A DNA stretch of 64,000 nucleotides from assembly GCF_002797675.1 (NCBI RefSeq), contig NZ_PGEX01000001.1:2480001-2544000 (forward strand). The letters run 5' to 3'. A model generated the notes under the pieces. The model was not told the origin of the DNA. It worked only from the letters and a program-made list of their open reading frames with translations, and ran no database searches. Both the position numbers and the translations under genes were made by a program. The first letter of the stretch is position 1. Every line of letters begins with the position of its first letter. Below are positions 1 through 64,000 of the stretch, piece by piece. This stretch comes from Hallerella succinigenes. Its GTDB lineage: Bacteria > Fibrobacterota > Fibrobacteria > Fibrobacterales > Fibrobacteraceae.

Positions 1-1418
1 CAAAAGTGCAGTCCCTTCGGATGAAATTCGTAAGCGGGAACACTGTCATTTGCAAACTTGCGGACGGCAAAGGTTCTTGTCCACGGCACATCGGCAAGCT
101 TTGTCACGGATTGAGAGATCTTTTTACTGCTGAAGGTTGTTTCCCAAGAAAAATCCTTGGCATCTGCCGGAATTTCTGTAACGCGGATCGTATCCGCTTT
201 TCCATTCTGTTCCAAACGGATTTCGTCTAAGTTGGGGTAGAGCGCAAGAATTTTTCCCAAAGGTTGGGGTTCTATAGGGAAGGCTTCGCAGGGATTCAGC
301 TCTTTTCCTTCGCTGTCAAGGACCGGCATTCCCTTTCCGAAAAAGCGGAAGTTCGTCTTCAAAGAATCGGATTTGCAAAGATCCAAACCGATCCAGGTTC
401 GGCTGAGGAACGAGAACATTTCCGGATTTTGGAAGTTTCCGCGCATCCTAGGCTTTGGACCGTTGCATTTTTCGGCAAGAATGAGTTTGCGTTTGGAAAT
501 GCGATAGTTCATGTCTTCGGTTTCAAAGGTCAGCGTATCGCCGGGATTTAATTTGTACGGATTCGGGATGTAATGCCAGTCGCCTGCGGTGTCCGCTTCT
601 TCTGCCCAGAGAAGTTCCTCGCGGATCTGAAGCATCGAGGAGAAATGCAGGGTGTCCTTGATGATTTCTCCGATGGTTTCGTTGCCTTTTTTGAGCGTCA
701 CGCGGCGCACGGACATCGGGTTGTCTAAAGGTTCGCGACTGTAATCCGCAATTTTAAAGGTAAAGCGGAGGGAGTCTTCGCGGTTGCGAATGTCGGGAAC
801 TTCAATGCAACCGTTTTTCAAATCTTCTTCGCCGGTCAGCGCTACGTCTTCCCCTTGGAAAACGGCTGCTCCGAGAATCAGCGGATCCAGTGTGTCACCG
901 CAAAGCACGTTGTGATGGCAAGCGTTTACAAGGTGTTCCCCGAAGCGCAGTTCCAGGTGCAAATGGGGATTTCCGATGCCTGAACTTCCCGTGTACGAAA
1001 TGGTATCGCCTTTGTGGAAGGCGGGAATTTTCGGATTCACCAAAGAAACGTCGTTCTTTTTCGTTTTTTTCTGCGTATAGCGGATTAAAGAATCCAAGTG
1101 CTTGGAAAACCCGCTTTGATGGGCAAAGACCCATGTGCGGCCGAGCTTGTCTTCAAAATAGACGACCTTGCCATAGGCGTAAGGCGAAACCTTGACCTGT
1201 ACAATTTTACCGTCTTCCGGTGCGATGGAAGGGAAGCCTTCCTTCATTTCTGTCGAATAGTCAATGCCCGCATGGTAACGTGTTCCGCGGTTTTCGCCAA
1301 AAGAACTGCTCAAATAGCCTAGTTTTCCAAAGGGAACATAAATTGAGTCTGCGGCAAAAAGGACCCCTGCAGAAATCGCAAGAGTCCCGAGAAAAATCCC
1401 CTTCCATTTTTTCATCAT
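1..1418 (-). CDS. M23-family peptidoglycan endopeptidase, exported (3' end beyond the window)
   Basis: About 472 codons are visible; the C-terminus lies off the left edge. The protein starts with a basic, hydrophobic signal peptide ending near FAADS (residues 21-25). The lysostaphin-type zinc site is clear: HAGIDYS at residues 49-55 (the HxxxD pair) and PHLHLELRFG at 151-160 (the HxH pair). M23 enzymes cut peptide cross-links in peptidoglycan, or act as LytM regulators when metal ligands are lost; here the ligands are present, so an active periplasmic hydrolase is likely. The long tail after the domain is not recognised. Two adjacent ATGs (1418 and 1415) follow a GGATAGG-like ribosome site. 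It lies 14 bp downstream of the CBM9-like gene and is probably co-transcribed with it. Confidence 0.8.
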   Translation of the reverse strand, partial: MMKKWKGIFLGTLAISAGVLFAADSIYVPFGKLGYLSSSFGENRGTRYHAGIDYSTEMKEGFPSIAPEDGKIVQVKVSPYAYGKVVYFEDKLGRTWVFAHQSGFSKHLDSLIRYTQKKTKKNDVSLVNPKIPAFHKGDTISYTGSSGIGNPHLHLELRFGEHLVNACHHNVLCGDTLDPLILGAAVFQGEDVALTGEEDLKNGCIEVPDIRNREDSLRFTFKIADYSREPLDNPMSVRRVTLKKGNETIGEIIKDTLHFSSMLQIREELLWAEEADTAGDWHYIPNPYKLNPGDTLTFETEDMNYRISKRKLILAEKCNGPKPRMRGNFQNPEMFSFLSRTWIGLDLCKSDSLKTNFRFFGKGMPVLDSEGKELNPCEAFPIEPQPLGKILALYPNLDEIRLEQNGKADTIRVTEIPADAKDFSWETTFSSKKISQSVTKLADVPWTRTFAVRKFANDSVPAYEFHPKGLHF

Positions 1419-1432
1419 CCTATCCTTTTTTC

Positions 1433-1984
1433 TTAGATCAGTTTTTTGAAAAAACGCGGTTGGTGAAAGTCCGGCTTTTCGGTATTTACCGGGAAATGCA
1501 CCAAGTGATGCGGACGGCGCGTCTTGTCGCCGCACTTGTAAATATTTCCGTAGATTTCTGCGATCGAAAGATTGCGGCAGCCTATCAAGAATCCCGGAAT
1601 GGAAACGCGAAGTTCCCAGGTCACCTTGCCGTTTTCAAAAACCGGTTCGGTTTTGGAACGCAGAATCTGCGAATACTGGGTTTGCAAAAATTCCTTGCGG
1701 TGCTCGCGGTTCAAACCTCTTGCCGCGTAGCAAAAACCTTTGCTTGTGAATTCAAAGTTGATGTATTCGTTCGCGGAATCGAGGGCTTTCACGAAAATTT
1801 CCACGCAACTGTCTTCCCAGGCGTGCCCACCGTCATGGTCAACTGTTGCGGCGTAGCATTCGTCGGGCTCTGTCACTTGGAAGCGCACGTGCAAAAAATG
1901 GTGGTCCTTCAAAATGTGGACAATCACTTGGGGAAGCGTATTTTCATCGCCGTTATCCCAACGGCCGTTCGGAATAAGTTTCAT
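1433..1984 (-). CDS. carbohydrate-binding family 9 (CBM9)-like protein
   Basis: A 183-residue protein without a signal peptide. It contains the signature of the CBM9-like DOMON relatives: WEDSCVEIFV near residue 56, a central beta-rich part, and a terminal HFPVNTEKPDFHQPRFF segment (residues 162-178), which is characteristic of the 'carbohydrate-binding family 9-like' group. The fold is a beta sandwich that in xylanases binds sugar ends, but single-domain members have no assigned ligand. It is the first gene of a two-gene minus-strand unit with the M23 peptidase and diverges from the Tol operon; the 72 bp between them must hold both promoters. Function beyond the family name is unknown. Confidence 0.7.
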   Translation of the reverse strand: MKLIPNGRWDNGDENTLPQVIVHILKDHHFLHVRFQVTEPDECYAATVDHDGGHAWEDSCVEIFVKALDSANEYINFEFTSKGFCYAARGLNREHRKEFLQTQYSQILRSKTEPVFENGKVTWELRVSIPGFLIGCRNLSIAEIYGNIYKCGDKTRRPHHLVHFPVNTEKPDFHQPRFFKKLI

Positions 1985-2056
1985 ATTTTGAAATCTAACA
2001 ACATTTTTGTCAAAGCAAATTTGCTAGATTGTTTTTGGACTTTTTAGGGAGGTTCC

Positions 2057-2746
2057 ATGCTCGATTTGCCTGTCATTCAGATGGTGCGCGACTCCGATGT
2101 CGCAACGATGGTTATTCTTTGTGTTTTGGCCGTGATGTCGCTTATGTGTTGGGGAATCATCATTGTCAAAATGATTTTCTTTAAGAAGAACCAGCATGCG
2201 AACGCAGTCTTCTACCGCCAGTTTGAAAAAATCGAACGTTTTGTGGACTTGAAGGATCTTTGCGATAACAGCGGAGCTAGTGCGCTGAAGAGCTTGACGG
2301 AAGAAGTCCTGATTGAAGCGTCCAAGTTCAGTAATTTTGTGAGTTACGATTCCATTCAGCACCGAGCATCCCTTTTGGAAGATACGATCCAGCGCTCGAT
2401 TGAAGGTATCCGCTTGAATGAAAACCGTCATGTGAACTTCCTCGGTATGTGTGCAAACCTCGCCCCGTTCTTCGGCCTTCTCGGTACGGTTTGGGGCATT
2501 ATGACGGCTTTCTTTGAAATCGGTCAGCACGGCTCTGCGGATTTGGCAGTCGTCGCTCCGGGTATTGCAATGGCTTTGATCACGACGGTGGCGGGCCTTG
2601 TGGTCGCTATTCCGGCTTCGGGCTCTTACAACTATTTTGTCTCCCGTACGGGTGAAAATGAAATCGCTTATTACAACTTTGGCAGCCGCATGCTCAGTCT
2701 CTTCAAACGCGGTGACCTTCTCGCTCTTGAAGAAGTCGCAGGCTAA
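2057..2746 (+). CDS. MotA/TolQ/ExbB-family proton channel subunit
   Basis: 229 residues with three predicted membrane helices: near residues 12-35, then the conserved pair around 130-150 (LGMCANLAPFFGLLGTVWGI region) and 165-187 (APGIAMALITTVAGLVVAIP region). The GLLGTVWG and TVAGL segments are typical of TolQ/ExbB. With ExbD/TolR it forms the inner-membrane motor that uses proton flow to energise the TolA or TonB arm. A strong ribosome site (GGGAGG) sits 5 bases before ATG 2057. Next to tolB and pal, the TolQ role is more likely than ExbB. First gene of the operon. Confidence 0.9.
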   Translation: MLDLPVIQMVRDSDVATMVILCVLAVMSLMCWGIIIVKMIFFKKNQHANAVFYRQFEKIERFVDLKDLCDNSGASALKSLTEEVLIEASKFSNFVSYDSIQHRASLLEDTIQRSIEGIRLNENRHVNFLGMCANLAPFFGLLGTVWGIMTAFFEIGQHGSADLAVVAPGIAMALITTVAGLVVAIPASGSYNYFVSRTGENEIAYYNFGSRMLSLFKRGDLLALEEVAG

Positions 2747-2755
2747 GGAGTTCTT

Positions 2756-3151
2756 GTGAAGCGCAGTCGCGGTAAACCGATTAACCAAGAGATGAATCTC
2801 ACGAACATGATCGACGTCGTGTTCGCGATTCTCATCGTGTTCCTCATTTCCGCTCCGTTGATGAGTCAGGGGATCAAGGTGGAACTTCCGAAGGCGGAAG
2901 CCCCGACGATGGAACAGGAAAAGATGTTGAAGGTTTCCATCAATAAGCAGAGTGATATCTACGTCGCCGATATGAAGGTGAAGTTGAAGGATTTCAACAG
3001 CATTTTCAAATCGCTGTGGGATGGAAACATGCCGGTCGTTATCAATGCCGACGCATCGGTGGATTACGGCCATGTGATGAAGGTCGTGTCGCTCGTGCAG
3101 AATGCGGGAGTCACCAAACTCGGATTCTTGACTCTCCCGGACGAAAAGTAA
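2756..3151 (+). CDS. ExbD/TolR-family motor subunit
   Basis: 131 residues starting at GTG 2756, nine bases after the channel gene, with AAGGAG upstream. One N-terminal membrane helix (about residues 17-37) follows a basic cytoplasmic stretch and carries the conserved Asp of NMIDVVFAILIVF, which is the proton-relay aspartate of the family. The rest is a periplasmic domain of the TolR/ExbD type. It partners the preceding channel protein in the Tol motor. Confidence 0.9.
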   Translation: MKRSRGKPINQEMNLTNMIDVVFAILIVFLISAPLMSQGIKVELPKAEAPTMEQEKMLKVSINKQSDIYVADMKVKLKDFNSIFKSLWDGNMPVVINADASVDYGHVMKVVSLVQNAGVTKLGFLTLPDEK

Positions 3152-3165
3152 AACGCGTATAGGTC

Positions 3166-3933
3166 ATGGCAGCAAAGAAGCAAAAAGAGAATACTCCATT
3201 CTTTCAGAGTGGATGGAACGGCAAGCTCCCGAAGATTGTCGCGATTTCTTTGTGCTTTCATTTGATGATAGTGATTGGCATCGTCGTTTTGAACAAGTTG
3301 AATTTTGAAAGGGAACCGGAACCGGTCAAAATTTTTGAATTGGTGCAACTCCAGCAACCGCAGAAGGTAGCCCCTCCCAAGGCTCGCCCTAAAAAGCAAC
3401 CGCCGAAGCCCGAGCCACCGAAAGAAGTAAAAAAGGAACAGCCTAAGCCGAAGCCGGAAGTGAAAAAAGAACTTCCGCCCGAACCGAAAATCGCAAAGGA
3501 AGAACCGAAGCCGGAACCAGAACCGCAGCCCGAACCGGAAGAACCGCAGGAAGAACCGGTAGAAGAAACGATGGATTTGCCCGAGGACATGGATCTTCCC
3601 GACGAAATCGCTGAAGAATCCGGTTTGAATCCTGTCGGCTACGTGGATATGGACCCGCTGATGCAGGTGTACCTGGAACGCTTAAAGCAAATCATTATGC
3701 AGCACTTCAATCCGCCTTCAGGTTTGAATGTGACAAAGAGTACGAAGACTTCGGTACAGTTTACGGTGGACCGCTTTGGCAACATCACGGATATTTCGTT
3801 AAGACGATCTTCGGGAAATAAGACATGGGATAATCTTTCGGTGCGAGCCATCAAGATTTCCAAACTCCCGGAACTTCCGCCGAACTATCGTGCACCTGCG
3901 CTGTCGCTCAACTTCAACTTTACGCCGAATTGA
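3166..3933 (+). CDS. TonB/TolA-like energy transducer with Pro-Glu-Lys spacer
   Basis: 255 residues. One N-terminal membrane anchor (about residues 26-45), then a roughly 100-residue spacer built from P-K-P-E-P type repeats (about residues 60-160), then a TonB-C-like domain of about 90 residues ending LSLNFNFTPN. The Pro-rich spacer is typical of TonB, but the position between tolR and tolB corresponds to tolA, so this protein probably spans the periplasm as the TolA arm of the complex. The repetitive spacer produces spurious Gly/Ser-rich reading frames on the other strand. Start ATG 3166 lies 14 bases after the previous stop. Confidence 0.85.
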   Translation: MAAKKQKENTPFFQSGWNGKLPKIVAISLCFHLMIVIGIVVLNKLNFEREPEPVKIFELVQLQQPQKVAPPKARPKKQPPKPEPPKEVKKEQPKPKPEVKKELPPEPKIAKEEPKPEPEPQPEPEEPQEEPVEETMDLPEDMDLPDEIAEESGLNPVGYVDMDPLMQVYLERLKQIIMQHFNPPSGLNVTKSTKTSVQFTVDRFGNITDISLRRSSGNKTWDNLSVRAIKISKLPELPPNYRAPALSLNFNFTPN

Positions 3934-3975
3934 GCTGGCACACGGCTGGGGGATTAAAAACTTTGTATTATTGAA

Positions 3976-5280
3976 ATGATGCTATCAAAATTGAAACTTT
4001 TTGCTTTTGCTCTTTTTGTCGCCTGTACAAGCTCTTTTGCTTTGGTCGATACGATTTCTGTCGATGTTGGAATCGCGGTGTCGAATACGATGCCGATAGG
4101 TCTTGTACCATTTGATCAAGAAGCGGATTTTGAAGCGATTTCCTCGAAACCGGATCAAGTTTTAAAACGGGACTTTGAACTTTCGGGCCGTTTTTCGGTC
4201 GTGGAAAGCCCGACTTTCAAAATGGTGACTTTTGTTCGCGCCGGTGCAAAGTTCTATGTGACGGGAAAACTGCAAAAGGCGGAAGGTTCCAAGGTGAAGC
4301 TTTCTTGCTATCTGTATGCGACACAGACCAAGGATTTGATCCTCGGGGAAGCTTACAAGGTGGCGCAGAAGGATGTGCGCGCAGCTCTCCATGATTTTGT
4401 GGACAAGGTCGTGAAACAGCTCTGGGGTGAATTCGGCATCGCTTCGACGGAGCTCGCCTGGGTTTCTAAAGTCGATGGCGTGAAGCAGATTGTGGTCGCA
4501 GACTACGATGGTTATAACCGTCGTCAGTTGACTCATGATACGACAATCAGCATGATGCCAACCTGGACGAAGGACAACAATTCGATTATCTACGTGAGCT
4601 TCCGCAATGGAAAAGCTCAGCTTTTTGAACGGGAACTTTATACGAGCAAGGAACGTCGCCTGTTCCCGGATAAGTCGCAGACCTTTAGTCCGGCGGTCAA
4701 TCCGAAAACAGGTGAAGTTTTGTTTGCGGCCATTCACGGCAATACGACCACGGTTTATTTGGGCGATCCGAAGACCGGTGCCAATCATAAGGTGATGTAC
4801 GGACGCGCTTCGCAGGTGAGCCCTTCTTGGAGCCCGTTTGGAACGGAAATCCTTTATACGAGTGACCGTGGCGGCAGTCCGCAAATCTTTGTCATGGGCA
4901 GGGACGGTAGTGATGCGCGCCGTGTGACTTTCATGGGCAATTATAATGAACGCGCTTCCTGGTCTCCGCAGGGGGATCGTATCGTCTACACTTCGATGGA
5001 CGGCGGAAAGATGAATATCTACACCTGCGCCATCGACGGTTCGGACATTGTGCAGCTCACGAGCAATGCGGGCAACAACGAACATCCGACCTGGTCTCCG
5101 GACGGCATGCTGATTGCCTTCTCCAGCGATCGCTCGGGCTCGCATCAGATTTATATCATGCGCAAGGACGGCACAAATGTCACGCGCATTACGAACAGCG
5201 GCGACAATACCGCACCGACGTGGTCCTGGTATTCGCCGGAACGTCAGAAACAAATTTCAATTCAAAATGAAGGATGGTAG
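3976..5280 (+). CDS. tolB: Tol-Pal system beta-propeller protein TolB
   Basis: 434 residues: a signal peptide ending near SSFALVD, a TolB N-terminal domain (to about residue 155), then WD40-like PD40 blades with repeated PSWSPFG / ASWSPQGD / PTWSPDG motifs spaced about 43 residues apart. TolB is periplasmic and binds Pal and TolA during outer-membrane constriction at division. Gene order (after tolQ/R/A-like genes, directly before pal) supports the name. ATG 3976 is followed immediately by a second ATG at 3979; either could be used. Confidence 0.92.
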   Translation: MMLSKLKLFAFALFVACTSSFALVDTISVDVGIAVSNTMPIGLVPFDQEADFEAISSKPDQVLKRDFELSGRFSVVESPTFKMVTFVRAGAKFYVTGKLQKAEGSKVKLSCYLYATQTKDLILGEAYKVAQKDVRAALHDFVDKVVKQLWGEFGIASTELAWVSKVDGVKQIVVADYDGYNRRQLTHDTTISMMPTWTKDNNSIIYVSFRNGKAQLFERELYTSKERRLFPDKSQTFSPAVNPKTGEVLFAAIHGNTTTVYLGDPKTGANHKVMYGRASQVSPSWSPFGTEILYTSDRGGSPQIFVMGRDGSDARRVTFMGNYNERASWSPQGDRIVYTSMDGGKMNIYTCAIDGSDIVQLTSNAGNNEHPTWSPDGMLIAFSSDRSGSHQIYIMRKDGTNVTRITNSGDNTAPTWSWYSPERQKQISIQNEGW

Positions 5281-5284
5281 AACA

Positions 5285-5869
5285 ATGAAAAAGATTCTTT
5301 TGCTGACTATTTCTGCAGCTACGGCATTTGCTATTGTCGCATGCTCCAAGAATAAGCCACCTGTAAATCCGGTGGTGAAGGAAGAACCGGCGGCTGTTTC
5401 CGCTGAAGATACCGCTGCCGCCGTTCAGGCGAAGGCGGATTCCTTGGAAAAGGCTCGCTTGGAAGCGGAACGCCTTGAATCAGAACGCTTGGAAGCGGAA
5501 CGCGCTCGCGTAGAAAAGCTCATTAACGAACTCATGTCGGACGATGTTTACTTTGACTTTGACAAGTCCGAACTCACCGAAAAGGCGAAGGAAATCTTGA
5601 CCCAGGTCGGCGACATCCTGTTGAAGGAACCGCGCTTTGTGATTGTCGTGGAAGGCCATACGGATGCTCGTGGTACCGAAGATTACAACATGACTCTCGG
5701 CAGCAAGCGCGCGATGAAGGTGAAGGAATTCCTCTCCGCTTACGGTGTGGGCAATGAACGTATGGAAACGGTGAGCTACGGCAAGGAAAAGCCGAAGGCT
5801 GCTGGCGAAAGCGAAGAAGCTTATGCCCAGAACCGCCGTGCGAATTTCAAGGTCAACATCAAGAAGTAA
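5285..5869 (+). CDS. pal: Peptidoglycan-associated lipoprotein Pal (OmpA family)
   Basis: 194 residues from ATG 5285, which gives a proper lipoprotein signal (MKKILLLTISAATAFAIVAC, Cys at residue 20); an upstream in-frame extension would bury it. A charged helix rich in EAERLE repeats (about 45-75) precedes a complete OmpA C-terminal domain: YFDFDKSELTEKAKEIL, then VEGHTDARGTEDYN and NRRANFKV, containing the Asp and Arg residues that bind the diaminopimelate of peptidoglycan. It anchors the outer membrane to the wall and binds TolB. It begins 4 bases after the tolB stop. Confidence 0.95.
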   Translation: MKKILLLTISAATAFAIVACSKNKPPVNPVVKEEPAAVSAEDTAAAVQAKADSLEKARLEAERLESERLEAERARVEKLINELMSDDVYFDFDKSELTEKAKEILTQVGDILLKEPRFVIVVEGHTDARGTEDYNMTLGSKRAMKVKEFLSAYGVGNERMETVSYGKEKPKAAGESEEAYAQNRRANFKVNIKK

Positions 5870-5881
5870 GCGACTTTAGAT

Positions 5882-5902
5882 TCCCAGCTCTCGTCGCTGG
5901 GA
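5882..5902 (+). terminator. Hairpin between pal and the cpoB-like gene
   Basis: A 7-bp stem (TCCCAGC / GCTGGGA) with a 7-base loop lies in the 57-bp gap, followed by a weak T run (ccttttg). It may be a leaky terminator or a processing/stability hairpin that raises pal expression relative to the last gene. Confidence 0.35.
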
Positions 5903-5926
5903 GAACCTTTTGATTTTGAGGTCTTC

Positions 5927-6775
5927 ATGAAACGTTTGATTCTCGGATCTTTGATTTGTGCTTTTGCACTCACGTCTTGCTCAAGCGTGACACTTCTCCG
6001 TACAAAGGAGATGAAAGCGGTCGGCGATGATGTGAAGAAAGATGTGCAAGAAGTAAAAGAGGAAGTGAAAGCTTCGACGGAAGCATCCAAGGCGCGTATT
6101 GATTCCTTAGAACAGGTAATCGACTCGCTCGCTTTGGTGCAAAAACGGATGAAAGTGGAACTTTCCATGCTCTCTTCCAAGATTGCAGAAATCAGTGATC
6201 GTAACGACAGCCACCACGAAGAGTTGCTCTACCGTTTGGACTTGCTTCTCGGCAAATCCGACAAAATCCTTTCGAAAAAAGTGGTGGTGAATGGTCAAAC
6301 GGCTGTGGCTCCGGCAGACAGCGATGCGATTTCTGCAGAAAAGATGCAGACTCTTGATTCGCTGTTCAATACGGCTCGTGCAGACTATCACAAGGGTGAA
6401 GTCAAGCTCGCTTATTCGGAATTCAAGCAGATCTATGAAGAATCCAAGAAGGGTCAAATCGCAAGTGATGCTCTTTATTGGATGGGCGTCTGCCTTGCGG
6501 ATGCAAATCAGATGGATAAGGCAAAGGTTGTCTTTGGACGCGTCGTCAAGGCTTTCCCGGACGCTCCGAAGACCTGCGCTTCGCTCTTGAAACTTTCGAA
6601 TATCGCCGCCTCGGAAGGGGATTTGAAAACACAGAAACAGTATCTGCAGACGATTCTCGGTACGAAGAGCTGCTCCGATTCGAATGAATTCTTGCAAGCT
6701 GCGGAAATTCTCGAAACGATTCTGAACAGCGAAACGGCAACGGAACCTGCTCCTGTGGATTCGACGCAGAAGTAA
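5927..6775 (+). CDS. CpoB/YbgF-like Tol-Pal accessory lipoprotein
   Basis: 282 residues. Lipoprotein signal with Cys near residue 18 (ALTSC), a coiled-coil region (about 25-100, heptad-like with repeated Lys/Glu/Val), then a C-terminal TPR region starting around residue 138 (LDSLFNTARADYHKGEVKLAYSEF...). This is the architecture of YbgF/CpoB, which coordinates the Tol machine with peptidoglycan synthesis. Most CpoB proteins are soluble periplasmic; here the lipobox implies membrane attachment. Last gene of the operon, followed directly by the bidirectional terminator. Confidence 0.8.
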   Translation: MKRLILGSLICAFALTSCSSVTLLRTKEMKAVGDDVKKDVQEVKEEVKASTEASKARIDSLEQVIDSLALVQKRMKVELSMLSSKIAEISDRNDSHHEELLYRLDLLLGKSDKILSKKVVVNGQTAVAPADSDAISAEKMQTLDSLFNTARADYHKGEVKLAYSEFKQIYEESKKGQIASDALYWMGVCLADANQMDKAKVVFGRVVKAFPDAPKTCASLLKLSNIAASEGDLKTQKQYLQTILGTKSCSDSNEFLQAAEILETILNSETATEPAPVDSTQK

Positions 6776-6792
6776 CAGTTATCAGAGACGTT

Positions 6793-6828
6793 GAAAAAAG
6801 GCTTTACTGCGAAGTAGAGCCTTTTTTT
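6793..6828. terminator. Bidirectional rho-independent terminator
   Basis: A 12-bp stem (AAAGGCTTTACT / AGTAGAGCCTTT, one G-T wobble) with a four-base loop. T runs follow the stem on both strands, so it can stop the Tol-Pal operon (plus) and the parE-parC-queF-queC operon (minus), which converge here. Confidence 0.85.
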
Positions 6829-6840
6829 GTCAATTATCTT

Positions 6841-7539
6841 TTAGAGTGCTGGATCTTTAACGCCGTTTTCGGCAAAAGCCTTGGCGCGGTCGATGCACGT
6901 GCCGCAGGTTCCGCAGGGCTTTTCCCCGCCTTCGTAGCAGCTCCAGGTAAATTCAAACGGGACCTTCAAATCGAGACCTTTTTTCACCACGTCCGCTTTG
7001 GACATTCCTGCGAAGGGGGCTTTGACTTTCACGAGTCCATAGGTTCCAATAGAAATCGCCTTTCCCATGGTATTCACAAAGTCCGTGCTGCAGTCCGCAT
7101 AGGCGTTGCCTGCGGCGTCGTCTCCGTGAGCGCCTAAGTAGAGCGTGACTTCGTCTTTTTCAAAGAGGCTCTGGGCAAGGCTTGCGCACACGCTCAGCAT
7201 GAGTCCGTTGCGGAAAGGTACATACGTGGAAACTTTTCCGTTTCCGTCAGGACCTTGTTCCGCGATCTGCTCGGCGTAGCTCTTGTGCGAAATTTTTTCT
7301 GTGGAACCGGAAAGGAGCGAGCAGTTCGAATACTGCATGACCGAGGAAAGGTCGAACTCGTAATGGGGAAGCTTGTAGAAGTTTGCGATTGCTTTCGCTG
7401 CTTTGAGTTCCTTGTCGTGCTTTTGACCGTAAAAGATCGAGGCCGTTGCCACGTTTTCACTGCCGAATTTTTCAACCGCCATGGCTACACACACGGAGGA
7501 ATCCACACCGCCCGAAGAAAGGACAATCGCTTTTTTCAT
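6841..7539 (-). CDS. queC: 7-cyano-7-deazaguanine synthase QueC
   Basis: 232 residues from ATG at 7539, where the family N-terminus begins (MKKAIVLSSGGVDSS); a longer in-frame extension upstream is not conserved-looking. The SGGVDSS loop (residues 9-15) is the PP-loop ATP site, and the C-terminal zinc cysteines are visible at about 201, 209, 212 and 215 (CYEGGEKPCGTCGTC). QueC converts 7-carboxy-7-deazaguanine to preQ0 using ATP and ammonia, a step in queuosine synthesis. It follows queF by 16 bp, so two consecutive-pathway enzymes are co-transcribed. Confidence 0.95.
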   Translation of the reverse strand: MKKAIVLSSGGVDSSVCVAMAVEKFGSENVATASIFYGQKHDKELKAAKAIANFYKLPHYEFDLSSVMQYSNCSLLSGSTEKISHKSYAEQIAEQGPDGNGKVSTYVPFRNGLMLSVCASLAQSLFEKDEVTLYLGAHGDDAAGNAYADCSTDFVNTMGKAISIGTYGLVKVKAPFAGMSKADVVKKGLDLKVPFEFTWSCYEGGEKPCGTCGTCIDRAKAFAENGVKDPAL

Positions 7540-7555
7540 TTTGGACTTCCTAAAG

Positions 7556-8041
7556 TTACTTATGAGAACGTCTGTCGATTGAGGCGAAAAGACGGTCCGT
7601 TGCACGGGTTTCGTAAACGGTTCCCGGTTTGCCGTAGCAGGCGAACGGGTATATCGAAATTCCGCCACGCGGCATGAACACTCCTTCCACTTCAATGTAT
7701 TTCGGATCCATGAGCGCAATCAGATCCTTCATGATGATGTTCACACAGTCTTCATGAAAGTCGCCGTGATTGCGGAAGCTGAACAGATACAGCTTCAGCG
7801 ATTTGGATTCCACAATGGATTGATCCGGAATGTAGTTGATGTGGATGTCGGCAAAGTCCGGCTGACCGGTCTTCGGGCAAAGCGAAGTGAATTCCGGGCA
7901 GTTCAGCATCACCATGTAGTCATTTTCGGGATGCTTGTTCGGAAACTTTTCAAGCAACTTCGGATTGTAATCGTAAGTGTACTTGGTGTTTTGATTGCCA
8001 AGCAACGTGACGCCTTCGAGTTCATTTTCGGAACGGCTCAT
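7556..8041 (-). CDS. queF: NADPH-dependent 7-cyano-7-deazaguanine reductase QueF (type I)
   Basis: 161 residues, the short unimodular class. Catalytic Cys55 lies in [13 protein letters not shown], and the NADPH/substrate motif [16 protein letters not shown] starts at about residue 78. QueF reduces the nitrile of preQ0 to preQ1, the base inserted into tRNA by Tgt. It lies 12 bp after parC and 16 bp before queC, so it appears to ride on the topoisomerase transcript; no preQ1 riboswitch is possible in so short a gap. Confidence 0.95.
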
Positions 8042-8053
8042 CCAAGTCTCCTT

Positions 8054-10627
8054 TTATCCAAAGAGATCCGGGGACTCGGAATCCGAATGGACGCTGCTTT
8101 CTTCTTCATGGGCGGCGCCCTTGATTCGGGTGAATCTCTTGACCTTCTTGGCTGTGAACTTACTGCCCAAAGCCTTGTATGTCTTGATTTCGGCGAGTTC
8201 CGTCAGATCGAGTTCTTCCTGTTCCACCTTGTGACCGGACTGATAATCCATTGTCACGCGGGCGTCTTCCGTTGAGAAGAATTCAATCATCTTGGTATCC
8301 GGATGATCGGAAAGGATGTTGAATTCGGTCGTCGTCGGGCAGGTTTCGAGCGTAAAGCGCTTGACCATGTAATTGAAGTTTTCGCCTTCAAAGTACAAAA
8401 CGGTGAAGACGCGCTTCGGATCGTACTTGCCAAGATAGAGAATATCCGTGCCGACAAGAATCGGATCCTTCATTTCGTGGAGCTTTGCCATACCGTTGTT
8501 GCGGATGGAAATCAGCTTTTCTTCGTCTTCGAAGGCTCCGATGCGGTCGCCCTTCTTTTGGGTACTGACGATGCCGGAAATGGCGTCGAAGTAGAAGATC
8601 TTGGCGCCGAGCGTGCTTTCGCCGTCGCTTACCTTTTTAATCGAACGGACCGGGTACTTGGTCACAATGTTACCGACTGCGTTACGGCCCTTGATTTCGA
8701 CTTCGGAGAAGTCCACTTCGAAGTTGAGCTTGACGCGTGGACGTGGCTTGAGAACGACCTTGACCGTTCCCGCTTCGCCGTTGGCATTCGAAGAAATGTA
8801 AAGAATCTTTGTGCCCGGCTTGCCCTTGCCCATCGGGTAATCTTTGTTACGGGTAATGCCGCCGACGTTAAAGCGCTTGATAAGAGCCGGACCGTCTTTA
8901 CCGTCTTGGTAAATGACGTTGTAAATGCGGCGTTCGTCGTCCTTGTTGAATTTTTCGACAAGAACGATGTCTTTGCCGACGAAGTCCTTTGCAGAAACTT
9001 TTACGATTTTGTAGGAACCGTCGTTCTTGAACACGATGATGTCGTCGTATTCGGAAACGTCGAACAGGTATTCTTCCTTTTTAAGATCGGTTCCGATAAA
9101 GCCTTCCTTGCGGTTCACGTAGAACTTTTGGTTGGCCATGGCGACGTGCACTGCATCGACCTTGCCGAATTCCGCGATCTGCGTTTTGCGTTCGCGGCCT
9201 GCTCCGTACTTCTTTTGGATGTTTTTGAAGTGGGCGACGGTATAATCGATGATGTTTTCCAAATTGGCATGGATTTCCGCAATGTGGTCGTCCAAGCTTT
9301 TCAAAAGTTCATCGGCCTTTTTGCGGTTAAAGCGTGCGATTTTCGACATCGGGAGAGCGACGAGCTTTTCGATGTCTTCGGTCGTGACTTCGCGACGGAG
9401 CTTTTTCGTGAACGGCTTTAAGCCTTCATCGATCAGCTGGATCATTTCGTCGTGGTCTTTCGCCTTTTTCATGACTTCGTAGACTTCTTTTTCGATGAAG
9501 ATTTTTTCGAGGCTGGTCGCGTGCCACTTTTCCTGCGAGTGTTTCAGGTCATTTTCGAGTTCCCACTTGAGCAAATGCTTTGTGTGGTCGACGCTCAACT
9601 TTAAAAGTTCAGAGGTCGTGGTAAAGCAAGGCTTTTTGTCGATGATGACGCAGGTACATGGAGAAAGCGACTTTTCGCAGTCCGTGAAGGCGTAAAGCGC
9701 TTCGATCATCTTCTGCGGTTCGGAACCCGGCAAAAGGTGAATCACGATTTCAACGTTTTGAGCGGTGTCGTCGTCCACGCGCTTGATTTTGATTTTGCCC
9801 TTGTCGTTGGCGGCGACAATCGATTCGATGAGGGAGCCGGTCGTTGTGCCGTAAGGAATTTCGCTGATGACGAGGGTCTTTGCGTCTTGGACTTCGATTT
9901 TCGCACGAACTTTGATCTTTCCGCCACGGGCACCGTCGTCATAATGGGAAACGTCGATTGTACCGCCGGTAAAGAAGTCCGGGTACAACGTGAACTTTTT
10001 GCCCTTGAGATAGGCGACGCTTGCTTCGCATAGTTCGTTAAAGTTGTGTGGCAGGATGTAGGTCGAAAGACCGACTGCAATACCGTCCACGCCCTGGGCG
10101 AGGAGCAGTGGGAACTTGGCCGGGAGAGTGACCGGTTCCTTGCGGGTACCGTCGTAGTTTGGAATCCATTCGGTGGTTTCCGGATTAAAAAGGATTTCTT
10201 GCGCAAACTGCGAAAGACGGCCTTCGATATAACGGCCTGCGGCGGCACCGTCGCCTGTTAGCGGGTTTCCCCAGTTTCCTTGCGTATCGATCAGCAAGTC
10301 CTTTTGACCGAGACCGACAAGGGCTGTATAGATGGATGAGTCTCCGTGTGGATGGTAGCGCATTGTCGCGCCGACCACGTTCGCCACCTTGATCAGGTGA
10401 CCGTTGTTCATTTCGGAGAGCGTGTGCAGAATACGGCGTTGCACCGGTTTCAAACCGTCTTCAAAATACGGAACGGCACGGTCGAGAATCACATAGCTCG
10501 CATAGTCGAGGAACCAGCCGTCGTAAAGCTTTTCCAAATGGTTCGCGTTCGAAAGTCCGAGAATCGCGGTATCGCTCTTGACGTCGGCTTCGGGAGCGTT
10601 TGCGTACTTATCTTCGATATCACTCAT
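8054..10627 (-). CDS. parC: DNA topoisomerase IV subunit A (ParC/GyrA family)
   Basis: 857 residues. The breakage-reunion core is intact: RYHPHGDSS at about 90-98 and the catalytic tyrosine at 133 (AAGRYIEGRL). The C-terminal part lacks the GyrA-box and instead has a divergent beta-pinwheel, so ParC of the type found in Bacteroidetes-like groups is preferred over GyrA. Its start overlaps the parE stop by one base (TAATG), giving translational coupling and equal subunit supply. Together the subunits decatenate daughter chromosomes. Confidence 0.9.
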   Translation of the reverse strand: MSDIEDKYANAPEADVKSDTAILGLSNANHLEKLYDGWFLDYASYVILDRAVPYFEDGLKPVQRRILHTLSEMNNGHLIKVANVVGATMRYHPHGDSSIYTALVGLGQKDLLIDTQGNWGNPLTGDGAAAGRYIEGRLSQFAQEILFNPETTEWIPNYDGTRKEPVTLPAKFPLLLAQGVDGIAVGLSTYILPHNFNELCEASVAYLKGKKFTLYPDFFTGGTIDVSHYDDGARGGKIKVRAKIEVQDAKTLVISEIPYGTTTGSLIESIVAANDKGKIKIKRVDDDTAQNVEIVIHLLPGSEPQKMIEALYAFTDCEKSLSPCTCVIIDKKPCFTTTSELLKLSVDHTKHLLKWELENDLKHSQEKWHATSLEKIFIEKEVYEVMKKAKDHDEMIQLIDEGLKPFTKKLRREVTTEDIEKLVALPMSKIARFNRKKADELLKSLDDHIAEIHANLENIIDYTVAHFKNIQKKYGAGRERKTQIAEFGKVDAVHVAMANQKFYVNRKEGFIGTDLKKEEYLFDVSEYDDIIVFKNDGSYKIVKVSAKDFVGKDIVLVEKFNKDDERRIYNVIYQDGKDGPALIKRFNVGGITRNKDYPMGKGKPGTKILYISSNANGEAGTVKVVLKPRPRVKLNFEVDFSEVEIKGRNAVGNIVTKYPVRSIKKVSDGESTLGAKIFYFDAISGIVSTQKKGDRIGAFEDEEKLISIRNNGMAKLHEMKDPILVGTDILYLGKYDPKRVFTVLYFEGENFNYMVKRFTLETCPTTTEFNILSDHPDTKMIEFFSTEDARVTMDYQSGHKVEQEELDLTELAEIKTYKALGSKFTAKKVKRFTRIKGAAHEEESSVHSDSESPDLFG

Positions 10628-12477
10628 TACAGTTCCTCCACCGCGTTAGCGCGTAGGTTTTGCACAATGCGGTTCTGACGTTCCGGTGTGTTCTTGCCCA
10701 TATAGTAGCCGAGCATTTTGCCAAGAGAAGCGTCTGGAGGTGAAACAACGCTTTCGAGGCGCATCGTTTCACCGATGAACTGGCGGAATTCATCCGGGTT
10801 GATTTCACCAAGACCTTTGAATCGGCTGATTTCCAAATCCTTGCCGGCGAGAACTTGGGCGGCTTCGTCACGTTCCGTTTCGTCGTAGCAGTAAAGAACT
10901 TTGTTCTTCTTGGAATTGCGAACGCGGAAAAGCGGGGTCTGCAAAATGTAAAGGTGGCGCTGCTCCACGAGTTCCGGGAAGAACTGCAGGAAGAACGTCA
11001 TCAAAAGGAGTCGAATATGCATGCCGTCGACATCGGCATCGGTCGCGATAATGACCTTATCGTAACGGAGAGAATCCAAACCGTTCTCGATGTCGAGCGC
11101 GTGCTGCAACAAATTGAATTCTTCGTTTTCGTAAACGACTTTTTTGGTAAGGCCGAAGCTGTTGAGCGGCTTACCGCGAAGGCTAAAGACAGCCTGGTTT
11201 TGCACGTTGCGCGCCTTGGTCAGTGTACCCGATGCAGAGTCACCTTCGGTCAGGAAGATCATGGTTTCCTTGTGAACCGGATTCTTGGCATCTGTTAAAT
11301 GCACCTTGCAGTCGCGAAGCTTTTTGTTGTTCAGGTTCGCCTTGCGGGCGCGTTCGTTGGCGAGTTTACGGATGCCTGCGATATCCTTGCGTTCGCGTTC
11401 GCTTTGCTGGATGCGGGTAAGGAGAGCCTTTTCCGCTTCCGGATACTTGTGCAGGTAATTGTCCACTTCGGTCGAAACGAAGTCGACAATCCAGGTGCGG
11501 AGAGATGGACCGCCCGGAGCCGTCGTGGTGCTGCCGAGCTTTGTTTTGGTCTGGGATTCAAAAACCGGTTCCTGGATGCGGACGGCGATAGCAGCGATGA
11601 TGCAGTTGCGGATATCCGACGGATCGAGGTCCTTTTTAAAGTGGTCGCGGACGCCTTTCACAAAGCCTTCGCGGAAAGCCTGCTGGTGGGTACCGCCCTG
11701 GGTAGTGTGCTGACCGTTCACAAAGCTGAAGTAGTGTTCGCCGTACTGGTTGCCGTGCGTGAAGGCGATTTCGATATCTTTCGTCTTTAGGTGGGCAATC
11801 GGATAGCGGAGGGTGTCGTCGACACGGCCCTTGAGCAAATCGAGAAGGCCATCTTCGCTCGTGTAAACCTTGCCGTTCATCACCAGGGTAAGGCCTGTGT
11901 TCAGATAGGCGTAGTTCCAGATCTTTTCTTCCATGTAAGCTGGAAGATAACGGTAATTCTTGTTGAAAATCGTCGCATCCGGCGTAAAGATGATCTCTGT
12001 ACCGGTCTTTTCGTCCGATTTGCATTCCCCGTATTCTTTGATGAGGACGCCCTTGCTGAATTCCGCCTTTTTGCACTTGCCGTCACGGAAACTCTGGACG
12101 ATAAACTTGTCGGAAAGGGCGTTCACAGCCTTGGTACCGACGCCGTTTAAACCGACAGACTTCTGGAACGCTTCGGAATCGTATTTGCCACCGGTATTCA
12201 TCTTGGAAACGCAGTCCACGACTTTACCGAGAGGAATTCCTCGCCCATAGTCACGGACGCGGACTTCACGGTCTTCAATCGTAATTTCAATTTTTTTGCC
12301 GGCGCCCATCACGAATTCATCGATTGAGTTATCGATGATTTCCTTTGCGAGCACATAAATACCGTCGTCAGGGCTCTGGCCGTCCCCGAGTTTGCCGATG
12401 TACATACCCGGACGCATCCGAATATGTTCATGCCATTCCAACGATTTAATATTGTCTTCTGTATATCTTACTGCCAT
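10627..12477 (-). CDS. parE: DNA topoisomerase IV subunit B (ParE/GyrB family)
   Basis: 616 residues. GHKL ATPase residues: Asn50 in [17 protein letters not shown] at 77-83, [13 protein letters not shown] at 109-121. The TOPRIM domain carries EGDSASG (411-417) and, around 490, the DADVDG metal site. The length and the [11 protein letters not shown] segment fit ParE better than GyrB. Minus-strand leader gene of a four-gene unit (parE, parC, queF, queC); about 200 bp separate it from the island that starts near 12.67 kb. Confidence 0.9.
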
Positions 12478-12675
12478 AAATTTTTGAACCTAAATCGTCT
12501 AATTGAATTCAAAGCGTGCAAAAATGAGTAAAATTCGGGAACGAACTTGCGGGTTCGGTCCAAAATACAGACCAAATATAATAAAAATTCAAAATAGTGC
12601 ACTCGTGTGCAGTGAAAATTTGATTCTATAAATGAGTTCTATGCATGTTGTTGAATAACTACTACTTAATCGTAA

Positions 12676-13029
12676 ATGCATATGAATTACGCCTTCGGTG
12701 GTGGATTCTTCACGATTCTAAAAAGATTTAGGACGGATGTGGACTCGAAAGCCGGTACCGCCCTCAAGTCCACCAGCGGCTGGGGAAGCCTCAAAGGCGT
12801 GAGCGGCAACGGCACGGATGCTTTCGGTTTCTCGGCGTTGCCTGCCGGCTACAGGAGATACAATGGGGATTTCAAATACGAGGGCGACTACGCGTTCTTC
12901 TGGAGTTCTACGGAGGACAAGTCCCTAAACGCGTACTGCATGTACTTGGGCTACGACGTCGACTTCGCGAGCCTGGACGGCACCGGCGATAATTACACCG
13001 GGTTCTCTGTCCGTTGCCTCAAGGACTAG
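12676..13029 (+). pseudogene. FISUMP domain remnant (C-terminal half only)
   Basis: The 117-codon frame reads as the last third of a FISUMP protein: AGTALKSTSGW, then DAFGFSALPAGYR, then FFWSST and the terminal GFSVRCLKD. No signal peptide, Ser-rich linker or N-terminal half is present, so this is a decayed or recombined fragment. The preserved reading frame and classic motifs mean the break is recent. It marks the left edge of the accessory island next to parE. Confidence 0.7.
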
Positions 13030-13053
13030 GTTGCCAACCGCCAACGGCGGGTA

Positions 13054-13242
13054 AGTGGCCGTCGCAGGTTGGGCAAGTCCACCTTGTTGAAACCCGGTAC
13101 GAGGGCTTTGATTCAGTCACCTACCCCGACTGGGAGTCGCTTTTTAGGGCTTTCAACTACAGGTGCGCGAAGGGCTCTACGCTCTGCCTGGACGAGTTCC
13201 CGTATCTTGTGAAATCCTGCGAGATGTTGCCCTCTACGAAAA
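13054..13242 (+). pseudogene. Fragment of a DUF234-type ATPase gene with internal deletions
   Basis: This stretch is near-identical to parts of the ATPase gene at 33106-34470: its Walker A segment (33190-33224) is joined directly to 33313-33459, dropping about 88 bp, and then to about 20 bp matching 33552-33571, dropping about 92 bp more. No full reading frame survives. It shows that a second copy of that ATPase existed here or was copied in pieces. Confidence 0.75.
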
Positions 13243-13440
13243 ATCGCCATTGTATGGGTGAAATGGTTGACGGTTCAGAAAAACAATCGGATAACGATAA
13301 AATAGAACGCTACTGTTATGACAACGATACGACGAATTGCGACCGATACGGGGGGGCTTTATCAATGGGCTGAAATGATGGGCTTCAATGATAGTTGTAA
13401 TACCAAAAGTTGCGCTCATTTGATTGATGAAAATTTCTAC
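13243..13440 (+). pseudogene. FISUMP domain fragment fused to the ATPase remnant
   Basis: Immediately after the ATPase fragment the sequence switches to the middle of a FISUMP domain: GEMVDG, KIERYCYDNDTTNCD, then a one-base shift in a run of G (near 13351) and YQWAEMMGF. It then runs into a segment resembling the leader and start of the FISUMP gene at 22150 (acaggagataatggtatga, near 13438-13456) before breaking off. It is a chimera of at least two FISUMP copies. Confidence 0.7.
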
Positions 13441-13529
13441 AGGAGATAATGGTATGAAGTGTGTCAAGGGTCTTGGTTTCCACATTGCTTCTGCCTGTTG
13501 ATTCTGGGTAAAAAAATTATATTGACGGT

Positions 13530-13907
13530 ATGGCGCAGCCTTTGTCGAAAATCAGCATCCTGAAACCCCTTTGCTGGGATTCAAGCGTGAGTGCCGAGAC
13601 GCTCCTTCCCTTGGTGGACGGGACGGTGTCTTCGGTTGGGGGCTTCTCCCGTGAAGCCCTGTTCCTGCGTTCGCTGGAGCGGGTGCCGTGGCACAACCTG
13701 GTAGTGCTGTGGGGCGGGGCGGAAAACTGTGCAAAACTTTATACGGAAAAGGTCCGAAGGGGGCTTCGCAATGGCGACTTCAGGCAAAAATACGATTTCG
13801 CTTTCGGAATTCTACGAGGAGAACCTGTACAGGCTCCAAGATGGGGTTCTGAATATTGTGAAAAACTGCGGCACACCTTTGTATCTGACCGGTGGAACCG
13901 CGCTTAG
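13530..13907 (+). CDS. Small protein upstream of the AbiEii toxin (possible DUF6922-like partner)
   Basis: 125 codons. The N-terminal part (ILKPLCWDSSVSAETLLPLVDG, a WHNLVVLWG motif, then a basic RRGLRNGDF helix) resembles the short DUF6922-type partners that precede AbiEii nucleotidyltransferases; I am not certain of this. The last ~45 codons overlap the toxin gene in another frame, so the true C-terminus may have been lost to a shift. No AbiEi-like winged helix is visible. Confidence 0.45.
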   Translation: MAQPLSKISILKPLCWDSSVSAETLLPLVDGTVSSVGGFSREALFLRSLERVPWHNLVVLWGGAENCAKLYTEKVRRGLRNGDFRQKYDFAFGILRGEPVQAPRWGSEYCEKLRHTFVSDRWNRA

Positions 13908-14499
13908 CAGGGCGTATTACCGCCACCGCTATTCAGACGACCTGGATTTCTTTGTCAACAACGACAATTCCTTCAATCAGTATGTCGACGCCGTTCTAGA
14001 TGGTCTTCGAAAGGCCGGCTATGACTGGAGTGTCGAAACGGGATTTGTCAAGTCTCCCGATTTCAGGACCCTTGTCTTAAGACATCCCGATTTCCAGATG
14101 GGGCTGAAACTCGATTTCGTAAACGATGTCGCCGCGCACTATGGCGAGATAACCGAAACGGACCTGTTCTACAGGACGGATTCTGTCAGGAATATTCTTT
14201 CGAATAAGGTGACCGCGATTTTCAGGATGTCGGCAAAGGACATTGTGGATATCCATCGGATATGCCTGAACGAAAAATTCGAATGGCGGGAAGTCTTTGA
14301 AGAAGTCAGGGAAAAGGAACTGGGCGTAGAACCATTAGATGTTTCCCAGGTCATGCAGGGAATAACGCAGGCTGCGTTTGAGAGTATCAAGTGGAAATGC
14401 GGATTGCCCTTTGCCGAGTTCAAGCGGGACATCGATATGATTACCGCCGACATGCTTTGCCTGAAGGACAACGGCTTGAACGACAGGAGTATGAAATGA
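13771..14499 (+). CDS. AbiEii/AbiGii-family nucleotidyltransferase toxin
   Basis: 242 residues from ATG 13771 (good AAGGGGG ribosome site seven bases upstream). The nucleotidyltransferase core is plain: LTGGTALSRAYY at 39-50 and RYSDDLDFF at 53-61, giving the GG...DxD active site. Family members (AbiEii, MenT) transfer nucleotides to tRNA or other targets and act as type IV toxins or in phage abortive infection. It overlaps the upstream partner ORF by 137 bp, and its stop overlaps the next FISUMP start (ATGA), so toxin and lipoprotein are translationally coupled, which is unusual. Confidence 0.85.
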   Translation: MATSGKNTISLSEFYEENLYRLQDGVLNIVKNCGTPLYLTGGTALSRAYYRHRYSDDLDFFVNNDNSFNQYVDAVLDGLRKAGYDWSVETGFVKSPDFRTLVLRHPDFQMGLKLDFVNDVAAHYGEITETDLFYRTDSVRNILSNKVTAIFRMSAKDIVDIHRICLNEKFEWREVFEEVREKELGVEPLDVSQVMQGITQAAFESIKWKCGLPFAEFKRDIDMITADMLCLKDNGLNDRSMK

Positions 14500-15536
14500 A
14501 AACGATAAAGAAGATTGGCTTGGTGAGTGCGGTTGTGCTTGCAATGCTTGCGTTCTCGGCTTGCGACGATGACAGCTCTAGTCCTGTAAAGCCTGAACCG
14601 GAAGTTTCTAGCGAAGCGGACGATGTCGAATCATCTTCGAGCGTCGAAGGCAAAAGCGAAGAAAAGGGATCCAGTGCGAAGGATGCTGAGTCCTCATCCA
14701 GTGCGAAGTCCGGTAGCAACTCTGCGAAGTCTTCTTCATCGAGCGTGAAATCAAGCAGTTCTTTTACCTCGTCATCCTCGACGAAACCAGAGAATCCAGC
14801 GTCCTCCTCCAGCGCAAAGTCCAGCAGTTCCTCGATACCCGTGTCTAGTAGCGAATATATTCCCTATAATCATGCAGGGCCTCTTTTGGCAGATAGTTTG
14901 AATAGCAACGCTTATCAGAAGTTTTCTGATTCGCGTAATGGACGTAGTTACTACTATTTGACGATTAACGGCAAGGATGGCGCATCTGTTACGGTGATGG
15001 CCGAAAATTTGAATATAGGTGAAATGGTAAATGGTGATAAGGACCAGACCAACGACACCAAGATTGAACGCTATTGCTACGATAATGATACCACCAAGTG
15101 CGATAAGTATGGAGGCCTTTACCAGTGGGCGGAGATGATGAACCTTCCGTTCGAATGCAATAGTAAGAGCTGTGCCGACTCCATTAAGCCGAATCATCAG
15201 GGAATTTGCCCCGACGGCTGGCGTCTGCTCACTTACGACGACCTCGTTGTCATTCTCAAAGCTGATGGAAATGAACATGGAATAGAAGGGGCTCGTGCCC
15301 AGGGCTTCGGCGGTTACAACACCACTGGGTATAGCCTTGTGGGTGCGGGGTATAACTGGAATTATGGATTTAAGAATATAGGAGAAGCGGTGTATTGGTT
15401 CTATCCAGAAGAAGATGCAGATTCTCCAGCAACAAAGGCTTCGGACTCCTTTACGGGGCAGTCCTTAAATAGTTTTGCGAAATATTCAACGAAAAAGATA
15501 CATGGTTTTTCCGTCCGTTGTGTTAAGTCAAAATAA
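14496..15536 (+). CDS. FISUMP-domain lipoprotein 1 with Ser-rich linker
   Basis: 346 residues from ATG 14496 (AGGAG upstream). Lipobox LAFSAC near residue 23, then about 100 residues of Ser-rich linker (SSSS blocks separated by K/E/P), then a FISUMP domain beginning near YIPYNHAGP. Key motifs: MAENLNIGEMV, IERYCYDNDTTKCDKYGG, YQWAEMM, GICPDGWRLLTYDD, and the ending FSVRCVK. The domain is a paralogous surface family abundant in Fibrobacter and its function is unknown. Followed 22 bp later by a LEPR-XLL micro-ORF. Confidence 0.9.
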   Translation: MKTIKKIGLVSAVVLAMLAFSACDDDSSSPVKPEPEVSSEADDVESSSSVEGKSEEKGSSAKDAESSSSAKSGSNSAKSSSSSVKSSSSFTSSSSTKPENPASSSSAKSSSSSIPVSSSEYIPYNHAGPLLADSLNSNAYQKFSDSRNGRSYYYLTINGKDGASVTVMAENLNIGEMVNGDKDQTNDTKIERYCYDNDTTKCDKYGGLYQWAEMMNLPFECNSKSCADSIKPNHQGICPDGWRLLTYDDLVVILKADGNEHGIEGARAQGFGGYNTTGYSLVGAGYNWNYGFKNIGEAVYWFYPEEDADSPATKASDSFTGQSLNSFAKYSTKKIHGFSVRCVKSK

Positions 15537-15558
15537 AATTTATAAGTAAGATTACAAA

Positions 15559-15660
15559 ATGAACATGAAAAAAATAAAGAAATCTGTCAAGCAGTCCACC
15601 AAGAACAACTACCGTATTGAGGCTCTTGAACCTCGCCTGATGATGGATGCAGTCGAATAA
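15559..15660 (+). CDS. LEPR-XLL micro-ORF (33 residues)
   Basis: Begins at ATG 15559: a Lys/Asn-rich head, then IEALEPRLMMDA and stop. This is the LEPR-XLL motif (with MM for LL) that in other bacteria sits at the N-terminus of very long secreted repeat proteins. Here the protein ends three residues after the motif, so it is either a head-only peptide or the stump of a lost large gene. Its stop is the left boundary of a dispersed repeat. Confidence 0.65.
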   Translation: MNMKKIKKSVKQSTKNNYRIEALEPRLMMDAVE

Positions 15661-15743
15661 TCATTCCACACCCCACACTACACACTTCACATTGCGTCTG
15701 CGTAGGGGCCGGGGAGCGCCCAAGGAAGGGCCAAACTTGTTGG
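15661..15743. repeat. Dispersed island repeat, copy A (short form)
   Basis: C/A-rich 'ccacaccccacactacacac' run, then the 'ggggccggggagcgcccaagg' right end, leading straight into the 3' end of the PDDEXK-type ATPase gene. The central hairpin block of the full-length copies (for example 32892-33034) is missing. The same right end with the same flanking gene recurs at 28632-28655. Confidence 0.7.
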
Positions 15744-17327
15744 TTACCCTTCCACAACCTTCCATTCGCCGATGGTGCGCTTCTCCTGGTCGAACGTAAC
15801 ACCAATCTTGAATAACTTTTTCGGCGAGCCGTCCTTGGCCATCGTGACGGAATATGGAATCAGGTAGCCCTTGTCGTCGATTTGTTTTAACGCATCATCC
15901 ACAGTCGCGGAAGAGTCAAGCTTGAACTCGAAAACGTAAACAGCATCGGCAGTTTCCACGACGGCATCGGCGCGGCCCGCGGCACTGCATTCCTCGGTAC
16001 GCACGACGTATGGCGTACACAGCTTGAAAATCAGGAACAGCACCGTCTTGTAGTGGTTTTCGTCCTTGCGTTCCGCATTGTACGGGATGCCGCTCATGAA
16101 CACGCGGATGTGAGTCATCGCGTCATCAATTTTACCTTTCCGCAGCGCCTTCGTGAAACGGAGCATGAACATGTCGTTGTCAACAACGTCGTCCATCGCG
16201 TAATAAGGCATCAGCGCCTTCAGAAAGCCGAGACGCACTTCTTCGTTCGGGAAGCCAATCGTGTAAGCGAAACCATCAAAATTCTTGATTGTCAAGTACC
16301 CGCTCTGGTAAAGCATCGGGATGGGGTTCTTGGCAGTCTCCGTCGGGGCGTCGAACATGTCAAGAGTCGCCTCGAAACCGGTATCGAAAGGCGTCGGGTC
16401 CACCTTGTACTTGCGCATGAGCCTGGTCAGAATCGTCGGCGTTCCCGTGGAAAACCAGTAGTTGGCAAGTTCTCCATCACTTAGCGAATTGATAAGGCTG
16501 AACGGATTGAACACGTCCGGCGAATTCTTGCTGAAGTGGTAGCCGTCATACTGGCGCGTTAGCGCCTCGCAGGCACCGTCGTAAGTCATGCCGTTCTTGT
16601 CGGCGAGGGCCTGGATCTCGGGCTGCATCTGGGTCAGCACTTCTTCCTTCGTGATACCGCAGATGGCCGCATAGTCATCGTTCATCGTGATGACCTTCAA
16701 ATTGTTGAGCTCGCTGAAAATCGAGAGCTGGCTGAACTTGCTGATGCCCGTGAGGAACACGAAGCGGAGGATGCCGCCCAAATCCTTGAGCGGGCTGAAA
16801 AGCTTGCGCATCTCGTTCTTGAGCGTGAGCTGGAGTTCCGGATTTTCCATGGAATCCAGCAGCGGGGCGTCGTATTCATCGACAAGCACCACAGGGGGAG
16901 TATTCGTAGCATTGTAGGCCGCCTGGAGAATATTGCCGAATCGGACACCCCATTCAAACTTCGCCATATTCTTGATGCCCAGCAGTTCTTCGAATGCGGC
17001 CATCATATTGTCGAGGGAAATTTGCAGGGATTCCAATGTATCAAACTTGTTCCCCGCGAAACTCAGCTTGAACACCGGGTACTTTTTCCACTCGGTCTCG
17101 AGTGTCTCCATCGCGAGGCCAGTGAACAAGTCCTTGCGGCCTTCAAAATAGTATTGCAGCGTGCTGACCAGCAGCGATTTCCCGAAACGGCGCGGACGGG
17201 ACAAAAAGAAATACCTGTCCGCTTTGACCAATTTATAGATCAAGTCGGTTTTGTCAACGTAATACTTGTCGTCTTCGCGAATCACCGCGAAATCCTGCAC
17301 GCCGATGGGGAATCTTTTTAACGCCAT
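15744..17327 (-). CDS. AAA-ATPase_like / PDDEXK_9 nuclease-family protein, copy 1
   Basis: About 527 residues from ATG 17327, matching the family start (LPIGIQDF-like). Walker A-like SRPRRFGKS at 43-51, a DEYDAPL Walker B-type motif near 160, and a C-terminal PD-(D/E)XK domain with GRADAVV...VYVFEFKLD (the E-x-K pair). Such AAA-ATPase_like (PF09820) plus PDDEXK_9 (PF08011) proteins are common accessory genes in Bacteroidetes and Fibrobacter; no activity is established. A paralog at 28667-30253 is identical over long blocks but differs sharply in others. Divergently placed from a LEPR-like ORF at 17433. Confidence 0.88.
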   Translation of the reverse strand: MALKRFPIGVQDFAVIREDDKYYVDKTDLIYKLVKADRYFFLSRPRRFGKSLLVSTLQYYFEGRKDLFTGLAMETLETEWKKYPVFKLSFAGNKFDTLESLQISLDNMMAAFEELLGIKNMAKFEWGVRFGNILQAAYNATNTPPVVLVDEYDAPLLDSMENPELQLTLKNEMRKLFSPLKDLGGILRFVFLTGISKFSQLSIFSELNNLKVITMNDDYAAICGITKEEVLTQMQPEIQALADKNGMTYDGACEALTRQYDGYHFSKNSPDVFNPFSLINSLSDGELANYWFSTGTPTILTRLMRKYKVDPTPFDTGFEATLDMFDAPTETAKNPIPMLYQSGYLTIKNFDGFAYTIGFPNEEVRLGFLKALMPYYAMDDVVDNDMFMLRFTKALRKGKIDDAMTHIRVFMSGIPYNAERKDENHYKTVLFLIFKLCTPYVVRTEECSAAGRADAVVETADAVYVFEFKLDSSATVDDALKQIDDKGYLIPYSVTMAKDGSPKKLFKIGVTFDQEKRTIGEWKVVEG

Positions 17328-17432
17328 GGCAACAATATACATTTTTTCGGCAGGGCGGGCATTACTCCCCGATGGGGGTGCCGTAGGCAGGCTGGGATTG
17401 TGCTATATTTCGGGGATAGCGAGGTACCGCCG

Positions 17433-17681
17433 GTGAGTTTCTTGTTCTTGATTCGCAGTTTTGCCTGCGCCCTGATGATGGATGGCGCAGCGGGCTACAT
17501 CGTGTTGCCGGACGGCATTGAACAACCCGAAGCCGTTGTTGAGGCCCCGGCGGTGATTGGTGTGTGGGTGGCAAGGGCAACACAAAAGTTTAATAACAGG
17601 AGAATGGATAATGAAAACGATAAAGAAACTCGGCTTGGTGAGCGCTGTTGCTTTTGCAATGCTTGCGTTCTCGGCATGTGA
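17433..17681 (+). pseudogene. Degenerate LEPR-XLL-like ORF, truncated copy
   Basis: From GTG 17433 (AGCGAGG upstream), the frame has a hydrophobic start and a CALMMDGA segment that resembles a decayed LEPR-x-MMDGA. It is nearly identical to the first ~40 codons of the 137-residue ORF at 30355, then a deletion of about 230 bp removes the rest, joins near 17556 and puts the reading frame out of phase, so the frame runs into the next gene. Best read as a broken copy. Confidence 0.55.
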
Positions 17682-18741
17682 TGACTCGTCATCAGCAAGT
17701 TCCGACGAAACCGGTACTTCCAGTTCATCGGTAGAAACTTCTGATTTGGATGAGTCATCCTCTTCGATTGACAAGAAGTCTTCGGGTAACGAAACCAAAG
17801 ACAAGTCATCTAGTAGTGACACTAAGTCGAGTAGTTCCACAAAAGAAACAAAAGTCTCTTCTGATTCCAAGAGTTCCAGTTCTGTGAAGTCCGATGACTC
17901 ATCCAGCAGCAACAAGGACAAGTCCAGTTCGTCGGTTAGTTCGTCTTCGAGTGAAAAGCAAAGCAACAGTTCTGAAGGGTCATCTAGTTCTTCCGTGAAA
18001 CAATCTTCGTCGTCAGTTGCTTCGAGTAGTAGCGAATATGTGCCGTTTGATAGGACAGAGCCTTTTGATGGAACACATTGGCGTAATGGTGATTATGTGA
18101 AGTTTGTCGATGGACGAAATAATCGAGAGTATTACTATATACAGATAAGCGGAAAAGATACTGCCGGTCGAAAAGCTACGATTAAAGTTATGGCAGAAAA
18201 CTTGAATATTGGCGAAATGGTCCGTGGAAGGAAAAATCAGGAAGATAATGATAAGATAGAGCGGTATTGCTATAATAATGATACGACAAATTGTGACCGC
18301 TATGGTGGACTTTACCAATGGGCAGAGATGATGCAATTGCCTAGCGATTGTAACCAAAAAGATTGTCGGGATCAATATGATACTATAACATATCATCACA
18401 AGGGAATATGTCCCGACGGATGGCGCCTGCTTACATACAATGACTTTTATATTGTTGTTCATGCCGATGGAAATACCCATGGTGTTGAGGGAACCCGTTC
18501 TGCATATGGCTTTGGTGGCTACAATACCACAGGGTATAGCCTTGTCGGGGCTGGTTACAATTGGGACAATACTTTCGTAAATTTAAATGAGGGAACTTAT
18601 TGGCATTATCCTGAGGAAAATCCTGAAAATTTTGCATTATGGTCAAAGGGCTCGTGGCAAGATCGAACTTCAAAATCAAATCCTATATCAAATACTCCTA
18701 AAAAACAAGGCTTTTCTGTTAGATGTGTGATGGATGAGTAA
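17611..18741 (+). CDS. FISUMP-domain lipoprotein 2 with Ser-rich linker
   Basis: 376 residues from ATG 17611 (AACAGGAG upstream). Signal peptide almost identical to FISUMP 1 (MKTIKKLGLVSAVAF, lipobox AFSAC), a Ser-rich linker of about 120 residues with repeated SSSS-K-E-T blocks, then the FISUMP domain (MAENLNIGEMV, IERYCYNNDTTNCDRYGG, GICPDGWRLLTYND, ending FSVRCVMDE). The 5' leader shares sequence with the LEPR-like ORF region. The linker similarity among copies offers long tracts for recombination. Confidence 0.9.
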   Translation: MKTIKKLGLVSAVAFAMLAFSACDDSSSASSDETGTSSSSVETSDLDESSSSIDKKSSGNETKDKSSSSDTKSSSSTKETKVSSDSKSSSSVKSDDSSSSNKDKSSSSVSSSSSEKQSNSSEGSSSSSVKQSSSSVASSSSEYVPFDRTEPFDGTHWRNGDYVKFVDGRNNREYYYIQISGKDTAGRKATIKVMAENLNIGEMVRGRKNQEDNDKIERYCYNNDTTNCDRYGGLYQWAEMMQLPSDCNQKDCRDQYDTITYHHKGICPDGWRLLTYNDFYIVVHADGNTHGVEGTRSAYGFGGYNTTGYSLVGAGYNWDNTFVNLNEGTYWHYPEENPENFALWSKGSWQDRTSKSNPISNTPKKQGFSVRCVMDE

Positions 18742-18794
18742 ATTGTAATTCACAGGAAATGCGGAAAAAGAGCTTATTAAAAAAAGAGGATAAT

Positions 18795-18920
18795 ATGTCC
18801 AAGGAAAAGCTAAACAAAAAAAATCAGAATTATACAATTGAATCTTTAGAACCTCGCTATATGATGAGTGCTGATGCCCCGATTGATCTTTCTGTTCGTT
18901 GCCTCAAGGACTCCGACTAA
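18795..18920 (+). CDS. LEPR-XLL micro-ORF fused to a FISUMP tail (41 residues)
   Basis: From ATG 18795: SKEKLNKKNQ, then IESLEPRYMMSADAP, then IDLSVRCLKDSD and stop. The first half is a LEPR-XLL head (here with the fuller MMSAD form); the last ten residues match the C-terminal end of FISUMP domains (FSVRCLKD in the remnant at 13029). The join appears to be a deletion that removed everything between a LEPR head and a FISUMP end. Whether the product is made is unknown. Confidence 0.6.
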   Translation: MSKEKLNKKNQNYTIESLEPRYMMSADAPIDLSVRCLKDSD

Positions 18921-18977
18921 CCCGCCGACGGATTATCAAATCCGAATGGCAATACTGCCTTAAAAACCGCGTTATCT

Positions 18978-19035
18978 TGCCAAATCTATCATAAAAAAGA
19001 TACTTTTGGTGAATTATGTCGTATAATTTGCCAAA
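18978..19035. promoter_or_regulatory. Inverted repeats upstream of the DUF234 ATPase
   Basis: TTTGGTGAATTAT (19005-19017) and ATAATTTGCCAAA (19023-19035) form a 13-bp inverted repeat with two mismatches around five bases. A further half-site TTGCCAAATC lies at about 18978. The same motif recurs at the gene's 3' end (20487-20534). It could be an operator or an element end. Confidence 0.5.
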
Positions 19036-19079
19036 TCCATGTGCTTTTATATATATTTGGTAAAGTATAGGGAGATCCT

Positions 19080-20510
19080 ATGTCCGAAAAACTGATTGTT
19101 GGCAGAAAACGCGAAATATCCCTGTTGAACAGGTTCATCGATAGCGACGAAGCTGAATTTGTCGCTGTCTATGGTCGTAGGCGAGTCGGCAAGACTTATC
19201 TCGTGAAGGGCCTTTTCCAAAAAAACTTTTCTTTTTACATGACGGGGTTGGCCAATTCCGATCTCAAAAAGCAATTGCAGAATTTTACGGACGCCTTTTC
19301 GCAATATTTTTCAAAGAAGGCAACCGTCAAAAATTGGTTTGACGCGTTCAATCTCTTGCGCGACGAACTCTCAAAATTGCGTAAAACCAAGAAAATCATT
19401 TTCATTGATGAACTGCCGTGGTTCGATACCGCACGGTCTGACTTTGTAAGCGCCCTGGAACATTTCTGGAATTCGTGGGCCTCCGATGACCCGACCATAA
19501 AGTTGATTGTCTGTGGTTCTGCCACGTCGTGGATGATGAACAAGCTCATCAACAACAAGGGTGGTCTGCATAACCGCGTAACGCACCAGATAAAACTTTC
19601 TCCGTTCACCCTTGGCGAATGCGAAGAATTTTTGAAGGCAAAAAATTTCACCATGGACCGTTTTGAAATCGCTCAGTTCTACATGGTTTTTGGGGGGATT
19701 CCGTATTACTTGAAACTCCTGGACAAAGGCGAAAGCCTTGCACAGAATGTGGACAGACTTTTGTTCGGCGAAGATGGCGAACTCCGCAACGAATTTCACA
19801 ACTTGTATCACGCGTTGTTCCGCAATTCCGAAAAATACATTGCCATCGTAGAAGTTCTTGCTCAAAAGAAAAAGGGGATAACCAGGAATACGTTAATCAA
19901 GGAACTTTCGGTCGAGAGTAGCGGGGGCGTGTCCAAGGCCTTGGACGATCTTGAAAATTGCGGATTCATCAGACGTTATAGTCCCTTTGGCAAGAAGACC
20001 AAAGACGAACTGATTCAACTCGTCGATTTCTACACGCTTTTCTATTTCAGGTTCCTCGCGAAACGGGCGAAGGGTCGCCGCAACCAATGGCTGCAAATCC
20101 AGGGTAAGCCTGAATACAACAGTTGGTGCGGCTACGCATTCGAAATGCTGTGCCTTCAGCATTATCCGCAAATCCTGAACGCACTCGGAATCTCTGGAAT
20201 AGAAAGTGCCCCTTGTAGCTGGATATATACGGGGAAAGACGGCGCACAATTCGACCTTCTGATCGACCGCATCGACAACGTCATCAACATCTGTGAAATG
20301 AAGTTTTCGACCAGCCCCTACGAAGTCACGCAGCATTACTTGACGGAACTCCTTGAAAAAGTCAAGCTGTTCAAGGAATCCTCTAAGACCCGCAAGTCAC
20401 CGATGCTTACCTTCGTGACATCGCTCGGTCTAAAACCCAATTCCTGCGCCAGGCAGATTCCAAAATCAATCACTTTGGATGTCTTGTATAATTCGCCAAA
20501 TCTACCATAA
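19080..20510 (+). CDS. ATPase of the archaeal/DUF234 type, copy 1
   Basis: 476 residues. Walker A GRRRVGKT at 32-39 after a VGRKREISLL box, Walker B IIFIDELPWFD near 110, a CGSATSWM sensor segment near 145, a winged-helix middle and a C-terminal DUF234-type region that contains FDLLIDRIDN...ICEMKFS, a possible degenerate PD-(D/E)XK site. Members are widespread in Bacteria and Archaea, often on mobile DNA, and untested. ATG 19080 follows GGGAG. Related to but not the same as the ATPase at 33106. Confidence 0.85.
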   Translation: MSEKLIVGRKREISLLNRFIDSDEAEFVAVYGRRRVGKTYLVKGLFQKNFSFYMTGLANSDLKKQLQNFTDAFSQYFSKKATVKNWFDAFNLLRDELSKLRKTKKIIFIDELPWFDTARSDFVSALEHFWNSWASDDPTIKLIVCGSATSWMMNKLINNKGGLHNRVTHQIKLSPFTLGECEEFLKAKNFTMDRFEIAQFYMVFGGIPYYLKLLDKGESLAQNVDRLLFGEDGELRNEFHNLYHALFRNSEKYIAIVEVLAQKKKGITRNTLIKELSVESSGGVSKALDDLENCGFIRRYSPFGKKTKDELIQLVDFYTLFYFRFLAKRAKGRRNQWLQIQGKPEYNSWCGYAFEMLCLQHYPQILNALGISGIESAPCSWIYTGKDGAQFDLLIDRIDNVINICEMKFSTSPYEVTQHYLTELLEKVKLFKESSKTRKSPMLTFVTSLGLKPNSCARQIPKSITLDVLYNSPNLP

Positions 20511-20534
20511 AATGCCTACATTTGGCAAGTTATA
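20487..20534. repeat. Inverted repeat at the 3' end of the DUF234 ATPase
   Basis: TATAATTCGCCAAA (20487-20500, within the last codons) and TTTGGCAAGTTATA (20521-20534) are inverted with two mismatches. The sequence matches the palindrome upstream of the same gene, so the ATPase is bracketed by related palindromes. Confidence 0.5.
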
Positions 20535-20716
20535 ACTCCTATATGTCTCAATTTGAGTCATATAGGAAATTTCTGATAGAAAATCTTGAAAAAAGTTGTT
20601 TTTCTGCGTTATTCTGGACTTTTGTCTTGTTTTCTAAATTTTATAATGGGGGGGTATGGACTTTGGCAGTGGCATTGCCTATATTTAACAAAATAAACTA
20701 TAGACGGGGATGTTTT

Positions 20717-21937
20717 ATGAAAAAGTCTTTCCAGCGTGTCATTGCGACCCTGAACTTGTTTCAGGGGAAGCAATCTCTAACCATCTTTATGTTGGCGGCA
20801 TTCTTCGCCCTTTGGGGCTGTGACGACTCGTCGTCGGCAAGTGGTGATAACAATGAAACATCCGCTGTTGAATCGTCTTCAAGCGTAAGGGACTCTGATT
20901 CCACCGAAGAGTCCTCCTCTTCGATTGATAAGAAGTCGTCGGGAAACGAAACCAAAGACAAGTCATCTAGTAGTGAAAATAAGTCTAGTAGTTCAATAAA
21001 AGAAACAAAGAACTCGTCCGACTCCAAGAGTTCCAGCTCTGTAAAGTCGGATGATTCTAGTTCATCTTTATCGATATGTCCTCCCGAAAAAGAAGGGAAG
21101 ACCAAAATGGTGGCGTTTACTGGTGTTACGTATATTTGCACGGATGGCTATTGGATTGAAGTTTCGTCCAGTTCTGCGGCTTCTAGCAGTAGTTATTTCG
21201 ATATGACAAATCAGTTTAACTCTGATATAAAGTATGGAACTCATACGGACTCTCGTGATGGGGTAACCTACAAGACGATTACGATAAAATATGGATACTA
21301 TGGTGTAGACTCCCTTACTTTTTTTGCAGAAAATCTAAACTTTGGCAAGATGGTTCAGTCTAGTGAGCAACAGGGTGATTCGACAAAGTATTGCTATGAT
21401 AATGACCCTTGGTATTGCGAACACGGTTTTGGTGGCTTGTACTCATGGAATACGGTAATGAAGTTCCCCGCCGCTTGCAATAACGCTTCCATTGGTTCTG
21501 ACGATTGCCCTTCCAATTATGACTACCCGAAGGGATCTTTATCGAAGCATGATGTTTTTCATAAGGGTATATGTGATGAAGGTTGGCATGTTATGCATGA
21601 AGGTGAATGGGCTCTTCTTTGGGAAAGAGCTGGCATATCGAGCGTCGCTAGTGCCCATGGTTCCTATGTCTTTGTTTTGAAACCGACTTATTTTGGTTTA
21701 AACAAGTCTGGTTTTTCCATCTTGCCTGCGGGTCGATTTGTCCCGTCTGAAGGTGGTTTTTCCGATTTGGGTGAAGGGGCCCGATTCTGGAGGCCAGAGC
21801 AAGATGAAGAAAATAGTCAAAAAGCTTCTTTTATATATGTTCCTCGTTTAGGTGATGATTTTTCTTTACAACGAGTTGCTGTCAAAGAAAATGCTTATTC
21901 TGTTCGTTGTGTAAAAGATTACAAACCGGAAAATTAA
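20717..21937 (+). CDS. FISUMP-domain lipoprotein 3 with REP-derived signal peptide
   Basis: 406 residues from ATG 20717 (GGGGA upstream). The lipobox FALWGC is near residue 36, later than in the sister proteins, because a palindromic repeat is inserted in frame after the first codons (20738-20776). A Ser-rich linker, a short CPPEKEGKTKMVAF-type spacer domain (also seen in FISUMP 5 as ICEENEQKVVI) and a FISUMP domain follow (FFAENLNFGKMV, YCYDNDPWYCEHGFGGLY, GICDEGWHVM, ending YSVRCVKDY). The 'DPWYC' form groups it with FISUMP 5 rather than with 1, 2 and 4. Confidence 0.88.
   Translation: MKKSFQRVIATLNLFQGKQSLTIFMLAAFFALWGCDDSSSASGDNNETSAVESSSSVRDSDSTEESSSSIDKKSSGNETKDKSSSSENKSSSSIKETKNSSDSKSSSSVKSDDSSSSLSICPPEKEGKTKMVAFTGVTYICTDGYWIEVSSSSAASSSSYFDMTNQFNSDIKYGTHTDSRDGVTYKTITIKYGYYGVDSLTFFAENLNFGKMVQSSEQQGDSTKYCYDNDPWYCEHGFGGLYSWNTVMKFPAACNNASIGSDDCPSNYDYPKGSLSKHDVFHKGICDEGWHVMHEGEWALLWERAGISSVASAHGSYVFVLKPTYFGLNKSGFSILPAGRFVPSEGGFSDLGEGARFWRPEQDEENSQKASFIYVPRLGDDFSLQRVAVKENAYSVRCVKDYKPEN
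20738..20776. repeat. REP-type palindrome inside a signal-peptide coding region
   Basis: Nested inverted repeat: ATTGC / GCAAT outside and CCCTGAA / TTCAGGG inside a five-base loop (20748-20766). The outer form, GTCATTGCGA ... GAAGCAATCT, is the frame of a palindromic repeat family found between genes of many bacteria. Here it is translated as VIATLNLFQGKQS. Confidence 0.65.
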
Positions 21938-21983
21938 CTGAAGTATAGAATTTATCATGTCAATTTCAGAGAAAGGAAACCGT

Positions 21984-22082
21984 ATGTCCAAACTCAACAA
22001 GAAGAATGGCAAAAATAATAACCAAAACAACTACCGTGTTGAACCCCTTGAACCTCGTTTGATGATGGATTTTGCGGTATAA
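21984..22082 (+). CDS. LEPR-XLL micro-ORF (32 residues)
   Basis: ATG 21984 after GAAAGGAAA. Lys/Asn-rich head, then VEPLEPRLMMDFAV and stop. Same build as the ORF at 15559, with Pro before LEPR. The following leader (ttccacattccatatttcac) is a short variant of the C/A-rich start of the dispersed repeat, and runs into the ribosome site of FISUMP 4. Confidence 0.6.
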   Translation: MSKLNKKNGKNNNQNNYRVEPLEPRLMMDFAV

Positions 22083-22149
22083 ATTCCACATTCCATATTT
22101 CACATTGCTTGGTTTGTGGGTGGTGAAAATTTTTACAGGAGATAATGGT

Positions 22150-23259
22150 ATGAAGCGTGTCAAGGGTCTTGGTTTCTTGTGGGTGGCGGTGCTCGCGGCA
22201 TCCTTCGCCCTTTCCGCCTGTGACGACTCGTCGTCGGCTAGTTCCGATGAAACAGGTGTTTCCAGTTCATCTGTAGAGTCTTCTGATTCTGAATCGTCGT
22301 CGGCGGTTGATAAAAAGTCATCAGGCGAAGAAGCCAACGAAAAGGACAAGTCATCGAGTAGTGAGAATAAGTCTAGCAGTTCCGCAAAAGAAACAAAAGT
22401 TTCTTCTGATTCCAAGAGTTCCAGTTCTGTGAAGTCAGATGATTCTTCTAGCAGCAAGAAGGATACGTCTAGTTCATCGGAGAACTCGTCTTCAAGCAAG
22501 AACCAAAGTAGTAGTTCTTCTGTGAAACAGTCTTCTTCATCGGTTGCTTCTAGTAGCAGTGAGTATAAGCCTTATAATCATATGAAGGCTTTTAATTCGG
22601 ATAGTGTACTTACAGGGGCTTATAAGCAGTTTACATACGAAGGAAGGTCCTACTATTATCTAACAATCAATGGTACAAATCAAAATGATGAAGCCGCGTC
22701 TGTCACAGTTATGGCTGAAAACCTGAATGTTGGCGAAATGGTTGATGGCGATAAGGACCAAAATAACGATTCCAAGATAGAACGGTATTGTTATGACAAT
22801 GATACGACGAATTGCCAGAAATATGGCGGACTCTACCAGTGGGCAGAAGCGATGAAGTTGTCGAGCGAATGCAACACCAAGAGTTGTGCTGACTCTATTA
22901 AGCCAAACCATCAGGGAATTTGCCCAGATGGATGGAGACTTTTAACTTATGATGATATATATGTGATTGTGCATGCTGATGGTAATAAAAATGATGTTGA
23001 GGATATTAGAAGTACGAATTTTGGTGGCATGAATTTTAGTGGATACAGTTTGATGGGGGCAGGGTATCTTTGGAATTATGGGTTTAGAAATTTGAAAGAA
23101 ATTACATATTGGCATTATCCAGAAGAGGCTATAAGAGGTGGTGACATCAATGTGAAATCGTTCTCTGGTCGGCAAAATAAAACATCTACTGCTATAGCAT
23201 CTCAAGATGCAAATAAGACACATGGTTTTTCTGTTCGTTGTGCAAAAATAAACAAATGA
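22150..23259 (+). CDS. FISUMP-domain lipoprotein 4 with Ser-rich linker
   Basis: 369 residues from ATG 22150 (ACAGGAG upstream). Signal peptide MKRVKGLGFLWVAVLAASFA with lipobox ALSAC, a Ser-rich linker close to that of FISUMP 2, then a FISUMP domain (MAENLNVGEMVDGDKDQ, IERYCYDNDTTNCQKYGG, GICPDGWRLLTYDD, ending FSVRCAK). Codons near the end are noticeably AT-richer than the start, as also seen in FISUMP 2 and 5, suggesting mosaic origin. Followed by the longest LEPR-XLL gene here. Confidence 0.9.
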   Translation: MKRVKGLGFLWVAVLAASFALSACDDSSSASSDETGVSSSSVESSDSESSSAVDKKSSGEEANEKDKSSSSENKSSSSAKETKVSSDSKSSSSVKSDDSSSSKKDTSSSSENSSSSKNQSSSSSVKQSSSSVASSSSEYKPYNHMKAFNSDSVLTGAYKQFTYEGRSYYYLTINGTNQNDEAASVTVMAENLNVGEMVDGDKDQNNDSKIERYCYDNDTTNCQKYGGLYQWAEAMKLSSECNTKSCADSIKPNHQGICPDGWRLLTYDDIYVIVHADGNKNDVEDIRSTNFGGMNFSGYSLMGAGYLWNYGFRNLKEITYWHYPEEAIRGGDINVKSFSGRQNKTSTAIASQDANKTHGFSVRCAKINK

Positions 23260-23306
23260 AAAAGTAAGAGAACTCTTTAATCTCAACATGTCAAAGGGCT
23301 TGAAAT

Positions 23307-23747
23307 ATGACTAAAAACAACTATAAAAAGAGAATCGGTGAATTTAACTACAAGATTGAATCTTTAGAACCTCGCATGATGATGAATGCGGATGTTGTTT
23401 TAGATGACTTTGGGGACAATATATCCAATGTTTCAACTACAGTTGAAAGTGCCTTGAATGAAGTTGATGATTTGCGGTTGTCTGGACTTGGCTTGAATGA
23501 GTCTCTTGATTCTGCTTCTGCATATTTTTCTGGTGTCGGCTCAAATATACGGTCTTTGGTATCTACGGCATTCGAGAACTATAGAGATGCATTGCCCGAT
23601 GGGACAACATCTGTCCCCTTGGCGGTACTAGTTTCTGGATTGAACACGAATCTTCCTGGTCAGTTGCCGTCAAATATTGAAAATCCCGTTTTTAGCGCAT
23701 CAGATAATGATACACTCAAGCTGAATTTTAATACCCTTGCCGCCTAG
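23307..23747 (+). CDS. LEPR-XLL protein (146 residues)
   Basis: Head NYKIESLEPRMMMNADVV near residues 12-29, followed by about 115 residues with acidic and Ser/Asn-rich amphipathic helices and an ending LNFNTLAA. It shares the ending L-A-A-stop and the next bases (tgggataattccacac) with the ORF at 31956, although their middles differ. No repeats, TISS signal or enzyme motif is visible. It may be a complete short LEPR-XLL protein, and the micro-ORFs are then its stumps. Confidence 0.7.
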   Translation: MTKNNYKKRIGEFNYKIESLEPRMMMNADVVLDDFGDNISNVSTTVESALNEVDDLRLSGLGLNESLDSASAYFSGVGSNIRSLVSTAFENYRDALPDGTTSVPLAVLVSGLNTNLPGQLPSNIENPVFSASDNDTLKLNFNTLAA

Positions 23748-23982
23748 TGGGATAATTCCACACCCCACACCCCCACACTACACACTTCACTCTGAAATCG
23801 CGTTAGGCCTCCAGCCACTTGCAGTTCTACTGCTTAGTGGCTATGGTCCCCTTTAGGGGAGGGCGTCGCACCTTTGTGGCGAGACGCGTAGCGGCTCGAT
23901 GAGCCGAGCGTGCTCGGCGAGCAGCACCCGACCCGGCCCTTCGGCAGGTTCAGGGACCTGGCCGGGGAACGCCCTGTTTTTT
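23748..23982. repeat. Dispersed island repeat, copy B (longest, many hairpins)
   Basis: C/A-rich run, then AGCCACT...AGTGGCT, TCCCCTTTAGGGGA, a GTCGCACC...GGCGAGACGC block, GGCTCGATGAGCC (23892-23904), CCGAGCGTGCTCGG and a CCCGGCC...GGCCGGGGAACGCCC end. Each listed pair can form a hairpin, giving a chain of six or so. It lies between a LEPR-XLL stop and a broken PIN toxin. Confidence 0.75.
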
Positions 23983-23994
23983 ACATTAGGCAGA

Positions 23995-24262
23995 CTACAG
24001 GTTGTCCAGAATTCTCAGCATTTCCGCAGGGGTGACGACTTTCGGGTGTTGCGAAAAATGCTTCTGGTTGCCCGTGACCAGAAAAGTTTCATCGGTCTTG
24101 TTCTTCTCCATGGCGACCTCGAAAAACACCGCATCTTTCGGATCGGGAAAATCGCCAACGAGAGTTTCAACGGCAGCAAGGTTCACGCCGATGGATTTCA
24201 GGCGAGAAATCAAGAAATCGACGGTTTCTGTTGGAAAATGAAACTTCTTGCGCGATAGGACT
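23995..24262 (-). pseudogene. PIN-domain toxin, N-terminus lost
   Basis: The frame reads NEVLSRKKFHFP then VGDFPDPKDAVFFEVAM, FLVTGNQKHF and VVTPAEMLRIL, which is the C-terminal ~85 residues of a PIN_3-type toxin. The N-terminal third with the first catalytic Asp is absent: coding homology starts directly after the stop of the antitoxin gene, so a deletion fused the antitoxin end to the toxin middle. Probably no active RNase. Confidence 0.75.
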
Positions 24263-24550
24263 TCATTTGCCTGCCCGCGCCTGTGCGATTTCGGCGTTGA
24301 TTTCTTCAAGGGACATGTCGGCGACTCCTGCATTGGCGGCGGACTGCGAAGCCTGCTTCATGGCTTCAAGGACATCGTCGGGTGCGGGCGGGCGGAGTTT
24401 CATGCTGAAAGGAATGCCGTTTTCGAGAATGGTGCGGGCAAGGAACATTCGGACGGCTGTCGGCATGTCTATGCCGAGTTTTTCGAAAATACTCCCTGCT
24501 GCGGAACGGGTCTTTTCGTCCACCCTGACTTGTAGCAATGTGCTCTGCAT
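24263..24550 (-). CDS. RelB/DinJ-family antitoxin
   Basis: 95 residues. The N-terminal ribbon-helix-helix (TLLQVRVDEKTRSAAGSIFEKLGIDMPTAVRMFL region) is the DNA-binding part of RelB/DinJ antitoxins, followed by a toxin-binding tail. Its natural toxin would be next downstream, but only a PIN remnant remains, so it is now an orphan. A 15-bp near-palindrome lies just before its start. Confidence 0.85.
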   Translation of the reverse strand: MQSTLLQVRVDEKTRSAAGSIFEKLGIDMPTAVRMFLARTILENGIPFSMKLRPPAPDDVLEAMKQASQSAANAGVADMSLEEINAEIAQARAGK

Positions 24551-24564
24551 GGCATACCTCCGTA

Positions 24565-24596
24565 TTTACAAAATATACAAATGTATTCTTTGTAAA
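24565..24596. promoter_or_regulatory. Palindromic operator candidate of the RelB antitoxin
   Basis: TTTACAAAATATACA and TGTATTCTTTGTAAA are inverted copies (13 of 15 positions) separated by two bases, 15-45 bp before the antitoxin start, where ribbon-helix-helix antitoxins usually autorepress. Confidence 0.55.
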
Positions 24597-24690
24597 TGCA
24601 AGTGACTTTAATGTTAATATATAATTTGTAAGGCTTTATAGGTTAATTTTCTCAAAAAATACGGAGAAATTAGCCCATTTCAGTTTTGTG

Positions 24691-24716
24691 AAAATTTCAA
24701 ATACGTTTGAAATTTT
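24691..24716. promoter_or_regulatory. Perfect 11-bp inverted repeat before the DUF4143 ATPase
   Basis: AAAATTTCAAA / TTTGAAATTTT with a four-base spacer, about 27 bp before GTG 24743. A second imperfect pair (TTAATTTTCTC / GAGAAATTAG) lies just upstream. Could be an operator, or a hairpin limiting translation. Confidence 0.45.
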
Positions 24717-24742
24717 TGATAAAATTATATATATTTTAAGAT

Positions 24743-26002
24743 GTGATTGAAATTATTGATTCTATATCCAAATACAACTTATGGGGTGGAAATAGCCCGT
24801 TTTTGGGCTTTAATCGGCATATTTATCAGGAAAAAGTCATGAAAAGTGTCGGAAACAACCTGGTCAAGGTTGTTGTCGGGCAGCGTCGTGTCGGAAAGAG
24901 TTTCGTTTTGCGGCAGGTCTTGTCGCAAATCGTTGCAGGCGGAGTTCCCGCCGAGAACACCCTATACATCAACAAGGAATTTCTTGAATTCTCCGCCATA
25001 AAATCCGCAGAGGACTTGCAGTCTCTTTACGCTGCTTACAAGAACCGTTTTTCGCCCCAAGGCAGGACCTATCTTTTCATTGACGAAATCCAGTATATCG
25101 ATGGATGGGAAAGATTTGTGAACGCCCGTTCGCAGGATTTTGCCGAGCCTTGCGAAGTATTCATAAGCGGGTCCAATTCGGATATTCTCTCCGGGGAACT
25201 TTCAACCATGCTTTCGGGCCGATATGTCCGGTTTGAAGTGTTTCCATACAGTTTTGGCGAGTTTTGCGAGTTGACCGGCAAGCCGCAGGATGCGTCGTCT
25301 TTTACGGATTATGTCCAGCATGGGGCCCTGCCCGAACTGTTCAACCTTGATTCGGAGGAAATGCGACGGAATTATGTCGAGAGTCTGAAGGATTCCGTGA
25401 TGCTTCGCGATGTCGTGCAGCGTTACAGAATCAAGGACGCTACCTTGCTGAACGATCTTTTTGTCTTTCTTTCGAATAATGCCTCGAACTTGATTTCTTT
25501 CACGAATGTGGTCAAGAGCCTTAAGGGGCAAGGGCGGAAAACAAATTACGAGACTGTCTCGACTTATGCGGGGTATTTGGAAAACGCCTTCTTGATACAT
25601 TCCTGTCCGCGCTTCAACATTCGTGGCAAGGATTCGCTGTCCGGTCCTGCCAAATACTACATGAACGATTTTTCGTTCCACAATTACCTGTATGCGGGTT
25701 TTGGGTATGGAATGGGTTATCTTTTTGAAAATGCCATTTATCTGGAACTTCGCAGGCGTGGCTACGATGTGTATGTCGGGGAATTGGATGGGAGCGAGGT
25801 CGATTTTGTCGCAATCAGGAACGACGCGCGCATTTACATCCAGGCTGCCTATAAGATGGAGGGCGAGTCGACCATTGCCCGAGAATACGCTCCGCTGGAA
25901 AAAATCAGGGACAGTTATCCAAAATTTGTTGTGTCGTTGGATGAGTTCCGGCTGCCATCGAATAACGGAATTTTGCATGTCCGCCCTTGGGAAATACCTT
26001 GA
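24743..26002 (+). CDS. AAA ATPase of the DUF4143 type
   Basis: 419 residues. Walker A VGQRRVGKS at 45-53, Walker B YLFIDEIQYIDGW near 110-122, a SGSNSDIL sensor segment near 145, RYV-FEVFPYSF, and a C-terminal DUF4143-type PD-(D/E)XK-like region (LFENAIYLELRRRGYDVYVGEL...EVDFVAI). GTG 24743 start. Very common, unstudied accessory ATPases in gut bacteria, often beside toxin genes. Unlike the truncated relative at 27231 it is complete. Confidence 0.85.
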   Translation: MIEIIDSISKYNLWGGNSPFLGFNRHIYQEKVMKSVGNNLVKVVVGQRRVGKSFVLRQVLSQIVAGGVPAENTLYINKEFLEFSAIKSAEDLQSLYAAYKNRFSPQGRTYLFIDEIQYIDGWERFVNARSQDFAEPCEVFISGSNSDILSGELSTMLSGRYVRFEVFPYSFGEFCELTGKPQDASSFTDYVQHGALPELFNLDSEEMRRNYVESLKDSVMLRDVVQRYRIKDATLLNDLFVFLSNNASNLISFTNVVKSLKGQGRKTNYETVSTYAGYLENAFLIHSCPRFNIRGKDSLSGPAKYYMNDFSFHNYLYAGFGYGMGYLFENAIYLELRRRGYDVYVGELDGSEVDFVAIRNDARIYIQAAYKMEGESTIAREYAPLEKIRDSYPKFVVSLDEFRLPSNNGILHVRPWEIP

Positions 26003-26035
26003 TTCCCTTGTTCTGTTTTGTTAGGTGAAAACGTC

Positions 26036-26075
26036 TATATGTCCCAAACCGCGCCTACTTATGGCTGCCGTCAAA
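26036..26075 (+). pseudogene. LEPR-XLL stump
   Basis: In frame one reads KPRLLMAAVK-stop ending at 26075, which is a decayed LEPRLLMDA-type end without a start codon. It sits exactly where a LEPR-XLL stop precedes the dispersed repeat elsewhere. Confidence 0.4.
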
Positions 26076-26222
26076 TAATCATCCCACATCCCACACCCCA
26101 CACTACACACTGAAATCGCGTTAGGGGGCGTCGCACCATTGTGGCGAGACGCGTAGCGGCTCGATGAGCCGAGCGTGCTCGGCGAGCAGCACCCGACCCG
26201 GCCCTTGGCCGGGGAACGCCCA
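26076..26222. repeat. Dispersed island repeat, copy C
   Basis: Nearly identical to copy G: C/A-rich run, 'ctgaaatcgcgttaggggg', the GTCGCACCATTGTGGCGAGACGC block, GGCTCGATGAGCC, CCGAGCGTGCTCGG and 'ggccggggaacgccc'. It fills most of the 350-bp gap between the ATPase and the next toxin-antitoxin pair. Confidence 0.8.
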
Positions 26223-26354
26223 TAAGAAAACAGATTTAGGTTATTGTCCTTATATATTCCCGAATATATGAAATGGGGTGTTTGCTTCTTTGTGCAAAGA
26301 AAGGTATATTTTGGAGGAGGATTAAAAAAATATATATTGATGACGGAGGCCCCT

Positions 26355-26642
26355 ATGGAAATGACAACGGTCCAGCTTAAGGTTCCCGTGGCTATGAAAC
26401 CGTATATAGCGACGAAGCCAGATGGCGAACTTGTCCAGTTGGCCCTGTTGTTGCATCCGTTCGTGAAGAACGAGACCATTTCGCATGGTCGTGCCGCGGA
26501 AATCCTCGGCATCACAAAGTGGCAACTTATTGAACTTTACGCCAACGAGGGGTTCGCTTATTTTGACATGGACTGGAGCGAGGTAGAAGAAGACGTTGCA
26601 ACCTATGAACGCCTGAAAGCCAAAGAGGCCGCACAGGTATGA
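26355..26642 (+). CDS. UPF0175-family antitoxin
   Basis: 95 residues from ATG 26355, chosen because GGAGG ends six bases before it. Contains the UPF0175 helix-turn-helix: HGRAAEILGITKWQLIELYANEGFAYFDMD. Members are antitoxins of DUF3368 PIN toxins. Its stop overlaps the toxin start (ATGA at 26639-26642), a typical toxin-antitoxin arrangement. Confidence 0.85.
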   Translation: MEMTTVQLKVPVAMKPYIATKPDGELVQLALLLHPFVKNETISHGRAAEILGITKWQLIELYANEGFAYFDMDWSEVEEDVATYERLKAKEAAQV

Positions 26643-27124
26643 TTGTCGTCTCCGATACCACGCCACTTATTTCCCTCCTTAAAATTCGTCGCCTTGATTT
26701 GCTGGAACGTCTTTTTGGGGCTGTCCATATTCCTCAAGGAGTCTTCGACGAACTGACGGCAAACCCCGATTTTGCTGAAGAGGCGTCCGAAATTCAGGAA
26801 TGCGAATTCATCAAAATTCAGGATGTCAACCCACAAGAAGTGTCCCTTTTTAGGCGGACTACGGGGCTTGACCTTGGCGAGAGCGAGGCTCTGGTTCTTA
26901 CCGACAGGTTGAAAGCCGACTTGTTGCTTGTTGACGAGATTCGCGCGAGGCATGTCGCAAAATCTATCGGTTTCAATATAATGGGGACAATAGGCGTTTT
27001 CAGTGCCGCCTATAAAGAGGGTTTCATTTCTGCCGATGAAATTCGCGAGGCTGTGGAAATCCTGCGTTCCAGCGGGCGGCATATCGGTGAGCGACTTTTC
27101 AAGAAGTTGATTGAAACCTTGTAA
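26639..27124 (+). CDS. DUF3368 PIN-domain toxin
   Basis: 161 residues. Conserved PIN acids: Asp in VVSDTTPLISL (residue 6), Glu in LGESEAL near 83, and Asp in LLVDEIRAR near 100. DUF3368 proteins are putative RNases neutralised by UPF0175. The gene looks complete, in contrast to the broken PIN at 23995. Confidence 0.85.
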   Translation: MIVVSDTTPLISLLKIRRLDLLERLFGAVHIPQGVFDELTANPDFAEEASEIQECEFIKIQDVNPQEVSLFRRTTGLDLGESEALVLTDRLKADLLLVDEIRARHVAKSIGFNIMGTIGVFSAAYKEGFISADEIREAVEILRSSGRHIGERLFKKLIETL

Positions 27125-27160
27125 AATTGATTGACGGTCTGCGGGGATGAGGCGTTGGCC

Positions 27161-27225
27161 GGCTCGATGAGCCGAGCGTGCTCGGCGAGCAGCACCCGAC
27201 CCGGCCCCAGGCCGGGAAACGCCCA
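27161..27225. repeat. Dispersed island repeat, copy D (right half)
   Basis: Starts at GGCTCGATGAGCC and keeps CCGAGCGTGCTCGG and the CCCGGCCCCAGGCCGGG hairpin; the C/A-rich and GTCGCACC parts are missing. Lies between the DUF3368 toxin and the truncated ATPase. Confidence 0.7.
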
Positions 27226-27230
27226 AGATG

Positions 27231-28421
27231 TTAGGATTGCAAAAATGGAATCCAGTAAACGGGAATGCAGTCTGTTTTCCCGTCAACCATAAAATCTTTT
27301 GTGTAAGCGAGAATGCGGCGACCGATGCGGCGTGAATATTTCTTGCAGAATTCATCAAGGGATGCATGCGACTTGTAGCCCGACGACTTGACTTCGATGG
27401 GGCAGATTTTACTTTTCTCCGATATGATAAAATCTACCTCGTAATTGCTGTTCGTGTTCTCCTTGGGCCATGCGTAGTAATAGAGTTCGTGGCCTGCGGA
27501 ACGCAGCATTTGTGCGACGGCGTTTTCGTAAATGTATCCCAGATTGGCACTGGTCTTGTCCGACAGGAGTTTCTCGTAGATGATGTTGTTCGTAAAGTCC
27601 TTGTCCTTGAAGGCGAGCGTTACGAAAAGCCCCGTGTCGGCGGTGAACATCTTGTAAAAGTTGATGTTCTTGTTCATGGCGAGGCCTGTATTCGGGTCGT
27701 TTGCATGGTAGGCGAGTGCGATGGTAGAAGAATCACTCATGTTCGCAACGATTTCTTCAATGCGGTCCGCCTTGGTGCCGGGTAGCACCGAACTGACCTG
27801 ATAGCGCTTGGCGTTGCCGGTAAGCTGTGCGGGGATTGCGTCGAACAGGCTTGCGGCTCGGCCGCTTGGATCGATCTTGGAAAAGTCGTCTTCGTAAAGT
27901 TCTATGATTTCGCGCTTGACCGAATCGACCATCTTGAAACTGTTCGACCGGATACATTCGTGAACCGCCTGCGGCATGCCGCCCACAAGCATATACAGCC
28001 GGAAGTCCCGCATCAGTTTCCGGTGCACCCCGTTACCGAGAGGGATTCTTTTGGCGACGGCCTCCCTGAGCAGGTTAGCGGTGGCCCTGTCGCCTAGAGC
28101 CCAACGGAACACCTCGTAATCTAGCGGGAAAAGTTCCATTCGGGTTTCTTCACTTGGAATGACTATTTTTTCTACGTTCTTCCTGATGGATATGAGCGAG
28201 CCTGTTTCGATGTAGTCGTAGCGGTGGTCCTTGACAAGGTGCTTGATGGCCTGCCTTGCCTTGGGGCACAACTGGATCTCGTCGAAAACGATGCAGGACT
28301 TGCGTTCTTCCAGTTCAACCTGGTAGGCAATTTTGAGCCGCAGAAAAATGTAGTCCAGGTTCGAAAGGTCGTCGAACAGCGCCATAATTTCCGAAGAAGC
28401 CTTCGAAAAGTCAATGAGAAT
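27231..28421 (-). pseudogene. DUF4143-type ATPase lacking the Walker A domain
   Basis: Homology begins at YILIDFSKASSEI, just past the expected Walker A loop, and continues through ERKSCIVFDEIQLCP (Walker B), TGSLISI, ELFPLDYEVF and the C-terminal nuclease-like part (YENAVAQMLR...YEVDFIISEKSKICPIEVKSS, with the D, E-x-K residues). About 60-70 N-terminal residues are lost, so ATP binding is unlikely. The frame upstream runs antisense into other genes and is not part of the protein. A plausible promoter and an AGAGAGG ribosome site lie right before the break (with ATT, or ATG 28385, as starts), so a shortened product is possible. Confidence 0.7.
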
Positions 28422-28441
28422 GTATTTACCTCTCTGAGCCA

Positions 28442-28470
28442 AATATAGCCTATTTTGCCCAAAATCACAA
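28442..28470 (-). promoter_or_regulatory. Promoter candidate before the truncated ATPase
   Basis: On the minus strand, TTGTGA and TATATT are 17 bp apart, and an AGAGAGG sequence follows about 15 bp later. It may drive a shortened product, or be coincidental in AT-rich DNA. Confidence 0.35.
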
Positions 28471-28631
28471 GTTTTATTTTCGTAAAAATGCCTAAATCCA
28501 CTAATTTTTAGACGGCGTATTTGCCGGAATTCACCTTTTTTATAAGGAGACAAAATGTTCTCCCCAAAGAGGATAACTCTACTATGGCAACAAGTTGCCA
28601 AGTATCGTATAGCGGGGATGACAAGTTGGGG

Positions 28632-28655
28632 CCGGGGAACGCCCAAGGAAGGGCC
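28632..28655. repeat. Dispersed island repeat, copy E (right end only)
   Basis: 'ggggccggggaacgcccaag' followed by the same 30 bp as copy A and then the 3' end of the PDDEXK ATPase. Just upstream a good ribosome site and ATG (28555) begin a 25-codon gene head that is cut off by the repeat. Confidence 0.6.
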
Positions 28656-28666
28656 AAACTTGTTGG

Positions 28667-30253
28667 TTACCCTTCCACAACCTTCCATTCGCCGATGGTG
28701 CGCTTTTCCTGGTCGAACGTAACACCAATCTTGAATAACTTCTTCGGGTTGCCGTCTTTGGCCATCGTGACGGAATATGGAATCAGGTAGCCCTTGTCGT
28801 CGATTTGCTTCAGCGCGTCGTCGACGGTGGCCGACTTGTCCAGCTTGAACTCGAATACATAAACGGCGCCGGCGGTTTCCACTACGGCGTCGGCACGGCC
28901 TGCGGCACTGCGTTCCTCGGTACGCACGACGTATGGCGTACACAGTTTGAACGTAAGGAAGAAGATTGTCTTGTAATGGGCTTCGTCCTGGCGCTCCGTG
29001 TCGTAGGGGATGCCGCTCATGAACGCCTTCATGAGGGTGAGAGCCTGTTCGATGTCGCAGTCATCAAGCGCATCGACAAAACGTAACAGGAACGAGTCGT
29101 TTTGAACAACATCGTCCATTGCATAATAGGGCATCAGGGCCTTCAAAAACCCGAGGCGGACTTCGTCGTTCGGGAATCCCAGCACAAAACGACTTCCCGG
29201 TTTGGAAGATTTTATCGTCAGGTAACCGCTCTGGTACAGCATCGGGATAGGGTTCTTGGCAGTCTCCGTCGGTGCGTCGAACATGTCAAGAGTTGCCTCG
29301 AAACCGGTATCGAAAGGCGTCGGGTCCACCTTGTACTTGCGCATGAGCCTGGTCAGAATCGTCGGCGTTCCCGTGGAAAACCAGTAGTTGGCAAGTTCTC
29401 CATCACTTAGCGAATTGATAAGGCTGAACGGATTGAACACGTCCGGCGAGTTCTTGCTGAAGTGGTAGCCGTCGTACTGGCGCGTTAGCGCCTCGCATGC
29501 ACCGTCATAGGTCAAGCCGTTCTTGTCTGCGAGGGCCTGGATCTCGGGCTGCATCTGGGTCAGCACTTCTTCCTTCGTAATTCCGCAGATGGCCGCGTAG
29601 TCATCGTTCATCGTGATGACCTTCAAATTGTTGAGCTCGCTGAAAATCGAGAGCTGGCTGAACTTGCTGATGCCCGTGAGGAACACGAAGCGGAGGATGC
29701 CGCCCAAATCCTTGAGCGGGCTGAACAGCTTGCGCATCTCGTTCTTGAGCGTGAGCTGGAGTTCCGGATTTTCCATGGAATCCAGCAGCGGGGCGTCGTA
29801 TTCGTCGACAAGCACTACAGGGGGCATGCCTGTGCTTGCATGAGCAGCCTTGATAAGCAACTCGAAACGCACACCCCAAGCCGACTTGTCGGACGGTACA
29901 AGCCCATACTGGCGTTCCCATTCGCCAAGCTTCAAATTGAGCGTATCTGCCAGGTCCTCTTCGGTAATGAACTTGTTCCCCGCGAAACTCAACTTGAACA
30001 CCGGGTACTTTTTCCACTCGGTCTCGAGTTTCTCCATCGCGAGGCCAGTGAACAAGTCCTTGCGCCCTTCAAAATAGTATTGCAGCGTGCTGACCAGCAG
30101 CGATTTCCCGAAACGGCGCGGACGGGACAAAAAGAAATACCTGTCCGCTTTGACCAATTTATAGATCAAGTCGGTTTTGTCAACGTAATACTTGCCGTCT
30201 TCGCGAATCACCGCGAAATCCTGCACACCGATGGGAAATCTCTTTAACGCCAT
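28667..30253 (-). CDS. AAA-ATPase_like / PDDEXK_9 nuclease-family protein, copy 2
   Basis: About 528 residues from ATG 30253. Same architecture as copy 1 (15744-17327): SRPRRFGKS, DEYDAPLLDSMENPELQL, and the C-terminal GRADAVV...VFEFKLD nuclease site. Differences are confined to blocks: roughly residues 78-122, a loop near 335-345 and a region near 375-415; the rest is identical or nearly so at protein and DNA level. This patchwork suggests swapping of specificity modules or gene conversion. Also divergent from a LEPR-like ORF. Confidence 0.88.
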   Translation of the reverse strand: MALKRFPIGVQDFAVIREDGKYYVDKTDLIYKLVKADRYFFLSRPRRFGKSLLVSTLQYYFEGRKDLFTGLAMEKLETEWKKYPVFKLSFAGNKFITEEDLADTLNLKLGEWERQYGLVPSDKSAWGVRFELLIKAAHASTGMPPVVLVDEYDAPLLDSMENPELQLTLKNEMRKLFSPLKDLGGILRFVFLTGISKFSQLSIFSELNNLKVITMNDDYAAICGITKEEVLTQMQPEIQALADKNGLTYDGACEALTRQYDGYHFSKNSPDVFNPFSLINSLSDGELANYWFSTGTPTILTRLMRKYKVDPTPFDTGFEATLDMFDAPTETAKNPIPMLYQSGYLTIKSSKPGSRFVLGFPNDEVRLGFLKALMPYYAMDDVVQNDSFLLRFVDALDDCDIEQALTLMKAFMSGIPYDTERQDEAHYKTIFFLTFKLCTPYVVRTEERSAAGRADAVVETAGAVYVFEFKLDKSATVDDALKQIDDKGYLIPYSVTMAKDGNPKKLFKIGVTFDQEKRTIGEWKVVEG

Positions 30254-30354
30254 GGTAACAAAATACAATTTTTTCGGCGGGCATTACTCCCCGATGGGGG
30301 TGCCGTAGGCTGGTTGGGATTGTGCTATATTTCGGAGATAGCGAGGTACCGCCA

Positions 30355-30768
30355 GTGAGTTTCTTGTTCTTGATTCGCAGTTTTGCCTGCGCCCTGATGA
30401 TGGATGGCGCACCGGGCGACATCGTGCTGCCGGGTGGCGTTGAACAGCCCGAAGCGGTTATCGAGGCCCCGGCGGTGATTGGCGAGATAGAACGGCCAGT
30501 CAATGTGACCCCGAACGACGCTGACTTCTTGACCAGGGCGAGCATCAAGCAGCTTGCCAACACGGAGTTTGTCCGTAACCCCGAGACGGGGCTATATGTG
30601 GCAGATGATTCCGGCGAAACAGTCAAGTCTGTAAACAAGGACTTGATAATAAACCCACAGAAAAATTTTGAAATACAACAGTCTGCACCGCTGAGCGCTG
30701 CGGATATTCAAGCCCTGCTCTCTATTGACCCGGACAACATGGGCGACAAGGGCGAAACGAAAGTTTAA
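30355..30768 (+). CDS. LEPR-XLL-like ORF (137 residues)
   Basis: GTG 30355 with AGCGAGG upstream. Hydrophobic start, CALMMDGAPGD (a degenerate LEPRxMMDG-type motif), then an acidic/Pro-rich tail with VEQPEAVIEAPAVIGEIERP and no recognisable domain. It is the intact form of the truncated copy at 17433, shares about 130 bp of its 5' region with it, and directly precedes FISUMP 5 (18 bp). Confidence 0.5.
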   Translation: MSFLFLIRSFACALMMDGAPGDIVLPGGVEQPEAVIEAPAVIGEIERPVNVTPNDADFLTRASIKQLANTEFVRNPETGLYVADDSGETVKSVNKDLIINPQKNFEIQQSAPLSAADIQALLSIDPDNMGDKGETKV

Positions 30769-30786
30769 TAACAGGAGTACCAAAAG

Positions 30787-31923
30787 ATGAACAAGTTCAA
30801 GACACTACTTTTCTTAGCCGTGTTTGGCGGAATAGGCCTTTGGGGCTGTGATGATTCGTCGTCAGCCTCTAGCAATGGACCGGATGAAAATGCCGCTGTT
30901 GATTCTTCATCCTCTATTTGTAAAGATTGTGATGACGAATTGAGTAGTTCTGATAAAAAGATTGAATCCTCTGCTGAGAAGGGTGATGAATCATCGGATG
31001 ATGCTAAAACAGGCAAGTCTTCTTCAAGTAAGGAAAATAGAACAAGTAGTTCTTCGAGCCAGAAAAATGTGAACATAAGTTTGGGTGGTGAAATTCGAAT
31101 TTGTGAGGAAAATGAGCAGAAGGTTGTAATATCCGAAATTGATACAGGATATGTTACATGTCGAAATAACCAATGGGTTGTTGATTCTATTGTAGAAATT
31201 ATTAACCCCAAGGTTTACCCTAACATGGATAGTGTTTTTGGTTCTGAATATGTTCATGGAACTTTTACGGACGATCGTGACAAAAAGGTTTATAAGACCG
31301 CCAACATTTATTATGACTATGACGGAGTCTCCACCATTACCGTGATGGCTCAGAATTTGAACTACGCAGAAATAACGATTGACAGCACCAGAAAGGTTTT
31401 TGATGATAGTAAGGTAGAGAAACGCTGCTACAAGGATGACCCCTGGTACTGCGACAACTACTTTGGTGCACTTTACACCTGGAGCGAAGCGATGGGACTC
31501 CCCAAGGTGTGTGACAGCGTGGGCGTTGCGGAAAACCCCAAGTGTAATATTGACCTTAGCAAAAAAGTTCAGGGGGTATGCCCGACGGGTTGGCATGTGA
31601 TGGACGAGACTGAGTGGAAACATATTGCGTACTATAACGGAATCGATATGAGTTATACACTCCTTTCGCATGCCGTGTGGCCGCAGAAAAAGGGGCACAA
31701 TTCGTATGGGTTGAGCATCTTGCCTTATGGAGATGAAGGATACGAAGACCATCAAGCTTTTTTTTGGCTTCCGCAAGAGTACAAATCTAATAATAAGAGA
31801 GGAAATTATATTGCAATCGCTATGGTCGACAATACTGTTCGATTTGAAATATCATCAGGTGAAAAAGATGCATTTATGTATATACGATGCGTCCTTGATT
31901 ATGATAAAACAATCTTGAAATAA
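30787..31923 (+). CDS. FISUMP-domain lipoprotein 5 with Ser-rich linker
   Basis: 378 residues from ATG 30787 (AACAGGAG upstream). Signal MNKFKTLLFLAVFGGIGLWGC, a shorter Ser/Asp-rich linker (about 90 residues), an ICEENEQKVVI spacer domain, then a FISUMP domain of the 'YKDDPWYCDNYFGALYTW' subtype (MAQNLNYAEI, GVCPTGWHVMDETEW, ending IRCVLDY). Closest here to FISUMP 3. Followed 32 bp later by a LEPR-XLL gene. Confidence 0.9.
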   Translation: MNKFKTLLFLAVFGGIGLWGCDDSSSASSNGPDENAAVDSSSSICKDCDDELSSSDKKIESSAEKGDESSDDAKTGKSSSSKENRTSSSSSQKNVNISLGGEIRICEENEQKVVISEIDTGYVTCRNNQWVVDSIVEIINPKVYPNMDSVFGSEYVHGTFTDDRDKKVYKTANIYYDYDGVSTITVMAQNLNYAEITIDSTRKVFDDSKVEKRCYKDDPWYCDNYFGALYTWSEAMGLPKVCDSVGVAENPKCNIDLSKKVQGVCPTGWHVMDETEWKHIAYYNGIDMSYTLLSHAVWPQKKGHNSYGLSILPYGDEGYEDHQAFFWLPQEYKSNNKRGNYIAIAMVDNTVRFEISSGEKDAFMYIRCVLDYDKTILK

Positions 31924-31955
31924 CTTTTAAACCTTAGAACTTACCGAGAAATAGC

Positions 31956-32231
31956 ATGAGCAAGAACGTAAAAAACAATCCGTACAAGATGGAATCTCTT
32001 GAACGCCGTTACATGATGGACGGAAATCAGTGGAATGATGAAATACATACCGCCGCTTCTGCATTGTTTAATGGTGTTATTTCTGATGCAGTGCATAAAT
32101 TTAATACCCTGCAAAATCAAATTGCCTCGCAGTTGAATGATCCTGATGCCGGTTTGTCTGGCAATGTAAGGCAGGATGGAGAAATCGTCAGTGTTGATAA
32201 GGTAACATTGTTGTCGGTCCTAGCCGCCTAG
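31956..32231 (+). CDS. LEPR-XLL protein (91 residues)
   Basis: ATG 31956. Head NPYKMESLERRYMMDGNQW (Arg replacing Pro in LEPR), then helical residues and an ending VTLLSVLAA. The stop and next 17 bases match those after the 146-residue protein at 23307, pointing to a shared 3' end. No further domain is visible. Confidence 0.65.
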   Translation: MSKNVKNNPYKMESLERRYMMDGNQWNDEIHTAASALFNGVISDAVHKFNTLQNQIASQLNDPDAGLSGNVRQDGEIVSVDKVTLLSVLAA

Positions 32232-32315
32232 TGGGATAATTCCACACTCACACCCCACACTTCACACTCCACACTGAAATCGCGTTAAGGGCCGGGGAAC
32301 GCTCAAGGAAGTCGT
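32232..32315. repeat. Dispersed island repeat, copy F (short form)
   Basis: 'tgggataattccacac', C/A-rich run, 'ctgaaatcgcgttaaggg' and 'gccggggaacgctcaagg'; the hairpin block is missing. Confidence 0.7.
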
Positions 32316-32391
32316 GTTTTTAAAAACCTGTCCGCTTCCTTTAATACCGGAAATTGTATATATTTAGATTAGATGAATAAGGAGGTGCAGT

Positions 32392-32589
32392 ATGTCTGAT
32401 GTCGCTTTTGCCGATTTTACCGAGCAGGTGCTGTCTCTTTCCTATGAGCAGACTCTTACGCTGATGAGCAAGATGTTGGAATCGTTGAAGACCAAACGGC
32501 GCGAAGAAAATTTCGCCGAATTGGAAAAAGACGTCGCGCGCAGTTCCATGAATTCCATGTGGGATGAATTGAAGAATGACACATGGTGA
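32392..32589 (+). CDS. Addiction-module antitoxin (MazE-like position)
   Basis: 65 residues, mostly helical and charged (EQVLSLSYEQTLTLMSKMLESLKTKR). The sequence resembles the short 'addiction module' proteins preceding MazF or ParE toxins. GGAGGTGCAGT lies just before ATG 32392. It overlaps the toxin gene by 14 bp. Confidence 0.75.
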   Translation: MSDVAFADFTEQVLSLSYEQTLTLMSKMLESLKTKRREENFAELEKDVARSSMNSMWDELKNDTW

Positions 32590-32866
32590 AGTCTGGCTAA
32601 TCGATTTTGGCGACCCAGTTGGCGGCCTTCCGTCCAAGATTCGCCCTGCGGTCGTGATGCAAAATGATCTGCTCGGCATAAAGAATCTGAACACTGTCGT
32701 TGCGATTCCTTTTACTTCGAATCTCGAAAGGGCGGGCCACGAGCCGAACATTCTGTTCCGAAAGGAAGAAACGGGTCTTCCGAAGGATTCAGTTGCGGTT
32801 ATTCACCTTATCGGTGCGGTCAACAAGTTCTGTTTTGACAGAGGAAAAGCCTTATTCGTCAGATAA
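32576..32866 (+). CDS. PemK/MazF-family toxin
   Basis: 96 residues with the MazF opening GEVWLIDFGDPVGGLPSKIRPAVVMQND, the VVAIPFTSNL strand and a catalytic-type Thr/Ser region. PemK/MazF toxins are sequence-specific RNases. Complete, and translationally coupled to the upstream antitoxin, so likely a working pair. Followed 25 bp later by repeat copy G. Confidence 0.88.
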   Translation: MTHGEVWLIDFGDPVGGLPSKIRPAVVMQNDLLGIKNLNTVVAIPFTSNLERAGHEPNILFRKEETGLPKDSVAVIHLIGAVNKFCFDRGKALFVR

Positions 32867-32891
32867 GTCTGGCTAATCAGAACATCTTCGA

Positions 32892-33034
32892 ATAATCACC
32901 CCACACTTCACACCCCACACTGAAATCGCGTTAGGGGGCGTCGCACCATTGTGGCGAGACGCGTAGCGGCTCGATGAGCCGAGCGTGCTCGGCGAGCAGC
33001 ACCCGACCCGGCCCCAGGCCGGGGAACGCCCAAA
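32892..33034. repeat. Dispersed island repeat, copy G (full length)
   Basis: Best reference copy, about 143 bp: C/A-rich run, 'ctgaaatcgcgttaggggg', GTCGCACCATTGTGGCGAGACGC, GGCTCGATGAGCC, CCGAGCGTGCTCGG, 'gcagcacccgacccggcccc' and 'ggccggggaacgccc'. Copy C is almost identical. Confidence 0.8.
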
Positions 33035-33050
33035 AGAGGGGGATTCTGGA

Positions 33051-33091
33051 AAATTATTTAGTAGGAAAATTATTTTTCTGCTAAATAATTT
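33051..33091. promoter_or_regulatory. Inverted repeat before the DUF234 ATPase
   Basis: AAATTATTTAGTAG (33051-33064) and CTGCTAAATAATTT (33078-33091) are inverted at 13 of 14 positions; the loop repeats 'aaaattattt' again. It ends 15 bp before ATG 33106, so it could occlude the ribosome site or serve as an operator. Confidence 0.5.
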
Positions 33092-33105
33092 GTTATGTTA
33101 GGGGT

Positions 33106-34470
33106 ATGGAATTCCTAGATCGTGAAGAAGAATCGAAAAGGCTGAAGGCGGAACTCTCCCGGAAGGGGGCGTCTTTTGTCGTTGTCTATGGCCGTCGCAG
33201 GTTGGGCAAGTCCACCTTGTTAAAGCGCGTCTTGAAGGAAAACGATGTCTATTTTATGGCGGACCGTTCGGAAGAATCCGCCCAGCGGCGTTGCCTGGCC
33301 ATGACGATTGCAGTCCGGTATGAGGGTTTCGATTCCGTTGCTTACCCCGACTGGGAGTCGCTTTTTAGGGCTTTCAACTACAGGTGCGCGAAGGGCTCTA
33401 CGCTCTGCCTGGACGAGTTCCCGTATCTTGTGAAATCCTGCGAGATGTTGCCCTCTACGCTGCAGAAGTTGCTGGACGAAAAGTCCTTGAACTTCAACCT
33501 GGTGATTTGCGGCTCGTCGCGACAGATGATGTTCGATGTCGCCCTCGATGAAAAATCTCCATTGTATGGGCGTGCCCATGGAATTCTCCGGTTGAAGCCT
33601 ATTCCGATTTCTTACTTGCCTTCTGCGTTGAAAATTTCGGCAAAGGAGGCCGTTTCTGAATATGCCGTTTGGGGCGGGGTGCCCCGCTATTGGGAACTGC
33701 GTGAACGGTATCGGAATTTCAAGTCGGCCTTGCGGGAATTGGCCCTTTCTCCCATGGGCGTCCTTCATGACGAGCCTGTGCACATTTTGCGCGACGACAT
33801 GCGCGACCTGGTGCAGGCCTCCACGCTTCTTGGAATCATCGGGAACGGTGCGAACCGAATTTCGCAGATTGCGGCATGTGCCGAAAAGAATGCGGCGACT
33901 TTGAGCGCCCCTTTAAAAAGGCTCGTGACCATGCAGCTTGTGGATCGGGAGATTCCCTTCGGAGAAAATCCGAAAAATAGCAAGCACGGCATTTACCACT
34001 TGTCCGACCCGTTTATCAGTTTCTATTACCGATTCATAAGTCCGTATCGCTCGCTGCTAGAACTGGGCCGTATCGATTACGTGGAAGAAATCGTAAAACA
34101 GCATTTCTCTGAATTTGAAGGTTTTTGCTGGGAACGCCTTTGCCGGCAGGCGGTTAGCGGGCAGGTTGTCGGTGGCGAGATGTTCAATGTAGCTTCCAGG
34201 TGGTGGGGCAATGTCGGCAAGTCAGAACGGATCGAAATCGATGTCGTTGCCGAAAGCATGGACAAGAAAACGCTACTTGTCGGGGAATGCAAATGGACGA
34301 ATAGCGAAAATGCAGGGCGCCTGTTTGCTCATCTGAATGAGCAGGTCCAGAAATTGCCGTTCGTCCAGAAGTATAAAAAAATCATTCCGGTTCTTTTTTT
34401 GAAAGAAAAACCTCGCGACAAGACGGATGGAATAGTCTTTTTGCCGGAAGACATCCTTAAAATTATTTAA
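33106..34470 (+). CDS. ATPase of the archaeal/DUF234 type, copy 2
   Basis: 454 residues. Walker A YGRRRLGKSTLL at 28-39, Walker B TLCLDEFPYLV near 97-107, CGSSRQMM sensor near 130, a winged-helix region and a DUF234 C-terminus with ERIEIDVVAESMDKKTLLVGECKW (D...E-x-K nuclease-like triad). Probably a complete gene. It is the parent of the fragment at 13054-13242. Preceded by a long inverted repeat; GGGGT ribosome site before ATG 33106. Confidence 0.88.
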   Translation: MEFLDREEESKRLKAELSRKGASFVVVYGRRRLGKSTLLKRVLKENDVYFMADRSEESAQRRCLAMTIAVRYEGFDSVAYPDWESLFRAFNYRCAKGSTLCLDEFPYLVKSCEMLPSTLQKLLDEKSLNFNLVICGSSRQMMFDVALDEKSPLYGRAHGILRLKPIPISYLPSALKISAKEAVSEYAVWGGVPRYWELRERYRNFKSALRELALSPMGVLHDEPVHILRDDMRDLVQASTLLGIIGNGANRISQIAACAEKNAATLSAPLKRLVTMQLVDREIPFGENPKNSKHGIYHLSDPFISFYYRFISPYRSLLELGRIDYVEEIVKQHFSEFEGFCWERLCRQAVSGQVVGGEMFNVASRWWGNVGKSERIEIDVVAESMDKKTLLVGECKWTNSENAGRLFAHLNEQVQKLPFVQKYKKIIPVLFLKEKPRDKTDGIVFLPEDILKII

Positions 34471-34489
34471 TCGAAAAATACAAATCCAC

Positions 34490-35704
34490 TTACGAATCTC
34501 CGCCTTCAGTCAGACCGAATTTCTGGCGGGCCCAAGGTTCCATATAGGGCAGAATTTCCTTGTAAGGCACCACGATCATCACGCTGCCGTGGGAATGCCA
34601 GCCGATTTCGAAAGAGTACCCGTCAAAACCGATACCTTCCTTCCAAAAAGAAGGCTTCAGCTCGAAATCCATGTCGATGGCATCGGCATTGACTTCGTAT
34701 TTTGTCGCATATTTACGAAGAAGCGATACAATCTTTTCCTTTTCTTCTGGATTGAATATTGTGGAATCAACCAGCGAGCCGTCTTTCTTCGAGAAGGTCC
34801 GATGATACTCGTATTTGGATCCTGCGGCGGCACCGGCAGTGTACTCGGCTTTCGAAATATAATAAGTCGTCCACAGCAGTGAATCGAACGCGAAATCTAT
34901 GCTGTCCTGGCGTTCGTATCTGAGAGTGGCGGCGACTTCCGTCCGGGCGCTGTCATAGTACCAGTCATCGGGATAATTCCTGAGTTCGGACTCAATGGAC
35001 CGCTTGTATGCCTCCACCTGACGGTAAAGGGCCCTTTTATGAATTTTTCCTAACTGTCTAGAATCAAGGACCGTGTCGGCATCGGTCAAGTCATCGCCCA
35101 GCAACCCCTTGATGATTTTCCGGTAGACCCATTTAGGATAAACTTGGAACCTCGGCAACTCCCAGTGCAAGGATACCATGTAAAACCTGCTGCTGTCGCG
35201 TTCCGTTCCATAATTGGAGAATTCCATACAGCCCTTCTCTTTTGTGGGGTCGCACTCAATCAATTCGTCGTCATGTATGGCAATCTCCGCCTTGACCCGC
35301 TCCAGATCGCTTTTCCCAATCAGGCTGTATTCCATTTTCATGTCGGCAAGCATGGAATAGACTTTATCCACCTTCTCTTCCAGAACGGACAAGTCCTTGT
35401 CATTTTGAACCTGCAATGCAACTGTCGGTTCCTTTTTGGGGGCATCTGACCGTTCTTTGGAACCGCTTTGGAAAAAAGCAAGCGAGCAGGCAAGTACCGC
35501 GATCACTACCGCGGCAAGGTATGCCGCCGACAAAATCGAACTCACGATTTTCTTTGCCCTGGAGCCCGTTGTTCTCGGCCTGTTCATCATGGCGAGCACG
35601 AACGCCGCCACGGCAAGCGGAAGCAAGAACAGGGACATTCCTCCCCGCGACACAAGGCCAACGAAAAAACCGGCCAAGATAAAAAGGATTTCAAAGAGTG
35701 CCAT
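34490..35704 (-). CDS. Membrane protein with periplasmic domain resembling DUF3298 (RsiV-like)
   Basis: 404 residues. Three N-terminal hydrophobic helices (about 4-20, 24-40, 55-77), then a large soluble part with a coiled segment near 100-125. The end, GYSFEIGWHSHGSVMIVVPYKEILPYME, resembles the DUF3298 C-terminus of RsiV/PdaC proteins; this is a motif-level guess. Last gene of the Hsp70 operon, separated by 103 bp from the previous one, so it may have its own promoter. Confidence 0.55.
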   Translation of the reverse strand: MALFEILFILAGFFVGLVSRGGMSLFLLPLAVAAFVLAMMNRPRTTGSRAKKIVSSILSAAYLAAVVIAVLACSLAFFQSGSKERSDAPKKEPTVALQVQNDKDLSVLEEKVDKVYSMLADMKMEYSLIGKSDLERVKAEIAIHDDELIECDPTKEKGCMEFSNYGTERDSSRFYMVSLHWELPRFQVYPKWVYRKIIKGLLGDDLTDADTVLDSRQLGKIHKRALYRQVEAYKRSIESELRNYPDDWYYDSARTEVAATLRYERQDSIDFAFDSLLWTTYYISKAEYTAGAAAGSKYEYHRTFSKKDGSLVDSTIFNPEEKEKIVSLLRKYATKYEVNADAIDMDFELKPSFWKEGIGFDGYSFEIGWHSHGSVMIVVPYKEILPYMEPWARQKFGLTEGGDS

Positions 35705-35807
35705 ATTCTACTCCATAGTGCATGTCGTCAGCAAATGTCTTTGCGACGAAAGATAGAATGATTCCAAGTCGTTGTATCATGATATTGGCGTTTCAGACTT
35801 CTATTTA

Positions 35808-36365
35808 TTATTGGCGATATTGTAAGTGGAGATGTTCAGTTTGAATGCCTTGGTTTTCCCAACGGATAGTAAAGTAATCGGGCATGGTAGCTTTGAGGAA
35901 CTTGACGATTCGTCTTTTCTCTTTTAGAGGCAGGTCAGCGAGACCTATATCGACAGCACGCCCCCAACGATGAGGAGACCATTTGTCATGCGTATTGAAA
36001 GAATCGTGAGCCGAAGTGATTGTAGGAGAGAAGTCCTGTCCGAAGACTGTTTTGAAAGCTTTTATGACAAATACGAGACCTTTTTCAAGTTCGGGGTCAA
36101 GTTCCATTCGGACGAATTGTTTTTGGAAGGTGTTAGCCATTATGTAGTCATGAGTTTGGCCTGTTTGCATCGGGACATCGTAACTGATGTTGTCGATTGA
36201 AGGTTCATTCTGTTTGGAATCCAGTTCTGCCGACTTATGAGACCAACAGCTGTTAGGGGATTCGGGGCGATATGGGTCGAACACGAGTTTGTAGCCCACA
36301 ACAAGCATGATGAGAATCAAGAAGATTCCGAGGACGATTTTGAACATGTTAACTAGGCATCCCAT
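35808..36365 (-). CDS. Membrane-anchored M15-like peptidase
   Basis: 185 residues: a signal anchor (about 8-27), then a domain with SPHRWGRAVDIG at 130-141, exactly the SxHxxGxAxD zinc pattern of M15 D,D-/L,D-peptidases (H132, D139), and EHLHLQ at 177-182 (E177, H180). M15 enzymes trim peptidoglycan peptides; here the active site appears complete. The start could be ATG 36347 instead. Member of the Hsp70 operon. Confidence 0.7.
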   Translation of the reverse strand: MGCLVNMFKIVLGIFLILIMLVVGYKLVFDPYRPESPNSCWSHKSAELDSKQNEPSIDNISYDVPMQTGQTHDYIMANTFQKQFVRMELDPELEKGLVFVIKAFKTVFGQDFSPTITSAHDSFNTHDKWSPHRWGRAVDIGLADLPLKEKRRIVKFLKATMPDYFTIRWENQGIQTEHLHLQYRQ

Positions 36366-36389
36366 GGTGACAACTCCGTTGTTGTTTGT

Positions 36390-36626
36390 TTATTTTCCAT
36401 ATTGTTCGTCATAGAGGCGTTGCAGAGCCTCCCTGTATTTTGCCTCTCGTTCGGTCTCGATTTTTTGTTTCTGAATATCTTGCGAATGGTCCACATAGGG
36501 GTTATTGTTGTGCCTATGCGCTGCAAGTAAAAGCAAGACGACTGCAAACACGATGATGATAAGCAAGATGATCTGAACAAAGAAATTAGTAATCCTTTCA
36601 AAAATGTTACCGATGAAATCAAACAT
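36390..36626 (-). CDS. Small single-pass membrane protein
   Basis: 78 residues: an amphipathic start, one strong membrane helix (about 16-36), then a charged helical tail rich in E/K/R/Q. No family recognised. Its place between two envelope peptidase genes (24 and 7 bp gaps) suggests a role in the same complex. Confidence 0.6.
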   Translation of the reverse strand: MFDFIGNIFERITNFFVQIILLIIIVFAVVLLLLAAHRHNNNPYVDHSQDIQKQKIETEREAKYREALQRLYDEQYGK

Positions 36627-36633
36627 GGTTATA

Positions 36634-37296
36634 TTATTTGCCCCATTTTAATTGAGCAGACTTAAAATCCTCAAAGGAGTTCAAGATGCTGATTGCACAT
36701 TTTTCGACATTCTTGGTATTTGGATATTCTGCTACACCATTCCTTCTAAGCATGCGAACCACTTCCGTAGACTTCACCAGATTGCTAGTATTCTCTTCCA
36801 TTAGCGATACAGATTTGTTCATTCCGCCAATTCGCCCATTCATGGTAAAATTAGGTCCGCCCGACATCCCAAACTCTATGATTCCGCTTGTGCGATAATA
36901 GCTGTAATTGCCATCATAACGATACTGCATACGAATTCGCATAGGCACAACCGTCAAATTAGGGTTAATGAAAGGCTGAGTGTAGCCATACGAAGTCAGT
37001 TTTTCCCCATTTGGCAATTCATTGTGTTCGAGACTGCATACCATAGGCATTGCAACAGGCTCTTCATCAAGTTTCAAAAGAGCGAGGTCTGACTCCAAAT
37101 CGTAATCAACCATATGAGTCTTGTAGCACGTGTCATTCTTGATATCGTAATAACACTTATGTTCAAAGGTTTCTACCACATGGTATGCAGTGATGATGTA
37201 ATCGCTGTTAACGAAGAACCCGTTTCCGTTACGCATGTCATCTTCGGCAAATGCCACGAAGAAGGAGAGAAGGATGATTCCGATAAGCTGTTTCAT
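36634..37296 (-). CDS. Trypsin-like serine protease, exported
   Basis: 220 residues from ATG 37296, which gives a signal peptide (MKQLIGIILLSFFVAFA). Catalytic triad residues are all visible: His39 (IITAYHVV), Asp70 (ESDLALL), Ser145 (FGMSGGPNF). It lacks a PDZ domain. Likely a periplasmic or secreted protease of the HtrA-like trypsin clan. Starts 2 bp after the upstream pseudoprotease gene ends, so the two are probably made together. Confidence 0.78.
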   Translation of the reverse strand: MKQLIGIILLSFFVAFAEDDMRNGNGFFVNSDYIITAYHVVETFEHKCYYDIKNDTCYKTHMVDYDLESDLALLKLDEEPVAMPMVCSLEHNELPNGEKLTSYGYTQPFINPNLTVVPMRIRMQYRYDGNYSYYRTSGIIEFGMSGGPNFTMNGRIGGMNKSVSLMEENTSNLVKSTEVVRMLRRNGVAEYPNTKNVEKCAISILNSFEDFKSAQLKWGK

Positions 37297-37298
37297 GA

Positions 37299-37961
37299 TT
37301 ATTCTACGGTGACATAGCTTCGGACTTGATACGTGCATTTTGATACATCTGTCGTCGTGTGCTTGTTTTGGTTTCGTATATATTCTGACAGGAGCATACC
37401 GTCATAGAAGAATGATATGTCGGATTTGCGGGTGCTGTTTCCGAAGCTCATTCCGATTACCTTGCCGTGGCTTGAAATTGCCGCACCGCTGAATCCACCA
37501 GGAGTCCTAACGTTCAGGGCCCGTGCTACATATTCGGGGAATGTCGAGTCCGCAACGACTTTAGCTGGGAAAGACTTTATTTGAAGTTTGGAATCTTCCT
37601 GTAGAAATCCTGTTACGGTGACGGGTTCGCCTGTTGTGACCAATCTGTCTTCGATTTTGCATGCGTTGAGCAAGACCTTGTTATCGACCTGGATGATGGC
37701 CATGTTCATGTACTCGTTTTTAGCCCTGTCAAGCACCGTGTCCGCAGAGTGCTCTAATCTGGCGATAATTGGGAGCCCGTTAACCATCACAACAATGGAA
37801 TCCAACTTTTCGGAATGGCGGGCCACATTGCCTGTGGTGACGATATAGTGCTCGTTGAATGCGATGCCTGTGCCGTATACTTTTGTGATTTTATGCTTTC
37901 CTGTTTCGGCGAACAGGAATGTCGCCAAGATGCCGATTATGAGAATGATTGTGTGTTTCAT
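37299..37961 (-). CDS. Trypsin-like pseudoprotease, exported
   Basis: 220 residues with a signal peptide (to about FAETG). Trypsin-fold order is recognisable, but the expected His is Asn45 (VTTGNVARH) and the expected Asp is Asn86 (MNMAIIQV); Ser158 in GGFSGAAI remains. With two of three catalytic residues lost it should not cleave peptide bonds and may act as a sensor, scaffold or inhibitor for the protease next to it. Confidence 0.65.
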   Translation of the reverse strand: MKHTIILIIGILATFLFAETGKHKITKVYGTGIAFNEHYIVTTGNVARHSEKLDSIVVMVNGLPIIARLEHSADTVLDRAKNEYMNMAIIQVDNKVLLNACKIEDRLVTTGEPVTVTGFLQEDSKLQIKSFPAKVVADSTFPEYVARALNVRTPGGFSGAAISSHGKVIGMSFGNSTRKSDISFFYDGMLLSEYIRNQNKHTTTDVSKCTYQVRSYVTVE

Positions 37962-38018
37962 GATGACATCCCGTTGGATTTAGTGTTTGAATTGGAAGTA
38001 TGCGTGGGGGAAGTATTT

Positions 38019-38651
38019 TTATTCGTCTTTTATGCAACGGACATAACGAGCTTCAGCCCTATGGCAATCTTCATCAAGATCCACAGAACTAAACTCGGCT
38101 TTTCCAAAATAGTCGAATATATAAACATATCCGTCCGCATGCCAGAAAGCGGCTCTTTTTCCAAAACCATTAAAAGTTGGATCCACGGTCGCCCAATAGT
38201 CAGCTTCTGCGTATCTCATATCCATAAATAATTCGCAAGCCTCCATTTCACCACCGGGAAACATTCCGAAACCATATTCGTCCGTCCCATTTTTGTTTTC
38301 CTTCCATCCTTTTTTTGTCTTTAGTTTTTCTATCCCTATTTTAGGGCCACCAAGAGCATAGACCAATTTATTCCAGTCTTCGTCAGTCGGAAGCCGCCAT
38401 TTTGCAGGACAAGCATATTTCGCAGCAGAGTGCTTGTAAAGCCTTCCATATTTTTTGCAATTTTCTTCTTTATTATCATAGCAGTACGAATCATCCGTTT
38501 TTAGTTTGAGATTCTCCGCCATCCAGGTCTGTTCACCTATGCTTACCACTCTATACGAGTTTCCATCTGCATCTTTGACGGTTTCTTCACATCCAAGCAA
38601 GATGGATGCAAAAAGAACAAGAAGCGCCAAACTTCTGTTTTTTTGTTTCAT
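38019..38651 (-). CDS. FISUMP-domain lipoprotein (short, no Ser linker)
   Basis: 210 residues: lipobox ILLGC near residue 21, then directly the FISUMP domain: VSIGEQTWMAENLKL, SYCYDNKEENCKKYGRLY, WRLPTDEDWNKLV and ending YVRCIKDE. It has the compact form of the family without the Ser-rich linker of the island copies. The domain is usually found on surface proteins. Operon member. Confidence 0.88.
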   Translation of the reverse strand: MKQKNRSLALLVLFASILLGCEETVKDADGNSYRVVSIGEQTWMAENLKLKTDDSYCYDNKEENCKKYGRLYKHSAAKYACPAKWRLPTDEDWNKLVYALGGPKIGIEKLKTKKGWKENKNGTDEYGFGMFPGGEMEACELFMDMRYAEADYWATVDPTFNGFGKRAAFWHADGYVYIFDYFGKAEFSSVDLDEDCHRAEARYVRCIKDE

Positions 38652-38684
38652 TTTGTTTTTCCCTTTAATTTGTAAAAAAATCTC

Positions 38685-39563
38685 TCAGAGCAAATCGGCG
38701 AACGGGTCACCCCCCACTGTATCTTCATCTGTAAACAAATTATCTAAATCCAAATCACCGAGCGGGTCATCAGCGGTTGATTGTTTTGAAGCAGTCTGTG
38801 GTGCACCCCCATTTTCGTAAAGACGATCCAGATTTTTTTGTGCATCCTGATATCCCTGCGCCGCGGCTTTTTTATACCATTCAATGGCCTTGTTGTAATC
38901 TTGCTTCATCTGTTCATAGGCTCGACCCAATTCATTCTGAGCCTGAGCGAAACCTTGCTCGGCGGATTTTTCCGTCCATTCAAAAGCCTTTTCTAAGTCC
39001 TGCTCAGTCCCCTCGCCCCTTAAATACATGTATGCAAGATAGAGCTGGGCGTCCGCACCACCAGCATAAGCAGCATCTGAATAATAATGGAACGCCGTGT
39101 TGAAATCTTTATGTATTCCATAATCTTCAACCCCACTATAATACATATTTCCCAAAGAAACCATTGCGTCTATGTAGCCTTGATTCGCTGCCATCCTGTA
39201 CCAATGTTCCGATATTTTAGAATCTTGGGTAACGCCCAAGCCTTCTGCGTACATATATCCAAGTCGGCTTTGAGCGGGCGCAAGTCCCTTTTCGGCGGCG
39301 GACACCATGACATCGTAGGCTTCGCCATATTCCTTCTTTTCCATCAAGCAAACGCCTTTATTGAATTCAGCCGCCCGGTTTCCAAGCGCAGCGGCAATGC
39401 TGCTAATGAAGGAACTGTTGTGCGAATAATTGCATTCATAGTCGATGCTGACAATTTTATCGGATGTTCTCAAGACAACCGCTGAAACAACTGCAGTGGC
39501 AAAAAACAGAACCGCTGCAAGCCCCAAGACCAGGGGCACAATAAATCTGTTCTTTTTATTCAT
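38685..39563 (-). CDS. Sel1-repeat protein with signal anchor
   Basis: 292 residues: one N-terminal membrane helix (about 8-30), then about five Sel1-type repeats of 36 residues (A-x-x-G-x-x-x-A-Q-x-x-L-G-x-x-Y pattern, for example APAQSRLGYMYAEG and AQAQNELGRAY), then an Asp-rich tail. Sel1 repeats are protein-binding solenoids frequent in envelope adaptors. Faces the periplasm by topology, so it may be a scaffold in this system. Confidence 0.8.
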   Translation of the reverse strand: MNKKNRFIVPLVLGLAAVLFFATAVVSAVVLRTSDKIVSIDYECNYSHNSSFISSIAAALGNRAAEFNKGVCLMEKKEYGEAYDVMVSAAEKGLAPAQSRLGYMYAEGLGVTQDSKISEHWYRMAANQGYIDAMVSLGNMYYSGVEDYGIHKDFNTAFHYYSDAAYAGGADAQLYLAYMYLRGEGTEQDLEKAFEWTEKSAEQGFAQAQNELGRAYEQMKQDYNKAIEWYKKAAAQGYQDAQKNLDRLYENGGAPQTASKQSTADDPLGDLDLDNLFTDEDTVGGDPFADLL

Positions 39564-39604
39564 TTGTTAATTATCTCCATTTTCTTTAATTTGAAAAAAA
39601 CACA

Positions 39605-41269
39605 TCACCAGAATTTCACTTTCTTCCCGTTTACGAAAAGTCCGTTTCCATTATTTTGTCTGCTATTATCGTAATTCTTGCCTCCAGCATTCCTTTCAGA
39701 CTGCGTACAATTGTCATGGCATCCCACGGCACCGGGCGGGCAGCAGCGTCCTGCCGGCCGGTTCGCCTTTTGTCGCGCAAAACTGTTATCTTGTTGCCTC
39801 GGGCAACCTCGTTCGCCGCCAAATTTCGTGGGGCATTCGTCAAGATAGTCCTGGTTGCAGCCGTTGCCCATGGCTCTCCAAAGTCCCTTCTCTCCAACCC
39901 ACTTGTCACAGAATCCATCGTGGTCCGGATCATAATCGCCATAAGTCTTCTTAACATATTCCCTAAGATGTCGGTCGGCGCATCCCATGGTATTCCCCCT
40001 ACTGTCAGGACACGCGTCGACATAGCCTTCCGTACAAACCATTCCCTTCGCTTCGGCAATAGCGGCCTTTGTCTCGGCTTTAGAGAGGAACGGATTAAAA
40101 TACGTGTAATTCTTGAAAGAGACATTTTCTTTTATTCCAGAGGCTGCTGCATACTCGGCACACCCACCCCATTTATCAAACTCCTCCGAACAGAACCCGT
40201 CCGCATCGCAGTCAAATAACTGCCGTATTTGCAGTTCGATGGTCTCCTTGGCGTCCTTTTTCATCATTGCACGGACTTCTTCCGTGCAGCCGTCGGGACT
40301 TTCGCCTTTAAGGTCTGGACAGAGGTCAAGACCTTCAAAAAGTTCCGAATGTTTCTGGTACATTTCATCATCGTCACAGAAGCCGTCCCGATCGGTATCG
40401 TTATCCATTCTGATTTTCTGTTCCAATGTGCAGCCGTCGTACTTGCCTGGCGTTTTGGGACAAAGATCGTCACCATCGCAAAGGTTACTCATTAGTTGCA
40501 TCTCGTAATCTCCTGTGCAGAATCCATCCCCATCGGAATCGTATTGTTTCAGAAATGCAGCCTTTTTCTGGTTATATTCCTTTTCTTTTCGGGCTTCTTC
40601 AGCGACCCGTTCTTTCTCCCATTTTTCATGTTGAATTTTTCTCTTTTCGACCGCTTTTTGATTTTCTTTTGCTAAAAAATCACGGCAGTCTTCGTCCCCG
40701 GAGCATACTTGCATACCCGAGGAAATTATTCTTGTTATTGAGCAGTTGTTTCCCTTGCAGCTTAAATAACTTGTATAACCGTTCGTCTTTTGTATTACTT
40801 CACAGTTGCCGTTGCTCTTGCATTTTTTTTCATATCCTGAACTTTTTTCATAGATAAGATGCCCATTATCGTCATATCGCTTCTCCCATCCAGGTCCGGT
40901 TTTGGATATGATTTTTCCCCGCTCATTGTACTGTGTGGTGACCATATCCTCTTCTATGTTAACAAATGAGCTACCAAAATCCGGCCAATATTTACAATCG
41001 CCTCCGGCCTCAGAAATTGAAAAAAATCGGTCATTTTTGTATGTCTTCTTGACTATATGACACGGCTGTCCTGTTTTTTCCATATATTGGGTATGATTTT
41101 CATAACGATACTGACCTGAGGCAGTAACGGTTTCCACGATTTTTGGTTTTCCGTCTGGAAATCTTTCTATGACCTTTGCATTTGCTACCACAGACATGAC
41201 CAAAACATGGAAGGCCAGCAACAAAAACAAATGGGCTGTCTTTATTGTTCTTTGCGTGATTTGTTCCAT
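39605..41269 (-). CDS. Exported protein with thrombospondin type 3-like Ca-binding repeats
   Basis: 554 residues. Signal peptide to about residue 32 (FLLLAFHVLVMSVVANA). Middle repeats DSDGDGFCTG, DTDRDGFCDDDEM, DCDADGFCSEEF and DPDHDGFCDKW are acidic Ca-loops spaced about 60 residues apart, each followed by Cys-rich LCP-type segments (SPDGCT, DLCPK). A Lys/Glu helix (about 205-250) separates them from an N-terminal beta-rich part with sequence like GKPKIVETVTASGQYRYEN (MORN/toxin_15-like repeats possible). Likely a large surface or periplasmic protein. Four bases after the upstream FISUMP gene. Confidence 0.7.
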   Translation of the reverse strand: MEQITQRTIKTAHLFLLLAFHVLVMSVVANAKVIERFPDGKPKIVETVTASGQYRYENHTQYMEKTGQPCHIVKKTYKNDRFFSISEAGGDCKYWPDFGSSFVNIEEDMVTTQYNERGKIISKTGPGWEKRYDDNGHLIYEKSSGYEKKCKSNGNCEVIQKTNGYTSYLSCKGNNCSITRIISSGMQVCSGDEDCRDFLAKENQKAVEKRKIQHEKWEKERVAEEARKEKEYNQKKAAFLKQYDSDGDGFCTGDYEMQLMSNLCDGDDLCPKTPGKYDGCTLEQKIRMDNDTDRDGFCDDDEMYQKHSELFEGLDLCPDLKGESPDGCTEEVRAMMKKDAKETIELQIRQLFDCDADGFCSEEFDKWGGCAEYAAASGIKENVSFKNYTYFNPFLSKAETKAAIAEAKGMVCTEGYVDACPDSRGNTMGCADRHLREYVKKTYGDYDPDHDGFCDKWVGEKGLWRAMGNGCNQDYLDECPTKFGGERGCPRQQDNSFARQKANRPAGRCCPPGAVGCHDNCTQSERNAGGKNYDNSRQNNGNGLFVNGKKVKFW

Positions 41270-41273
41270 TTAT

Positions 41274-41828
41274 CTAATCCTGCACACAACGAACCGACTG
41301 CAGCCCATTTTCTGGGAAATCTGTCCAATCCATTACCGTTTGTCCATTAAGACTAAACATTATCGAGCCTTTGGTATCATCGCCTGCATTTCCCGCATCC
41401 GAAGTCCAATAATATGAAAAGCTACCTAGACCATTCCATTCCCCCTTATAGTTTCTTCCTCTCGTCATCATACTCGGCTCTATAGCACTCCAGTCAATAA
41501 CAAGATTATCCAGTAGATTTTTCCATTCTTTCTTATTTGGCAAATGCCAGCCTCTAGGATAAGACACCATAGCCATGGCCCAGGTGTAATAGCGGCCATA
41601 TTTGTCACAATTGGCCTGTTGGTTTTTATAGCAAGCCGAGCCACTGGGTGTTTTCAGATTCTGCAAAGTCCAAACATAATCCCCTATTTTCCGCGTCTTG
41701 TACGCGTTTCCATGAGCGTCGTAGACGACCCCAGTACCGGAATGTTCGTTAGCGTTTGCAATCGCCGTCGTGCAGAGAATAAAAAAGACGAGCAAAATTT
41801 TCTTAATTTCTGTCAGAATATTCTTCAT
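41274..41828 (-). CDS. FISUMP-domain exported protein
   Basis: 184 residues with a cleavable (non-lipoprotein) signal peptide (to about ANANE), then VYDAHGNAYKTRKIGDYVWTLQNL, CDKYGRYYTWAMAM, GWHLPNKKEW and ending GLQSVRCVQD, a full compact FISUMP domain. Overlaps the upstream membrane-protein gene by 26 bp, so the two are translated together. Confidence 0.85.
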   Translation of the reverse strand: MKNILTEIKKILLVFFILCTTAIANANEHSGTGVVYDAHGNAYKTRKIGDYVWTLQNLKTPSGSACYKNQQANCDKYGRYYTWAMAMVSYPRGWHLPNKKEWKNLLDNLVIDWSAIEPSMMTRGRNYKGEWNGLGSFSYYWTSDAGNAGDDTKGSIMFSLNGQTVMDWTDFPENGLQSVRCVQD

Positions 41829-43041
41829 AAGATCCCCTAGATCGTTGATATTGTTCTTCCTGCCTCCTTCTAGACTTTATTGCTACATATTCTCTCTTGA
41901 ATTGATCTAAATTTTTCTGAAAGTTCGGATCGCATTGGGATAAGCGCTTCCAATAAACAAACAACAAATCATAATATTCTTCTTGAGAGAGACCAAAAAT
42001 TTGGGCAATTTCCCTAATTACAAGCTCAGCCCCGTTATACACCTTTTTATAGCGAGGTATTTGCAAAAGGGACTCAACGAAGACGATGGCAAATTGGGAA
42101 TCTTCACTCGTAATACGATGAAGTATTTGAGCGGCTTCTATAATAGGCATTCCGTCTTCAAGCGCGGCAATACATCTATCCTGCATGGCGGATTCTTGAA
42201 AGCCGTTACGCACATAGTAACTGCGAATCACTCTGTAAGCCTCGCAATATTTCCCAGACTTTACAAATTGCGGTTCATTCAAAAATAAAAGCTTTGTGTA
42301 AATCTTAAAAATCAAGCCCTCTTTTTTTCTATCGAAGCCGTCTTCAACAAAAGTCTCGTTGCCGTATTTAATCCTTCCAATCAACGAGCAGATGCCAATG
42401 GATATGATGTTTACTATGGGGACAGGTAAGATGATTGCGCCTAGCCTGGTTAGCGTCGGGTATTTCGACATATAGCAATGGCTATATGTATATACCCACA
42501 AGAGATATACAATCCATGCGCCAATACCAAACGCAAAGAGTCCTGCAATGAATTCTAACACACAAAAGACGGAAAAAATGATATGGATAGCTAAATCGCC
42601 ACCGCTACAAAAACTTGAATTGTCATGAACAAGCGGACCAGATAAAGGTTCTTGTCTAGACGGCTGAACCTGACGTTGCCTTGAAGAAGTTCTCGCGGAA
42701 TTACCATTGGCAGAAGCTTGTGCATTTGAAGCGAGAGTCTTTGCAAAATCGGCAAAAACGTCCTCGGTCTTGGTCGCATAACGCTCTGTAATATTGATAA
42801 AGGAACTCAATTCCACGGCAATCGGTTTTCCCGATAGCCTAGTATTTCGACCTCGTAAAATCTTCAACTGCTTCTTTGTGTTTTCCGCATCAAACATTCC
42901 CTTTTTAAAAACGGAGGCCGCTTCATCAAAAAATTTTTTGATGTTACCGGAAGAACCATTCAGCACGGTCCCATCAGGATCCAACTCGCGAATCCTCGAA
43001 ACATTGCTTTTCCATTTGGCGGCATCAGATTCTATTGACAT
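41803..43041 (-). CDS. Membrane protein with possible TerB/DjlA-like C-terminus
   Basis: 412 residues. An N-terminal helical domain (1-110), a low-complexity Ser/Arg/Gln linker (about 112-135), two or three membrane helices (about 150-220) and a C-terminal all-helical region (about 245-395) with VRNGFQESAMQDRCIAAL and IREIAQIFGLSQEEYYDLLF, which is like the TerB/DjlA helical fold. No J domain (HPD motif) is present. Next to two Hsp70 genes (2 bp gap) a co-chaperone or docking role is plausible but unproved. The TerB assignment is tentative. Confidence 0.5.
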   Translation of the reverse strand: MSIESDAAKWKSNVSRIRELDPDGTVLNGSSGNIKKFFDEAASVFKKGMFDAENTKKQLKILRGRNTRLSGKPIAVELSSFINITERYATKTEDVFADFAKTLASNAQASANGNSARTSSRQRQVQPSRQEPLSGPLVHDNSSFCSGGDLAIHIIFSVFCVLEFIAGLFAFGIGAWIVYLLWVYTYSHCYMSKYPTLTRLGAIILPVPIVNIISIGICSLIGRIKYGNETFVEDGFDRKKEGLIFKIYTKLLFLNEPQFVKSGKYCEAYRVIRSYYVRNGFQESAMQDRCIAALEDGMPIIEAAQILHRITSEDSQFAIVFVESLLQIPRYKKVYNGAELVIREIAQIFGLSQEEYYDLLFVYWKRLSQCDPNFQKNLDQFKREYVAIKSRRRQEEQYQRSRGSYEEYSDRN

Positions 43042-43043
43042 TT

Positions 43044-44612
43044 TTAATTCACCTCCGCTTCAGCAAGAATCTTCTTACACTTTTCCATTTCCTTATCGTC
43101 CTTGACACCAGTGATTTTCAAGCAATACTCCTTAATATCATTGCCCAATTTTCCCCACACATACATTAGACCTTCGGAATCTATCTTGAACACAACTTCC
43201 ACCCTAGTACCGGCGGGCCATTTTTTTGTTAACGGAAGTAGCCCGTCGTCAAGACACTCTGCGCAATCTTGATCGATTATTTTTTCGGTTTCGTTGGACT
43301 CCCATACATCAACCCTTACAGCAGGTTGATTATCGTATACCGTACAAAAAACGCCCCTTCCCTCTGTTGGCAAAGGCGTATTAGCCATAATAAGGTTTTC
43401 TACATTATGGGGAATAATACCTACCCCATAAGACTTACTGGTAACGTTGACAATGGTCGTACTGCACTTGACCATATCGGGACAATCGTCCGTCTCGCCA
43501 TTTTCGAAAGCCTCGATGGCATCTTCGTAGCTCTTGTTCATGGCGAATATGGCCGCACCTTTGGCGACACATTCATCGGGGTCCGTCAAGCGGGCATCGC
43601 AGTTCAAGCGCTTGTCAACAGCGGCCTTCACCTGCGGCATTCGAGACGAACCTCCAACAAGGAGGACCTGATCAAAAGTTTCAACCCCCTTTTTCTTGGA
43701 ATCCTCTATGGTACTTTCGACATAGCTTAACGTCTGTTCCAACAGACCTTCCGTCAGTTCATCGAACTTTTCACGGGTCAACGCTATTCGGGCGGACTTT
43801 CCTTCATATTGGAAATTGACCATCGCCCGTTCCTTGGCGCTCAAACTCTTCTTAGCTTTTTCCGCCTGCAAAAAAAGAGTATTCTTCAAGTGAACATCCG
43901 AATCAAGGCTATATTCAGTCCCGTTAGCTTTATTGAATTCATCCAGCAAGAATTGAGATACCGCCAAGTCCCAATCAGCACCGCCCAAGTGGTGGTCGCC
44001 GCCGGTCACCACGACTTGAATTTTTCCACGGGTTATCTTAATGACAGATACATCGAACGTTCCGCCACCGAGATCGTACACAAGCACCGTCTGCGTCTTG
44101 TCGGTCTTGACTCCGTACGAAATCGCCGCAGCGACAGGCTCGTTGATAATGGCAAGGACATTCAAGCCGGCGGCAATGCCCGCCTGTTTCGTCTGCATGC
44201 GTTCCTTGGTTCCAAAATATGCGGGGCAGGTGATGACAACGTCATTTATGGGTTCAAGCCCTTCGCTTTCGCGGACGCAGTTGGCGTCCTTGACGACCTT
44301 CTTGAGGATAAAGGCTGAAATTTCCGTTGGGTCGTAATGATACGGGAATCGATTATTCAACTTGTCATAACTAGCATCAACGCCAATTTCACGTTTGACA
44401 AAGCAGACCGTCTTCTCGGGTTCCACTTCCAACTGATTCTTTGCCTCTTCCCCAACGATAGCCGTTTTCTCGTCTTCAAAATACACAACTGAAGGCGTCG
44501 TTGCCGCGCCCTCAAAATTGCGCAAAACAACAGCCTGCTCCTGCCCGTCAATCTGGGCCACGCAAGAATAGGTAGTTCCGAGATCTATCCCGAATACATT
44601 TTTTACATTCAT
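43044..44612 (-). CDS. Hsp70-family chaperone, copy 2 of tandem pair
   Basis: 522 residues. Complete nucleotide-binding domain: GIDLGTTYSCVAQID at 9-23, VVITCPAYFG near 129, VYDLGGGTFDVSVI near 183, LLVGGSSRMPQVK near 319. After about residue 395 a substrate-binding beta domain with divergent sequence (GIIPHNVENLIMANTPLP) and then a short tail; the 100-residue alpha lid of DnaK is absent (DnaK is about 640). The cytosolic location follows from no signal. Its first ~390 residues are nearly identical to copy 1 (44622-46190). Operon partner of a membrane GrpE. Confidence 0.9.
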   Translation of the reverse strand: MNVKNVFGIDLGTTYSCVAQIDGQEQAVVLRNFEGAATTPSVVYFEDEKTAIVGEEAKNQLEVEPEKTVCFVKREIGVDASYDKLNNRFPYHYDPTEISAFILKKVVKDANCVRESEGLEPINDVVITCPAYFGTKERMQTKQAGIAAGLNVLAIINEPVAAAISYGVKTDKTQTVLVYDLGGGTFDVSVIKITRGKIQVVVTGGDHHLGGADWDLAVSQFLLDEFNKANGTEYSLDSDVHLKNTLFLQAEKAKKSLSAKERAMVNFQYEGKSARIALTREKFDELTEGLLEQTLSYVESTIEDSKKKGVETFDQVLLVGGSSRMPQVKAAVDKRLNCDARLTDPDECVAKGAAIFAMNKSYEDAIEAFENGETDDCPDMVKCSTTIVNVTSKSYGVGIIPHNVENLIMANTPLPTEGRGVFCTVYDNQPAVRVDVWESNETEKIIDQDCAECLDDGLLPLTKKWPAGTRVEVVFKIDSEGLMYVWGKLGNDIKEYCLKITGVKDDKEMEKCKKILAEAEVN

Positions 44613-44621
44613 GTATTATTC

Positions 44622-46190
44622 CTAATTTACTTCCGCTTCAGCAAGAATCTTCTTACTCGTTTCCATTTCCTTATCGTCCTTGACACCCGTGATTTTCAAA
44701 TTATATTCCTTGACATCATCACCAATCTTGCCCCACACGGACATCAAACCTTCATCGTCAATTCGGACAATCATTTCAATAGGGGTTCCCTTGGGCCAAT
44801 TCCTATTAATCGTCAGCATACCGTCATCAAGGCATTCCGCAAGAGCACGTTTAATTCTCTTTTCTGTTTCATTAGATTCCCACACATCAATAGGAACAGC
44901 AGGTTGGTTGTCCACAGCTGTTACATAATGCCCCCGGCCTTCCGTCGGCAAGGTCGTATTCGCCATAATCAGGTTATCTACTTCATCCTCATTGACACTA
45001 GTTCCATAAGTCTTGCTGGTAACGTTGACAATGGTCGTACTGCACTTGACCATATCGGGACAATCGTCCGTCTCGCCATTTTCAAAGGCCTCGATAGCAT
45101 CTTCGTAGCTCTTGTTCATGGCGAATATGGCAGCCCCCTTGGCGACACATTCATCGGGGTCCGTCAAACGAGCATCGCAGTTCAAACGCTTGTCAACAGC
45201 GGCCTTCACCTGCGGCATTCGAGACGAACCTCCAACAAGGAGGACCTGATCAAAAGTTTCAACCCCCTTTTTCTTGGAATCCTCTATGGTACTTTCGACA
45301 TAGCTTAACGTCTGTTCCAACAGACCTTCCGTCAGTTCATCGAACTTTTCACGGGTCAACGCTATTCGGGCGGACTTTCCTTCATATTGGAAATTGACCA
45401 TCGCACGTTCCTTGGCGCTCAAACTCTTCTTGGCCTTTTCCGCCTGCAAGAGAAGAGTATTCTTCAAGTGAACGTCAGAATCAAGGCTATATTCAGTTCC
45501 GTTTACATTGTTAAACTCATCAAGTAAAAATTGAGATACCGCCAAGTCCCAATCAGCACCGCCCAAGTGGTGGTCGCCGCCGGTCACCACGACTTGAATT
45601 TTTCCACGGGTTATCTTAATGACAGATACATCGAACGTTCCGCCACCGAGATCGTACACAAGCACCGTCTGCGTCTTGTCGGTCTTGACTCCGTACGAAA
45701 TCGCCGCAGCGACAGGCTCGTTGATAATGGCAAGGACATTCAAGCCGGCGGCAATGCCCGCCTGTTTCGTCTGCATGCGTTCCTTGGTTCCAAAATATGC
45801 GGGGCAGGTGATGACAACGTCATTTATGGGTTCAAGCCCTTCGCTTTCGCGGACGCAGTTGGCGTCCTTGACGACCTTCTTGAGGATAAAGGCTGAAATT
45901 TCCGTTGGGTCGTAATGATACGGGAATCGATTATTCAACTTGTCATAACTAGCATCAACGCCAATTTCACGTTTGACAAAGCAGACCGTCTTCTCGGGTT
46001 CCACTTCCAACTGATTCTTTGCCTCTTCCCCAACGATAGCCGTTTTCTCGTCTTCAAAATACACAACTGAAGGCGTCGTTGCCGCGCCCTCAAAGTTGCG
46101 CATGACAACAGCCTGTTCCTGTCTGTCAATCTGGGCAACGCATGAATAGGTGGTTCCGAGATCTATTCCGAATACATTTTTAGAATCCAT
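44622..46190 (-). CDS. Hsp70-family chaperone, copy 1 of tandem pair
   Basis: 522 residues, same length as its neighbour. Nucleotide-binding motifs as in copy 2. Only a few residues differ before ~392; after that the two diverge strongly (TYGTSVNEDEVDNLIMANTTLP here), while the last 25 residues converge again. Tandem duplication with gene conversion over the ATPase part and divergence in the client-binding part is the simplest reading. Begins 2 bp after the GrpE-like gene. Confidence 0.9.
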   Translation of the reverse strand: MDSKNVFGIDLGTTYSCVAQIDRQEQAVVMRNFEGAATTPSVVYFEDEKTAIVGEEAKNQLEVEPEKTVCFVKREIGVDASYDKLNNRFPYHYDPTEISAFILKKVVKDANCVRESEGLEPINDVVITCPAYFGTKERMQTKQAGIAAGLNVLAIINEPVAAAISYGVKTDKTQTVLVYDLGGGTFDVSVIKITRGKIQVVVTGGDHHLGGADWDLAVSQFLLDEFNNVNGTEYSLDSDVHLKNTLLLQAEKAKKSLSAKERAMVNFQYEGKSARIALTREKFDELTEGLLEQTLSYVESTIEDSKKKGVETFDQVLLVGGSSRMPQVKAAVDKRLNCDARLTDPDECVAKGAAIFAMNKSYEDAIEAFENGETDDCPDMVKCSTTIVNVTSKTYGTSVNEDEVDNLIMANTTLPTEGRGHYVTAVDNQPAVPIDVWESNETEKRIKRALAECLDDGMLTINRNWPKGTPIEMIVRIDDEGLMSVWGKIGDDVKEYNLKITGVKDDKEMETSKKILAEAEVN

Positions 46191-46192
46191 TT

Positions 46193-47044
46193 TTAGTCCT
46201 GTTTTTTATAAACTTCTACGCTGCCGACCCTCAGCATGCGAGAGTTGGATACATTGACAAATCCGATTTGCCGGACAGAAGATATCGTTCTGTCCTTGGT
46301 CGCTTTATCGGTCATGATTGTTTTAATGGCCTTGTGTTCTTTTGGATTAAACACGTCGCCGATTTTGGGCTCGACTGGTTCAACATCAAATTCATAAAGC
46401 AAGTCCAAGCTATTCAATTTGATGTCGTTTACGGTTTTCAGAATTTTCGTTGCGGAGATTTCTGATTCCGGCAAGTTTGAATTAACCTTGACAAGGTCTT
46501 CAAGCCTATCATAAATCTGAATAAGACCCATCAAAAGAGGTTTCTTTATCGAATCCGCAAGTCCGTTGCGCAATCCAACCAACTCTTCATGCATTTCGGA
46601 ATTTATCTGCAAAAGCTTTTCTTTTTCTTGAGCAGCCTTTTTCAGTTCCTGCAAGGAAGCATTCATTTTTTGCAGTTCGTCCGAAATGTTCAGTTCTGAT
46701 TTATTTGGTTCAGATTCTCCCGCAGATTCCACAGGCGGCTCCTGTTCTGTCGGAGGTTCGGCAACCTTTACGATGGCACGGCGCCGTGACCGCCACACCC
46801 CTATAATCAGCAGACACACAAAAACAAAGCCCCCCACCGCCAAGGGCATTGGGTTAAAGGAGGACTCTTCATGCACATCCACGCTAGTAGGAGCCGCGAC
46901 GGGGGCGGCTTCGGCAGGAGCGGCTGCGGGAGCAGGGATAGTAGCCGCGGTCTTTGCGGGGGCGGCTGCTGGGGTCTTGGCGGCATCGGCTGCGAAAGCG
47001 ATTGCTGTAGCAAACATGATTGCCATCAGAATCTTCTTCATCAT
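46193..47044 (-). CDS. Membrane-anchored GrpE-like nucleotide-exchange factor
   Basis: 283 residues. An Ala-rich signal-like start and an Ala/Pro segment (19-62), a membrane helix (about 67-88, followed by RSRRR, so N-out, C-in), a coiled coil (about 118-150) and a GrpE head: PLLMGLIQIYDRLEDL, LLYEFDVEPVEPKIGDVFNPKEHKAI and the ending RQIGFV...MLRVGSVEVYKK. GrpE releases ADP from Hsp70. The usual GrpE is soluble; a membrane-tethered version beside two Hsp70 genes indicates chaperone work at the inner membrane. Ribosome site AAAGGAA upstream. Confidence 0.75.
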   Translation of the reverse strand: MMKKILMAIMFATAIAFAADAAKTPAAAPAKTAATIPAPAAAPAEAAPVAAPTSVDVHEESSFNPMPLAVGGFVFVCLLIIGVWRSRRRAIVKVAEPPTEQEPPVESAGESEPNKSELNISDELQKMNASLQELKKAAQEKEKLLQINSEMHEELVGLRNGLADSIKKPLLMGLIQIYDRLEDLVKVNSNLPESEISATKILKTVNDIKLNSLDLLYEFDVEPVEPKIGDVFNPKEHKAIKTIMTDKATKDRTISSVRQIGFVNVSNSRMLRVGSVEVYKKQD

Positions 47045-47214
47045 AGAACACGTTCCTTTGGGTTAAAGAGGGTATTAACCCCTCAAGCCTGAGAATCCGC
47101 GGATGATCAAACTGAAGGGCTTATCTAACTAGAGATGGGATGTTAAATAGGCTTGATGCCGAATAATGATTTCTCTTGAAAACTGGGAGCAGTGCTACAA
47201 GACCCCACCCCTAG

Positions 47215-47236
47215 AATCGAGGATATCTCCTCGATT
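47215..47236. repeat. Nine-bp hairpin between the leader ORF and grpE-like gene
   Basis: AATCGAGGA / TCCTCGATT with a four-base loop. It lies 9 bp after the leader ORF stop in the minus direction but is not followed by a T run there, so it is more likely an attenuator or processing site than a terminator. No gene is seen in the rest of 47045-47244. Confidence 0.35.
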
Positions 47237-47244
47237 TTCCTGAA

Positions 47245-47436
47245 TTAAAGGCTCCGCTGATAAGAGCCTGTATCTGCATCGTAAATTTCTGTACGGCCAT
47301 CTTTTTTGTTTACAGCGACAACATTCCCCTGAACCGTTGCAGAAATTGCGTTGCAACAGACACTGCGTTGATAGCTACCAGTTTGGGCATCATAGAGTTC
47401 AACACGGTCTCCATTCATTTTAACTGCATATATCAT
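47245..47436 (-). CDS. Small two-repeat protein at the head of the Hsp70 operon
   Basis: 63 residues made of two copies of a beta-type repeat: DRVELYDAQTGSYQRSV and RTEIYDADTGSYQRSL. Two beta-propeller-like blades cannot close a propeller, so it may oligomerise. Family not recognised with certainty. AGAGG ribosome site, ATG 47436, and a consensus promoter just upstream, so it is probably expressed. Confidence 0.6.
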   Translation of the reverse strand: MIYAVKMNGDRVELYDAQTGSYQRSVCCNAISATVQGNVVAVNKKDGRTEIYDADTGSYQRSL

Positions 47437-47449
47437 ATTATACCTCTAG

Positions 47450-47479
47450 AGTATATCTCCCTTTGTCTAACCTAGTCAA
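47450..47479 (-). promoter_or_regulatory. Sigma-70-type promoter of the Hsp70 operon leader
   Basis: On the minus strand TTGACT (47479-47474) and TATACT (47455-47450) are 18 bp apart, 14 bp before the leader ATG. The best promoter match in the window. Confidence 0.65.
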
Positions 47480-47502
47480 GGCCGGGACCGCCCCAACCAG
47501 AA

Positions 47503-47520
47503 GTCACAGACGTCTGTAAC
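47503..47520. promoter_or_regulatory. Palindromic operator candidate 1 for the XRE regulator
   Basis: GTCACAGACGTCTGTAAC, with a perfect ACAGACGTCTGT core. It ends 24 bp upstream of the minus-strand -35 box, a position suited to activation, or to looping with operator 2. Confidence 0.6.
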
Positions 47521-47653
47521 TTTTTAAAAATATAGATAACATTCATTCTAAAATCATAGAGATATGTGACTTTTTTTTGCGATTAAGGCCAAAACAACTC
47601 TACCACATTATTTCAGCACCGAGTCTGTCCTTCCTTACACCATCACAATTCTC

Positions 47654-47682
47654 TGTAAAATAGTAACAGACATCTGTATACT
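47654..47682 (+). promoter_or_regulatory. Promoter candidate of the XRE regulator
   Basis: TATACT (47677-47682) with a poor TGTAAA 17 bp upstream. The -10 box overlaps operator 2, as expected for autorepression. Confidence 0.4.
47663..47681. promoter_or_regulatory. Palindromic operator candidate 2 for the XRE regulator
   Basis: GTAACAGACATCTGTATAC shares the ACAGAC-x-TCTGT core with operator 1, 143 bp away. It covers the likely -10 region of the regulator gene, 33 bp before its ATG. Confidence 0.6.
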
Positions 47683-47713
47683 TCAAATATCGTCCAAAAA
47701 CTAACATTTTAAC

Positions 47714-48022
47714 ATGTCACACATGCCTAAGATAGACCTGCAAAACTTGCAGAAAATGGAGGACGACCGCTTCGCTGAAGCCCTCGCAAAGGTTCTTAGG
47801 CGGCACCGCAAGGCTCGTGGCATTACCCGCGACGGGCTCGCATTCCAGCTTGGTCTCCACAAGAACACCCTTTACGGTGTGGAAGTAGGCATCAAGCGCA
47901 AGAGTGGGCACTTTAGCCACACCCAGCTCACCATGACAAACTTCATCCGGCTGGCCGCGTTTTTCGGCTATCAGCCCGGCGAATTCCTGCAAGATGTCCT
48001 CATCGAGGCAATCGATTGTTAG
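47714..48022 (+). CDS. XRE-family transcriptional regulator
   Basis: 102 residues. A helix-turn-helix (ALAKVLRRHRKARGITRDGLAFQLGLHKNTLYGVEVG, about residues 22-60) of the Cro/C1 type and a helical tail for dimerisation. No sensor domain is present. Divergent from the Hsp70 operon, with two matching palindromes between them, so it is the probable local regulator. It also lies only 88 bp before prmA, but that gene has a housekeeping role. Confidence 0.85.
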   Translation: MSHMPKIDLQNLQKMEDDRFAEALAKVLRRHRKARGITRDGLAFQLGLHKNTLYGVEVGIKRKSGHFSHTQLTMTNFIRLAAFFGYQPGEFLQDVLIEAIDC

Positions 48023-48110
48023 TTTTCTCAAAAAATCGCATAACGAAAAAACAGTTTTTTAGATTTTTTGAATTATTATAATCTAGAGCTTCCTTTTTAA
48101 ATTTGCGCCT

Positions 48111-48959
48111 ATGCAGAAAACGGAAACCTGGTACAAAGCGGAAGGCGATTGTCCTGCGGAAGATTTTGAACTTGCGAGCTATTTGCTTTTTGAAGCGGGT
48201 GTTGCTTCGCTCGAAGAATTAGACCCGACCGATGACGGGCTTTCGCATTTTTGTTTTTACACGAGCGATCGCTTGGAACGGGACCGCCTTGTACAGCAGT
48301 TTCCGCAGTACCATTTTCGGGTGACGGAAGAACCGGATACGGACTGGGTGCAGGTTTTTCGGGACAGCGCAAAACCGGTGCAGGTAAGCCCTCACCTGTG
48401 GGTGCGTCCGCCTTGGGTCAAATTCACCCCCGAAGATCCGGACGCGGTCGTCCTTGAACTCGAAGCGAAGACCGCTTTTGGAACCGGTGAACACGATACC
48501 ACATGCGGCGTTGCGAATCTGATGGAATTTATCGATTTACAGGGAAAATCGGTTTTGGATATAGGCACAGGCACCGGAATCCTTTCCATGTTCGCCCGTC
48601 GCCGTGGCGCAAAACTCGCTGTCGGAACGGAAATCGACCCGGTAACGCTCCCTTGCATTTCTGAAAATTTTGAACGCAACGGCTTTGAAAAAAGCGACTG
48701 CGTTCTCGGTTATTTGAATGTGTTCCGCCCAGGCGTTCAATTTGACGTGATCGTCTGTAACATGTTTTTGCGCGAATTTTTACCGATGCGCGAACAGGTG
48801 GTACAGCTTTTGGCTCGGGGCGGTAAGCTCGTTCTTGCTGGACTTCTTTTGACCGAAAAGGAATTTGTCCTTCAATGGTTCAAAGATGTCGGTTTGAGGA
48901 TGGAACGGGAATATTCAAGTCGTGAATGGTGGAGCGTTTTAGGCGCTATTCGCACTTAA
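48111..48959 (+). CDS. prmA: Ribosomal protein L11 methyltransferase PrmA
   Basis: 282 residues: an L11-binding N-terminal part with WVQVFRDSAKPVQVSPHLWVRPPW, then a class I methyltransferase with AFGTGEHDTT near 124 and LDIGTGTGILSM near 147, both diagnostic of PrmA. It methylates L11 on Lys and the N-terminus with SAM. The stop overlaps the convergent thioredoxin gene by 14 bp. Confidence 0.92.
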   Translation: MQKTETWYKAEGDCPAEDFELASYLLFEAGVASLEELDPTDDGLSHFCFYTSDRLERDRLVQQFPQYHFRVTEEPDTDWVQVFRDSAKPVQVSPHLWVRPPWVKFTPEDPDAVVLELEAKTAFGTGEHDTTCGVANLMEFIDLQGKSVLDIGTGTGILSMFARRRGAKLAVGTEIDPVTLPCISENFERNGFEKSDCVLGYLNVFRPGVQFDVIVCNMFLREFLPMREQVVQLLARGGKLVLAGLLLTEKEFVLQWFKDVGLRMEREYSSREWWSVLGAIRT

Positions 48960-49737
48960 AGCCTTGGAGCTCAAGACCCGCTTTCATTTCGCTGTAGTTG
49001 GAAGTTCTCTTCATGTCCATGGCGCGCATAAAGCGACTGTTGTTCGCAGTGTGCAACTTGAAGCCCGTTTTGGTTTCTGTGACTTCCGACTTTCCGCTGG
49101 CTTTGAACTTTTCCATGATCTGCGGTTTGGGCTCTTCGAGTTCCGGCGGAATCAGCACGTCGGTCACAATGTCTACATCGTCGATCTGCGTTTTGCCGAA
49201 GACAAAAGAAATCGTGATGTGATTCTTGAGCCCGCTGAACTCTCCATCGATGGAGCAGGAAAGGTTCTTCTTTTTCGGAGGCTTGTACTGGGTCACTTTT
49301 TTGACGTTCTTCGCCGGAGTGTATTCCAAGGCTTTTAACAGTTCGTCTTCTTTCATCGCGCCCATCTTCATGTTGATAATCTTGCCATCTCTTAAGAAGT
49401 AGAAGGTGGGGAAAGCTTGAATGCGGAAGGTATTCTTGATCTTTTCAATATTCGGTTCGTCGAAACCGATCGATGCGACTTTAATGTCGGTATAGTTCTT
49501 TGCAATATCGATGAGCGTCGGAATCATGATGAGGCACGGAGGGCAGCTCGTCGAAGAGATTTCGAGAATGATCGGCTGCTTCGAATTCATGATTTCCTTT
49601 TCAAAGTTATCGTCGTTGATTTTGACGATGCGGATGTCTTCGTCGTTAGAGGCTTTTGCGAGGGCGGTGGTGAAGGAGCCGAGGATCAGAGTCAGCAAAA
49701 GTACAGAAACAAACGAAAATTTTCTTTCAAATTTCAT
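48946..49737 (-). CDS. Periplasmic thioredoxin-like protein with extra C-terminal domain
   Basis: 263 residues. Signal peptide to about residue 28, then a thioredoxin fold with C65-P-P-C68 (SSTSCPPCLIM) and the cis-Pro in FRIQAFPTFYF near 112. A second half of about 100 residues (YKPPKKKNLSCSIDGEF onwards) with beta character is unrecognised and contains two Cys. The CPPC motif is found in some TlpA-like reductases. The 3' ends of this gene and prmA overlap tail to tail. Confidence 0.82.
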   Translation of the reverse strand: MKFERKFSFVSVLLLTLILGSFTTALAKASNDEDIRIVKINDDNFEKEIMNSKQPIILEISSTSCPPCLIMIPTLIDIAKNYTDIKVASIGFDEPNIEKIKNTFRIQAFPTFYFLRDGKIINMKMGAMKEDELLKALEYTPAKNVKKVTQYKPPKKKNLSCSIDGEFSGLKNHITISFVFGKTQIDDVDIVTDVLIPPELEEPKPQIMEKFKASGKSEVTETKTGFKLHTANNSRFMRAMDMKRTSNYSEMKAGLELQGFKCE

Positions 49738-49834
49738 TTGGAATCTCCTTTGTGCTACAAATTACAAAATTGAATTCCAACGAGGGAGCTATATTTACGC
49801 TGAAAAGTAAAACGAAGCATTGAGGAGTTTCGGC

Positions 49835-50116
49835 ATGGCACAAGAAAGAGCTATCATCACGGTTGTCGGCAAGGATACGGTGGGAATTATCGCCACGGTC
49901 TGCACATACCTCGCAGAAAATAACATCAATATCTTGGACATCTCCCAGACGATTGTCCAGGGCTACTTCAACATGATGATGATCGTCGACATTTCGGCAA
50001 TCCAAAAGGCGTTCGGCGATATTCAGAACGAACTGACCAAGCTCGGCGAAGAAAAAATCGGCGTCCAAATCAAAACGCAAAAAGAAGCCATCTTCGACGC
50101 AATGCACCGTCTTTAA
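49835..50116 (+). CDS. ACT-domain protein (UPF0237-type)
   Basis: 93 residues from ATG 49835 (GAGGAG upstream), a single ACT domain of the UPF0237 group: [32 protein letters not shown] domains bind amino acids or other small ligands. It is paired with a UPF0210 gene 26 bp downstream, a conserved two-gene combination across bacteria whose reaction is unknown. Confidence 0.9.
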
Positions 50117-50142
50117 TTCTGGACTGTCCACAAGAGGTTTAT

Positions 50143-51510
50143 ATGATCAATCTTCACGAGGTTGAAGAAACCAACGCCATGATCGAAAAGGAAAACTTGG
50201 ATGTCCGCACCATCACGATGGGACTCTGCCTTCTCGACTGCATCGATTCGAACGTGGATAAGCTTTGCCAAAATATCCACGATAAAATTTACCGTTCTGC
50301 CAAGGACCTTGTGAAAACCGGAAATGAAATCGCGAAGGACTTTGGCATTCCGGTGGTGAACAAGAGAATCTCCGTGACGCCGATTTCCCTCGTCGGTGCA
50401 TCCGCTTGCAAATCTTCCGCAGACTTTGTGAAAATTGCGAAGATGTTGGACTCCGTTGCAAAAGAGGTCGGAGTGAATTTTCTGGGCGGTTACACGGCCC
50501 TCGTCAGCAAGGGAATGACCCCTGCCGATGAACTCTTGATCCGCTCCATTCCAGAAGCCTTGACCGAAACCGATGTGCTCTGTTCCTCGGTCAACTTAGG
50601 CTCGACCAAAACAGGTATCGACATGGATGCTGTCCGTTTGATGGGAACGATCATCAAGGATACCGCAGAACTTTCCGAAAAGAAGGGCGTTTTGAACGGC
50701 GACTCGAAACTCGTCGTCTTTTGCAACGCGCCGGACGATAACCCGTTTATGGCCGGCGCCTTCCACGGTGTCACGGAAGGCGATGTCGTTTTGAACGTGG
50801 GCGTTTCCGGTCCGGGCGTCGTCAAAAAGGCCTTGGAATCGGTCCGCGGCACGGACTTTGAAACCCTTTCCGAAACAATCAAAAAGACCGCATTCAAGGT
50901 GACCCGGGTCGGTCAGCTTGTGGCGAAAGAAGCTTCGAAACGCCTTGGCTATCCGTTTGGCATTGTGGACCTTTCGCTTGCGCCGACTCCGGCGATTGGC
51001 GATTCCGTTGCCGACATCCTTTGCGAAATGGGCCTTGAATATGCTGGCGCTCCGGGAACGACTGCCGCCCTCGCCATGCTGAACGACCAGGTGAAGAAGG
51101 GCGGCCTCATGGCTTCTTCTTACGTGGGAGGCCTTTCGGGCGCGTTCATTCCGGTTTCGGAAGACCAGGGAATGATCCACGCCGCAGAAGCGGGCGCGCT
51201 GACACTCGAAAAACTCGAAGCGATGACCTGTGTTTGCTCCGTGGGCCTTGACATGATCGCCATTCCGGGCGATACCAAGGACACGACCATTGCAGGCATT
51301 ATCGCAGATGAAATGGCGATCGGGATGATCAACCAAAAAACGACCGCCTGCCGCTTGATTCCATGCCCGGGGAAAAAGGTGGGTGACAAGGTGGAATTCG
51401 GTGGCCTTCTGGGCTTTGCTCCGGTGATGGCGGTGAATGCTTATTCCTGTGATGCCTTTGTGAATCGAGGCGGAAGAATTCCGGCTCCGGTCCACTCTTT
51501 TAAGAACTAA
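50143..51510 (+). CDS. UPF0210 / PFL-family protein
   Basis: 455 residues, typical length. Contains [15 protein letters not shown] near 21, [11 protein letters not shown] near 114, [22 protein letters not shown] near 272 and [17 protein letters not shown] near 413, all typical of the UPF0210 (DUF711) family, which shares a fold with glycyl-radical-related PFL enzymes but lacks a known substrate. Always encoded beside an ACT-domain protein, as here, suggesting allosteric control. Confidence 0.9.
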
Positions 51511-51542
51511 AGCGCAGTAAGAAGTAGGGCGAAAAGCAAAGC

Positions 51543-52523
51543 ATGAAATGGACGACTCCGGTAGAAATCCCGAAATCCGATATCCGCATTGACTGGAAGT
51601 CGAACGTCGCCTTTATCGGATCTTGCTTTGCAGAAAATATTTCGCATAAATTCACCGATCTCTGCTTCCGTACAGCGGTCAATCCCTTTGGAATCGTTTA
51701 CAATCCGCTTTCGGTGGCGAACATGCTGGAACGGATTGCCAACAAAAAGCTCTATACCGCGGACGAAATTTTCTTTGACGGCGAAAACTACCACTGCTGG
51801 GATTTTCACGGAAGCTTCTCTTCCAAAGATTCGAACCTGTGCCTACAACAAATGAATGGCGCCGTGGAGTCTGCACACGCTTTTCTGCAAAAGGCAGACG
51901 TCGTCTTCATGACGCTCGGCTCGGCTTTCTGCTACTTCCTTCAGGAATCCGGAACGGTCGTTTCAAATTGCCATCGTCAAAATGCAAACCTGTTTCGCCG
52001 GGAACTCGTTTCGGTAGAACGCATCGTGTTTGCGTTAGAAAGTGCCGTTCAAAGCTTGCAAACATTGAATCCGCAGGTGCGCATCGTTTTGACCGTTTCA
52101 CCGCTGCGCCATTTCAAGGACGGGGCTCATGGAAATCAGCTTTCCAAGGCGACCCTCTTGCTCGGCGCCAATTCTGTCGCAAACACTTTCAAAAATGTGG
52201 AATATTTCCCGAGCTATGAAATTGCCATGGACGAGCTTCGGGATTACAGGTTTTACGCTGCTGACATGATTCATCTGTCTTCGACCGCGGAAGATTACAT
52301 CTTTGAAAAATGCGGAGAGTCTTATTTCAGCGAGGAAACGCGGCGAAATCTTTCCCGAGTAGAAAGCTTTTTAAAGCTTTCGAACCATCGAATTTTCGAT
52401 GCGGATTCTTTCAAGGTCAAAACCTTTGCTCAAAACGCTCTCTTGCAGGCAAAAGATTTGCAGGCGCAGATCCCTGGCTTGGACTTAAGTGCAGAAATCC
52501 GCCGTTTTGAATCTTTTATTTAG
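51543..52523 (+). CDS. GSCFA-domain protein
   Basis: 326 residues with the name-giving motif FIGSCFAENI near residues 24-33, then NPFGIVYNPLSV and FMTLGSAFCY, and VLTVSPLRHFKDG near 180. GSCFA proteins belong to the SGNH-like hydrolase clan and are predicted esterases without known substrate. Possibly co-transcribed with UPF0210 (32 bp gap). Confidence 0.85.
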   Translation: MKWTTPVEIPKSDIRIDWKSNVAFIGSCFAENISHKFTDLCFRTAVNPFGIVYNPLSVANMLERIANKKLYTADEIFFDGENYHCWDFHGSFSSKDSNLCLQQMNGAVESAHAFLQKADVVFMTLGSAFCYFLQESGTVVSNCHRQNANLFRRELVSVERIVFALESAVQSLQTLNPQVRIVLTVSPLRHFKDGAHGNQLSKATLLLGANSVANTFKNVEYFPSYEIAMDELRDYRFYAADMIHLSSTAEDYIFEKCGESYFSEETRRNLSRVESFLKLSNHRIFDADSFKVKTFAQNALLQAKDLQAQIPGLDLSAEIRRFESFI

Positions 52524-52560
52524 GATTTAGCTTTCTGGATCCGTTTTTCTTTGGAAAATG

Positions 52561-52585
52561 AAAAATCCTCTCTGTAAAGAGAGGA
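52561..52585 (-). terminator. Terminator of the small lipoprotein gene
   Basis: An 8-bp perfect stem (TCCTCTCT / AGAGAGGA, four-base loop) followed by TTTTT on the minus strand, about 30 bp after the stop of the gene at 52616. It also converges on the GSCFA gene. Confidence 0.75.
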
Positions 52586-52615
52586 CTTGAGGAGGGAAGC
52601 TGTAACGAATACGGC

Positions 52616-52873
52616 TTAAAGAAGAGATACTTGGGTGACCGCAGCAACGCCAAGGACTTCTTCGCCAGAAATTTCATCAATAATAATCGGGCAAAGGTTT
52701 TCATCTGCCACAATGGTTCCATCGGTGCAGTTGAAGGTTTCAGTCGACATCGCCGGTGCAGCAACGACAGGAGCCTGATCAGGCATTGCTGCGACATTCG
52801 GAGTGTGAGTGCCTGCGCAAGCGGTGAAGAAGGTGGCGCCAAAGAGAAGAGCTGCAAGAGAAATTTTTTTCAT
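52616..52873 (-). CDS. Small lipoprotein
   Basis: 85 residues: lipobox FFTAC near residue 19, an Ala/Pro-rich middle, then a short region with two Cys (TFNCTDGTIVADENLCP) that may form a disulfide. No family recognised. Own terminator downstream, so it is a single-gene unit. Confidence 0.7.
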   Translation of the reverse strand: MKKISLAALLFGATFFTACAGTHTPNVAAMPDQAPVVAAPAMSTETFNCTDGTIVADENLCPIIIDEISGEEVLGVAAVTQVSLL

Positions 52874-53067
52874 GGATTACGGTTCCTTTTTCCTTTCTTT
52901 CTTAAAATCAATTCCGTTTTTCAGAAATCCAAGAAAAAAATGTGAAACGGACTTCAATTTATAGTACAACTTGGAATATACCCATCAAAAATAGGGGCTT
53001 TTTGCCTCGAAATCGTGCATAAAATAGCGTATGGAAAAAGAAATGATTTCTATATTGTCCGCCCGTC

Positions 53068-54201
53068 ATGAGGCTTTGGTGGAAAATTGTTGGACTTCTG
53101 TGTTCAGTCGCTTCGTTTGCGTCTGCAGATGCGCTGGATAATTTGCAGGGCGTGCCGCTTGTGGACACGCTTCTTGTGGATTCGTCAAAGATTGTTGCCC
53201 GCCAAAAAGCGGATGACTTCCAACGTTTTTCTCTAGTCCCGGTTTTAGGCTATACCGAAGAGACGGAAGTCCTGTACGGAGCCATGGTTCTTTTTTTTAT
53301 CAAACCCGATGAAAAAGGCGGCAAGGTTCCGGAAATCGGCTTGACCGCTTACGGATCTTCCCGTGGACAATGGCAGTTTGTGCTCGAACCTTTTTTTTAC
53401 TTGTATCATGACCTGATCAGCGGCTGGTTCGCGCTCAAGTATCAGGATTGGATCACCAGTTATTATGGTTCGGGGAACGATCCGGATATCAACACGTTCA
53501 CGAATTACGACAAGGAAAAGTTCTCTCTCTGCTCTAAATTTGAATCGAAGGCTTTTGTTCCCGATTGGTTCAAGTACGGGATGGAAGTCCACATAGAGCA
53601 TGCCAAGATCCAGTTCCGCGAATCCGATATGGACTTTCCCGATCCGCAGTCGGGATGGCGAAATGGACTTGGATACCTGTTCGGCATCGATACACGCGAC
53701 AATACGAACTGGACTGCCCATGGCTTTTTGGCGGAGTGGAAACAGATTTTTTATGCGGAAGCCTTTGGCGATTACTCCTTTGACATAGAAAGCCTGGATT
53801 TAAGGGGTTACACTCCGATTCCTTTACAGGCGACTGCCGCTTTCGGTCTATTGTGGCAACGCGCCGAAGGAAATGTCCCGTTTGATATGCTCGCAGGGCC
53901 CGATGGCGTTCAGAGGTTCCGCGGAGTGGAAAGCCTTTACTTTAACGACAATCAGTCATTGATTTTGCAGTCGGAAATCCGTAAATATTTCGGTTGGAGA
54001 CTCGGGGGCCATGTGTTTTTTGAAGGTGGAAAGGTCGGCGGTTACTTTAGCGAATTGATGCGCAACGACTGGCATAGGGCTGTGGGTTTTGGCGCTTTGC
54101 TCGGATTGAACTTGAAGGAGCGCTTGTTCGCCCGCGCCGATGTCTCCTGGGTAGATTTTGACCACGTCGGGCTTTCTTTTTATGTAAGACAGGCGTTTTA
54201 A
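53068..54201 (+). CDS. BamA/TamA-like (D15) outer-membrane beta-barrel
   Basis: 377 residues. Signal peptide to about residue 20, a short lead, then beta-barrel strands: alternating aromatic/hydrophobic segments, and the D15-like MLAGPDGVQRFRGVESLYFNDNQSLILQSEIRKYF near 270-305 and a C-terminal ending with Phe (SFYVRQAF), as required for outer-membrane insertion. No POTRA domains, so it is a reduced surface-antigen D15-type barrel rather than BamA. It leads a cluster of acyl-chain enzymes (14 bp gap), which might point to export or assembly of a lipid-linked product. Confidence 0.72.
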   Translation: MRLWWKIVGLLCSVASFASADALDNLQGVPLVDTLLVDSSKIVARQKADDFQRFSLVPVLGYTEETEVLYGAMVLFFIKPDEKGGKVPEIGLTAYGSSRGQWQFVLEPFFYLYHDLISGWFALKYQDWITSYYGSGNDPDINTFTNYDKEKFSLCSKFESKAFVPDWFKYGMEVHIEHAKIQFRESDMDFPDPQSGWRNGLGYLFGIDTRDNTNWTAHGFLAEWKQIFYAEAFGDYSFDIESLDLRGYTPIPLQATAAFGLLWQRAEGNVPFDMLAGPDGVQRFRGVESLYFNDNQSLILQSEIRKYFGWRLGGHVFFEGGKVGGYFSELMRNDWHRAVGFGALLGLNLKERLFARADVSWVDFDHVGLSFYVRQAF

Positions 54202-54215
54202 AGGGAAAATCTGTT

Positions 54216-54629
54216 ATGGAAGTGTGTAAGATTCAGTATACAAGCCATATTGATGTCCGGTATGCGGAAACCGATCAGATGGGAGTGGTCCACCATTCCG
54301 TGTATGCAGTTTGGTTTGAACAGGCTCGAACGGAATTCTTTAAAACGGTCGGATCGACCTATGCGGATGTGGAAAAACAGGGCTTTCTTTGCCCTGTCTT
54401 GGAACTGAACGTGCGTTACCGTTACCCGACTCATTACGGCGATACGGTGGATGTGAAAACGACCCTGATGCGCAAGGGCAAGCTTCATTTTAAGTTCCAT
54501 TACTGCGCTTATGTCAAGGGAACGCTCTGTGCGGAAGGGTATTCTTTGCACTGTTTTTTGAAGGATGGCAAACCGACTGCGGAATTGCCTCCGCAGGTGG
54601 ATCTCTTCTTTCCTCCGGAAAAGAGCTGA
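54216..54629 (+). CDS. Acyl-CoA/ACP thioesterase (4HBT hotdog)
   Basis: 137 residues with the YbgC-type motif VRYAETDQMGVVHHSVYAVWFEQAR near 11-36, in which the Asp of ETDQMG is catalytic. It probably hydrolyses acyl thioesters; inside an ACP-KS operon it could release or edit the finished chain. Confidence 0.88.
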   Translation: MEVCKIQYTSHIDVRYAETDQMGVVHHSVYAVWFEQARTEFFKTVGSTYADVEKQGFLCPVLELNVRYRYPTHYGDTVDVKTTLMRKGKLHFKFHYCAYVKGTLCAEGYSLHCFLKDGKPTAELPPQVDLFFPPEKS

Positions 54630-54742
54630 TTTGACTAGTTTTTATCGTTAAATTCTCGCTTCCTATCGTTTAAAAGTCGGTTTGGATGTGAAAACGATGT
54701 AATTTTTTTCTATTCTTTCAAAAATTCTAAAATGAGGTAAAA

Positions 54743-54988
54743 ATGAACAACGAAGAAGTGAAAAGTAAGCTCAAGGCATTCTTTATGTCGGATCTCGGCG
54801 TCGATGGCGACGTTCTGAACTACGACACCCCGCTTTTTGGTGAAGAAATTGGGCTTGATTCCGTTGACTCTTTGGAAATCATTTCCTTTGTCGACAGCAA
54901 CTTTGGCGTTTCGATGACCGGTGCTGGAAAGGAACCGTTCCAGAGCATTGATACGATCGCTGATTTCATCGAAAAGCACCAAGCTTAA
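54743..54988 (+). CDS. Acyl carrier protein
   Basis: 81 residues, acidic, with the phosphopantetheine Ser in GLDSVDSLEII (near residue 39). A GAGGT site precedes ATG 54743. As a separate ACP directly before a ketosynthase fusion it is presumably specific to this pathway rather than to general fatty-acid synthesis. A 113-bp gap upstream may hold a second promoter. Confidence 0.9.
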   Translation: MNNEEVKSKLKAFFMSDLGVDGDVLNYDTPLFGEEIGLDSVDSLEIISFVDSNFGVSMTGAGKEPFQSIDTIADFIEKHQA

Positions 54989-55028
54989 TCGCTTTGTGCT
55001 TTTTTTACTGGTTTTTGGATAGGATATC

Positions 55029-57425
55029 ATGATTTCGAACGATAGTCGCTGTGTCGTTACCGGCCTTGGCGTGATTTGCGCTGTCGGTAACAATGTTGAA
55101 GAAACTTGGAAGAACGCTCTGAACTCCGTTTCGGGCATTCATCAGACCACTTCTGTGGATACAGACAAGTGTTACGCGAACCTCGCTGCTGAAGTCCATT
55201 GCGATACTTTGGACGCGATCGACGCTCCGGAAGAGAAGGATCGTGTTTCAAAACTTTGCATCAAGGCAGCAAATGAAGCCTTGCAGGATGCAGGTCTTGG
55301 CAACTTTGCCGACGACCAGCGTGTGAGCGTGATTATCGGAAGTTGTGTTGGCGGCGTGATCAGCGTGGAACATTACCACCAGAACGGCAAAAACGCAAAT
55401 GATATCCCCAAAATGCCGATTGCGGCCATTGCGTCCCAGGTGGCGGAAACCTGTGGCGCAGGTGGCATTGTAACGAACGTGGCAAATGCTTGTGCAGCCG
55501 GTACGATTTCCATCGCTCTCGCTTGCGACTTGATTCGCGCGGGCAAGGCAGATGTCGTCGTGGCTGGCGGTGCGGATTCTTTTGCCGCAGTTCCATATTC
55601 CGGATTCCTTTCCTTGCACGCTTTGGATGAAAACGGATGTTCTCCGTTCAATCATTGCAATGGCATTACGCTCGGCGAAGGTGCGGGCATTGTAATCGTG
55701 GAATCTTATGCACACGCTCAAAAGCGCGGTGCAAAAACCTATTGCGAAATTCTCGGTTCGGGTATCACGAGTGACGCTCACCATATCACGGCTCCGCGTG
55801 AAGATGCTCTTTGCTTGACGGAAGCGATGAATCGCGCTGTTAAGAATTCCGGTATTCAGAAGTCCGATATCGGCTATGTGAATGCACATGGAACGGGTAC
55901 GGGCAAGAACGACAATGCGGAAATTACGGCTTTCACCAAGTTCTTTGGTGAAGAAAACCCGACGGTCAGCGTGAGCTCGACCAAGGTGATGACGGGCCAC
56001 TGCCTCGGTGCAGCGGGTGCGATCGAAGCCGTGTTCAGCATCAAGGCCTTGACGACCGATACCGTGCTTCCGACTCTGCATTATTCCGCAGAAGATTCCG
56101 AAGCGTTGAAGGCAAAGGTCGGCAAAATGGACTTTGTACAGAACGTGCCGCATGCGAAGGCTTTGAAGTGCGTGATGAGCAATAACGTCGCGTTCGGCGG
56201 TACGAATGCGAGCATCGTGTTCTCCAAGGAAGCGGCGAATGTCTCTTACCAGACGGCGAAGGATCAGAAAATCGCGGTGACGGGTCTTGGCATTGTATGT
56301 CCTCTCGGCAACAGCAAGGCCGCTTTCGTTTCGGCAATCGAAAAGGATGTGAAGCCGGAAAGCGCTTCGATCCATTCGACCATTTCCTTGGAAGATTACA
56401 AGGAACTCGGCATCAAGATGGCGTTCTACCGCAAGCTTGACAATTTGGGTCAACTGCAGACGGTTTCGGGCATGCGTGCCCTCCAGGACGCAAACTTTAA
56501 GGTTTCCGAAGAAAATGCGAAGGAAATCGGCATTATCGTCGGAACCTCGGAAGGTGGGCTCGGTGCCACTTATGATTTTGAAGAACTGATCACGAATCTC
56601 GGCAATGCTCAGGGCAGTGCCTTCAAGTTCCCGCACACGGTTTACAATGCCGCTGGCGGTTACCTGTCGATTTGTTCGGGTATCAAAGGCTACGGCGTAA
56701 CGATTACGACAGGCCCTGTTTCTGGCCTCGACAGCATCGGTTACTCGATGAACGTGATCCACGATGGTCAGGAAAAGGCGATGATGGCAACGGGTACGGA
56801 TGAAAACCTCCCGATTATCACGGAATTCGCCCAGAAGTTGAATTTTGCCGCCGACCAGGTCGTTGCACCGTATTCGGATTCCGAAGGCTGCGTCTTGGGC
56901 GATGGCAGCGTGTCCATTCTTTTAGAAACCGAAGAACAGGCAAAGGCTCGCGATGCCAAGATCTACTGCTACGCTCTCGGCTACGGCAACGGCCGTAAGA
57001 ACGTGAAGTTCGGCAAGATCGAAGGCTCGGGAGAAGCTTTGGACAATGCAATCCAGGAAGCCTTGAAGGACTCGGGCCTTTCGATCGATGATATCGATGC
57101 CGTCTGTGGCTTTGCGGATGGCTTTAAGAAGGTGGATAACATCGAAAAGGCATCTTTGATCCGCGTATTTGGTGACAAGATTGCTTCGAAGCCGGTCTTT
57201 GAAGTGAAGGAACGCGTCGGTGAAGGCCGTGCTGCTTCGGCAACGCTCGCCGCTGCGGAAGCGGCTCTTCTCCTCAGTTCGGAACTGAAGAGTGAAAAAG
57301 CTTACTTCATTGCCCAGGACGGTTCCGTGTCGACGAAGATGGTGGAATCCAAGGACTTGAAGAAGATTCTTGTGATTTCGTTTGCTGCGGGTGGCTCTTA
57401 CAGCGCAGTCGTTTTTGGTAAGTAA
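55029..57425 (+). CDS. Fused ketosynthase - chain-length-factor-like protein
   Basis: 798 residues, two thiolase-fold KAS domains in one chain. The first (about 1-400) has Cys155 (VANACAAG), His287 (VNAHGTGTGKND) and His324 (TGHCLGAAG), so it is active. The second (about 414-798) starts KIAVTGLGIVCPLG but has TGPVSG (561-566) where Cys is needed, and the other catalytic sites are replaced too (GFADGFKKVDN; RVGEGRAASA). Such pairs of active KS with a dead chain-length factor build polyketide or aryl-polyene chains, but are normally two separate proteins. The fusion fixes a 1:1 ratio. Confidence 0.88.
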   Translation: MISNDSRCVVTGLGVICAVGNNVEETWKNALNSVSGIHQTTSVDTDKCYANLAAEVHCDTLDAIDAPEEKDRVSKLCIKAANEALQDAGLGNFADDQRVSVIIGSCVGGVISVEHYHQNGKNANDIPKMPIAAIASQVAETCGAGGIVTNVANACAAGTISIALACDLIRAGKADVVVAGGADSFAAVPYSGFLSLHALDENGCSPFNHCNGITLGEGAGIVIVESYAHAQKRGAKTYCEILGSGITSDAHHITAPREDALCLTEAMNRAVKNSGIQKSDIGYVNAHGTGTGKNDNAEITAFTKFFGEENPTVSVSSTKVMTGHCLGAAGAIEAVFSIKALTTDTVLPTLHYSAEDSEALKAKVGKMDFVQNVPHAKALKCVMSNNVAFGGTNASIVFSKEAANVSYQTAKDQKIAVTGLGIVCPLGNSKAAFVSAIEKDVKPESASIHSTISLEDYKELGIKMAFYRKLDNLGQLQTVSGMRALQDANFKVSEENAKEIGIIVGTSEGGLGATYDFEELITNLGNAQGSAFKFPHTVYNAAGGYLSICSGIKGYGVTITTGPVSGLDSIGYSMNVIHDGQEKAMMATGTDENLPIITEFAQKLNFAADQVVAPYSDSEGCVLGDGSVSILLETEEQAKARDAKIYCYALGYGNGRKNVKFGKIEGSGEALDNAIQEALKDSGLSIDDIDAVCGFADGFKKVDNIEKASLIRVFGDKIASKPVFEVKERVGEGRAASATLAAAEAALLLSSELKSEKAYFIAQDGSVSTKMVESKDLKKILVISFAAGGSYSAVVFGK

Positions 57426-57442
57426 GGTTTAGAGGAGACAGG

Positions 57443-58174
57443 ATGAAGGTTGCACTGGTTACAGGCGCTTCGAAGGGGATCGGCAAGGCTTGCGCCCTTC
57501 GCTTGGCTAAAGACGGCTACACGGTCGTTGTAAACTATTCGAGTTCTGACGCAGCTGCAAAGGAAACCCTTTCGCAGATTCAGGCGGCTGGCAGCGAAGG
57601 CATGATTTACAAGGCCGACGTTTCGAAGCTCGACCAGGTGAAGCTCATGATTCGTGAAGTCATAAAGGCTTACGGTCGTATTGATGTTCTGGTGAACAAT
57701 GCTGGCATTGTCCGCGACGAATATCTTCTGATGATTAGTCCGGATACTCTTGACAAGTGCTTTGAATTGAACGTGAAGGGTTACATCTACTGTGCTCAGC
57801 AGGTCGCCCTAAAAATGTTTAAGCAGAAGTCAGGCGTGATCATCAATATGAGCTCTGTGAGTTCGAAGTTTGCTCTCGCCGGTCAAAGCGTTTACAGCGC
57901 TACCAAGGGTGCGGTGAATTCTTTGACCCAGACTCTCGCCAAGGAACTTGGCGCTTATGGCATTCGCGTGAATGCGGTGGCTCCGGGCTTTATCGCAACC
58001 GAAATGATTGAAGCGATTCCGGAAGAAAAGCGCAAGGCTTATGTGGAGCAGATTCCGCTCAAGCGTTTCGGTACGGCAGATGAAGTGGCGAACATGGTTT
58101 CCGCTCTTGTTTCGGATCAGTTTGCTTATGTAACGGGTCAGGTGTTCGTTCTCGACGGAGGCCTTTCCCTGTGA
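57443..58174 (+). CDS. 3-oxoacyl-ACP reductase (FabG-type SDR)
   Basis: 243 residues. NAD(P)-binding TGASKGIGKA near 7-16, NNAGIVRD near 87, and the catalytic SSVSSKF...YSATKG (Ser, Tyr, Lys) near 138-157. It reduces the beta-keto chain made by the fused ketosynthase. Stop overlaps the dehydratase start (GTGA). Confidence 0.92.
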   Translation: MKVALVTGASKGIGKACALRLAKDGYTVVVNYSSSDAAAKETLSQIQAAGSEGMIYKADVSKLDQVKLMIREVIKAYGRIDVLVNNAGIVRDEYLLMISPDTLDKCFELNVKGYIYCAQQVALKMFKQKSGVIINMSSVSSKFALAGQSVYSATKGAVNSLTQTLAKELGAYGIRVNAVAPGFIATEMIEAIPEEKRKAYVEQIPLKRFGTADEVANMVSALVSDQFAYVTGQVFVLDGGLSL

Positions 58175-58620
58175 GCATGAACATTTACGAAATCAGCCAG
58201 AAGATCGCTCAGCGCCCGCCGTTCCAGATGGTGGAAAAGGTAACGGAACTCGTTTTGAACGAATCCGCGACCGGCATCAAGAATGTGAGCGTGAATGAAC
58301 CGTATTTTATGGGCCACTTTCCGGGAACCCCGATTATGCCGGGCGTTCTGATTGTGGAAAGCTGTGCTCAGCTATGCTCGCTCGTGATCGAAAAGAAGCC
58401 GGAAGACTTGGATGACAAGCTTTATGTGCTTTTGAAGATCGACGGCTTTAAGTTTGTAAAGCCTGTGATTCCGGGCGATCAGCTGGAAATGACCGTGACG
58501 AAGACGAAGGGCGGTGGAGTTCTTGTGGGCTTTAACTGTGTCGTCAAGGTGAACGGTGTGGTACATGCGAAGGGCGATTTGACCTTTACGACGATTCCGA
58601 AAGATTCCTTGGGCAAGTAA
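58171..58620 (+). CDS. 3-hydroxyacyl-ACP dehydratase (FabZ-type)
   Basis: 149 residues from GTG 58171. Active-site His and Glu in YFMGHFPGTPIMPGVLIVES (near 45-64), with typical PPFQMVEKV opening. It dehydrates hydroxyacyl-ACP to the enoyl form. No enoyl reductase is in the operon, so the chain may keep its double bonds. Confidence 0.92.
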   Translation: MSMNIYEISQKIAQRPPFQMVEKVTELVLNESATGIKNVSVNEPYFMGHFPGTPIMPGVLIVESCAQLCSLVIEKKPEDLDDKLYVLLKIDGFKFVKPVIPGDQLEMTVTKTKGGGVLVGFNCVVKVNGVVHAKGDLTFTTIPKDSLGK

Positions 58621-58637
58621 GGCTTTTAAACTGTGTA

Positions 58638-59330
58638 ATGGCTGTGAAATCGATTGTTGAATTCTTTTTGAAGACTGTCGTCCGCTTCATTGAACGGGCG
58701 GGCTGGGCGTATTTTCATATCGCTTACCGTCCGCAGCTTGTTTTTACCGATCCGTCGGTGCAGTCGACAAACTTGAAAACGCCGTCCCTGATTATTGCAA
58801 ACCATACTTCGACGAACGATCCGATTCTTTTGCTCGCTCTGTTCTTTCATAAGAGAAGCATTGTCGTGGCAAAGGATTGGTATGAAATGCCGAAGTTCCA
58901 CTGGATTTTAAAACGTGCGAATGTGGTGCCGTGCGACCGCTTTAACTTGGACACGGAATGGGCATTGAAGGCGAAGAAACAGCTTGAAGCGGGCAATTCG
59001 GTAATTATCTTCCCAGAAGGCAAGTGCCGTGAAGACGGCCTTTTGAACGAATTTAAAACGGGCTTTGCGTTCCTCGCCCGCAGCACGGGCGCTCCGGTGA
59101 TTTCCATTGGACTCGACGGTATTTACAAACGCGGACACAAGACGCGCGTCATCATCGGTAACGCCGAAAAGATTGAACGAGTCAAAGGGATTCCTTCGTC
59201 GGTGCACCTTGCGGAACGCAGCGAATACTTTAGACAAAAGGTTTGGGCATTAAAGCTGCAAGCGCTGAACAAACCGTTCACAGAACTTCCGACTGCAGAA
59301 AATACACCTGCAGAAAAGGTGGCGAATTGA
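58638..59330 (+). CDS. Lysophospholipid acyltransferase-family protein (PlsC-type)
   Basis: 230 residues. The HX4D motif is NHTSTND near 54-60, and IFPEGKCREDG near 128 corresponds to the FPEGTRS box with Lys-Cys replacing Thr-Arg. It transfers acyl chains to a lipid-type acceptor. One start at ATG 58638; its stop overlaps the TTG start of the patatin gene. Confidence 0.88.
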   Translation: MAVKSIVEFFLKTVVRFIERAGWAYFHIAYRPQLVFTDPSVQSTNLKTPSLIIANHTSTNDPILLLALFFHKRSIVVAKDWYEMPKFHWILKRANVVPCDRFNLDTEWALKAKKQLEAGNSVIIFPEGKCREDGLLNEFKTGFAFLARSTGAPVISIGLDGIYKRGHKTRVIIGNAEKIERVKGIPSSVHLAERSEYFRQKVWALKLQALNKPFTELPTAENTPAEKVAN

Positions 59331-60178
59331 AAATCGGCCTGGTACTAGAAGGCGGTTCCCGCCAGACGATCTTTTCGGCAGGTGTCCTCGATACGATGCT
59401 TGATGAGAATATCGAGTTTCCGTATATCGGAGGCGTTTCGGCTGGCGGTCATGCGGCGATGAACTATGTGACGAAGCAGAAAGGACGCTTGCGCTACATT
59501 ATTATGCCGACCAAACTTCAACGCGGCGAAAAAAAGGCACATCGCATTTTAGATGGAATCCGCAAGGAATCCCGAGCGTTGCATTACGGAGCCGCTTACG
59601 GTCATATTCCGTTTGACTTTGATACTTTCTTTGCTTCTCCGGTGAAATGCGAATTTACACTGACCTGCTGTGAAACGGGCCGTCCCGTTTACATGTCGGA
59701 ACCTAGCGATCCAAAGCGTTTACTCGACATTGTGAACGCGAGCTGTTCGGTGCCGATGCTTTTTCCGGTGGCGCAGATCGGCGCTAAGCATTATGTGGAC
59801 GGTTGTGTGACCGATCCGATTCCGTACCGCCGGGCATTTGAAATGGGCTGTGACAAGGTCGTCGCCATTTCTACACATTATCCGGGGGAAGCGGTTTCGG
59901 ATTTTCGCAAGTACAGCGCTGTTTTGAATCCGATGTTCAAACACAAGTATTTGGATCTTTTCCGCGCTTTGATGGTACGTTATCGCCGTTACCAGCGGAT
60001 GTTCGAAGACCTGGAACGCTTGGAAAAAGAAGGCAAGGTCTTTTTGATGCGTCCGGAGGTCGATCTTTGCGATCTCTTTGAAACGGATCTCGATAAATTG
60101 AATGCTTCTTACTTCCACGGTTGCGATTATGCGCGCCGGAAGATGAACGCTTTGAAGGCTTTTTTGAAAGCGGAATAA
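59327..60178 (+). CDS. Patatin-like phospholipase (acyl hydrolase)
   Basis: 283 residues from TTG 59327 (AAAGGT upstream), where the family begins (MKIGLVLEGGSRQ with the Gly-rich oxyanion loop). Nucleophile GVSAGG (Ser38) and the Asp of YVDGCVTDP near 161 complete the dyad. Coupled to the acyltransferase by a TTGA overlap, it may recycle or release the transferred acyl chains. Confidence 0.88.
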   Translation: MKIGLVLEGGSRQTIFSAGVLDTMLDENIEFPYIGGVSAGGHAAMNYVTKQKGRLRYIIMPTKLQRGEKKAHRILDGIRKESRALHYGAAYGHIPFDFDTFFASPVKCEFTLTCCETGRPVYMSEPSDPKRLLDIVNASCSVPMLFPVAQIGAKHYVDGCVTDPIPYRRAFEMGCDKVVAISTHYPGEAVSDFRKYSAVLNPMFKHKYLDLFRALMVRYRRYQRMFEDLERLEKEGKVFLMRPEVDLCDLFETDLDKLNASYFHGCDYARRKMNALKAFLKAE

Positions 60179-60181
60179 TGA

Positions 60182-60616
60182 ATGAAATTTTTGATTCAGC
60201 GTGTGACAAGTGCCAAGGTGGAAATCGACGGAGAAACGGTCGGTCAAATCGGTAAAGGCTACATGGTGCTGATAGGTGTCGGGGAAACGGATACGAAGGA
60301 AATCGCCGACCGTTTAGTCCGTAAAATGCTTTCTCTGCGCATCTTTGCCGATGATCATGGCAAGACGAATCTTTCGATCCAGGATGTGAAGGGGGAACTT
60401 TTGCTCGTTTCGCAATTCACGCTGTATGCAGACTGCCACAAGGGAAATCGCCCGACTTTTAACGGGGCAGGAAACCCGACGCTTGCGAACGAACTTTACG
60501 AGTATATCGTTTGCGAATGCAAAAAGTCTGTTTCGGTGGTGCAAACCGGTCGTTTTGGCGCCGATATGCAGGTAAGTCTTGTAAATGATGGACCATTTAC
60601 CATTTTACTCGACTAA
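60182..60616 (+). CDS. dtd: D-aminoacyl-tRNA deacylase Dtd
   Basis: 144 residues with [33 protein letters not shown] and the terminal [19 protein letters not shown], the known active-site Gly-cis-Pro and SQ motifs. It hydrolyses D-amino acids from tRNA. A 3-bp gap places this unrelated housekeeping gene at the end of the acyl operon. Confidence 0.95.
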
Positions 60617-60669
60617 AAAACAAACTTTTTTGAAAATTTCGTAAAAATCTAGCGTTTCGGGCATATATT

Positions 60670-60692
60670 TTTGAAGTGGAGCTTCAAATTTT
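60670..60692 (+). terminator. Possible terminator after dtd
   Basis: TTTGAAG / CTTCAAA with a five-base loop, followed by TTTT. AT-rich and weak, but nothing else in 60617-60790 looks like a stop signal. No gene is seen in this gap. Confidence 0.4.
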
Positions 60693-60790
60693 AAGAGTTC
60701 TCGAAAACGGATGTTCTATGGAAGAACTTCGAAGTATTTTAGGGATTCTTATTATTTTGAAAATGTCAAATCTTTAGCGGGAAATTGGTC

Positions 60791-63700
60791 ATGGGGAAGC
60801 AAAATACATTCGCAAAATTATGGGGATGCCTGTGGGTGATTCTTTGCTTTGCCGTACTTGGTTATGCAAAAGATGCGCGCGTCGTTAAAGTCGGTTGGTT
60901 TGAAAAGGAAAACTTTCAAGAAGGCAGAGCTGATGGCCCTAAATCGGGCTATGCTTATGAAGTTTTGCAGAGTGTAGCTCGCTATGCGAACTGGGAATTG
61001 GAATATGTCCCGGGAACCCTGGAAGAGCACCTGGAAAGCTTGCGCCGTATGGATGGAAAGATTGATATTTTGGCGGGGGTACCGTCAGATTCTGCTCTTT
61101 TCCGGTTTCTGCGTGTCCCGCATGTTCCGATGCTTGTAGAGTCGCATTTTGTTTACTGCCGTACGCAAGAAATGAATGACTATGTAGATTACACGTCTCT
61201 CATCGGAAAGAAGATTGGCGTGACTGCGGGTTCTTTGGCGGAACAGTCTGTGCGGAAGTGGAAAGCGATGACCGGCTTTGATTATACGGTCGTCCCGTTT
61301 TATGATGATACTGTAGCAAATATTTCGGCGGACACGTTGCGTGTACGAGCGTTTCATGAAGGGAAGATAGACTTGGTCGGGGACTTGGAGAACCAGGTCT
61401 TTAAGGACGATGGAATGCAGCCTGTGGTGCAGGTATCTTCGGTTAATAAGTACATCGGTATTTCTCTTAGAAGCATTTACTTGATGCCGGAGCTCAGCCG
61501 TGCGATTGGGATTATTTATTCGTCTTCTCCGCATTTCTTCATGGATTTGGAAGACAAGTATTATAGCGAAATAGCGACGCGAAATATTTTGCCGGTGGAA
61601 GAAAAAATTTGGATCAACAATCACGAACAGCTGCGCGTCGGTTATTTTGAAGGCTATGCACCGTTTAGCGAATCGGGAAGTGACGGCCGAGCCAAGGGGC
61701 TTTTTCAGGACGTCTTGGAATTTACCTTAAAATCTTATGGCATTCAGGCGACGCTGACGTATCACGGGTACAAGAGCTATCGTCAGATGATTTCGGACCT
61801 TGTCTTTGGTAAAATCGATTTGGCGATACCGATCTATGCCAATGATTACCGCTCTGAAAGATATGGCTTTTTCCAGAGTATGAGGGTTTCTTCTTCGCCA
61901 ATGGTCTGGGCCTATCGCGAGGACTCCAAGGCGAACTTGCTGGATAATATGGAAAGCCTGACGGATGAGCAGTGCTCGAAAATTCGAATTGCGATTTCGG
62001 AAGACACGCCGTTGCAGGAAGCGGTATTTTCGGATCATTATTCCAAGGCGACCGCTGTCCGTTTCAAGAACTGGCTCGAATGCGTTAAGGCGGTGGAAAA
62101 CGGCGAAGCGGATGGAACTCTGCTGAATGTTTACCGTTCGATGGTCAATTTGCACCAGAATTATACTTTGAAGCGCAAAGAACTGAAGACGATGAGTAGC
62201 TGGTCCTTTGGTGTGAGCCATGAAAATCCAGAACTGCTCAGGATCTTGGACCGCGGTATTACGTTATTTGGCGCAGATAATATGGCGGAATCCCTGGTGC
62301 GCCATACGGAAGCTTCCTATGCGTTTACCTTCTGGGATTATGTGCAGTCGCATATCCAGGCTTCTCTTGGTGTGCTCGTCTTTTTGGTGTGCTTAATCCT
62401 TTCGTTCTTGCTTTATGTGATTTGCCAGAAGAGATTGCAGAAGGATTTGAATCAGAAGGCTCGTTTTGATGCGGTAACGGATTTGCCGAACCGTAGAGCG
62501 TTTAATGAAGATTTCCAGAAACTTTTGGAAAAGCGCTTGAGTCTCGATTTAGTTGTCGGCGTGATGGACTTGGATGCGTTGAAGGATACGAACGATTCCT
62601 TGGGACATGCTGCTGGCGACGAATTGATTCAGGGTGCTGGTGAATGTCTGGATCTGTTTATTGCACCTTATGGAAAGGTGTACAAGGTGGGTGGGGATGA
62701 ATTCTTCGCGATTTTCTGGTGCTCGGAAGAGGCTCTGCAGGAGCTGCGACAGAAATTGAAAAAGAGCTTTGCCTCCTGGAAGGGTAAAAAGGTGGAAAGT
62801 CTTTCTGTTTCGTGTGGCTTTGCATCCCGTCGAGAATTCCAGGGTTCCTCTTTAGGGGAATTGATGCGTGTTGCAGATGACCGCATGTATAAGGAAAAAT
62901 TCTCGCACCGTGCAAGCATTCGTGTGAAGACGAAGTCCGGCGTTTTCAAGAATGTGGCGGGCTACGGAAAGCTCTTTAAAAACAACGAAGAAAAGACGAT
63001 GCTAGACTCCTTTATCGCAGCCTATGAAACGCAGTACGATACGTTGACGAGTCTTCCGACGATGTCTTACTTCCTTGAAATGATCGAAGCTCCACAACAT
63101 CCGATTCACAAATCTGGTAAGACTCCGGTCATGATTTCCTTCAACCTGAATGGCATGAAGGGCTATAATACACGCTTCGGTTTGCAGGAAGGCAATGAAC
63201 TTTTGATCGCTTTTGCCGATATTTTGAAAAAGGTTTACGGCAAGGATAGCTGCTCTCGCTTTGGCGAAGACCGTTTTTATGTGGTGACGACGAATACGGC
63301 TGTTGAAGAAAACGTGAATCGCGTATTTGATATGATGGCGCAGTGCAATAACGGCACGTCGTTGAAGGTTCGCGCCGGTATCTACGTGGACGACTCCGAC
63401 AATCCGAGCTTTGCAAGCCTTGCGGCAGACCGTGCAAGAACGGCTTGTGACCATAACCGTGATTATGCCTCTCACTTCACCTATTTCGATGAAAAGATGA
63501 AGAAGAGCCTTGAAACTCGTGACTTTGTCATTTTCAACATTGACAATGCGATGGCCTTGGGACATATCCATGCCTATTACCAGCCGAAGATCAGTACGGC
63601 AACGGGCAAGCTGGTAGGTTTTGAAGTTCTCGCACGCTGGATTGATCCGGTTCTCGGATTTATTTCGCCGGCGGACTTCATTCCTGTTCTTGAAGAATTC

Positions 63701-64000
63701 GGCTTGACTTACAAGCTCGATATGTTCATTGTGGAAGAACTGGCGAGAGATTACAAGAGAACGTTCAACATGGGCTTCAAGGAAATTCCGATATCCTTTA
63801 ATCTGTCGCGTATGGACTTTATTGTGGGTAATCCGCGTGAAGAAATTAAGAAACTCCTGGAAGAACACAAGATTTCGATGAAGTATTTCCAGGTGGAAAT
63901 TACGGAATCCTGCGTGATGACGGACCCGAAGAAGATGAAAAAAGAAATCGAGCTCTTCCGTTCGTCGGGTTTTGAAGTGCTGATGGATGACTTCGGCAGT
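60791..64000 (+). CDS. Sensor protein with two solute-binding, two GGDEF and one EAL domain (3' end beyond window)
   Basis: 1070 codons visible from ATG 60791. Signal peptide (to about residue 26), two successive SBP_bac_3-like periplasmic domains (about 30-275 and 280-510; each opens VVKVGWF or LRVGYFEGYAPF), a membrane helix (about 525-548), a GGDEF domain (RFDAVTDLPNRRAF; VGGDEFF near 632), a second GGDEF-like domain in which the motif is FGEDRF (near 823, so probably inactive or regulatory), and an EAL domain (GFEVLAR near 943) cut by the edge. Makes and perhaps breaks c-di-GMP in response to a small molecule. Confidence 0.85.
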   Translation, partial: MGKQNTFAKLWGCLWVILCFAVLGYAKDARVVKVGWFEKENFQEGRADGPKSGYAYEVLQSVARYANWELEYVPGTLEEHLESLRRMDGKIDILAGVPSDSALFRFLRVPHVPMLVESHFVYCRTQEMNDYVDYTSLIGKKIGVTAGSLAEQSVRKWKAMTGFDYTVVPFYDDTVANISADTLRVRAFHEGKIDLVGDLENQVFKDDGMQPVVQVSSVNKYIGISLRSIYLMPELSRAIGIIYSSSPHFFMDLEDKYYSEIATRNILPVEEKIWINNHEQLRVGYFEGYAPFSESGSDGRAKGLFQDVLEFTLKSYGIQATLTYHGYKSYRQMISDLVFGKIDLAIPIYANDYRSERYGFFQSMRVSSSPMVWAYREDSKANLLDNMESLTDEQCSKIRIAISEDTPLQEAVFSDHYSKATAVRFKNWLECVKAVENGEADGTLLNVYRSMVNLHQNYTLKRKELKTMSSWSFGVSHENPELLRILDRGITLFGADNMAESLVRHTEASYAFTFWDYVQSHIQASLGVLVFLVCLILSFLLYVICQKRLQKDLNQKARFDAVTDLPNRRAFNEDFQKLLEKRLSLDLVVGVMDLDALKDTNDSLGHAAGDELIQGAGECLDLFIAPYGKVYKVGGDEFFAIFWCSEEALQELRQKLKKSFASWKGKKVESLSVSCGFASRREFQGSSLGELMRVADDRMYKEKFSHRASIRVKTKSGVFKNVAGYGKLFKNNEEKTMLDSFIAAYETQYDTLTSLPTMSYFLEMIEAPQHPIHKSGKTPVMISFNLNGMKGYNTRFGLQEGNELLIAFADILKKVYGKDSCSRFGEDRFYVVTTNTAVEENVNRVFDMMAQCNNGTSLKVRAGIYVDDSDNPSFASLAADRARTACDHNRDYASHFTYFDEKMKKSLETRDFVIFNIDNAMALGHIHAYYQPKISTATGKLVGFEVLARWIDPVLGFISPADFIPVLEEFGLTYKLDMFIVEELARDYKRTFNMGFKEIPISFNLSRMDFIVGNPREEIKKLLEEHKISMKYFQVEITESCVMTDPKKMKKEIELFRSSGFEVLMDDFGS

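Follow-up and report, generated by a model that had tools for sequence, protein, structure and literature searches.

Most of the work on Hsp70 chaperones has been carried out on DnaK-type proteins, which possess a lid and a linker. The genome of Hallerella succinigenes (Fibrobacteraceae) carries a locus in which a membrane-anchored GrpE and two lidless Hsp70s are followed by genes for envelope proteins and proteases. This raises the question of whether these genes form one dedicated machine, as an earlier note on the sequence had proposed, and what they might do. The operon is a composite, in which a widespread module of GrpE and lidless Hsp70 is joined to envelope genes. It is possible, with a probability of about 45%, that this module is a horizontally acquired Hsp70 switch docked at the inner membrane, which was recruited to an envelope island, most likely for guarding the envelope in conflicts with phages or competitors.

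A putative 13-gene operon within a species-specific island

All coordinates are positions in the window, i.e. the whole stretch of 64,000 nucleotides of contig NZ_PGEX01000001.1 that was analyzed, and all genes of the operon are on the minus strand. The whole operon is held by an island of 35.5 kb (12618..48093), located between a ParE-like gene and prmA. Collinearity with the sister species G003, as determined by blastn, ends at 12617 and restarts at 48094, which identifies the island as a 35.5-kb insertion missing in G003.

Thirteen genes run from 47044 down to 34490, with grpE first and gene 13 last, when the protease is taken to start at 37296 and the membrane ORF of 78 aa (36390-36626) is included. 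From grpE downward, they are separated by 2, 9, 2, -26, 4, 41, 33, 57, 2, 7, 24 and 103 bp, and this spacing makes a single transcript plausible. The gene order, coordinates and 12 gap sizes previously given were reproduced exactly for 34490-47044. The end given previously, 47436, is the start of an extra 63-aa ORF (47245..47436, minus strand). This ORF, 200 bp upstream of grpE, encodes an IceA2-like repeat protein (PF05862, E 5.1e-5; 23.6 bits, slightly under the cut-off of 25) and is possibly the first gene. It was found in only one of 21 genomes searched, its own, and a promoter-like site matching 10 of 12 consensus positions (47479-47450) lies directly ahead of it. Consensus promoter sites occur at chance level (22 observed, 22.2 in shuffles), as do consensus terminators (17 observed, 14.0 expected, sd 4.5).

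An anchored GrpE and two lidless Hsp70s

The first gene (46193..47044, minus strand) encodes a GrpE of 283 aa, whose GrpE domain (residues 120-280) scores 55.2 bits against PF01025 for a cut-off of 25.8. Its scores against the NCBIfam equivalogs are at most 24 bits, far below their cut-offs of 152-266. The N-terminus comprises a signal-peptide-like start, an Ala/Pro linker and one strong hydrophobic segment (residues 66-84), predicted to be transmembrane. The membrane GrpE of the earlier note is thus confirmed, and we infer that its GrpE domain is cytosolic. Its hydropathy peaks at 2.38, compared with a threshold of 1.6 used for the ORFs upstream of related Hsp70s. A segment of at least 1.6 was found in 4 of 77 such ORFs, none of which reads as an anchored GrpE, and no convincing membrane helix was observed in the GrpEs of the related modules.

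The next two genes encode Hsp70 A (44622..46190, minus strand; PF00012, 364 bits) and Hsp70 B (43044..44612, minus strand; PF00012, 366 bits), both of 522 aa. Alignment with the DnaK of the same genome showed conservation of GIDLGTT, KR, NEPxAAA and GGGTFD, which we take to be the actin-like NBD motifs of Hsp70, and both proteins belong to the Hsp70 superfamily. As both stop after SBD-beta, compared with a DnaK of 636 aa, their previous description as lidless is correct. Like the housekeeping DnaK/DnaJ/GrpE system, the locus combines Hsp70 NBD motifs with a protein of the GrpE family. In contrast to that system, there is no helical lid, no match to the VLLLDV linker in A or B (a pattern that recognized 7 of 9 ordinary DnaKs tried) and no adjoining DnaJ gene, and the GrpE is a membrane protein.

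The intact Hsp70 and GrpE families would also be expected of an ordinary stress duplicate, i.e. a second heat-shock DnaK/GrpE set that has lost its lid. Nevertheless, this is very improbable given the identity of about 39% with the genome's own DnaK, the scores of 352 and 362 bits against the DnaK equivalog (cut-off 648), the loss of the linker motif and the position of the pair, which branches apart from DnaK. The tree was built on 42 of 87 sequences, with Verrucomicrobia thinned to about 1 in 5, and has many long branches, for which the program warned of possibly false joins.

With regard to the pair itself, the motor of Hsp70 B is nearly the same as that of Hsp70 A and the SBD-beta is different. 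Identical bases amount to 1115 of 1155 for residues 1-385 and to 289 of 411 for residues 386-522, and the two genes share identical runs of 566, 218 and 68 bp. The dS is 0.14 over residues 1-385 and 0 over residues 41-220; over residues 386-500 it is saturated, with a dN of 0.27. Judging from these values, the motor domains are held alike through gene conversion, and the SBDs have diverged to synonymous saturation. Closely spaced Hsp70s were found in only 2 of 167 genomes of the phylum, H. succinigenes and G082. With one motor and two grips, this tandem pair is a natural test of whether lidless Hsp70s function as switches and of whether SBD-beta alone decides the choice of partner.

Related modules and their partners

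Modules of GrpE and lidless Hsp70 were identified at no fewer than 79 loci, one of them a query row, in about nine phyla among the loci listed. The nearest ORF upstream of the Hsp70 is a GrpE at 63 of 77 loci listed. An Hsp70 longer than 480 aa was obtained for 71 of the 79 loci; all of these are 498-562 aa long and none has a VLLLDV-type linker. The remaining eight are truncated, frameshifted or lack the start motif. A lidless Hsp70 family without the VLLLDV linker and with its own GrpE is spread across many phyla, and no experiments on such proteins were found in the literature searched.

An FGE domain is present in 49 of 68 downstream ORFs, all loci listed. The verrucomicrobial operon, mostly from Chthoniobacterales, resembles that of H. 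succinigenes in that GrpE is followed by a lidless Hsp70 and then by a partner, often a few bases away. It differs in its single Hsp70, its GrpE without clear transmembrane segment and its FGE-sulfatase-domain partner, for which no transmembrane segment is predicted. In Desulfonema (L073) and Chitinispirillia (L071), the partner proteins have a predicted transmembrane segment after a J-like part. For most of the related partners, J-like is an assignment made by eye, the best Pfam DnaJ match having an E of 0.0013 (L077).

The earlier note was unaware of any named system made up in this way. In the available text of Kaur et al. (2020; PMC7159879), however, theme 2 of the GTPase-centered GAP1-N2 conflict systems consists of GrpE, Hsp70 and DnaJ-type modules, some of which have a second Hsp70, and includes a GTPase and GAP1; the authors predict a near-membrane role for GAP1-N2 systems. 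The operon described here shares with these systems, as far as that text describes them, the GrpE beside an Hsp70 and the second Hsp70. One related locus with an Hsp70 of the same lidless family (L065) is such an operon, comprising GrpE, lidless Hsp70, Hsp70-VWA, a J-like protein (by eye), a DO-GTPase and GAP1-N2 (Pfam). In contrast, the H. succinigenes operon has no DO-GTPase, GAP1 or DnaJ-FNIII protein; its GrpE is membrane-anchored, its two Hsp70s share one NBD, and an envelope cassette is present. None of the 14 operon proteins matched a DO-GTPase, GAP1 or J domain in Pfam, in a scan that also covered part of the rest of the island. There is no DnaJ-FNIII or TPR partner either, the Sel1/TPR repeats being located in a separate membrane-anchored protein.

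With regard to mobile elements, an IMG/VR contig carries an Hsp70 whose start is 67% identical, adjoining GrpE and mobilization-type genes (by eye). Hsp70 matches were found at 6 loci on viral contigs, two of which were inspected (L188 and L185); L185 reads as an ordinary full-length DnaK and was discarded as a related module. The Hsp70 also matched 260 plasmid and 38 phage records, all with less than 60% identity. Three plasmid matches were inspected and rejected as ordinary dnaK-type loci: two have annotated dnaK and grpE genes together with a J protein, and the third, unannotated, reads alike.

The 412-aa membrane protein and the J-domain question

The fourth gene (41803..43041, minus strand) encodes a 412-aa membrane protein with three hydrophobic segments (residues 144-221). 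It had been called TerB-like, an assignment that was not supported: Pfam gave no match even at an E of 10, TerB and J domain included; the AlphaFold model, from a two-row alignment, is poor (pTM 0.32) and had no significant fold match in the PDB with Foldseek; and comparison with the J-like partners of related modules by hhalign was negative. Besides its own, one of 100 genomes (G046) contains a partial match, in which the C-terminal helical region resembles a DnaJ-domain protein (tblastn, 30% over 132 aa). This relative has a C-terminal DnaJ domain (PF00226, 37.9 bits) without HPD, and G047 encodes a protein with DUF805 and a J domain with HPD. These features are shared with DjlA-type membrane J-proteins; the 412-aa protein differs from them in having no match to a J domain or TerB, and the G046 protein in lacking HPD.

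The H. succinigenes genome has one Pfam J domain, beside DnaK. In both G046 and G047, the sole non-dnaJ J-domain gene is located at most 2 kb from a homologue of gene 13, the last gene of the operon, which supports a chaperone link to envelope islands. The extra J gene of G048 adjoins vWA- and AAA-like genes, and that of G053 is under the cut-off. Neither genome has a gene-13 match at an E of 1e-10, and their extra J genes are thus not near gene 13.

The envelope cassette

The cassette starts with a FISUMP protein with a signal segment (41274..41828, minus strand; TIGR02145, 95.7 bits; PF09603), whose gene overlaps the upstream gene by 26 bp. It is followed by a 554-aa Asp/Cys-rich repeat protein with a signal segment (39605..41269, minus strand), to which homologues in the island of G047 are 76% identical. 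This protein had been described as a Ca-repeat protein; its only Pfam matches are weak ones, to EF-hand (E 0.025) and MORN_2 (E 0.048). Next come a membrane-anchored Sel1-repeat protein (38685..39563, minus strand; PF08238, 114 bits), with a 41% homologue in the G047 island, and a second FISUMP protein (38019..38651, minus strand; PF09603, 80.7 bits). The latter is probably a lipoprotein, as suggested by an LLGC seen by eye; a lipobox pattern search gave no match. The two FISUMP proteins and the Sel1 protein were thus correctly recognized. As the island contains at least seven FISUMP proteins, a neighboring one carries little meaning, and the idea that the FISUMP beside the 412-aa protein is half of a split J-lectin fusion (compare J-like-TM-Lcl_C in L073 and FGE in Verrucomicrobia), although attractive, was dropped as evidence.

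The expected pair of protease and pseudoprotease is also present. The trypsin-like protease (36634..37296, minus strand; PF13365, 56.1 bits) has the catalytic His, Asp and GMSGGP serine of family S1 (alignment, by eye). The trypsin-fold pseudoprotease (37299..37961, minus strand) is under the Pfam cut-off (PF13365, E 1.3e-4; 23.2 bits versus 27.6), and its catalytic His is replaced (TTGN), as it is lost in both pseudo copies of G031 (alignment, by eye). A 78-aa single-TM protein (36390..36626, minus strand; hydropathy 3.47) precedes a membrane-anchored M15/VanY-like peptidase candidate (35808..36365, minus strand). For the latter, the Pfam match behind the proposed M15 likeness is weak and below the cut-off (PF13539, E 0.027), although the pattern SxHxxGxAxD...HxH, which we take to be the M15-type motif, is visible. 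Homologues are found in G031, G045 and G054, plus a fragment in G047. Gene 13 (34490..35704, minus strand), encoding a 404-aa membrane protein, is a marker of envelope islands, with full-length homologues of 80-85% identity in G031, G045, G046, G047 and G055 and one of 71% in G054; none was found on viral contigs.

By hydropathy, a strong hydrophobic segment, N-terminal or of membrane type, is present in eight of the nine products downstream of the 412-aa protein; in the remaining one, the protease, a signal-like start was recognized by eye. The description in the earlier note is supported to the extent that two chaperone ATPases, together with an anchored exchange factor of their own, adjoin exported partners. 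The same segments could also indicate an export chaperone, SecB-like in effect and without any conflict role, in which docked Hsp70s keep the cassette proteins unfolded for the translocon; the anchored GrpE would put the ATPases at the membrane, and two different SBDs would fit several clients. We consider this unlikely, since cassette genes occur without Hsp70 or GrpE matches in Fibrobacter-family islands of six genomes (G031, G045, G046, G047, G054 and G055), which implies that export does not need the module. Furthermore, where relatives of the module occur elsewhere, their links are to GTPase/GAP1 or FGE-domain proteins. No cassette gene was found beside them, the cassette proteins and the 412-aa protein having no match in 91 related-module stretches. 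In G031, G045, G054 and G055, no match to Hsp70, GrpE or the 412-aa protein and no J domain was found within 16-19 kb around gene 13.

A single conserved machine made up of the 13 genes is thus not supported. The order GrpE, Hsp70, Hsp70, membrane protein was found in no relative (100 genomes and 91 related stretches), which is half of what the earlier note, adding separate transcripts, would have taken as refuting it. The separate occurrence of module and cassette would also be expected if a mobile GrpE-Hsp70 module had by chance come to lie ahead of an unrelated set of envelope genes at a hotspot of insertion, with no functional tie, as would the many unrelated genes of the species-specific 35.5-kb island. 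Such a chance composite is nevertheless doubtful in view of the tight spacing, the 26-bp overlap that spans the border between module and cassette, and the J genes close to gene 13 in two other islands.

A possible switch at the inner membrane

In the reading that we prefer, a recruited Hsp70 switch for envelope guarding, the anchored GrpE and the 412-aa membrane protein would keep both soluble Hsp70s docked to the inner membrane. We propose that one GrpE can recharge both, because they share one motor surface. The two lidless SBDs may grip different partners, weakly and reversibly, and the ATP cycle would serve as a switch rather than as a general folding aid, as has been proposed for related conflict systems. 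The Hsp70 pair could either hold envelope proteins of the cassette or sense a disturbed client, and its state may be coupled to the protease/pseudoprotease pair and the peptidoglycan-type peptidase. With its GrpE anchored, the Hsp70 pair would act at the inner membrane of the bacterium and, if the link to the cassette is true, the predicted chaperone-based conflict systems would gain a concrete envelope output.

A more far-reaching version, which we regard as improbable, is a mobile two-headed Hsp70 device with one gene-converted motor, two diverged lidless grips and a membrane GrpE without its own J gene. It would gate a cascade of protease/pseudoprotease and peptidoglycan peptidase, acting as an envelope alarm or defence in Fibrobacterota and, as a related variant, in other bacteria, where mobile elements would carry it.

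Comparison of 10 of the 14 operon proteins with the anti-phage systems of PADLOC 2.0 gave only weak or trypsin-fold matches, including the Hsp70s (E 0.003-0.005) and QatB for the Sel1 protein (E 8e-4). The matches of the protease were to RT-Protease_XI, LmuA, Avs1b and others, and we read them as a shared trypsin fold.

The operon and its predicted topology

The window (bases 2480001-2544000) comes from a 3.13-Mb single-contig genome, probably of the Fibrobacter family to judge by its FISUMP proteins and named relatives. The 13 minus-strand genes described in the earlier note (47044 to 34490) and their intergenic gaps were reproduced exactly. Pfam or NCBIfam bore out the families of GrpE, the two Hsp70s (A, 44622-46190; B, 43044-44612), both FISUMP proteins and the Sel1 protein. 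With regard to the trypsin-fold pair, the protease was recovered by Pfam/NCBIfam and retains its triad, but the proposed pseudoprotease, which has lost the histidine, was seen below cut-off only. The 412-aa membrane protein (41803-43041) has three hydrophobic segments; its TerB-like label could not be substantiated, as neither TerB nor a J domain was demonstrable.

GrpE exhibits a signal-peptide-like N-terminal stretch and a single strong hydrophobic segment (residues 66-84), followed by RSRRR, and its GrpE domain should therefore face the cytoplasm. As A and B carry no signal, they should be cytosolic. The lid and the VLLLDV linker are missing from both. A 63-aa protein whose internal repeat resembles IceA2 of Helicobacter pylori is encoded at 47245-47436, upstream of grpE, and was found in this genome alone among 21 genomes.

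Divergence of the Hsp70 pair

Over residues 1-385, A and B agree at 1115 of 1155 bases, against just 289 of 411 over residues 386-522. Unbroken identical runs extend over 566, 218 and 68 bp, and residues 41-220 show zero differences. Within the substrate-binding part (residues 386-500), synonymous sites are saturated and dN is 0.27. The simple reading of these sequences is an old divergence combined with repeated gene conversion of the motor, which would have resulted in one motor with two grips. PMC11019930, which deals with DnaK paralogues, places their functional divergence in the NBD and SBD-beta.

A 42-row tree groups the pair with the lidless Hsp70s and away from DnaK; its branch is long, and its exact placement is unsure because of the long branches. 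Close relatives are rare within the phylum (2 of 167 genomes, this one and G082), at a cut-off of E 1e-78 that misses more distant ones such as G034, an assembly with 5% contamination in which another contig encodes a GrpE-like protein, a lidless Hsp70 and a J-like protein (by eye).

Related modules in other phyla

An alignment of A and B with the G082 relative, together with two peptide patterns, was used to scan a genome collection. The best 80 of 88 relatives correspond to 79 distinct loci, a lower bound that includes the G082 query row itself (L071, Chitinispirillia). By title, 63 of these 79 loci belong to Verrucomicrobiota and one to the 'PVC group'; the other 15 are distributed among Bacteroidota, Bacillota, Actinomycetota, Pseudomonadota, Thermodesulfobacteriota, Planctomycetota, Fibrobacterota, one titled Myxococcota, and unnamed bacteria. 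An Hsp70 of more than 480 aa was readable at 71 of the 79 (498-562 aa). We surveyed the longest ORF directly upstream and downstream of each Hsp70, present at 77 and 68 of the 79 loci, respectively. GrpE accounts for 63 of the 77 upstream ORFs, and the downstream ORFs comprise 49 with an FGE-sulfatase domain, five encoding another Hsp70 and four with VWA (of 68). One upstream ORF of the 77 showed a PilZ match. In 91 related-module stretches searched with the window genes other than the Hsp70s, GrpE matched 18 at E 1e-3 and the remaining genes had no match.

The operon at locus L065 comprises GrpE, a lidless Hsp70, an Hsp70-VWA protein, a J-like protein (by eye), a DO-GTPase and GAP1-N2/GAP1-M. 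It thus represents the Hsp70 theme that Kaur et al. (PMC7159879) distinguish among GAP1-N2 conflict systems. According to these authors, this theme also has GrpE and a DnaJ- or TPR-fused partner, and a subset of the systems has a second Hsp70. Another tandem arrangement was observed in Desulfobacterales (L070), where each of two lidless-type Hsp70s is followed by a short, similar-looking protein. In Desulfonema magnum (L073), the module GrpE carries a fused PAS domain, and its J-like partner a fused TM segment and Lcl_C domain; these fusions suggest a possible sensing role.

A variable island

Sister species G003 is collinear with the window up to 12617 and again from 48094 on; the 35.5 kb in between are missing from it, ~4.3 kb of other genes being found instead. 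Of the Hsp70 starts found, the one most similar (67% over ~170 residues) is on a contig from IMG/VR. It has beside it mobilisation-like genes (by eye) and a gene for a GrpE-like protein that is 30% identical to the window GrpE (E 3e-18). This Hsp70 ends after 170 residues, and a transposase-like gene (by eye) lies ~3.4 kb beyond.

The last gene of the operon, gene 13 (404-aa membrane protein, 34490-35704), was surveyed in 84 genomes (62 + 22, this one included). Full-length homologues (80-85%) were identified in G031, G045, G046, G047 and G055; G054 has a homologue of 71%, and G002 and G041 have fragments. Many other matches cover just the first 60-80 residues. The genes around gene 13 vary from genome to genome: the M15-like peptidase is found in G031, G045 and G054 (a fragment in G047), the pseudoprotease in G031, the repeat protein and Sel1 in G047, and FISUMP in G046. 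The protease, too, is among these neighbours in G031 and G045, which together with this genome are the three that matched it at E 1e-10 out of 100. The window Hsp70s and GrpE had no match in the 16-19 kb around gene 13 of the six genomes with the 71-85% homologues. The same spermidine-synthase-like gene (by eye) lies near gene 13 in G031, G045 and G055, which suggests that the site may be an insertion hotspot.

Large 'FNGDISxWDVSxVTxM' repeat proteins, BspA/DUF285-like by eye, were also observed in the islands of G045 (L164), G055 (L166) and G054 (L167). The M15-like protein of G031 (L064, 4696-5412) and the FISUMP of G046 (L042, 7557-8456) resemble each other in their N-terminal membrane segment and linker (41% over 136 aa, tblastn) and differ in their C-terminal domains, as in modular surface proteins.

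J-domain proteins

Among 12 genomes searched for J domains, 11 showed a strong dnaJ-type match, the exception being G055 (92% complete). Further J genes over the cut-off were limited to the gene-13 islands of G046 and G047 and one gene in G048, with a weak match in G053. The G046 protein resembles, in its first part, the C-terminal region of the window 412-aa protein (30% identity), and its J domain is devoid of HPD; the G047 island encodes a DUF805-plus-J protein with HPD. Both genes lie <2 kb from gene 13. Such islands thus draw in chaperone parts, a point against pure chance, although four of the six (G031, G045, G054 and G055) have no J gene. The setting of the G048 gene differs: its coiled-coil J-domain protein (L177, 8766-11248; HPD present) adjoins vWA-like and AAA ATPase-like genes, resembling a MoxR-vWA conflict system (families by eye). 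Since the genome under study has a single Pfam J domain, adjoining DnaK, either its DnaJ serves the Hsp70 pair or the pair acts without one.

Possible function

The open-access literature searched yielded no description of this gene set, no paper matching on a membrane-anchored GrpE and none joining Hsp70/GrpE/TerB with conflict systems. 'Lidless' was absent among the matches listed for lidless Hsp70 operons, and a search for DO-GTPase-type systems with DnaK, DnaJ, TerB and vWA gave an unrelated match only. With the terms tried, PMC3079729 yielded no statement about FISUMP or chaperones. PMC12169576 is reported to deal with DnaJ in phage sensing by bNACHT25.

No operon gene has an output that settles function. 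The obvious candidate for a partner protein or docking site is the 412-aa protein. An envelope-guarding switch seems to us more likely than an export chaperone, given that predicted conflict systems include some relatives of the module, that the island around the module is variable, and that lidless substrate grips suit fast, weak binding.

Other genes in and beside the island

At least five further plus-strand FISUMP genes (14391, 17557, 20522, 22072 and 30787) alternate oddly with ATPase genes between 12618 and 34470. This stretch encodes ATPase_2 proteins (19080 and 33106, plus strand), a DUF4143 protein (24743, plus) and an AAA-PD-(D/E)XK protein (15744, minus). A MazF/PemK-like toxin gene (32576-32866; PF02452, 50 bits) lies near the 3' side of the operon. 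Finally, the gene at 48946-49737, located between prmA and an ACT-like gene, is thioredoxin-like and begins with a signal-like stretch; two sister species have no such gene at this site.

Follow-up and report, generated by a model that had tools for sequence, protein, structure and literature searches.

The stretch of DNA analysed here, called the window, is 64,000 nucleotides long and comes from Hallerella succinigenes (contig NZ_PGEX01000001.1, positions 2,480,001 to 2,544,000, forward strand). At 55029..57425 (+) it carries a single unbroken open reading frame for a 798 aa protein (P0001), in which the Pfam domains ketoacyl-synt and Ketoacyl-synt_C are each found twice. The first half (residues 1-405; 55029..56243, +) is predicted from its residues and its likeness to FabF to be an active ketosynthase (KS), having the motifs NACAAG (C155), NAHGTGT (H287), and SSTKVMTGH (K319 and H324). 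The second half (residues 406-798, 393 aa; 56244..57425, +) is a Cys-less KS fold of the chain-length factor (CLF) kind. When it is aligned to the first, TTGPVSGL places P563 where the Cys would be, and the His motifs are replaced by VCGFADG and FEVKERVGEGR, both without His, while the position aligned to the Lys is still K. The preliminary description of this locus, in which a KS and a CLF were joined in one polypeptide with the full catalytic set in the first half, Pro563 in place of the Cys, and both His motifs replaced in the second, is borne out on each of these points.

The nearest sequence relative of the KS half is FabF, with 347 bits to the curated FabF equivalog TIGR03150 and 39% identity to FabF of B. 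subtilis. The whole fusion scores 483.9 bits against TIGR03150, below its cut-off of 493.75 (halves 347 and 150). It does pass the NCBIfam FabF subfamily PRK07314, with 460 bits against a cut-off of 387, but only because the scores of the two halves are summed, these being 334 and 139 alone. This is an annotation artefact by which fusions of this type are likely to be hidden; the records of the relatives name them just 'beta-ketoacyl-ACP synthase family protein'.

The AlphaFold model of the fusion as a single chain has a pTM of 0.92 and a mean pLDDT of 87.8. Its top PDB match is 6RIW, the KS-CLF didomain of PfaC (E 1e-51, TMq 0.78), which is the sole match among those listed that spans both halves, with single FabF chains ranking next. 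A heterodimer-like fold, as had been anticipated for this protein, is matched in so far as a high-confidence model resembles 6RIW on both halves, but the placement of the halves relative to each other is only roughly supported, since the match has 18% identity and an rmsd of 7.6 A over 916 columns.

Genes on the same strand surround the fusion. Directly upstream is an 81 aa acyl carrier protein (ACP) with the phosphopantetheine motif GLDSVDSLE (54743..54988, +), preceded by an adjacent 4HBT-type acyl thioesterase (54216..54629, +) that is present in part of the Fibrobacter operons. An outer-membrane-barrel-like protein without a Pfam family (53068..54201, +) is likewise found in part of the Fibrobacter operons only, and its membership is uncertain. 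Downstream are a ketoreductase (KR) identified by domain search as a FabG-type SDR (57443..58174, +), a 149 aa FabZ-type dehydratase (DH) with a GTG start that overlaps the KR stop by 4 bases (58171..58620, +), and a PlsC-like acyltransferase, a candidate for acyl transfer to lipid, that is usual in Fibrobacter and Treponema operons (58638..59330, +). A patatin-like lipase follows (59243..60178, +); its TTG start probably lies too far upstream, given the 88-base overlap. There is no recognised enoyl reductase, FabD, or Acc gene in the operon of the window. In the literature on KS-CLF fusions and on Fibrobacter polyketides and lipids, covered mostly outside subscription journals, no description of this operon was found.

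Elsewhere in the window, two adjacent and near-identical Hsp70/DnaK-like genes (43044-44612 and 44622-46190, both -) differ mainly near their C-termini. Two AAA-ATPase/nuclease-like proteins of 532-533 aa, closely alike, are encoded at 15744-17342 and 28667-30268 (both -), apparently mobile or duplicated. Several lipoprotein-like genes between 14391 and 31923 are rich in Ser over long stretches and have a C-terminal domain in common, apparently forming a paralogous family.

A search of the phylum found the full-length fusion in 53 of 94 Fibrobacteraceae genomes, at 78-96% identity and with no internal stops, including all six genomes of the genus from which the window comes; so many uninterrupted copies argue against the fusion being a chance event. 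Across 30 aligned copies C155, H287, K319, H324, and P563 are invariant, and the linker has about 12-15 residues, its single indel being one deletion of 2 residues. Among the 12 copies that are identical in length, the median dN/dS is 0.06 (KS half) and 0.09 (CLF half), so both halves are under purifying selection.

Using the CLF half as the query, a genome scan returned 143 relatives. The best 80 of these are from Fibrobacter, Treponema and other spirochaetes, Anaeroplasma/Acholeplasmatales, and Clostridia, many of them with gut or rumen sample labels, and 78 of the 80 are full-length fusions, the remaining two being cut by contig ends. Lachnospira eligens ATCC 27750 has a 61% identical copy on its 627-kb plasmid. 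In the set of 81 fusions formed by the window and these best 80 of the 143, which falls into three broader groups, C155, H287, K319, and H324 are kept at every resolved residue. Position 563 is Pro in 37/37 Fibrobacter and 17/18 Treponema sequences, and in Firmicutes it is mostly Ala followed by Gln. In none of the 81 second halves is there a Cys within 2 residues of this position, so that a catalytic Cys retained by most orthologues, which would have spoken against the preliminary description, is not what is found.

In the tree, made by a quick method and rooted at the midpoint, the KS halves and the CLF halves each form one strongly supported clade with congruent inner order, although the deep order of the CLF halves is unsure on account of long branches. 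Fibrobacter is nested in Treponema, and Treponema in Firmicutes, an order consistent with horizontal acquisition by Fibrobacter. The tandem separate KS and CLF genes of the phylum, and its other KS-CLF fusions, fall into different clades, which suggests that the joining of KS to CLF probably arose more than once; for the same reason, the idea that stop loss in the tandem genes of its own phylum gave rise to the Fibrobacter fusion is rejected.

Several other fusions were seen. Proteins of about 1250 aa that end in KS-CLF are present in other Fibrobacterota (L046, L047, L048, L051, L052, L053, L056, L061, and L062); the only one scanned (L047:4634-8395) has B12-binding and radical SAM domains at its start. 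Directly after these proteins there is often a second KS-CLF fusion of 770 aa (L047:8392-10704), with an ACP, a KR, and FabD, and such loci may be acyl synthase clusters of a radical-SAM kind not described before. Another genus of the Fibrobacteraceae has an 813 aa KS-CLF-like fusion (L049:6517-8958), 31% identical, that adjoins a KR and a DH and has very long branches. Fusions of 809 and 787 aa from plasmids of Priestia megaterium (L185:7998-10427) and Streptomyces (L186:4938-7301) have Cys-less second halves and KR/DH/ACP clusters, and are outside the clade of the window.

Among the relatives that have enough flanking DNA, nearly every one has an ACP, a KR, and a DH next to the fusion, and the order ACP/KS-CLF/KR/DH is kept from Fibrobacter to Clostridia. 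In many Clostridia the operon continues with FabD, AccD, AccA, a flavodoxin-fold reductase, and PlsX, while in Anaeroplasma the reductase, BioY, AccC, AccD, and AccA come after. The operon on the L. eligens megaplasmid reads ACP, KS-CLF, KR, FabZ, FabD, AccD, AccA, reductase, and PlsX, where AccA is present in the plasmid DNA, yet absent from the plasmid gene table. An operon that unites the fusion with FabD, acetyl-CoA carboxylase subunits, and PlsX is present in Clostridia and L. eligens, but not in the window. These neighbourhoods indicate a fatty-acid-type synthase, instead of the polyketide or aryl-polyene pathway in which the fusion was at first placed.

The reductase is a 250 aa protein of the Flavodoxin_2/FMN_red group. 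It adjoins the fusion in most operons outside Fibrobacter and in some Fibrobacter operons; in Fibrobacter it is usually outside the operon, being encoded elsewhere in the genomes tested, as is the copy of the window's own genome (L191:6499-7254, equal to G000:1068498-1069253). With orthologues defined by an E value below 1e-100, the reductase is found in 23/23 tested Fibrobacteraceae genomes that have the fusion and in 0/20 that do not (Fisher P 1e-12), and within one genus in 17/17 and 0/10, respectively (Fisher P 1e-7), these P values treating related genomes as independent. Four invariant Cys have the spacing C-x2-C-x2-C-x7-C, and there is one further invariant Cys; the spacing resembles the compact cluster motif of iron-sulfur flavoproteins. 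In its fold, the modelled reductase (pTM 0.89) is similar to FMN-dependent azoreductases and quinone reductases. From the co-occurrence with the fusion, it is probable that this protein is an enoyl reductase or the electron donor of one. The enoyl-ACP reductases that have been reviewed are of SDR or FabK types, flavodoxin being unmentioned in the text of that review (PMC9260719).

In 12 of 30 genomes of the relatives, matches to PF00109 are to the two halves of the fusion alone (G151, G152, G153, G154, G165, G166, G167, G168, G171, G172, G175, and G177), and a 13th (G174) is ambiguous. A search of 121 genomes from one order, filtered at 90% completeness, added three more (G281, G290, and G293), making at least 15 genomes in which the fusion is the only KS detected. 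As these are drafts, mostly metagenome-assembled, a missed contig could contain a FabF, and the absence of another KS is suggestive, not proof. Neither FabH nor full-length FabK was found in five of these genomes, and FabV was not found in twelve. The resolved SDR matches in five genomes do not have the Yx6K motif of FabI at the expected place, having YxxxK instead, by a partial motif heuristic that left a few rows unresolved. The genome of the window (G000) differs, as it has two FabF-like genes, one of which adjoins FabV, plus an extra KS pair. PF08545 (FabH) has no match in this complete genome, despite the presence of FabF and FabV. In Fibrobacter the fusion would be a second system beside FabF/FabV, and in some gut Clostridia and Anaeroplasma probably no other enzyme elongates fatty acids. 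Since some draft genomes of gut anaerobes have no other chain-building enzyme of this type among those found, the fusion may make the fatty acids of their membranes.

On balance, it seems probable that the protein is a covalent KS-CLF pseudo-heterodimer, acting as the condensing enzyme of a small acyl-chain synthase of discrete proteins, with KR and DH working on the ACP, an unlinked reductase, and a PlsC-like transfer to lipid; this synthase would be additional in Fibrobacter and probably the only elongation system in several Clostridia and Anaeroplasma. An acyl group would be loaded on Cys155 of the KS half, with His287 and His324 serving in the decarboxylation of malonyl-ACP before condensation by the same half. 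The CLF half would carry out no chemistry, but would complete the dimer and shape the tunnel that fixes chain length. Each round would be processed by the KR and the FabZ-type DH on the ACP of the operon, with the unlinked four-Cys flavodoxin-fold protein probably acting as enoyl reductase or as electron donor to one, and the PlsC-like acyltransferase would, judging by the neighbourhood, place the product onto a lipid. We infer the geometry of the dimer, the role of the CLF in chain length, the role of the reductase, the product, and its transfer to lipid. In KS-CLF pairs as described, catalysis belongs to the KS, for which the CLF, itself devoid of catalytic residues, is an obligate partner, and the KS-CLF of actinorhodin does its own priming (PMC12664062). 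Priming may similarly be done by the KS-CLF here, which would explain the missing FabH. The operon would have spread by horizontal transfer between gut Firmicutes, spirochaetes, and Fibrobacter.

A stronger form of this proposal, which can only be tentative, is that in several lineages of gut Clostridia and Anaeroplasma FabF, FabH, and FabI or FabK have been replaced by a mobile fatty acid synthase, in which the sole elongating enzyme is the covalent KS-CLF, primed by itself without FabH, and the enoyl reductase is of a new flavodoxin-fold, possibly iron-sulfur, class.

An unlikely alternative, although one to be taken seriously, is that the operon makes a polyene-type specialised metabolite through a highly reducing type II PKS like those for ishigamide or aryl polyenes, giving a conjugated polyene attached to lipid, to which the flavoprotein would be unrelated. 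In its favour, the window operon has a KR and a DH and neither a recognised enoyl reductase nor FabD or Acc genes; the KS-CLF pairs ApeO-ApeC and Iga11-Iga12 operate with a KR and a DH (PMC8358021), and Fibrobacter already has FabF and FabV elsewhere. Such a metabolite would not account for FabD, AccD, AccA, and PlsX in the operons of the relatives, nor for the at least 15 genomes in which no KS besides the fusion was detected. No aryl ligase, lyase, or MMPL exporter was seen beside the fusion, and no genes for aryl starter activation or an exporter are among those at 50143-60616; together with the full length of the CLF, where ApeC is about half size (PMC8358021), these missing genes remove the fusion from the aryl-polyene family. 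A cluster that does resemble an aryl-polyene locus lies elsewhere in the same genome (L151:9195-12788, about 1,126-1,130 kb of G000), with two KS genes, both with Cys and His, a KR, and a DH beside a 771 aa protein.

It is also conceivable, though doubtful, that the synthase is of the fatty-acid type but is everywhere accessory, making for example odd, branched, or hydroxy acyl chains, and that the genomes with no other KS import most of their acids. Scavenging is common in one such order, where 80 of the 121 genomes have no KS at all, so that these lineages can do without fatty-acid synthesis. The genes for AccA/AccD, FabD, and PlsX in the operons of relatives are nevertheless the supply and exit steps of bulk phospholipid synthesis.

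That the protein is a fragment of a PUFA synthase, or a derivative of PfaC, for long polyunsaturated acids is very improbable. PfaC is also a single-chain KS-CLF and 6RIW is the best fold match, but the two are only 18% identical in sequence, the KS half resembles FabF, the reading frame ends after the CLF, and the DH, KR, and ACP are separate small proteins, the last a single, discrete 81 aa protein in place of the tandem ACPs of PfaA; no PfaA-type megasynthase gene is present in the neighbourhood of the window or in the other neighbourhoods read. Membership of the PfaC family is rejected on architecture. A degenerating duplication of FabF, with the second half as a relic, would agree with the loss of the catalytic Cys and both His but can hardly be entertained, being rejected on selection and conservation, as this half is conserved at full length across several phyla with a dN/dS of about 0.09 and no frame breaks.

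In the usual teaching, KS-CLF pairs belong to polyketide synthesis, and the FabF homodimer to that of fatty acids. This line is blurred by a stand-alone KS-CLF that is found with AccA/AccD, FabD, and PlsX and is the sole KS detected in some genomes. Were the covalent pseudo-heterodimer to act as proposed, a CLF would set membrane chain length in some gut bacteria, FabH would be dispensable in those bacteria, and there may be an enoyl reductase that has so far escaped recognition. Structural and engineering work would also profit from a 1:1 heterodimer fused in this way. What is new is a family of stand-alone KS-CLF didomains with discrete partners, its distribution across phyla of gut anaerobes, the link between this family and a flavodoxin-fold reductase, and the fact that some genomes have no other detected KS.

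A KS and a CLF in one chain is already known from PfaC, and the match to 6RIW means that the covalent arrangement is not unprecedented. Calling such a fusion unusual, as in the preliminary description, was half right, given PfaC and the other fusions elsewhere. PfaC has the same active KS followed by an inactive CLF, but it continues into two DH/isomerase domains and works with the megasynthase PfaA (PMC13291983), whereas the present chain stops after the CLF. The KS-CLF of type II PKSs (actinorhodin 1TQY, ishigamide Iga11-Iga12 6KXD, and AntD-AntE) share with it a KS with the Cys-His-His set, a Cys-less KS fold, and discrete ACP, KR, and DH, but are two polypeptides where the fusion is one, without aromatase or cyclase genes and with AccA, AccD, FabD, and PlsX in the operons of its relatives. 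ApeO-ApeC of the aryl polyenes is likewise a Gram-negative KS-CLF that makes an acyl chain with an ACP, a KR, and a DH, but differs in its shorter CLF and in its aryl starter genes, which the operon of the fusion does not have. FabF of the type II fatty acid synthase is closest to the KS half, and the clostridial operons contain the partners of that synthase; FabF is a single-domain homodimer, whereas the fusion has one active and one dead site per chain.
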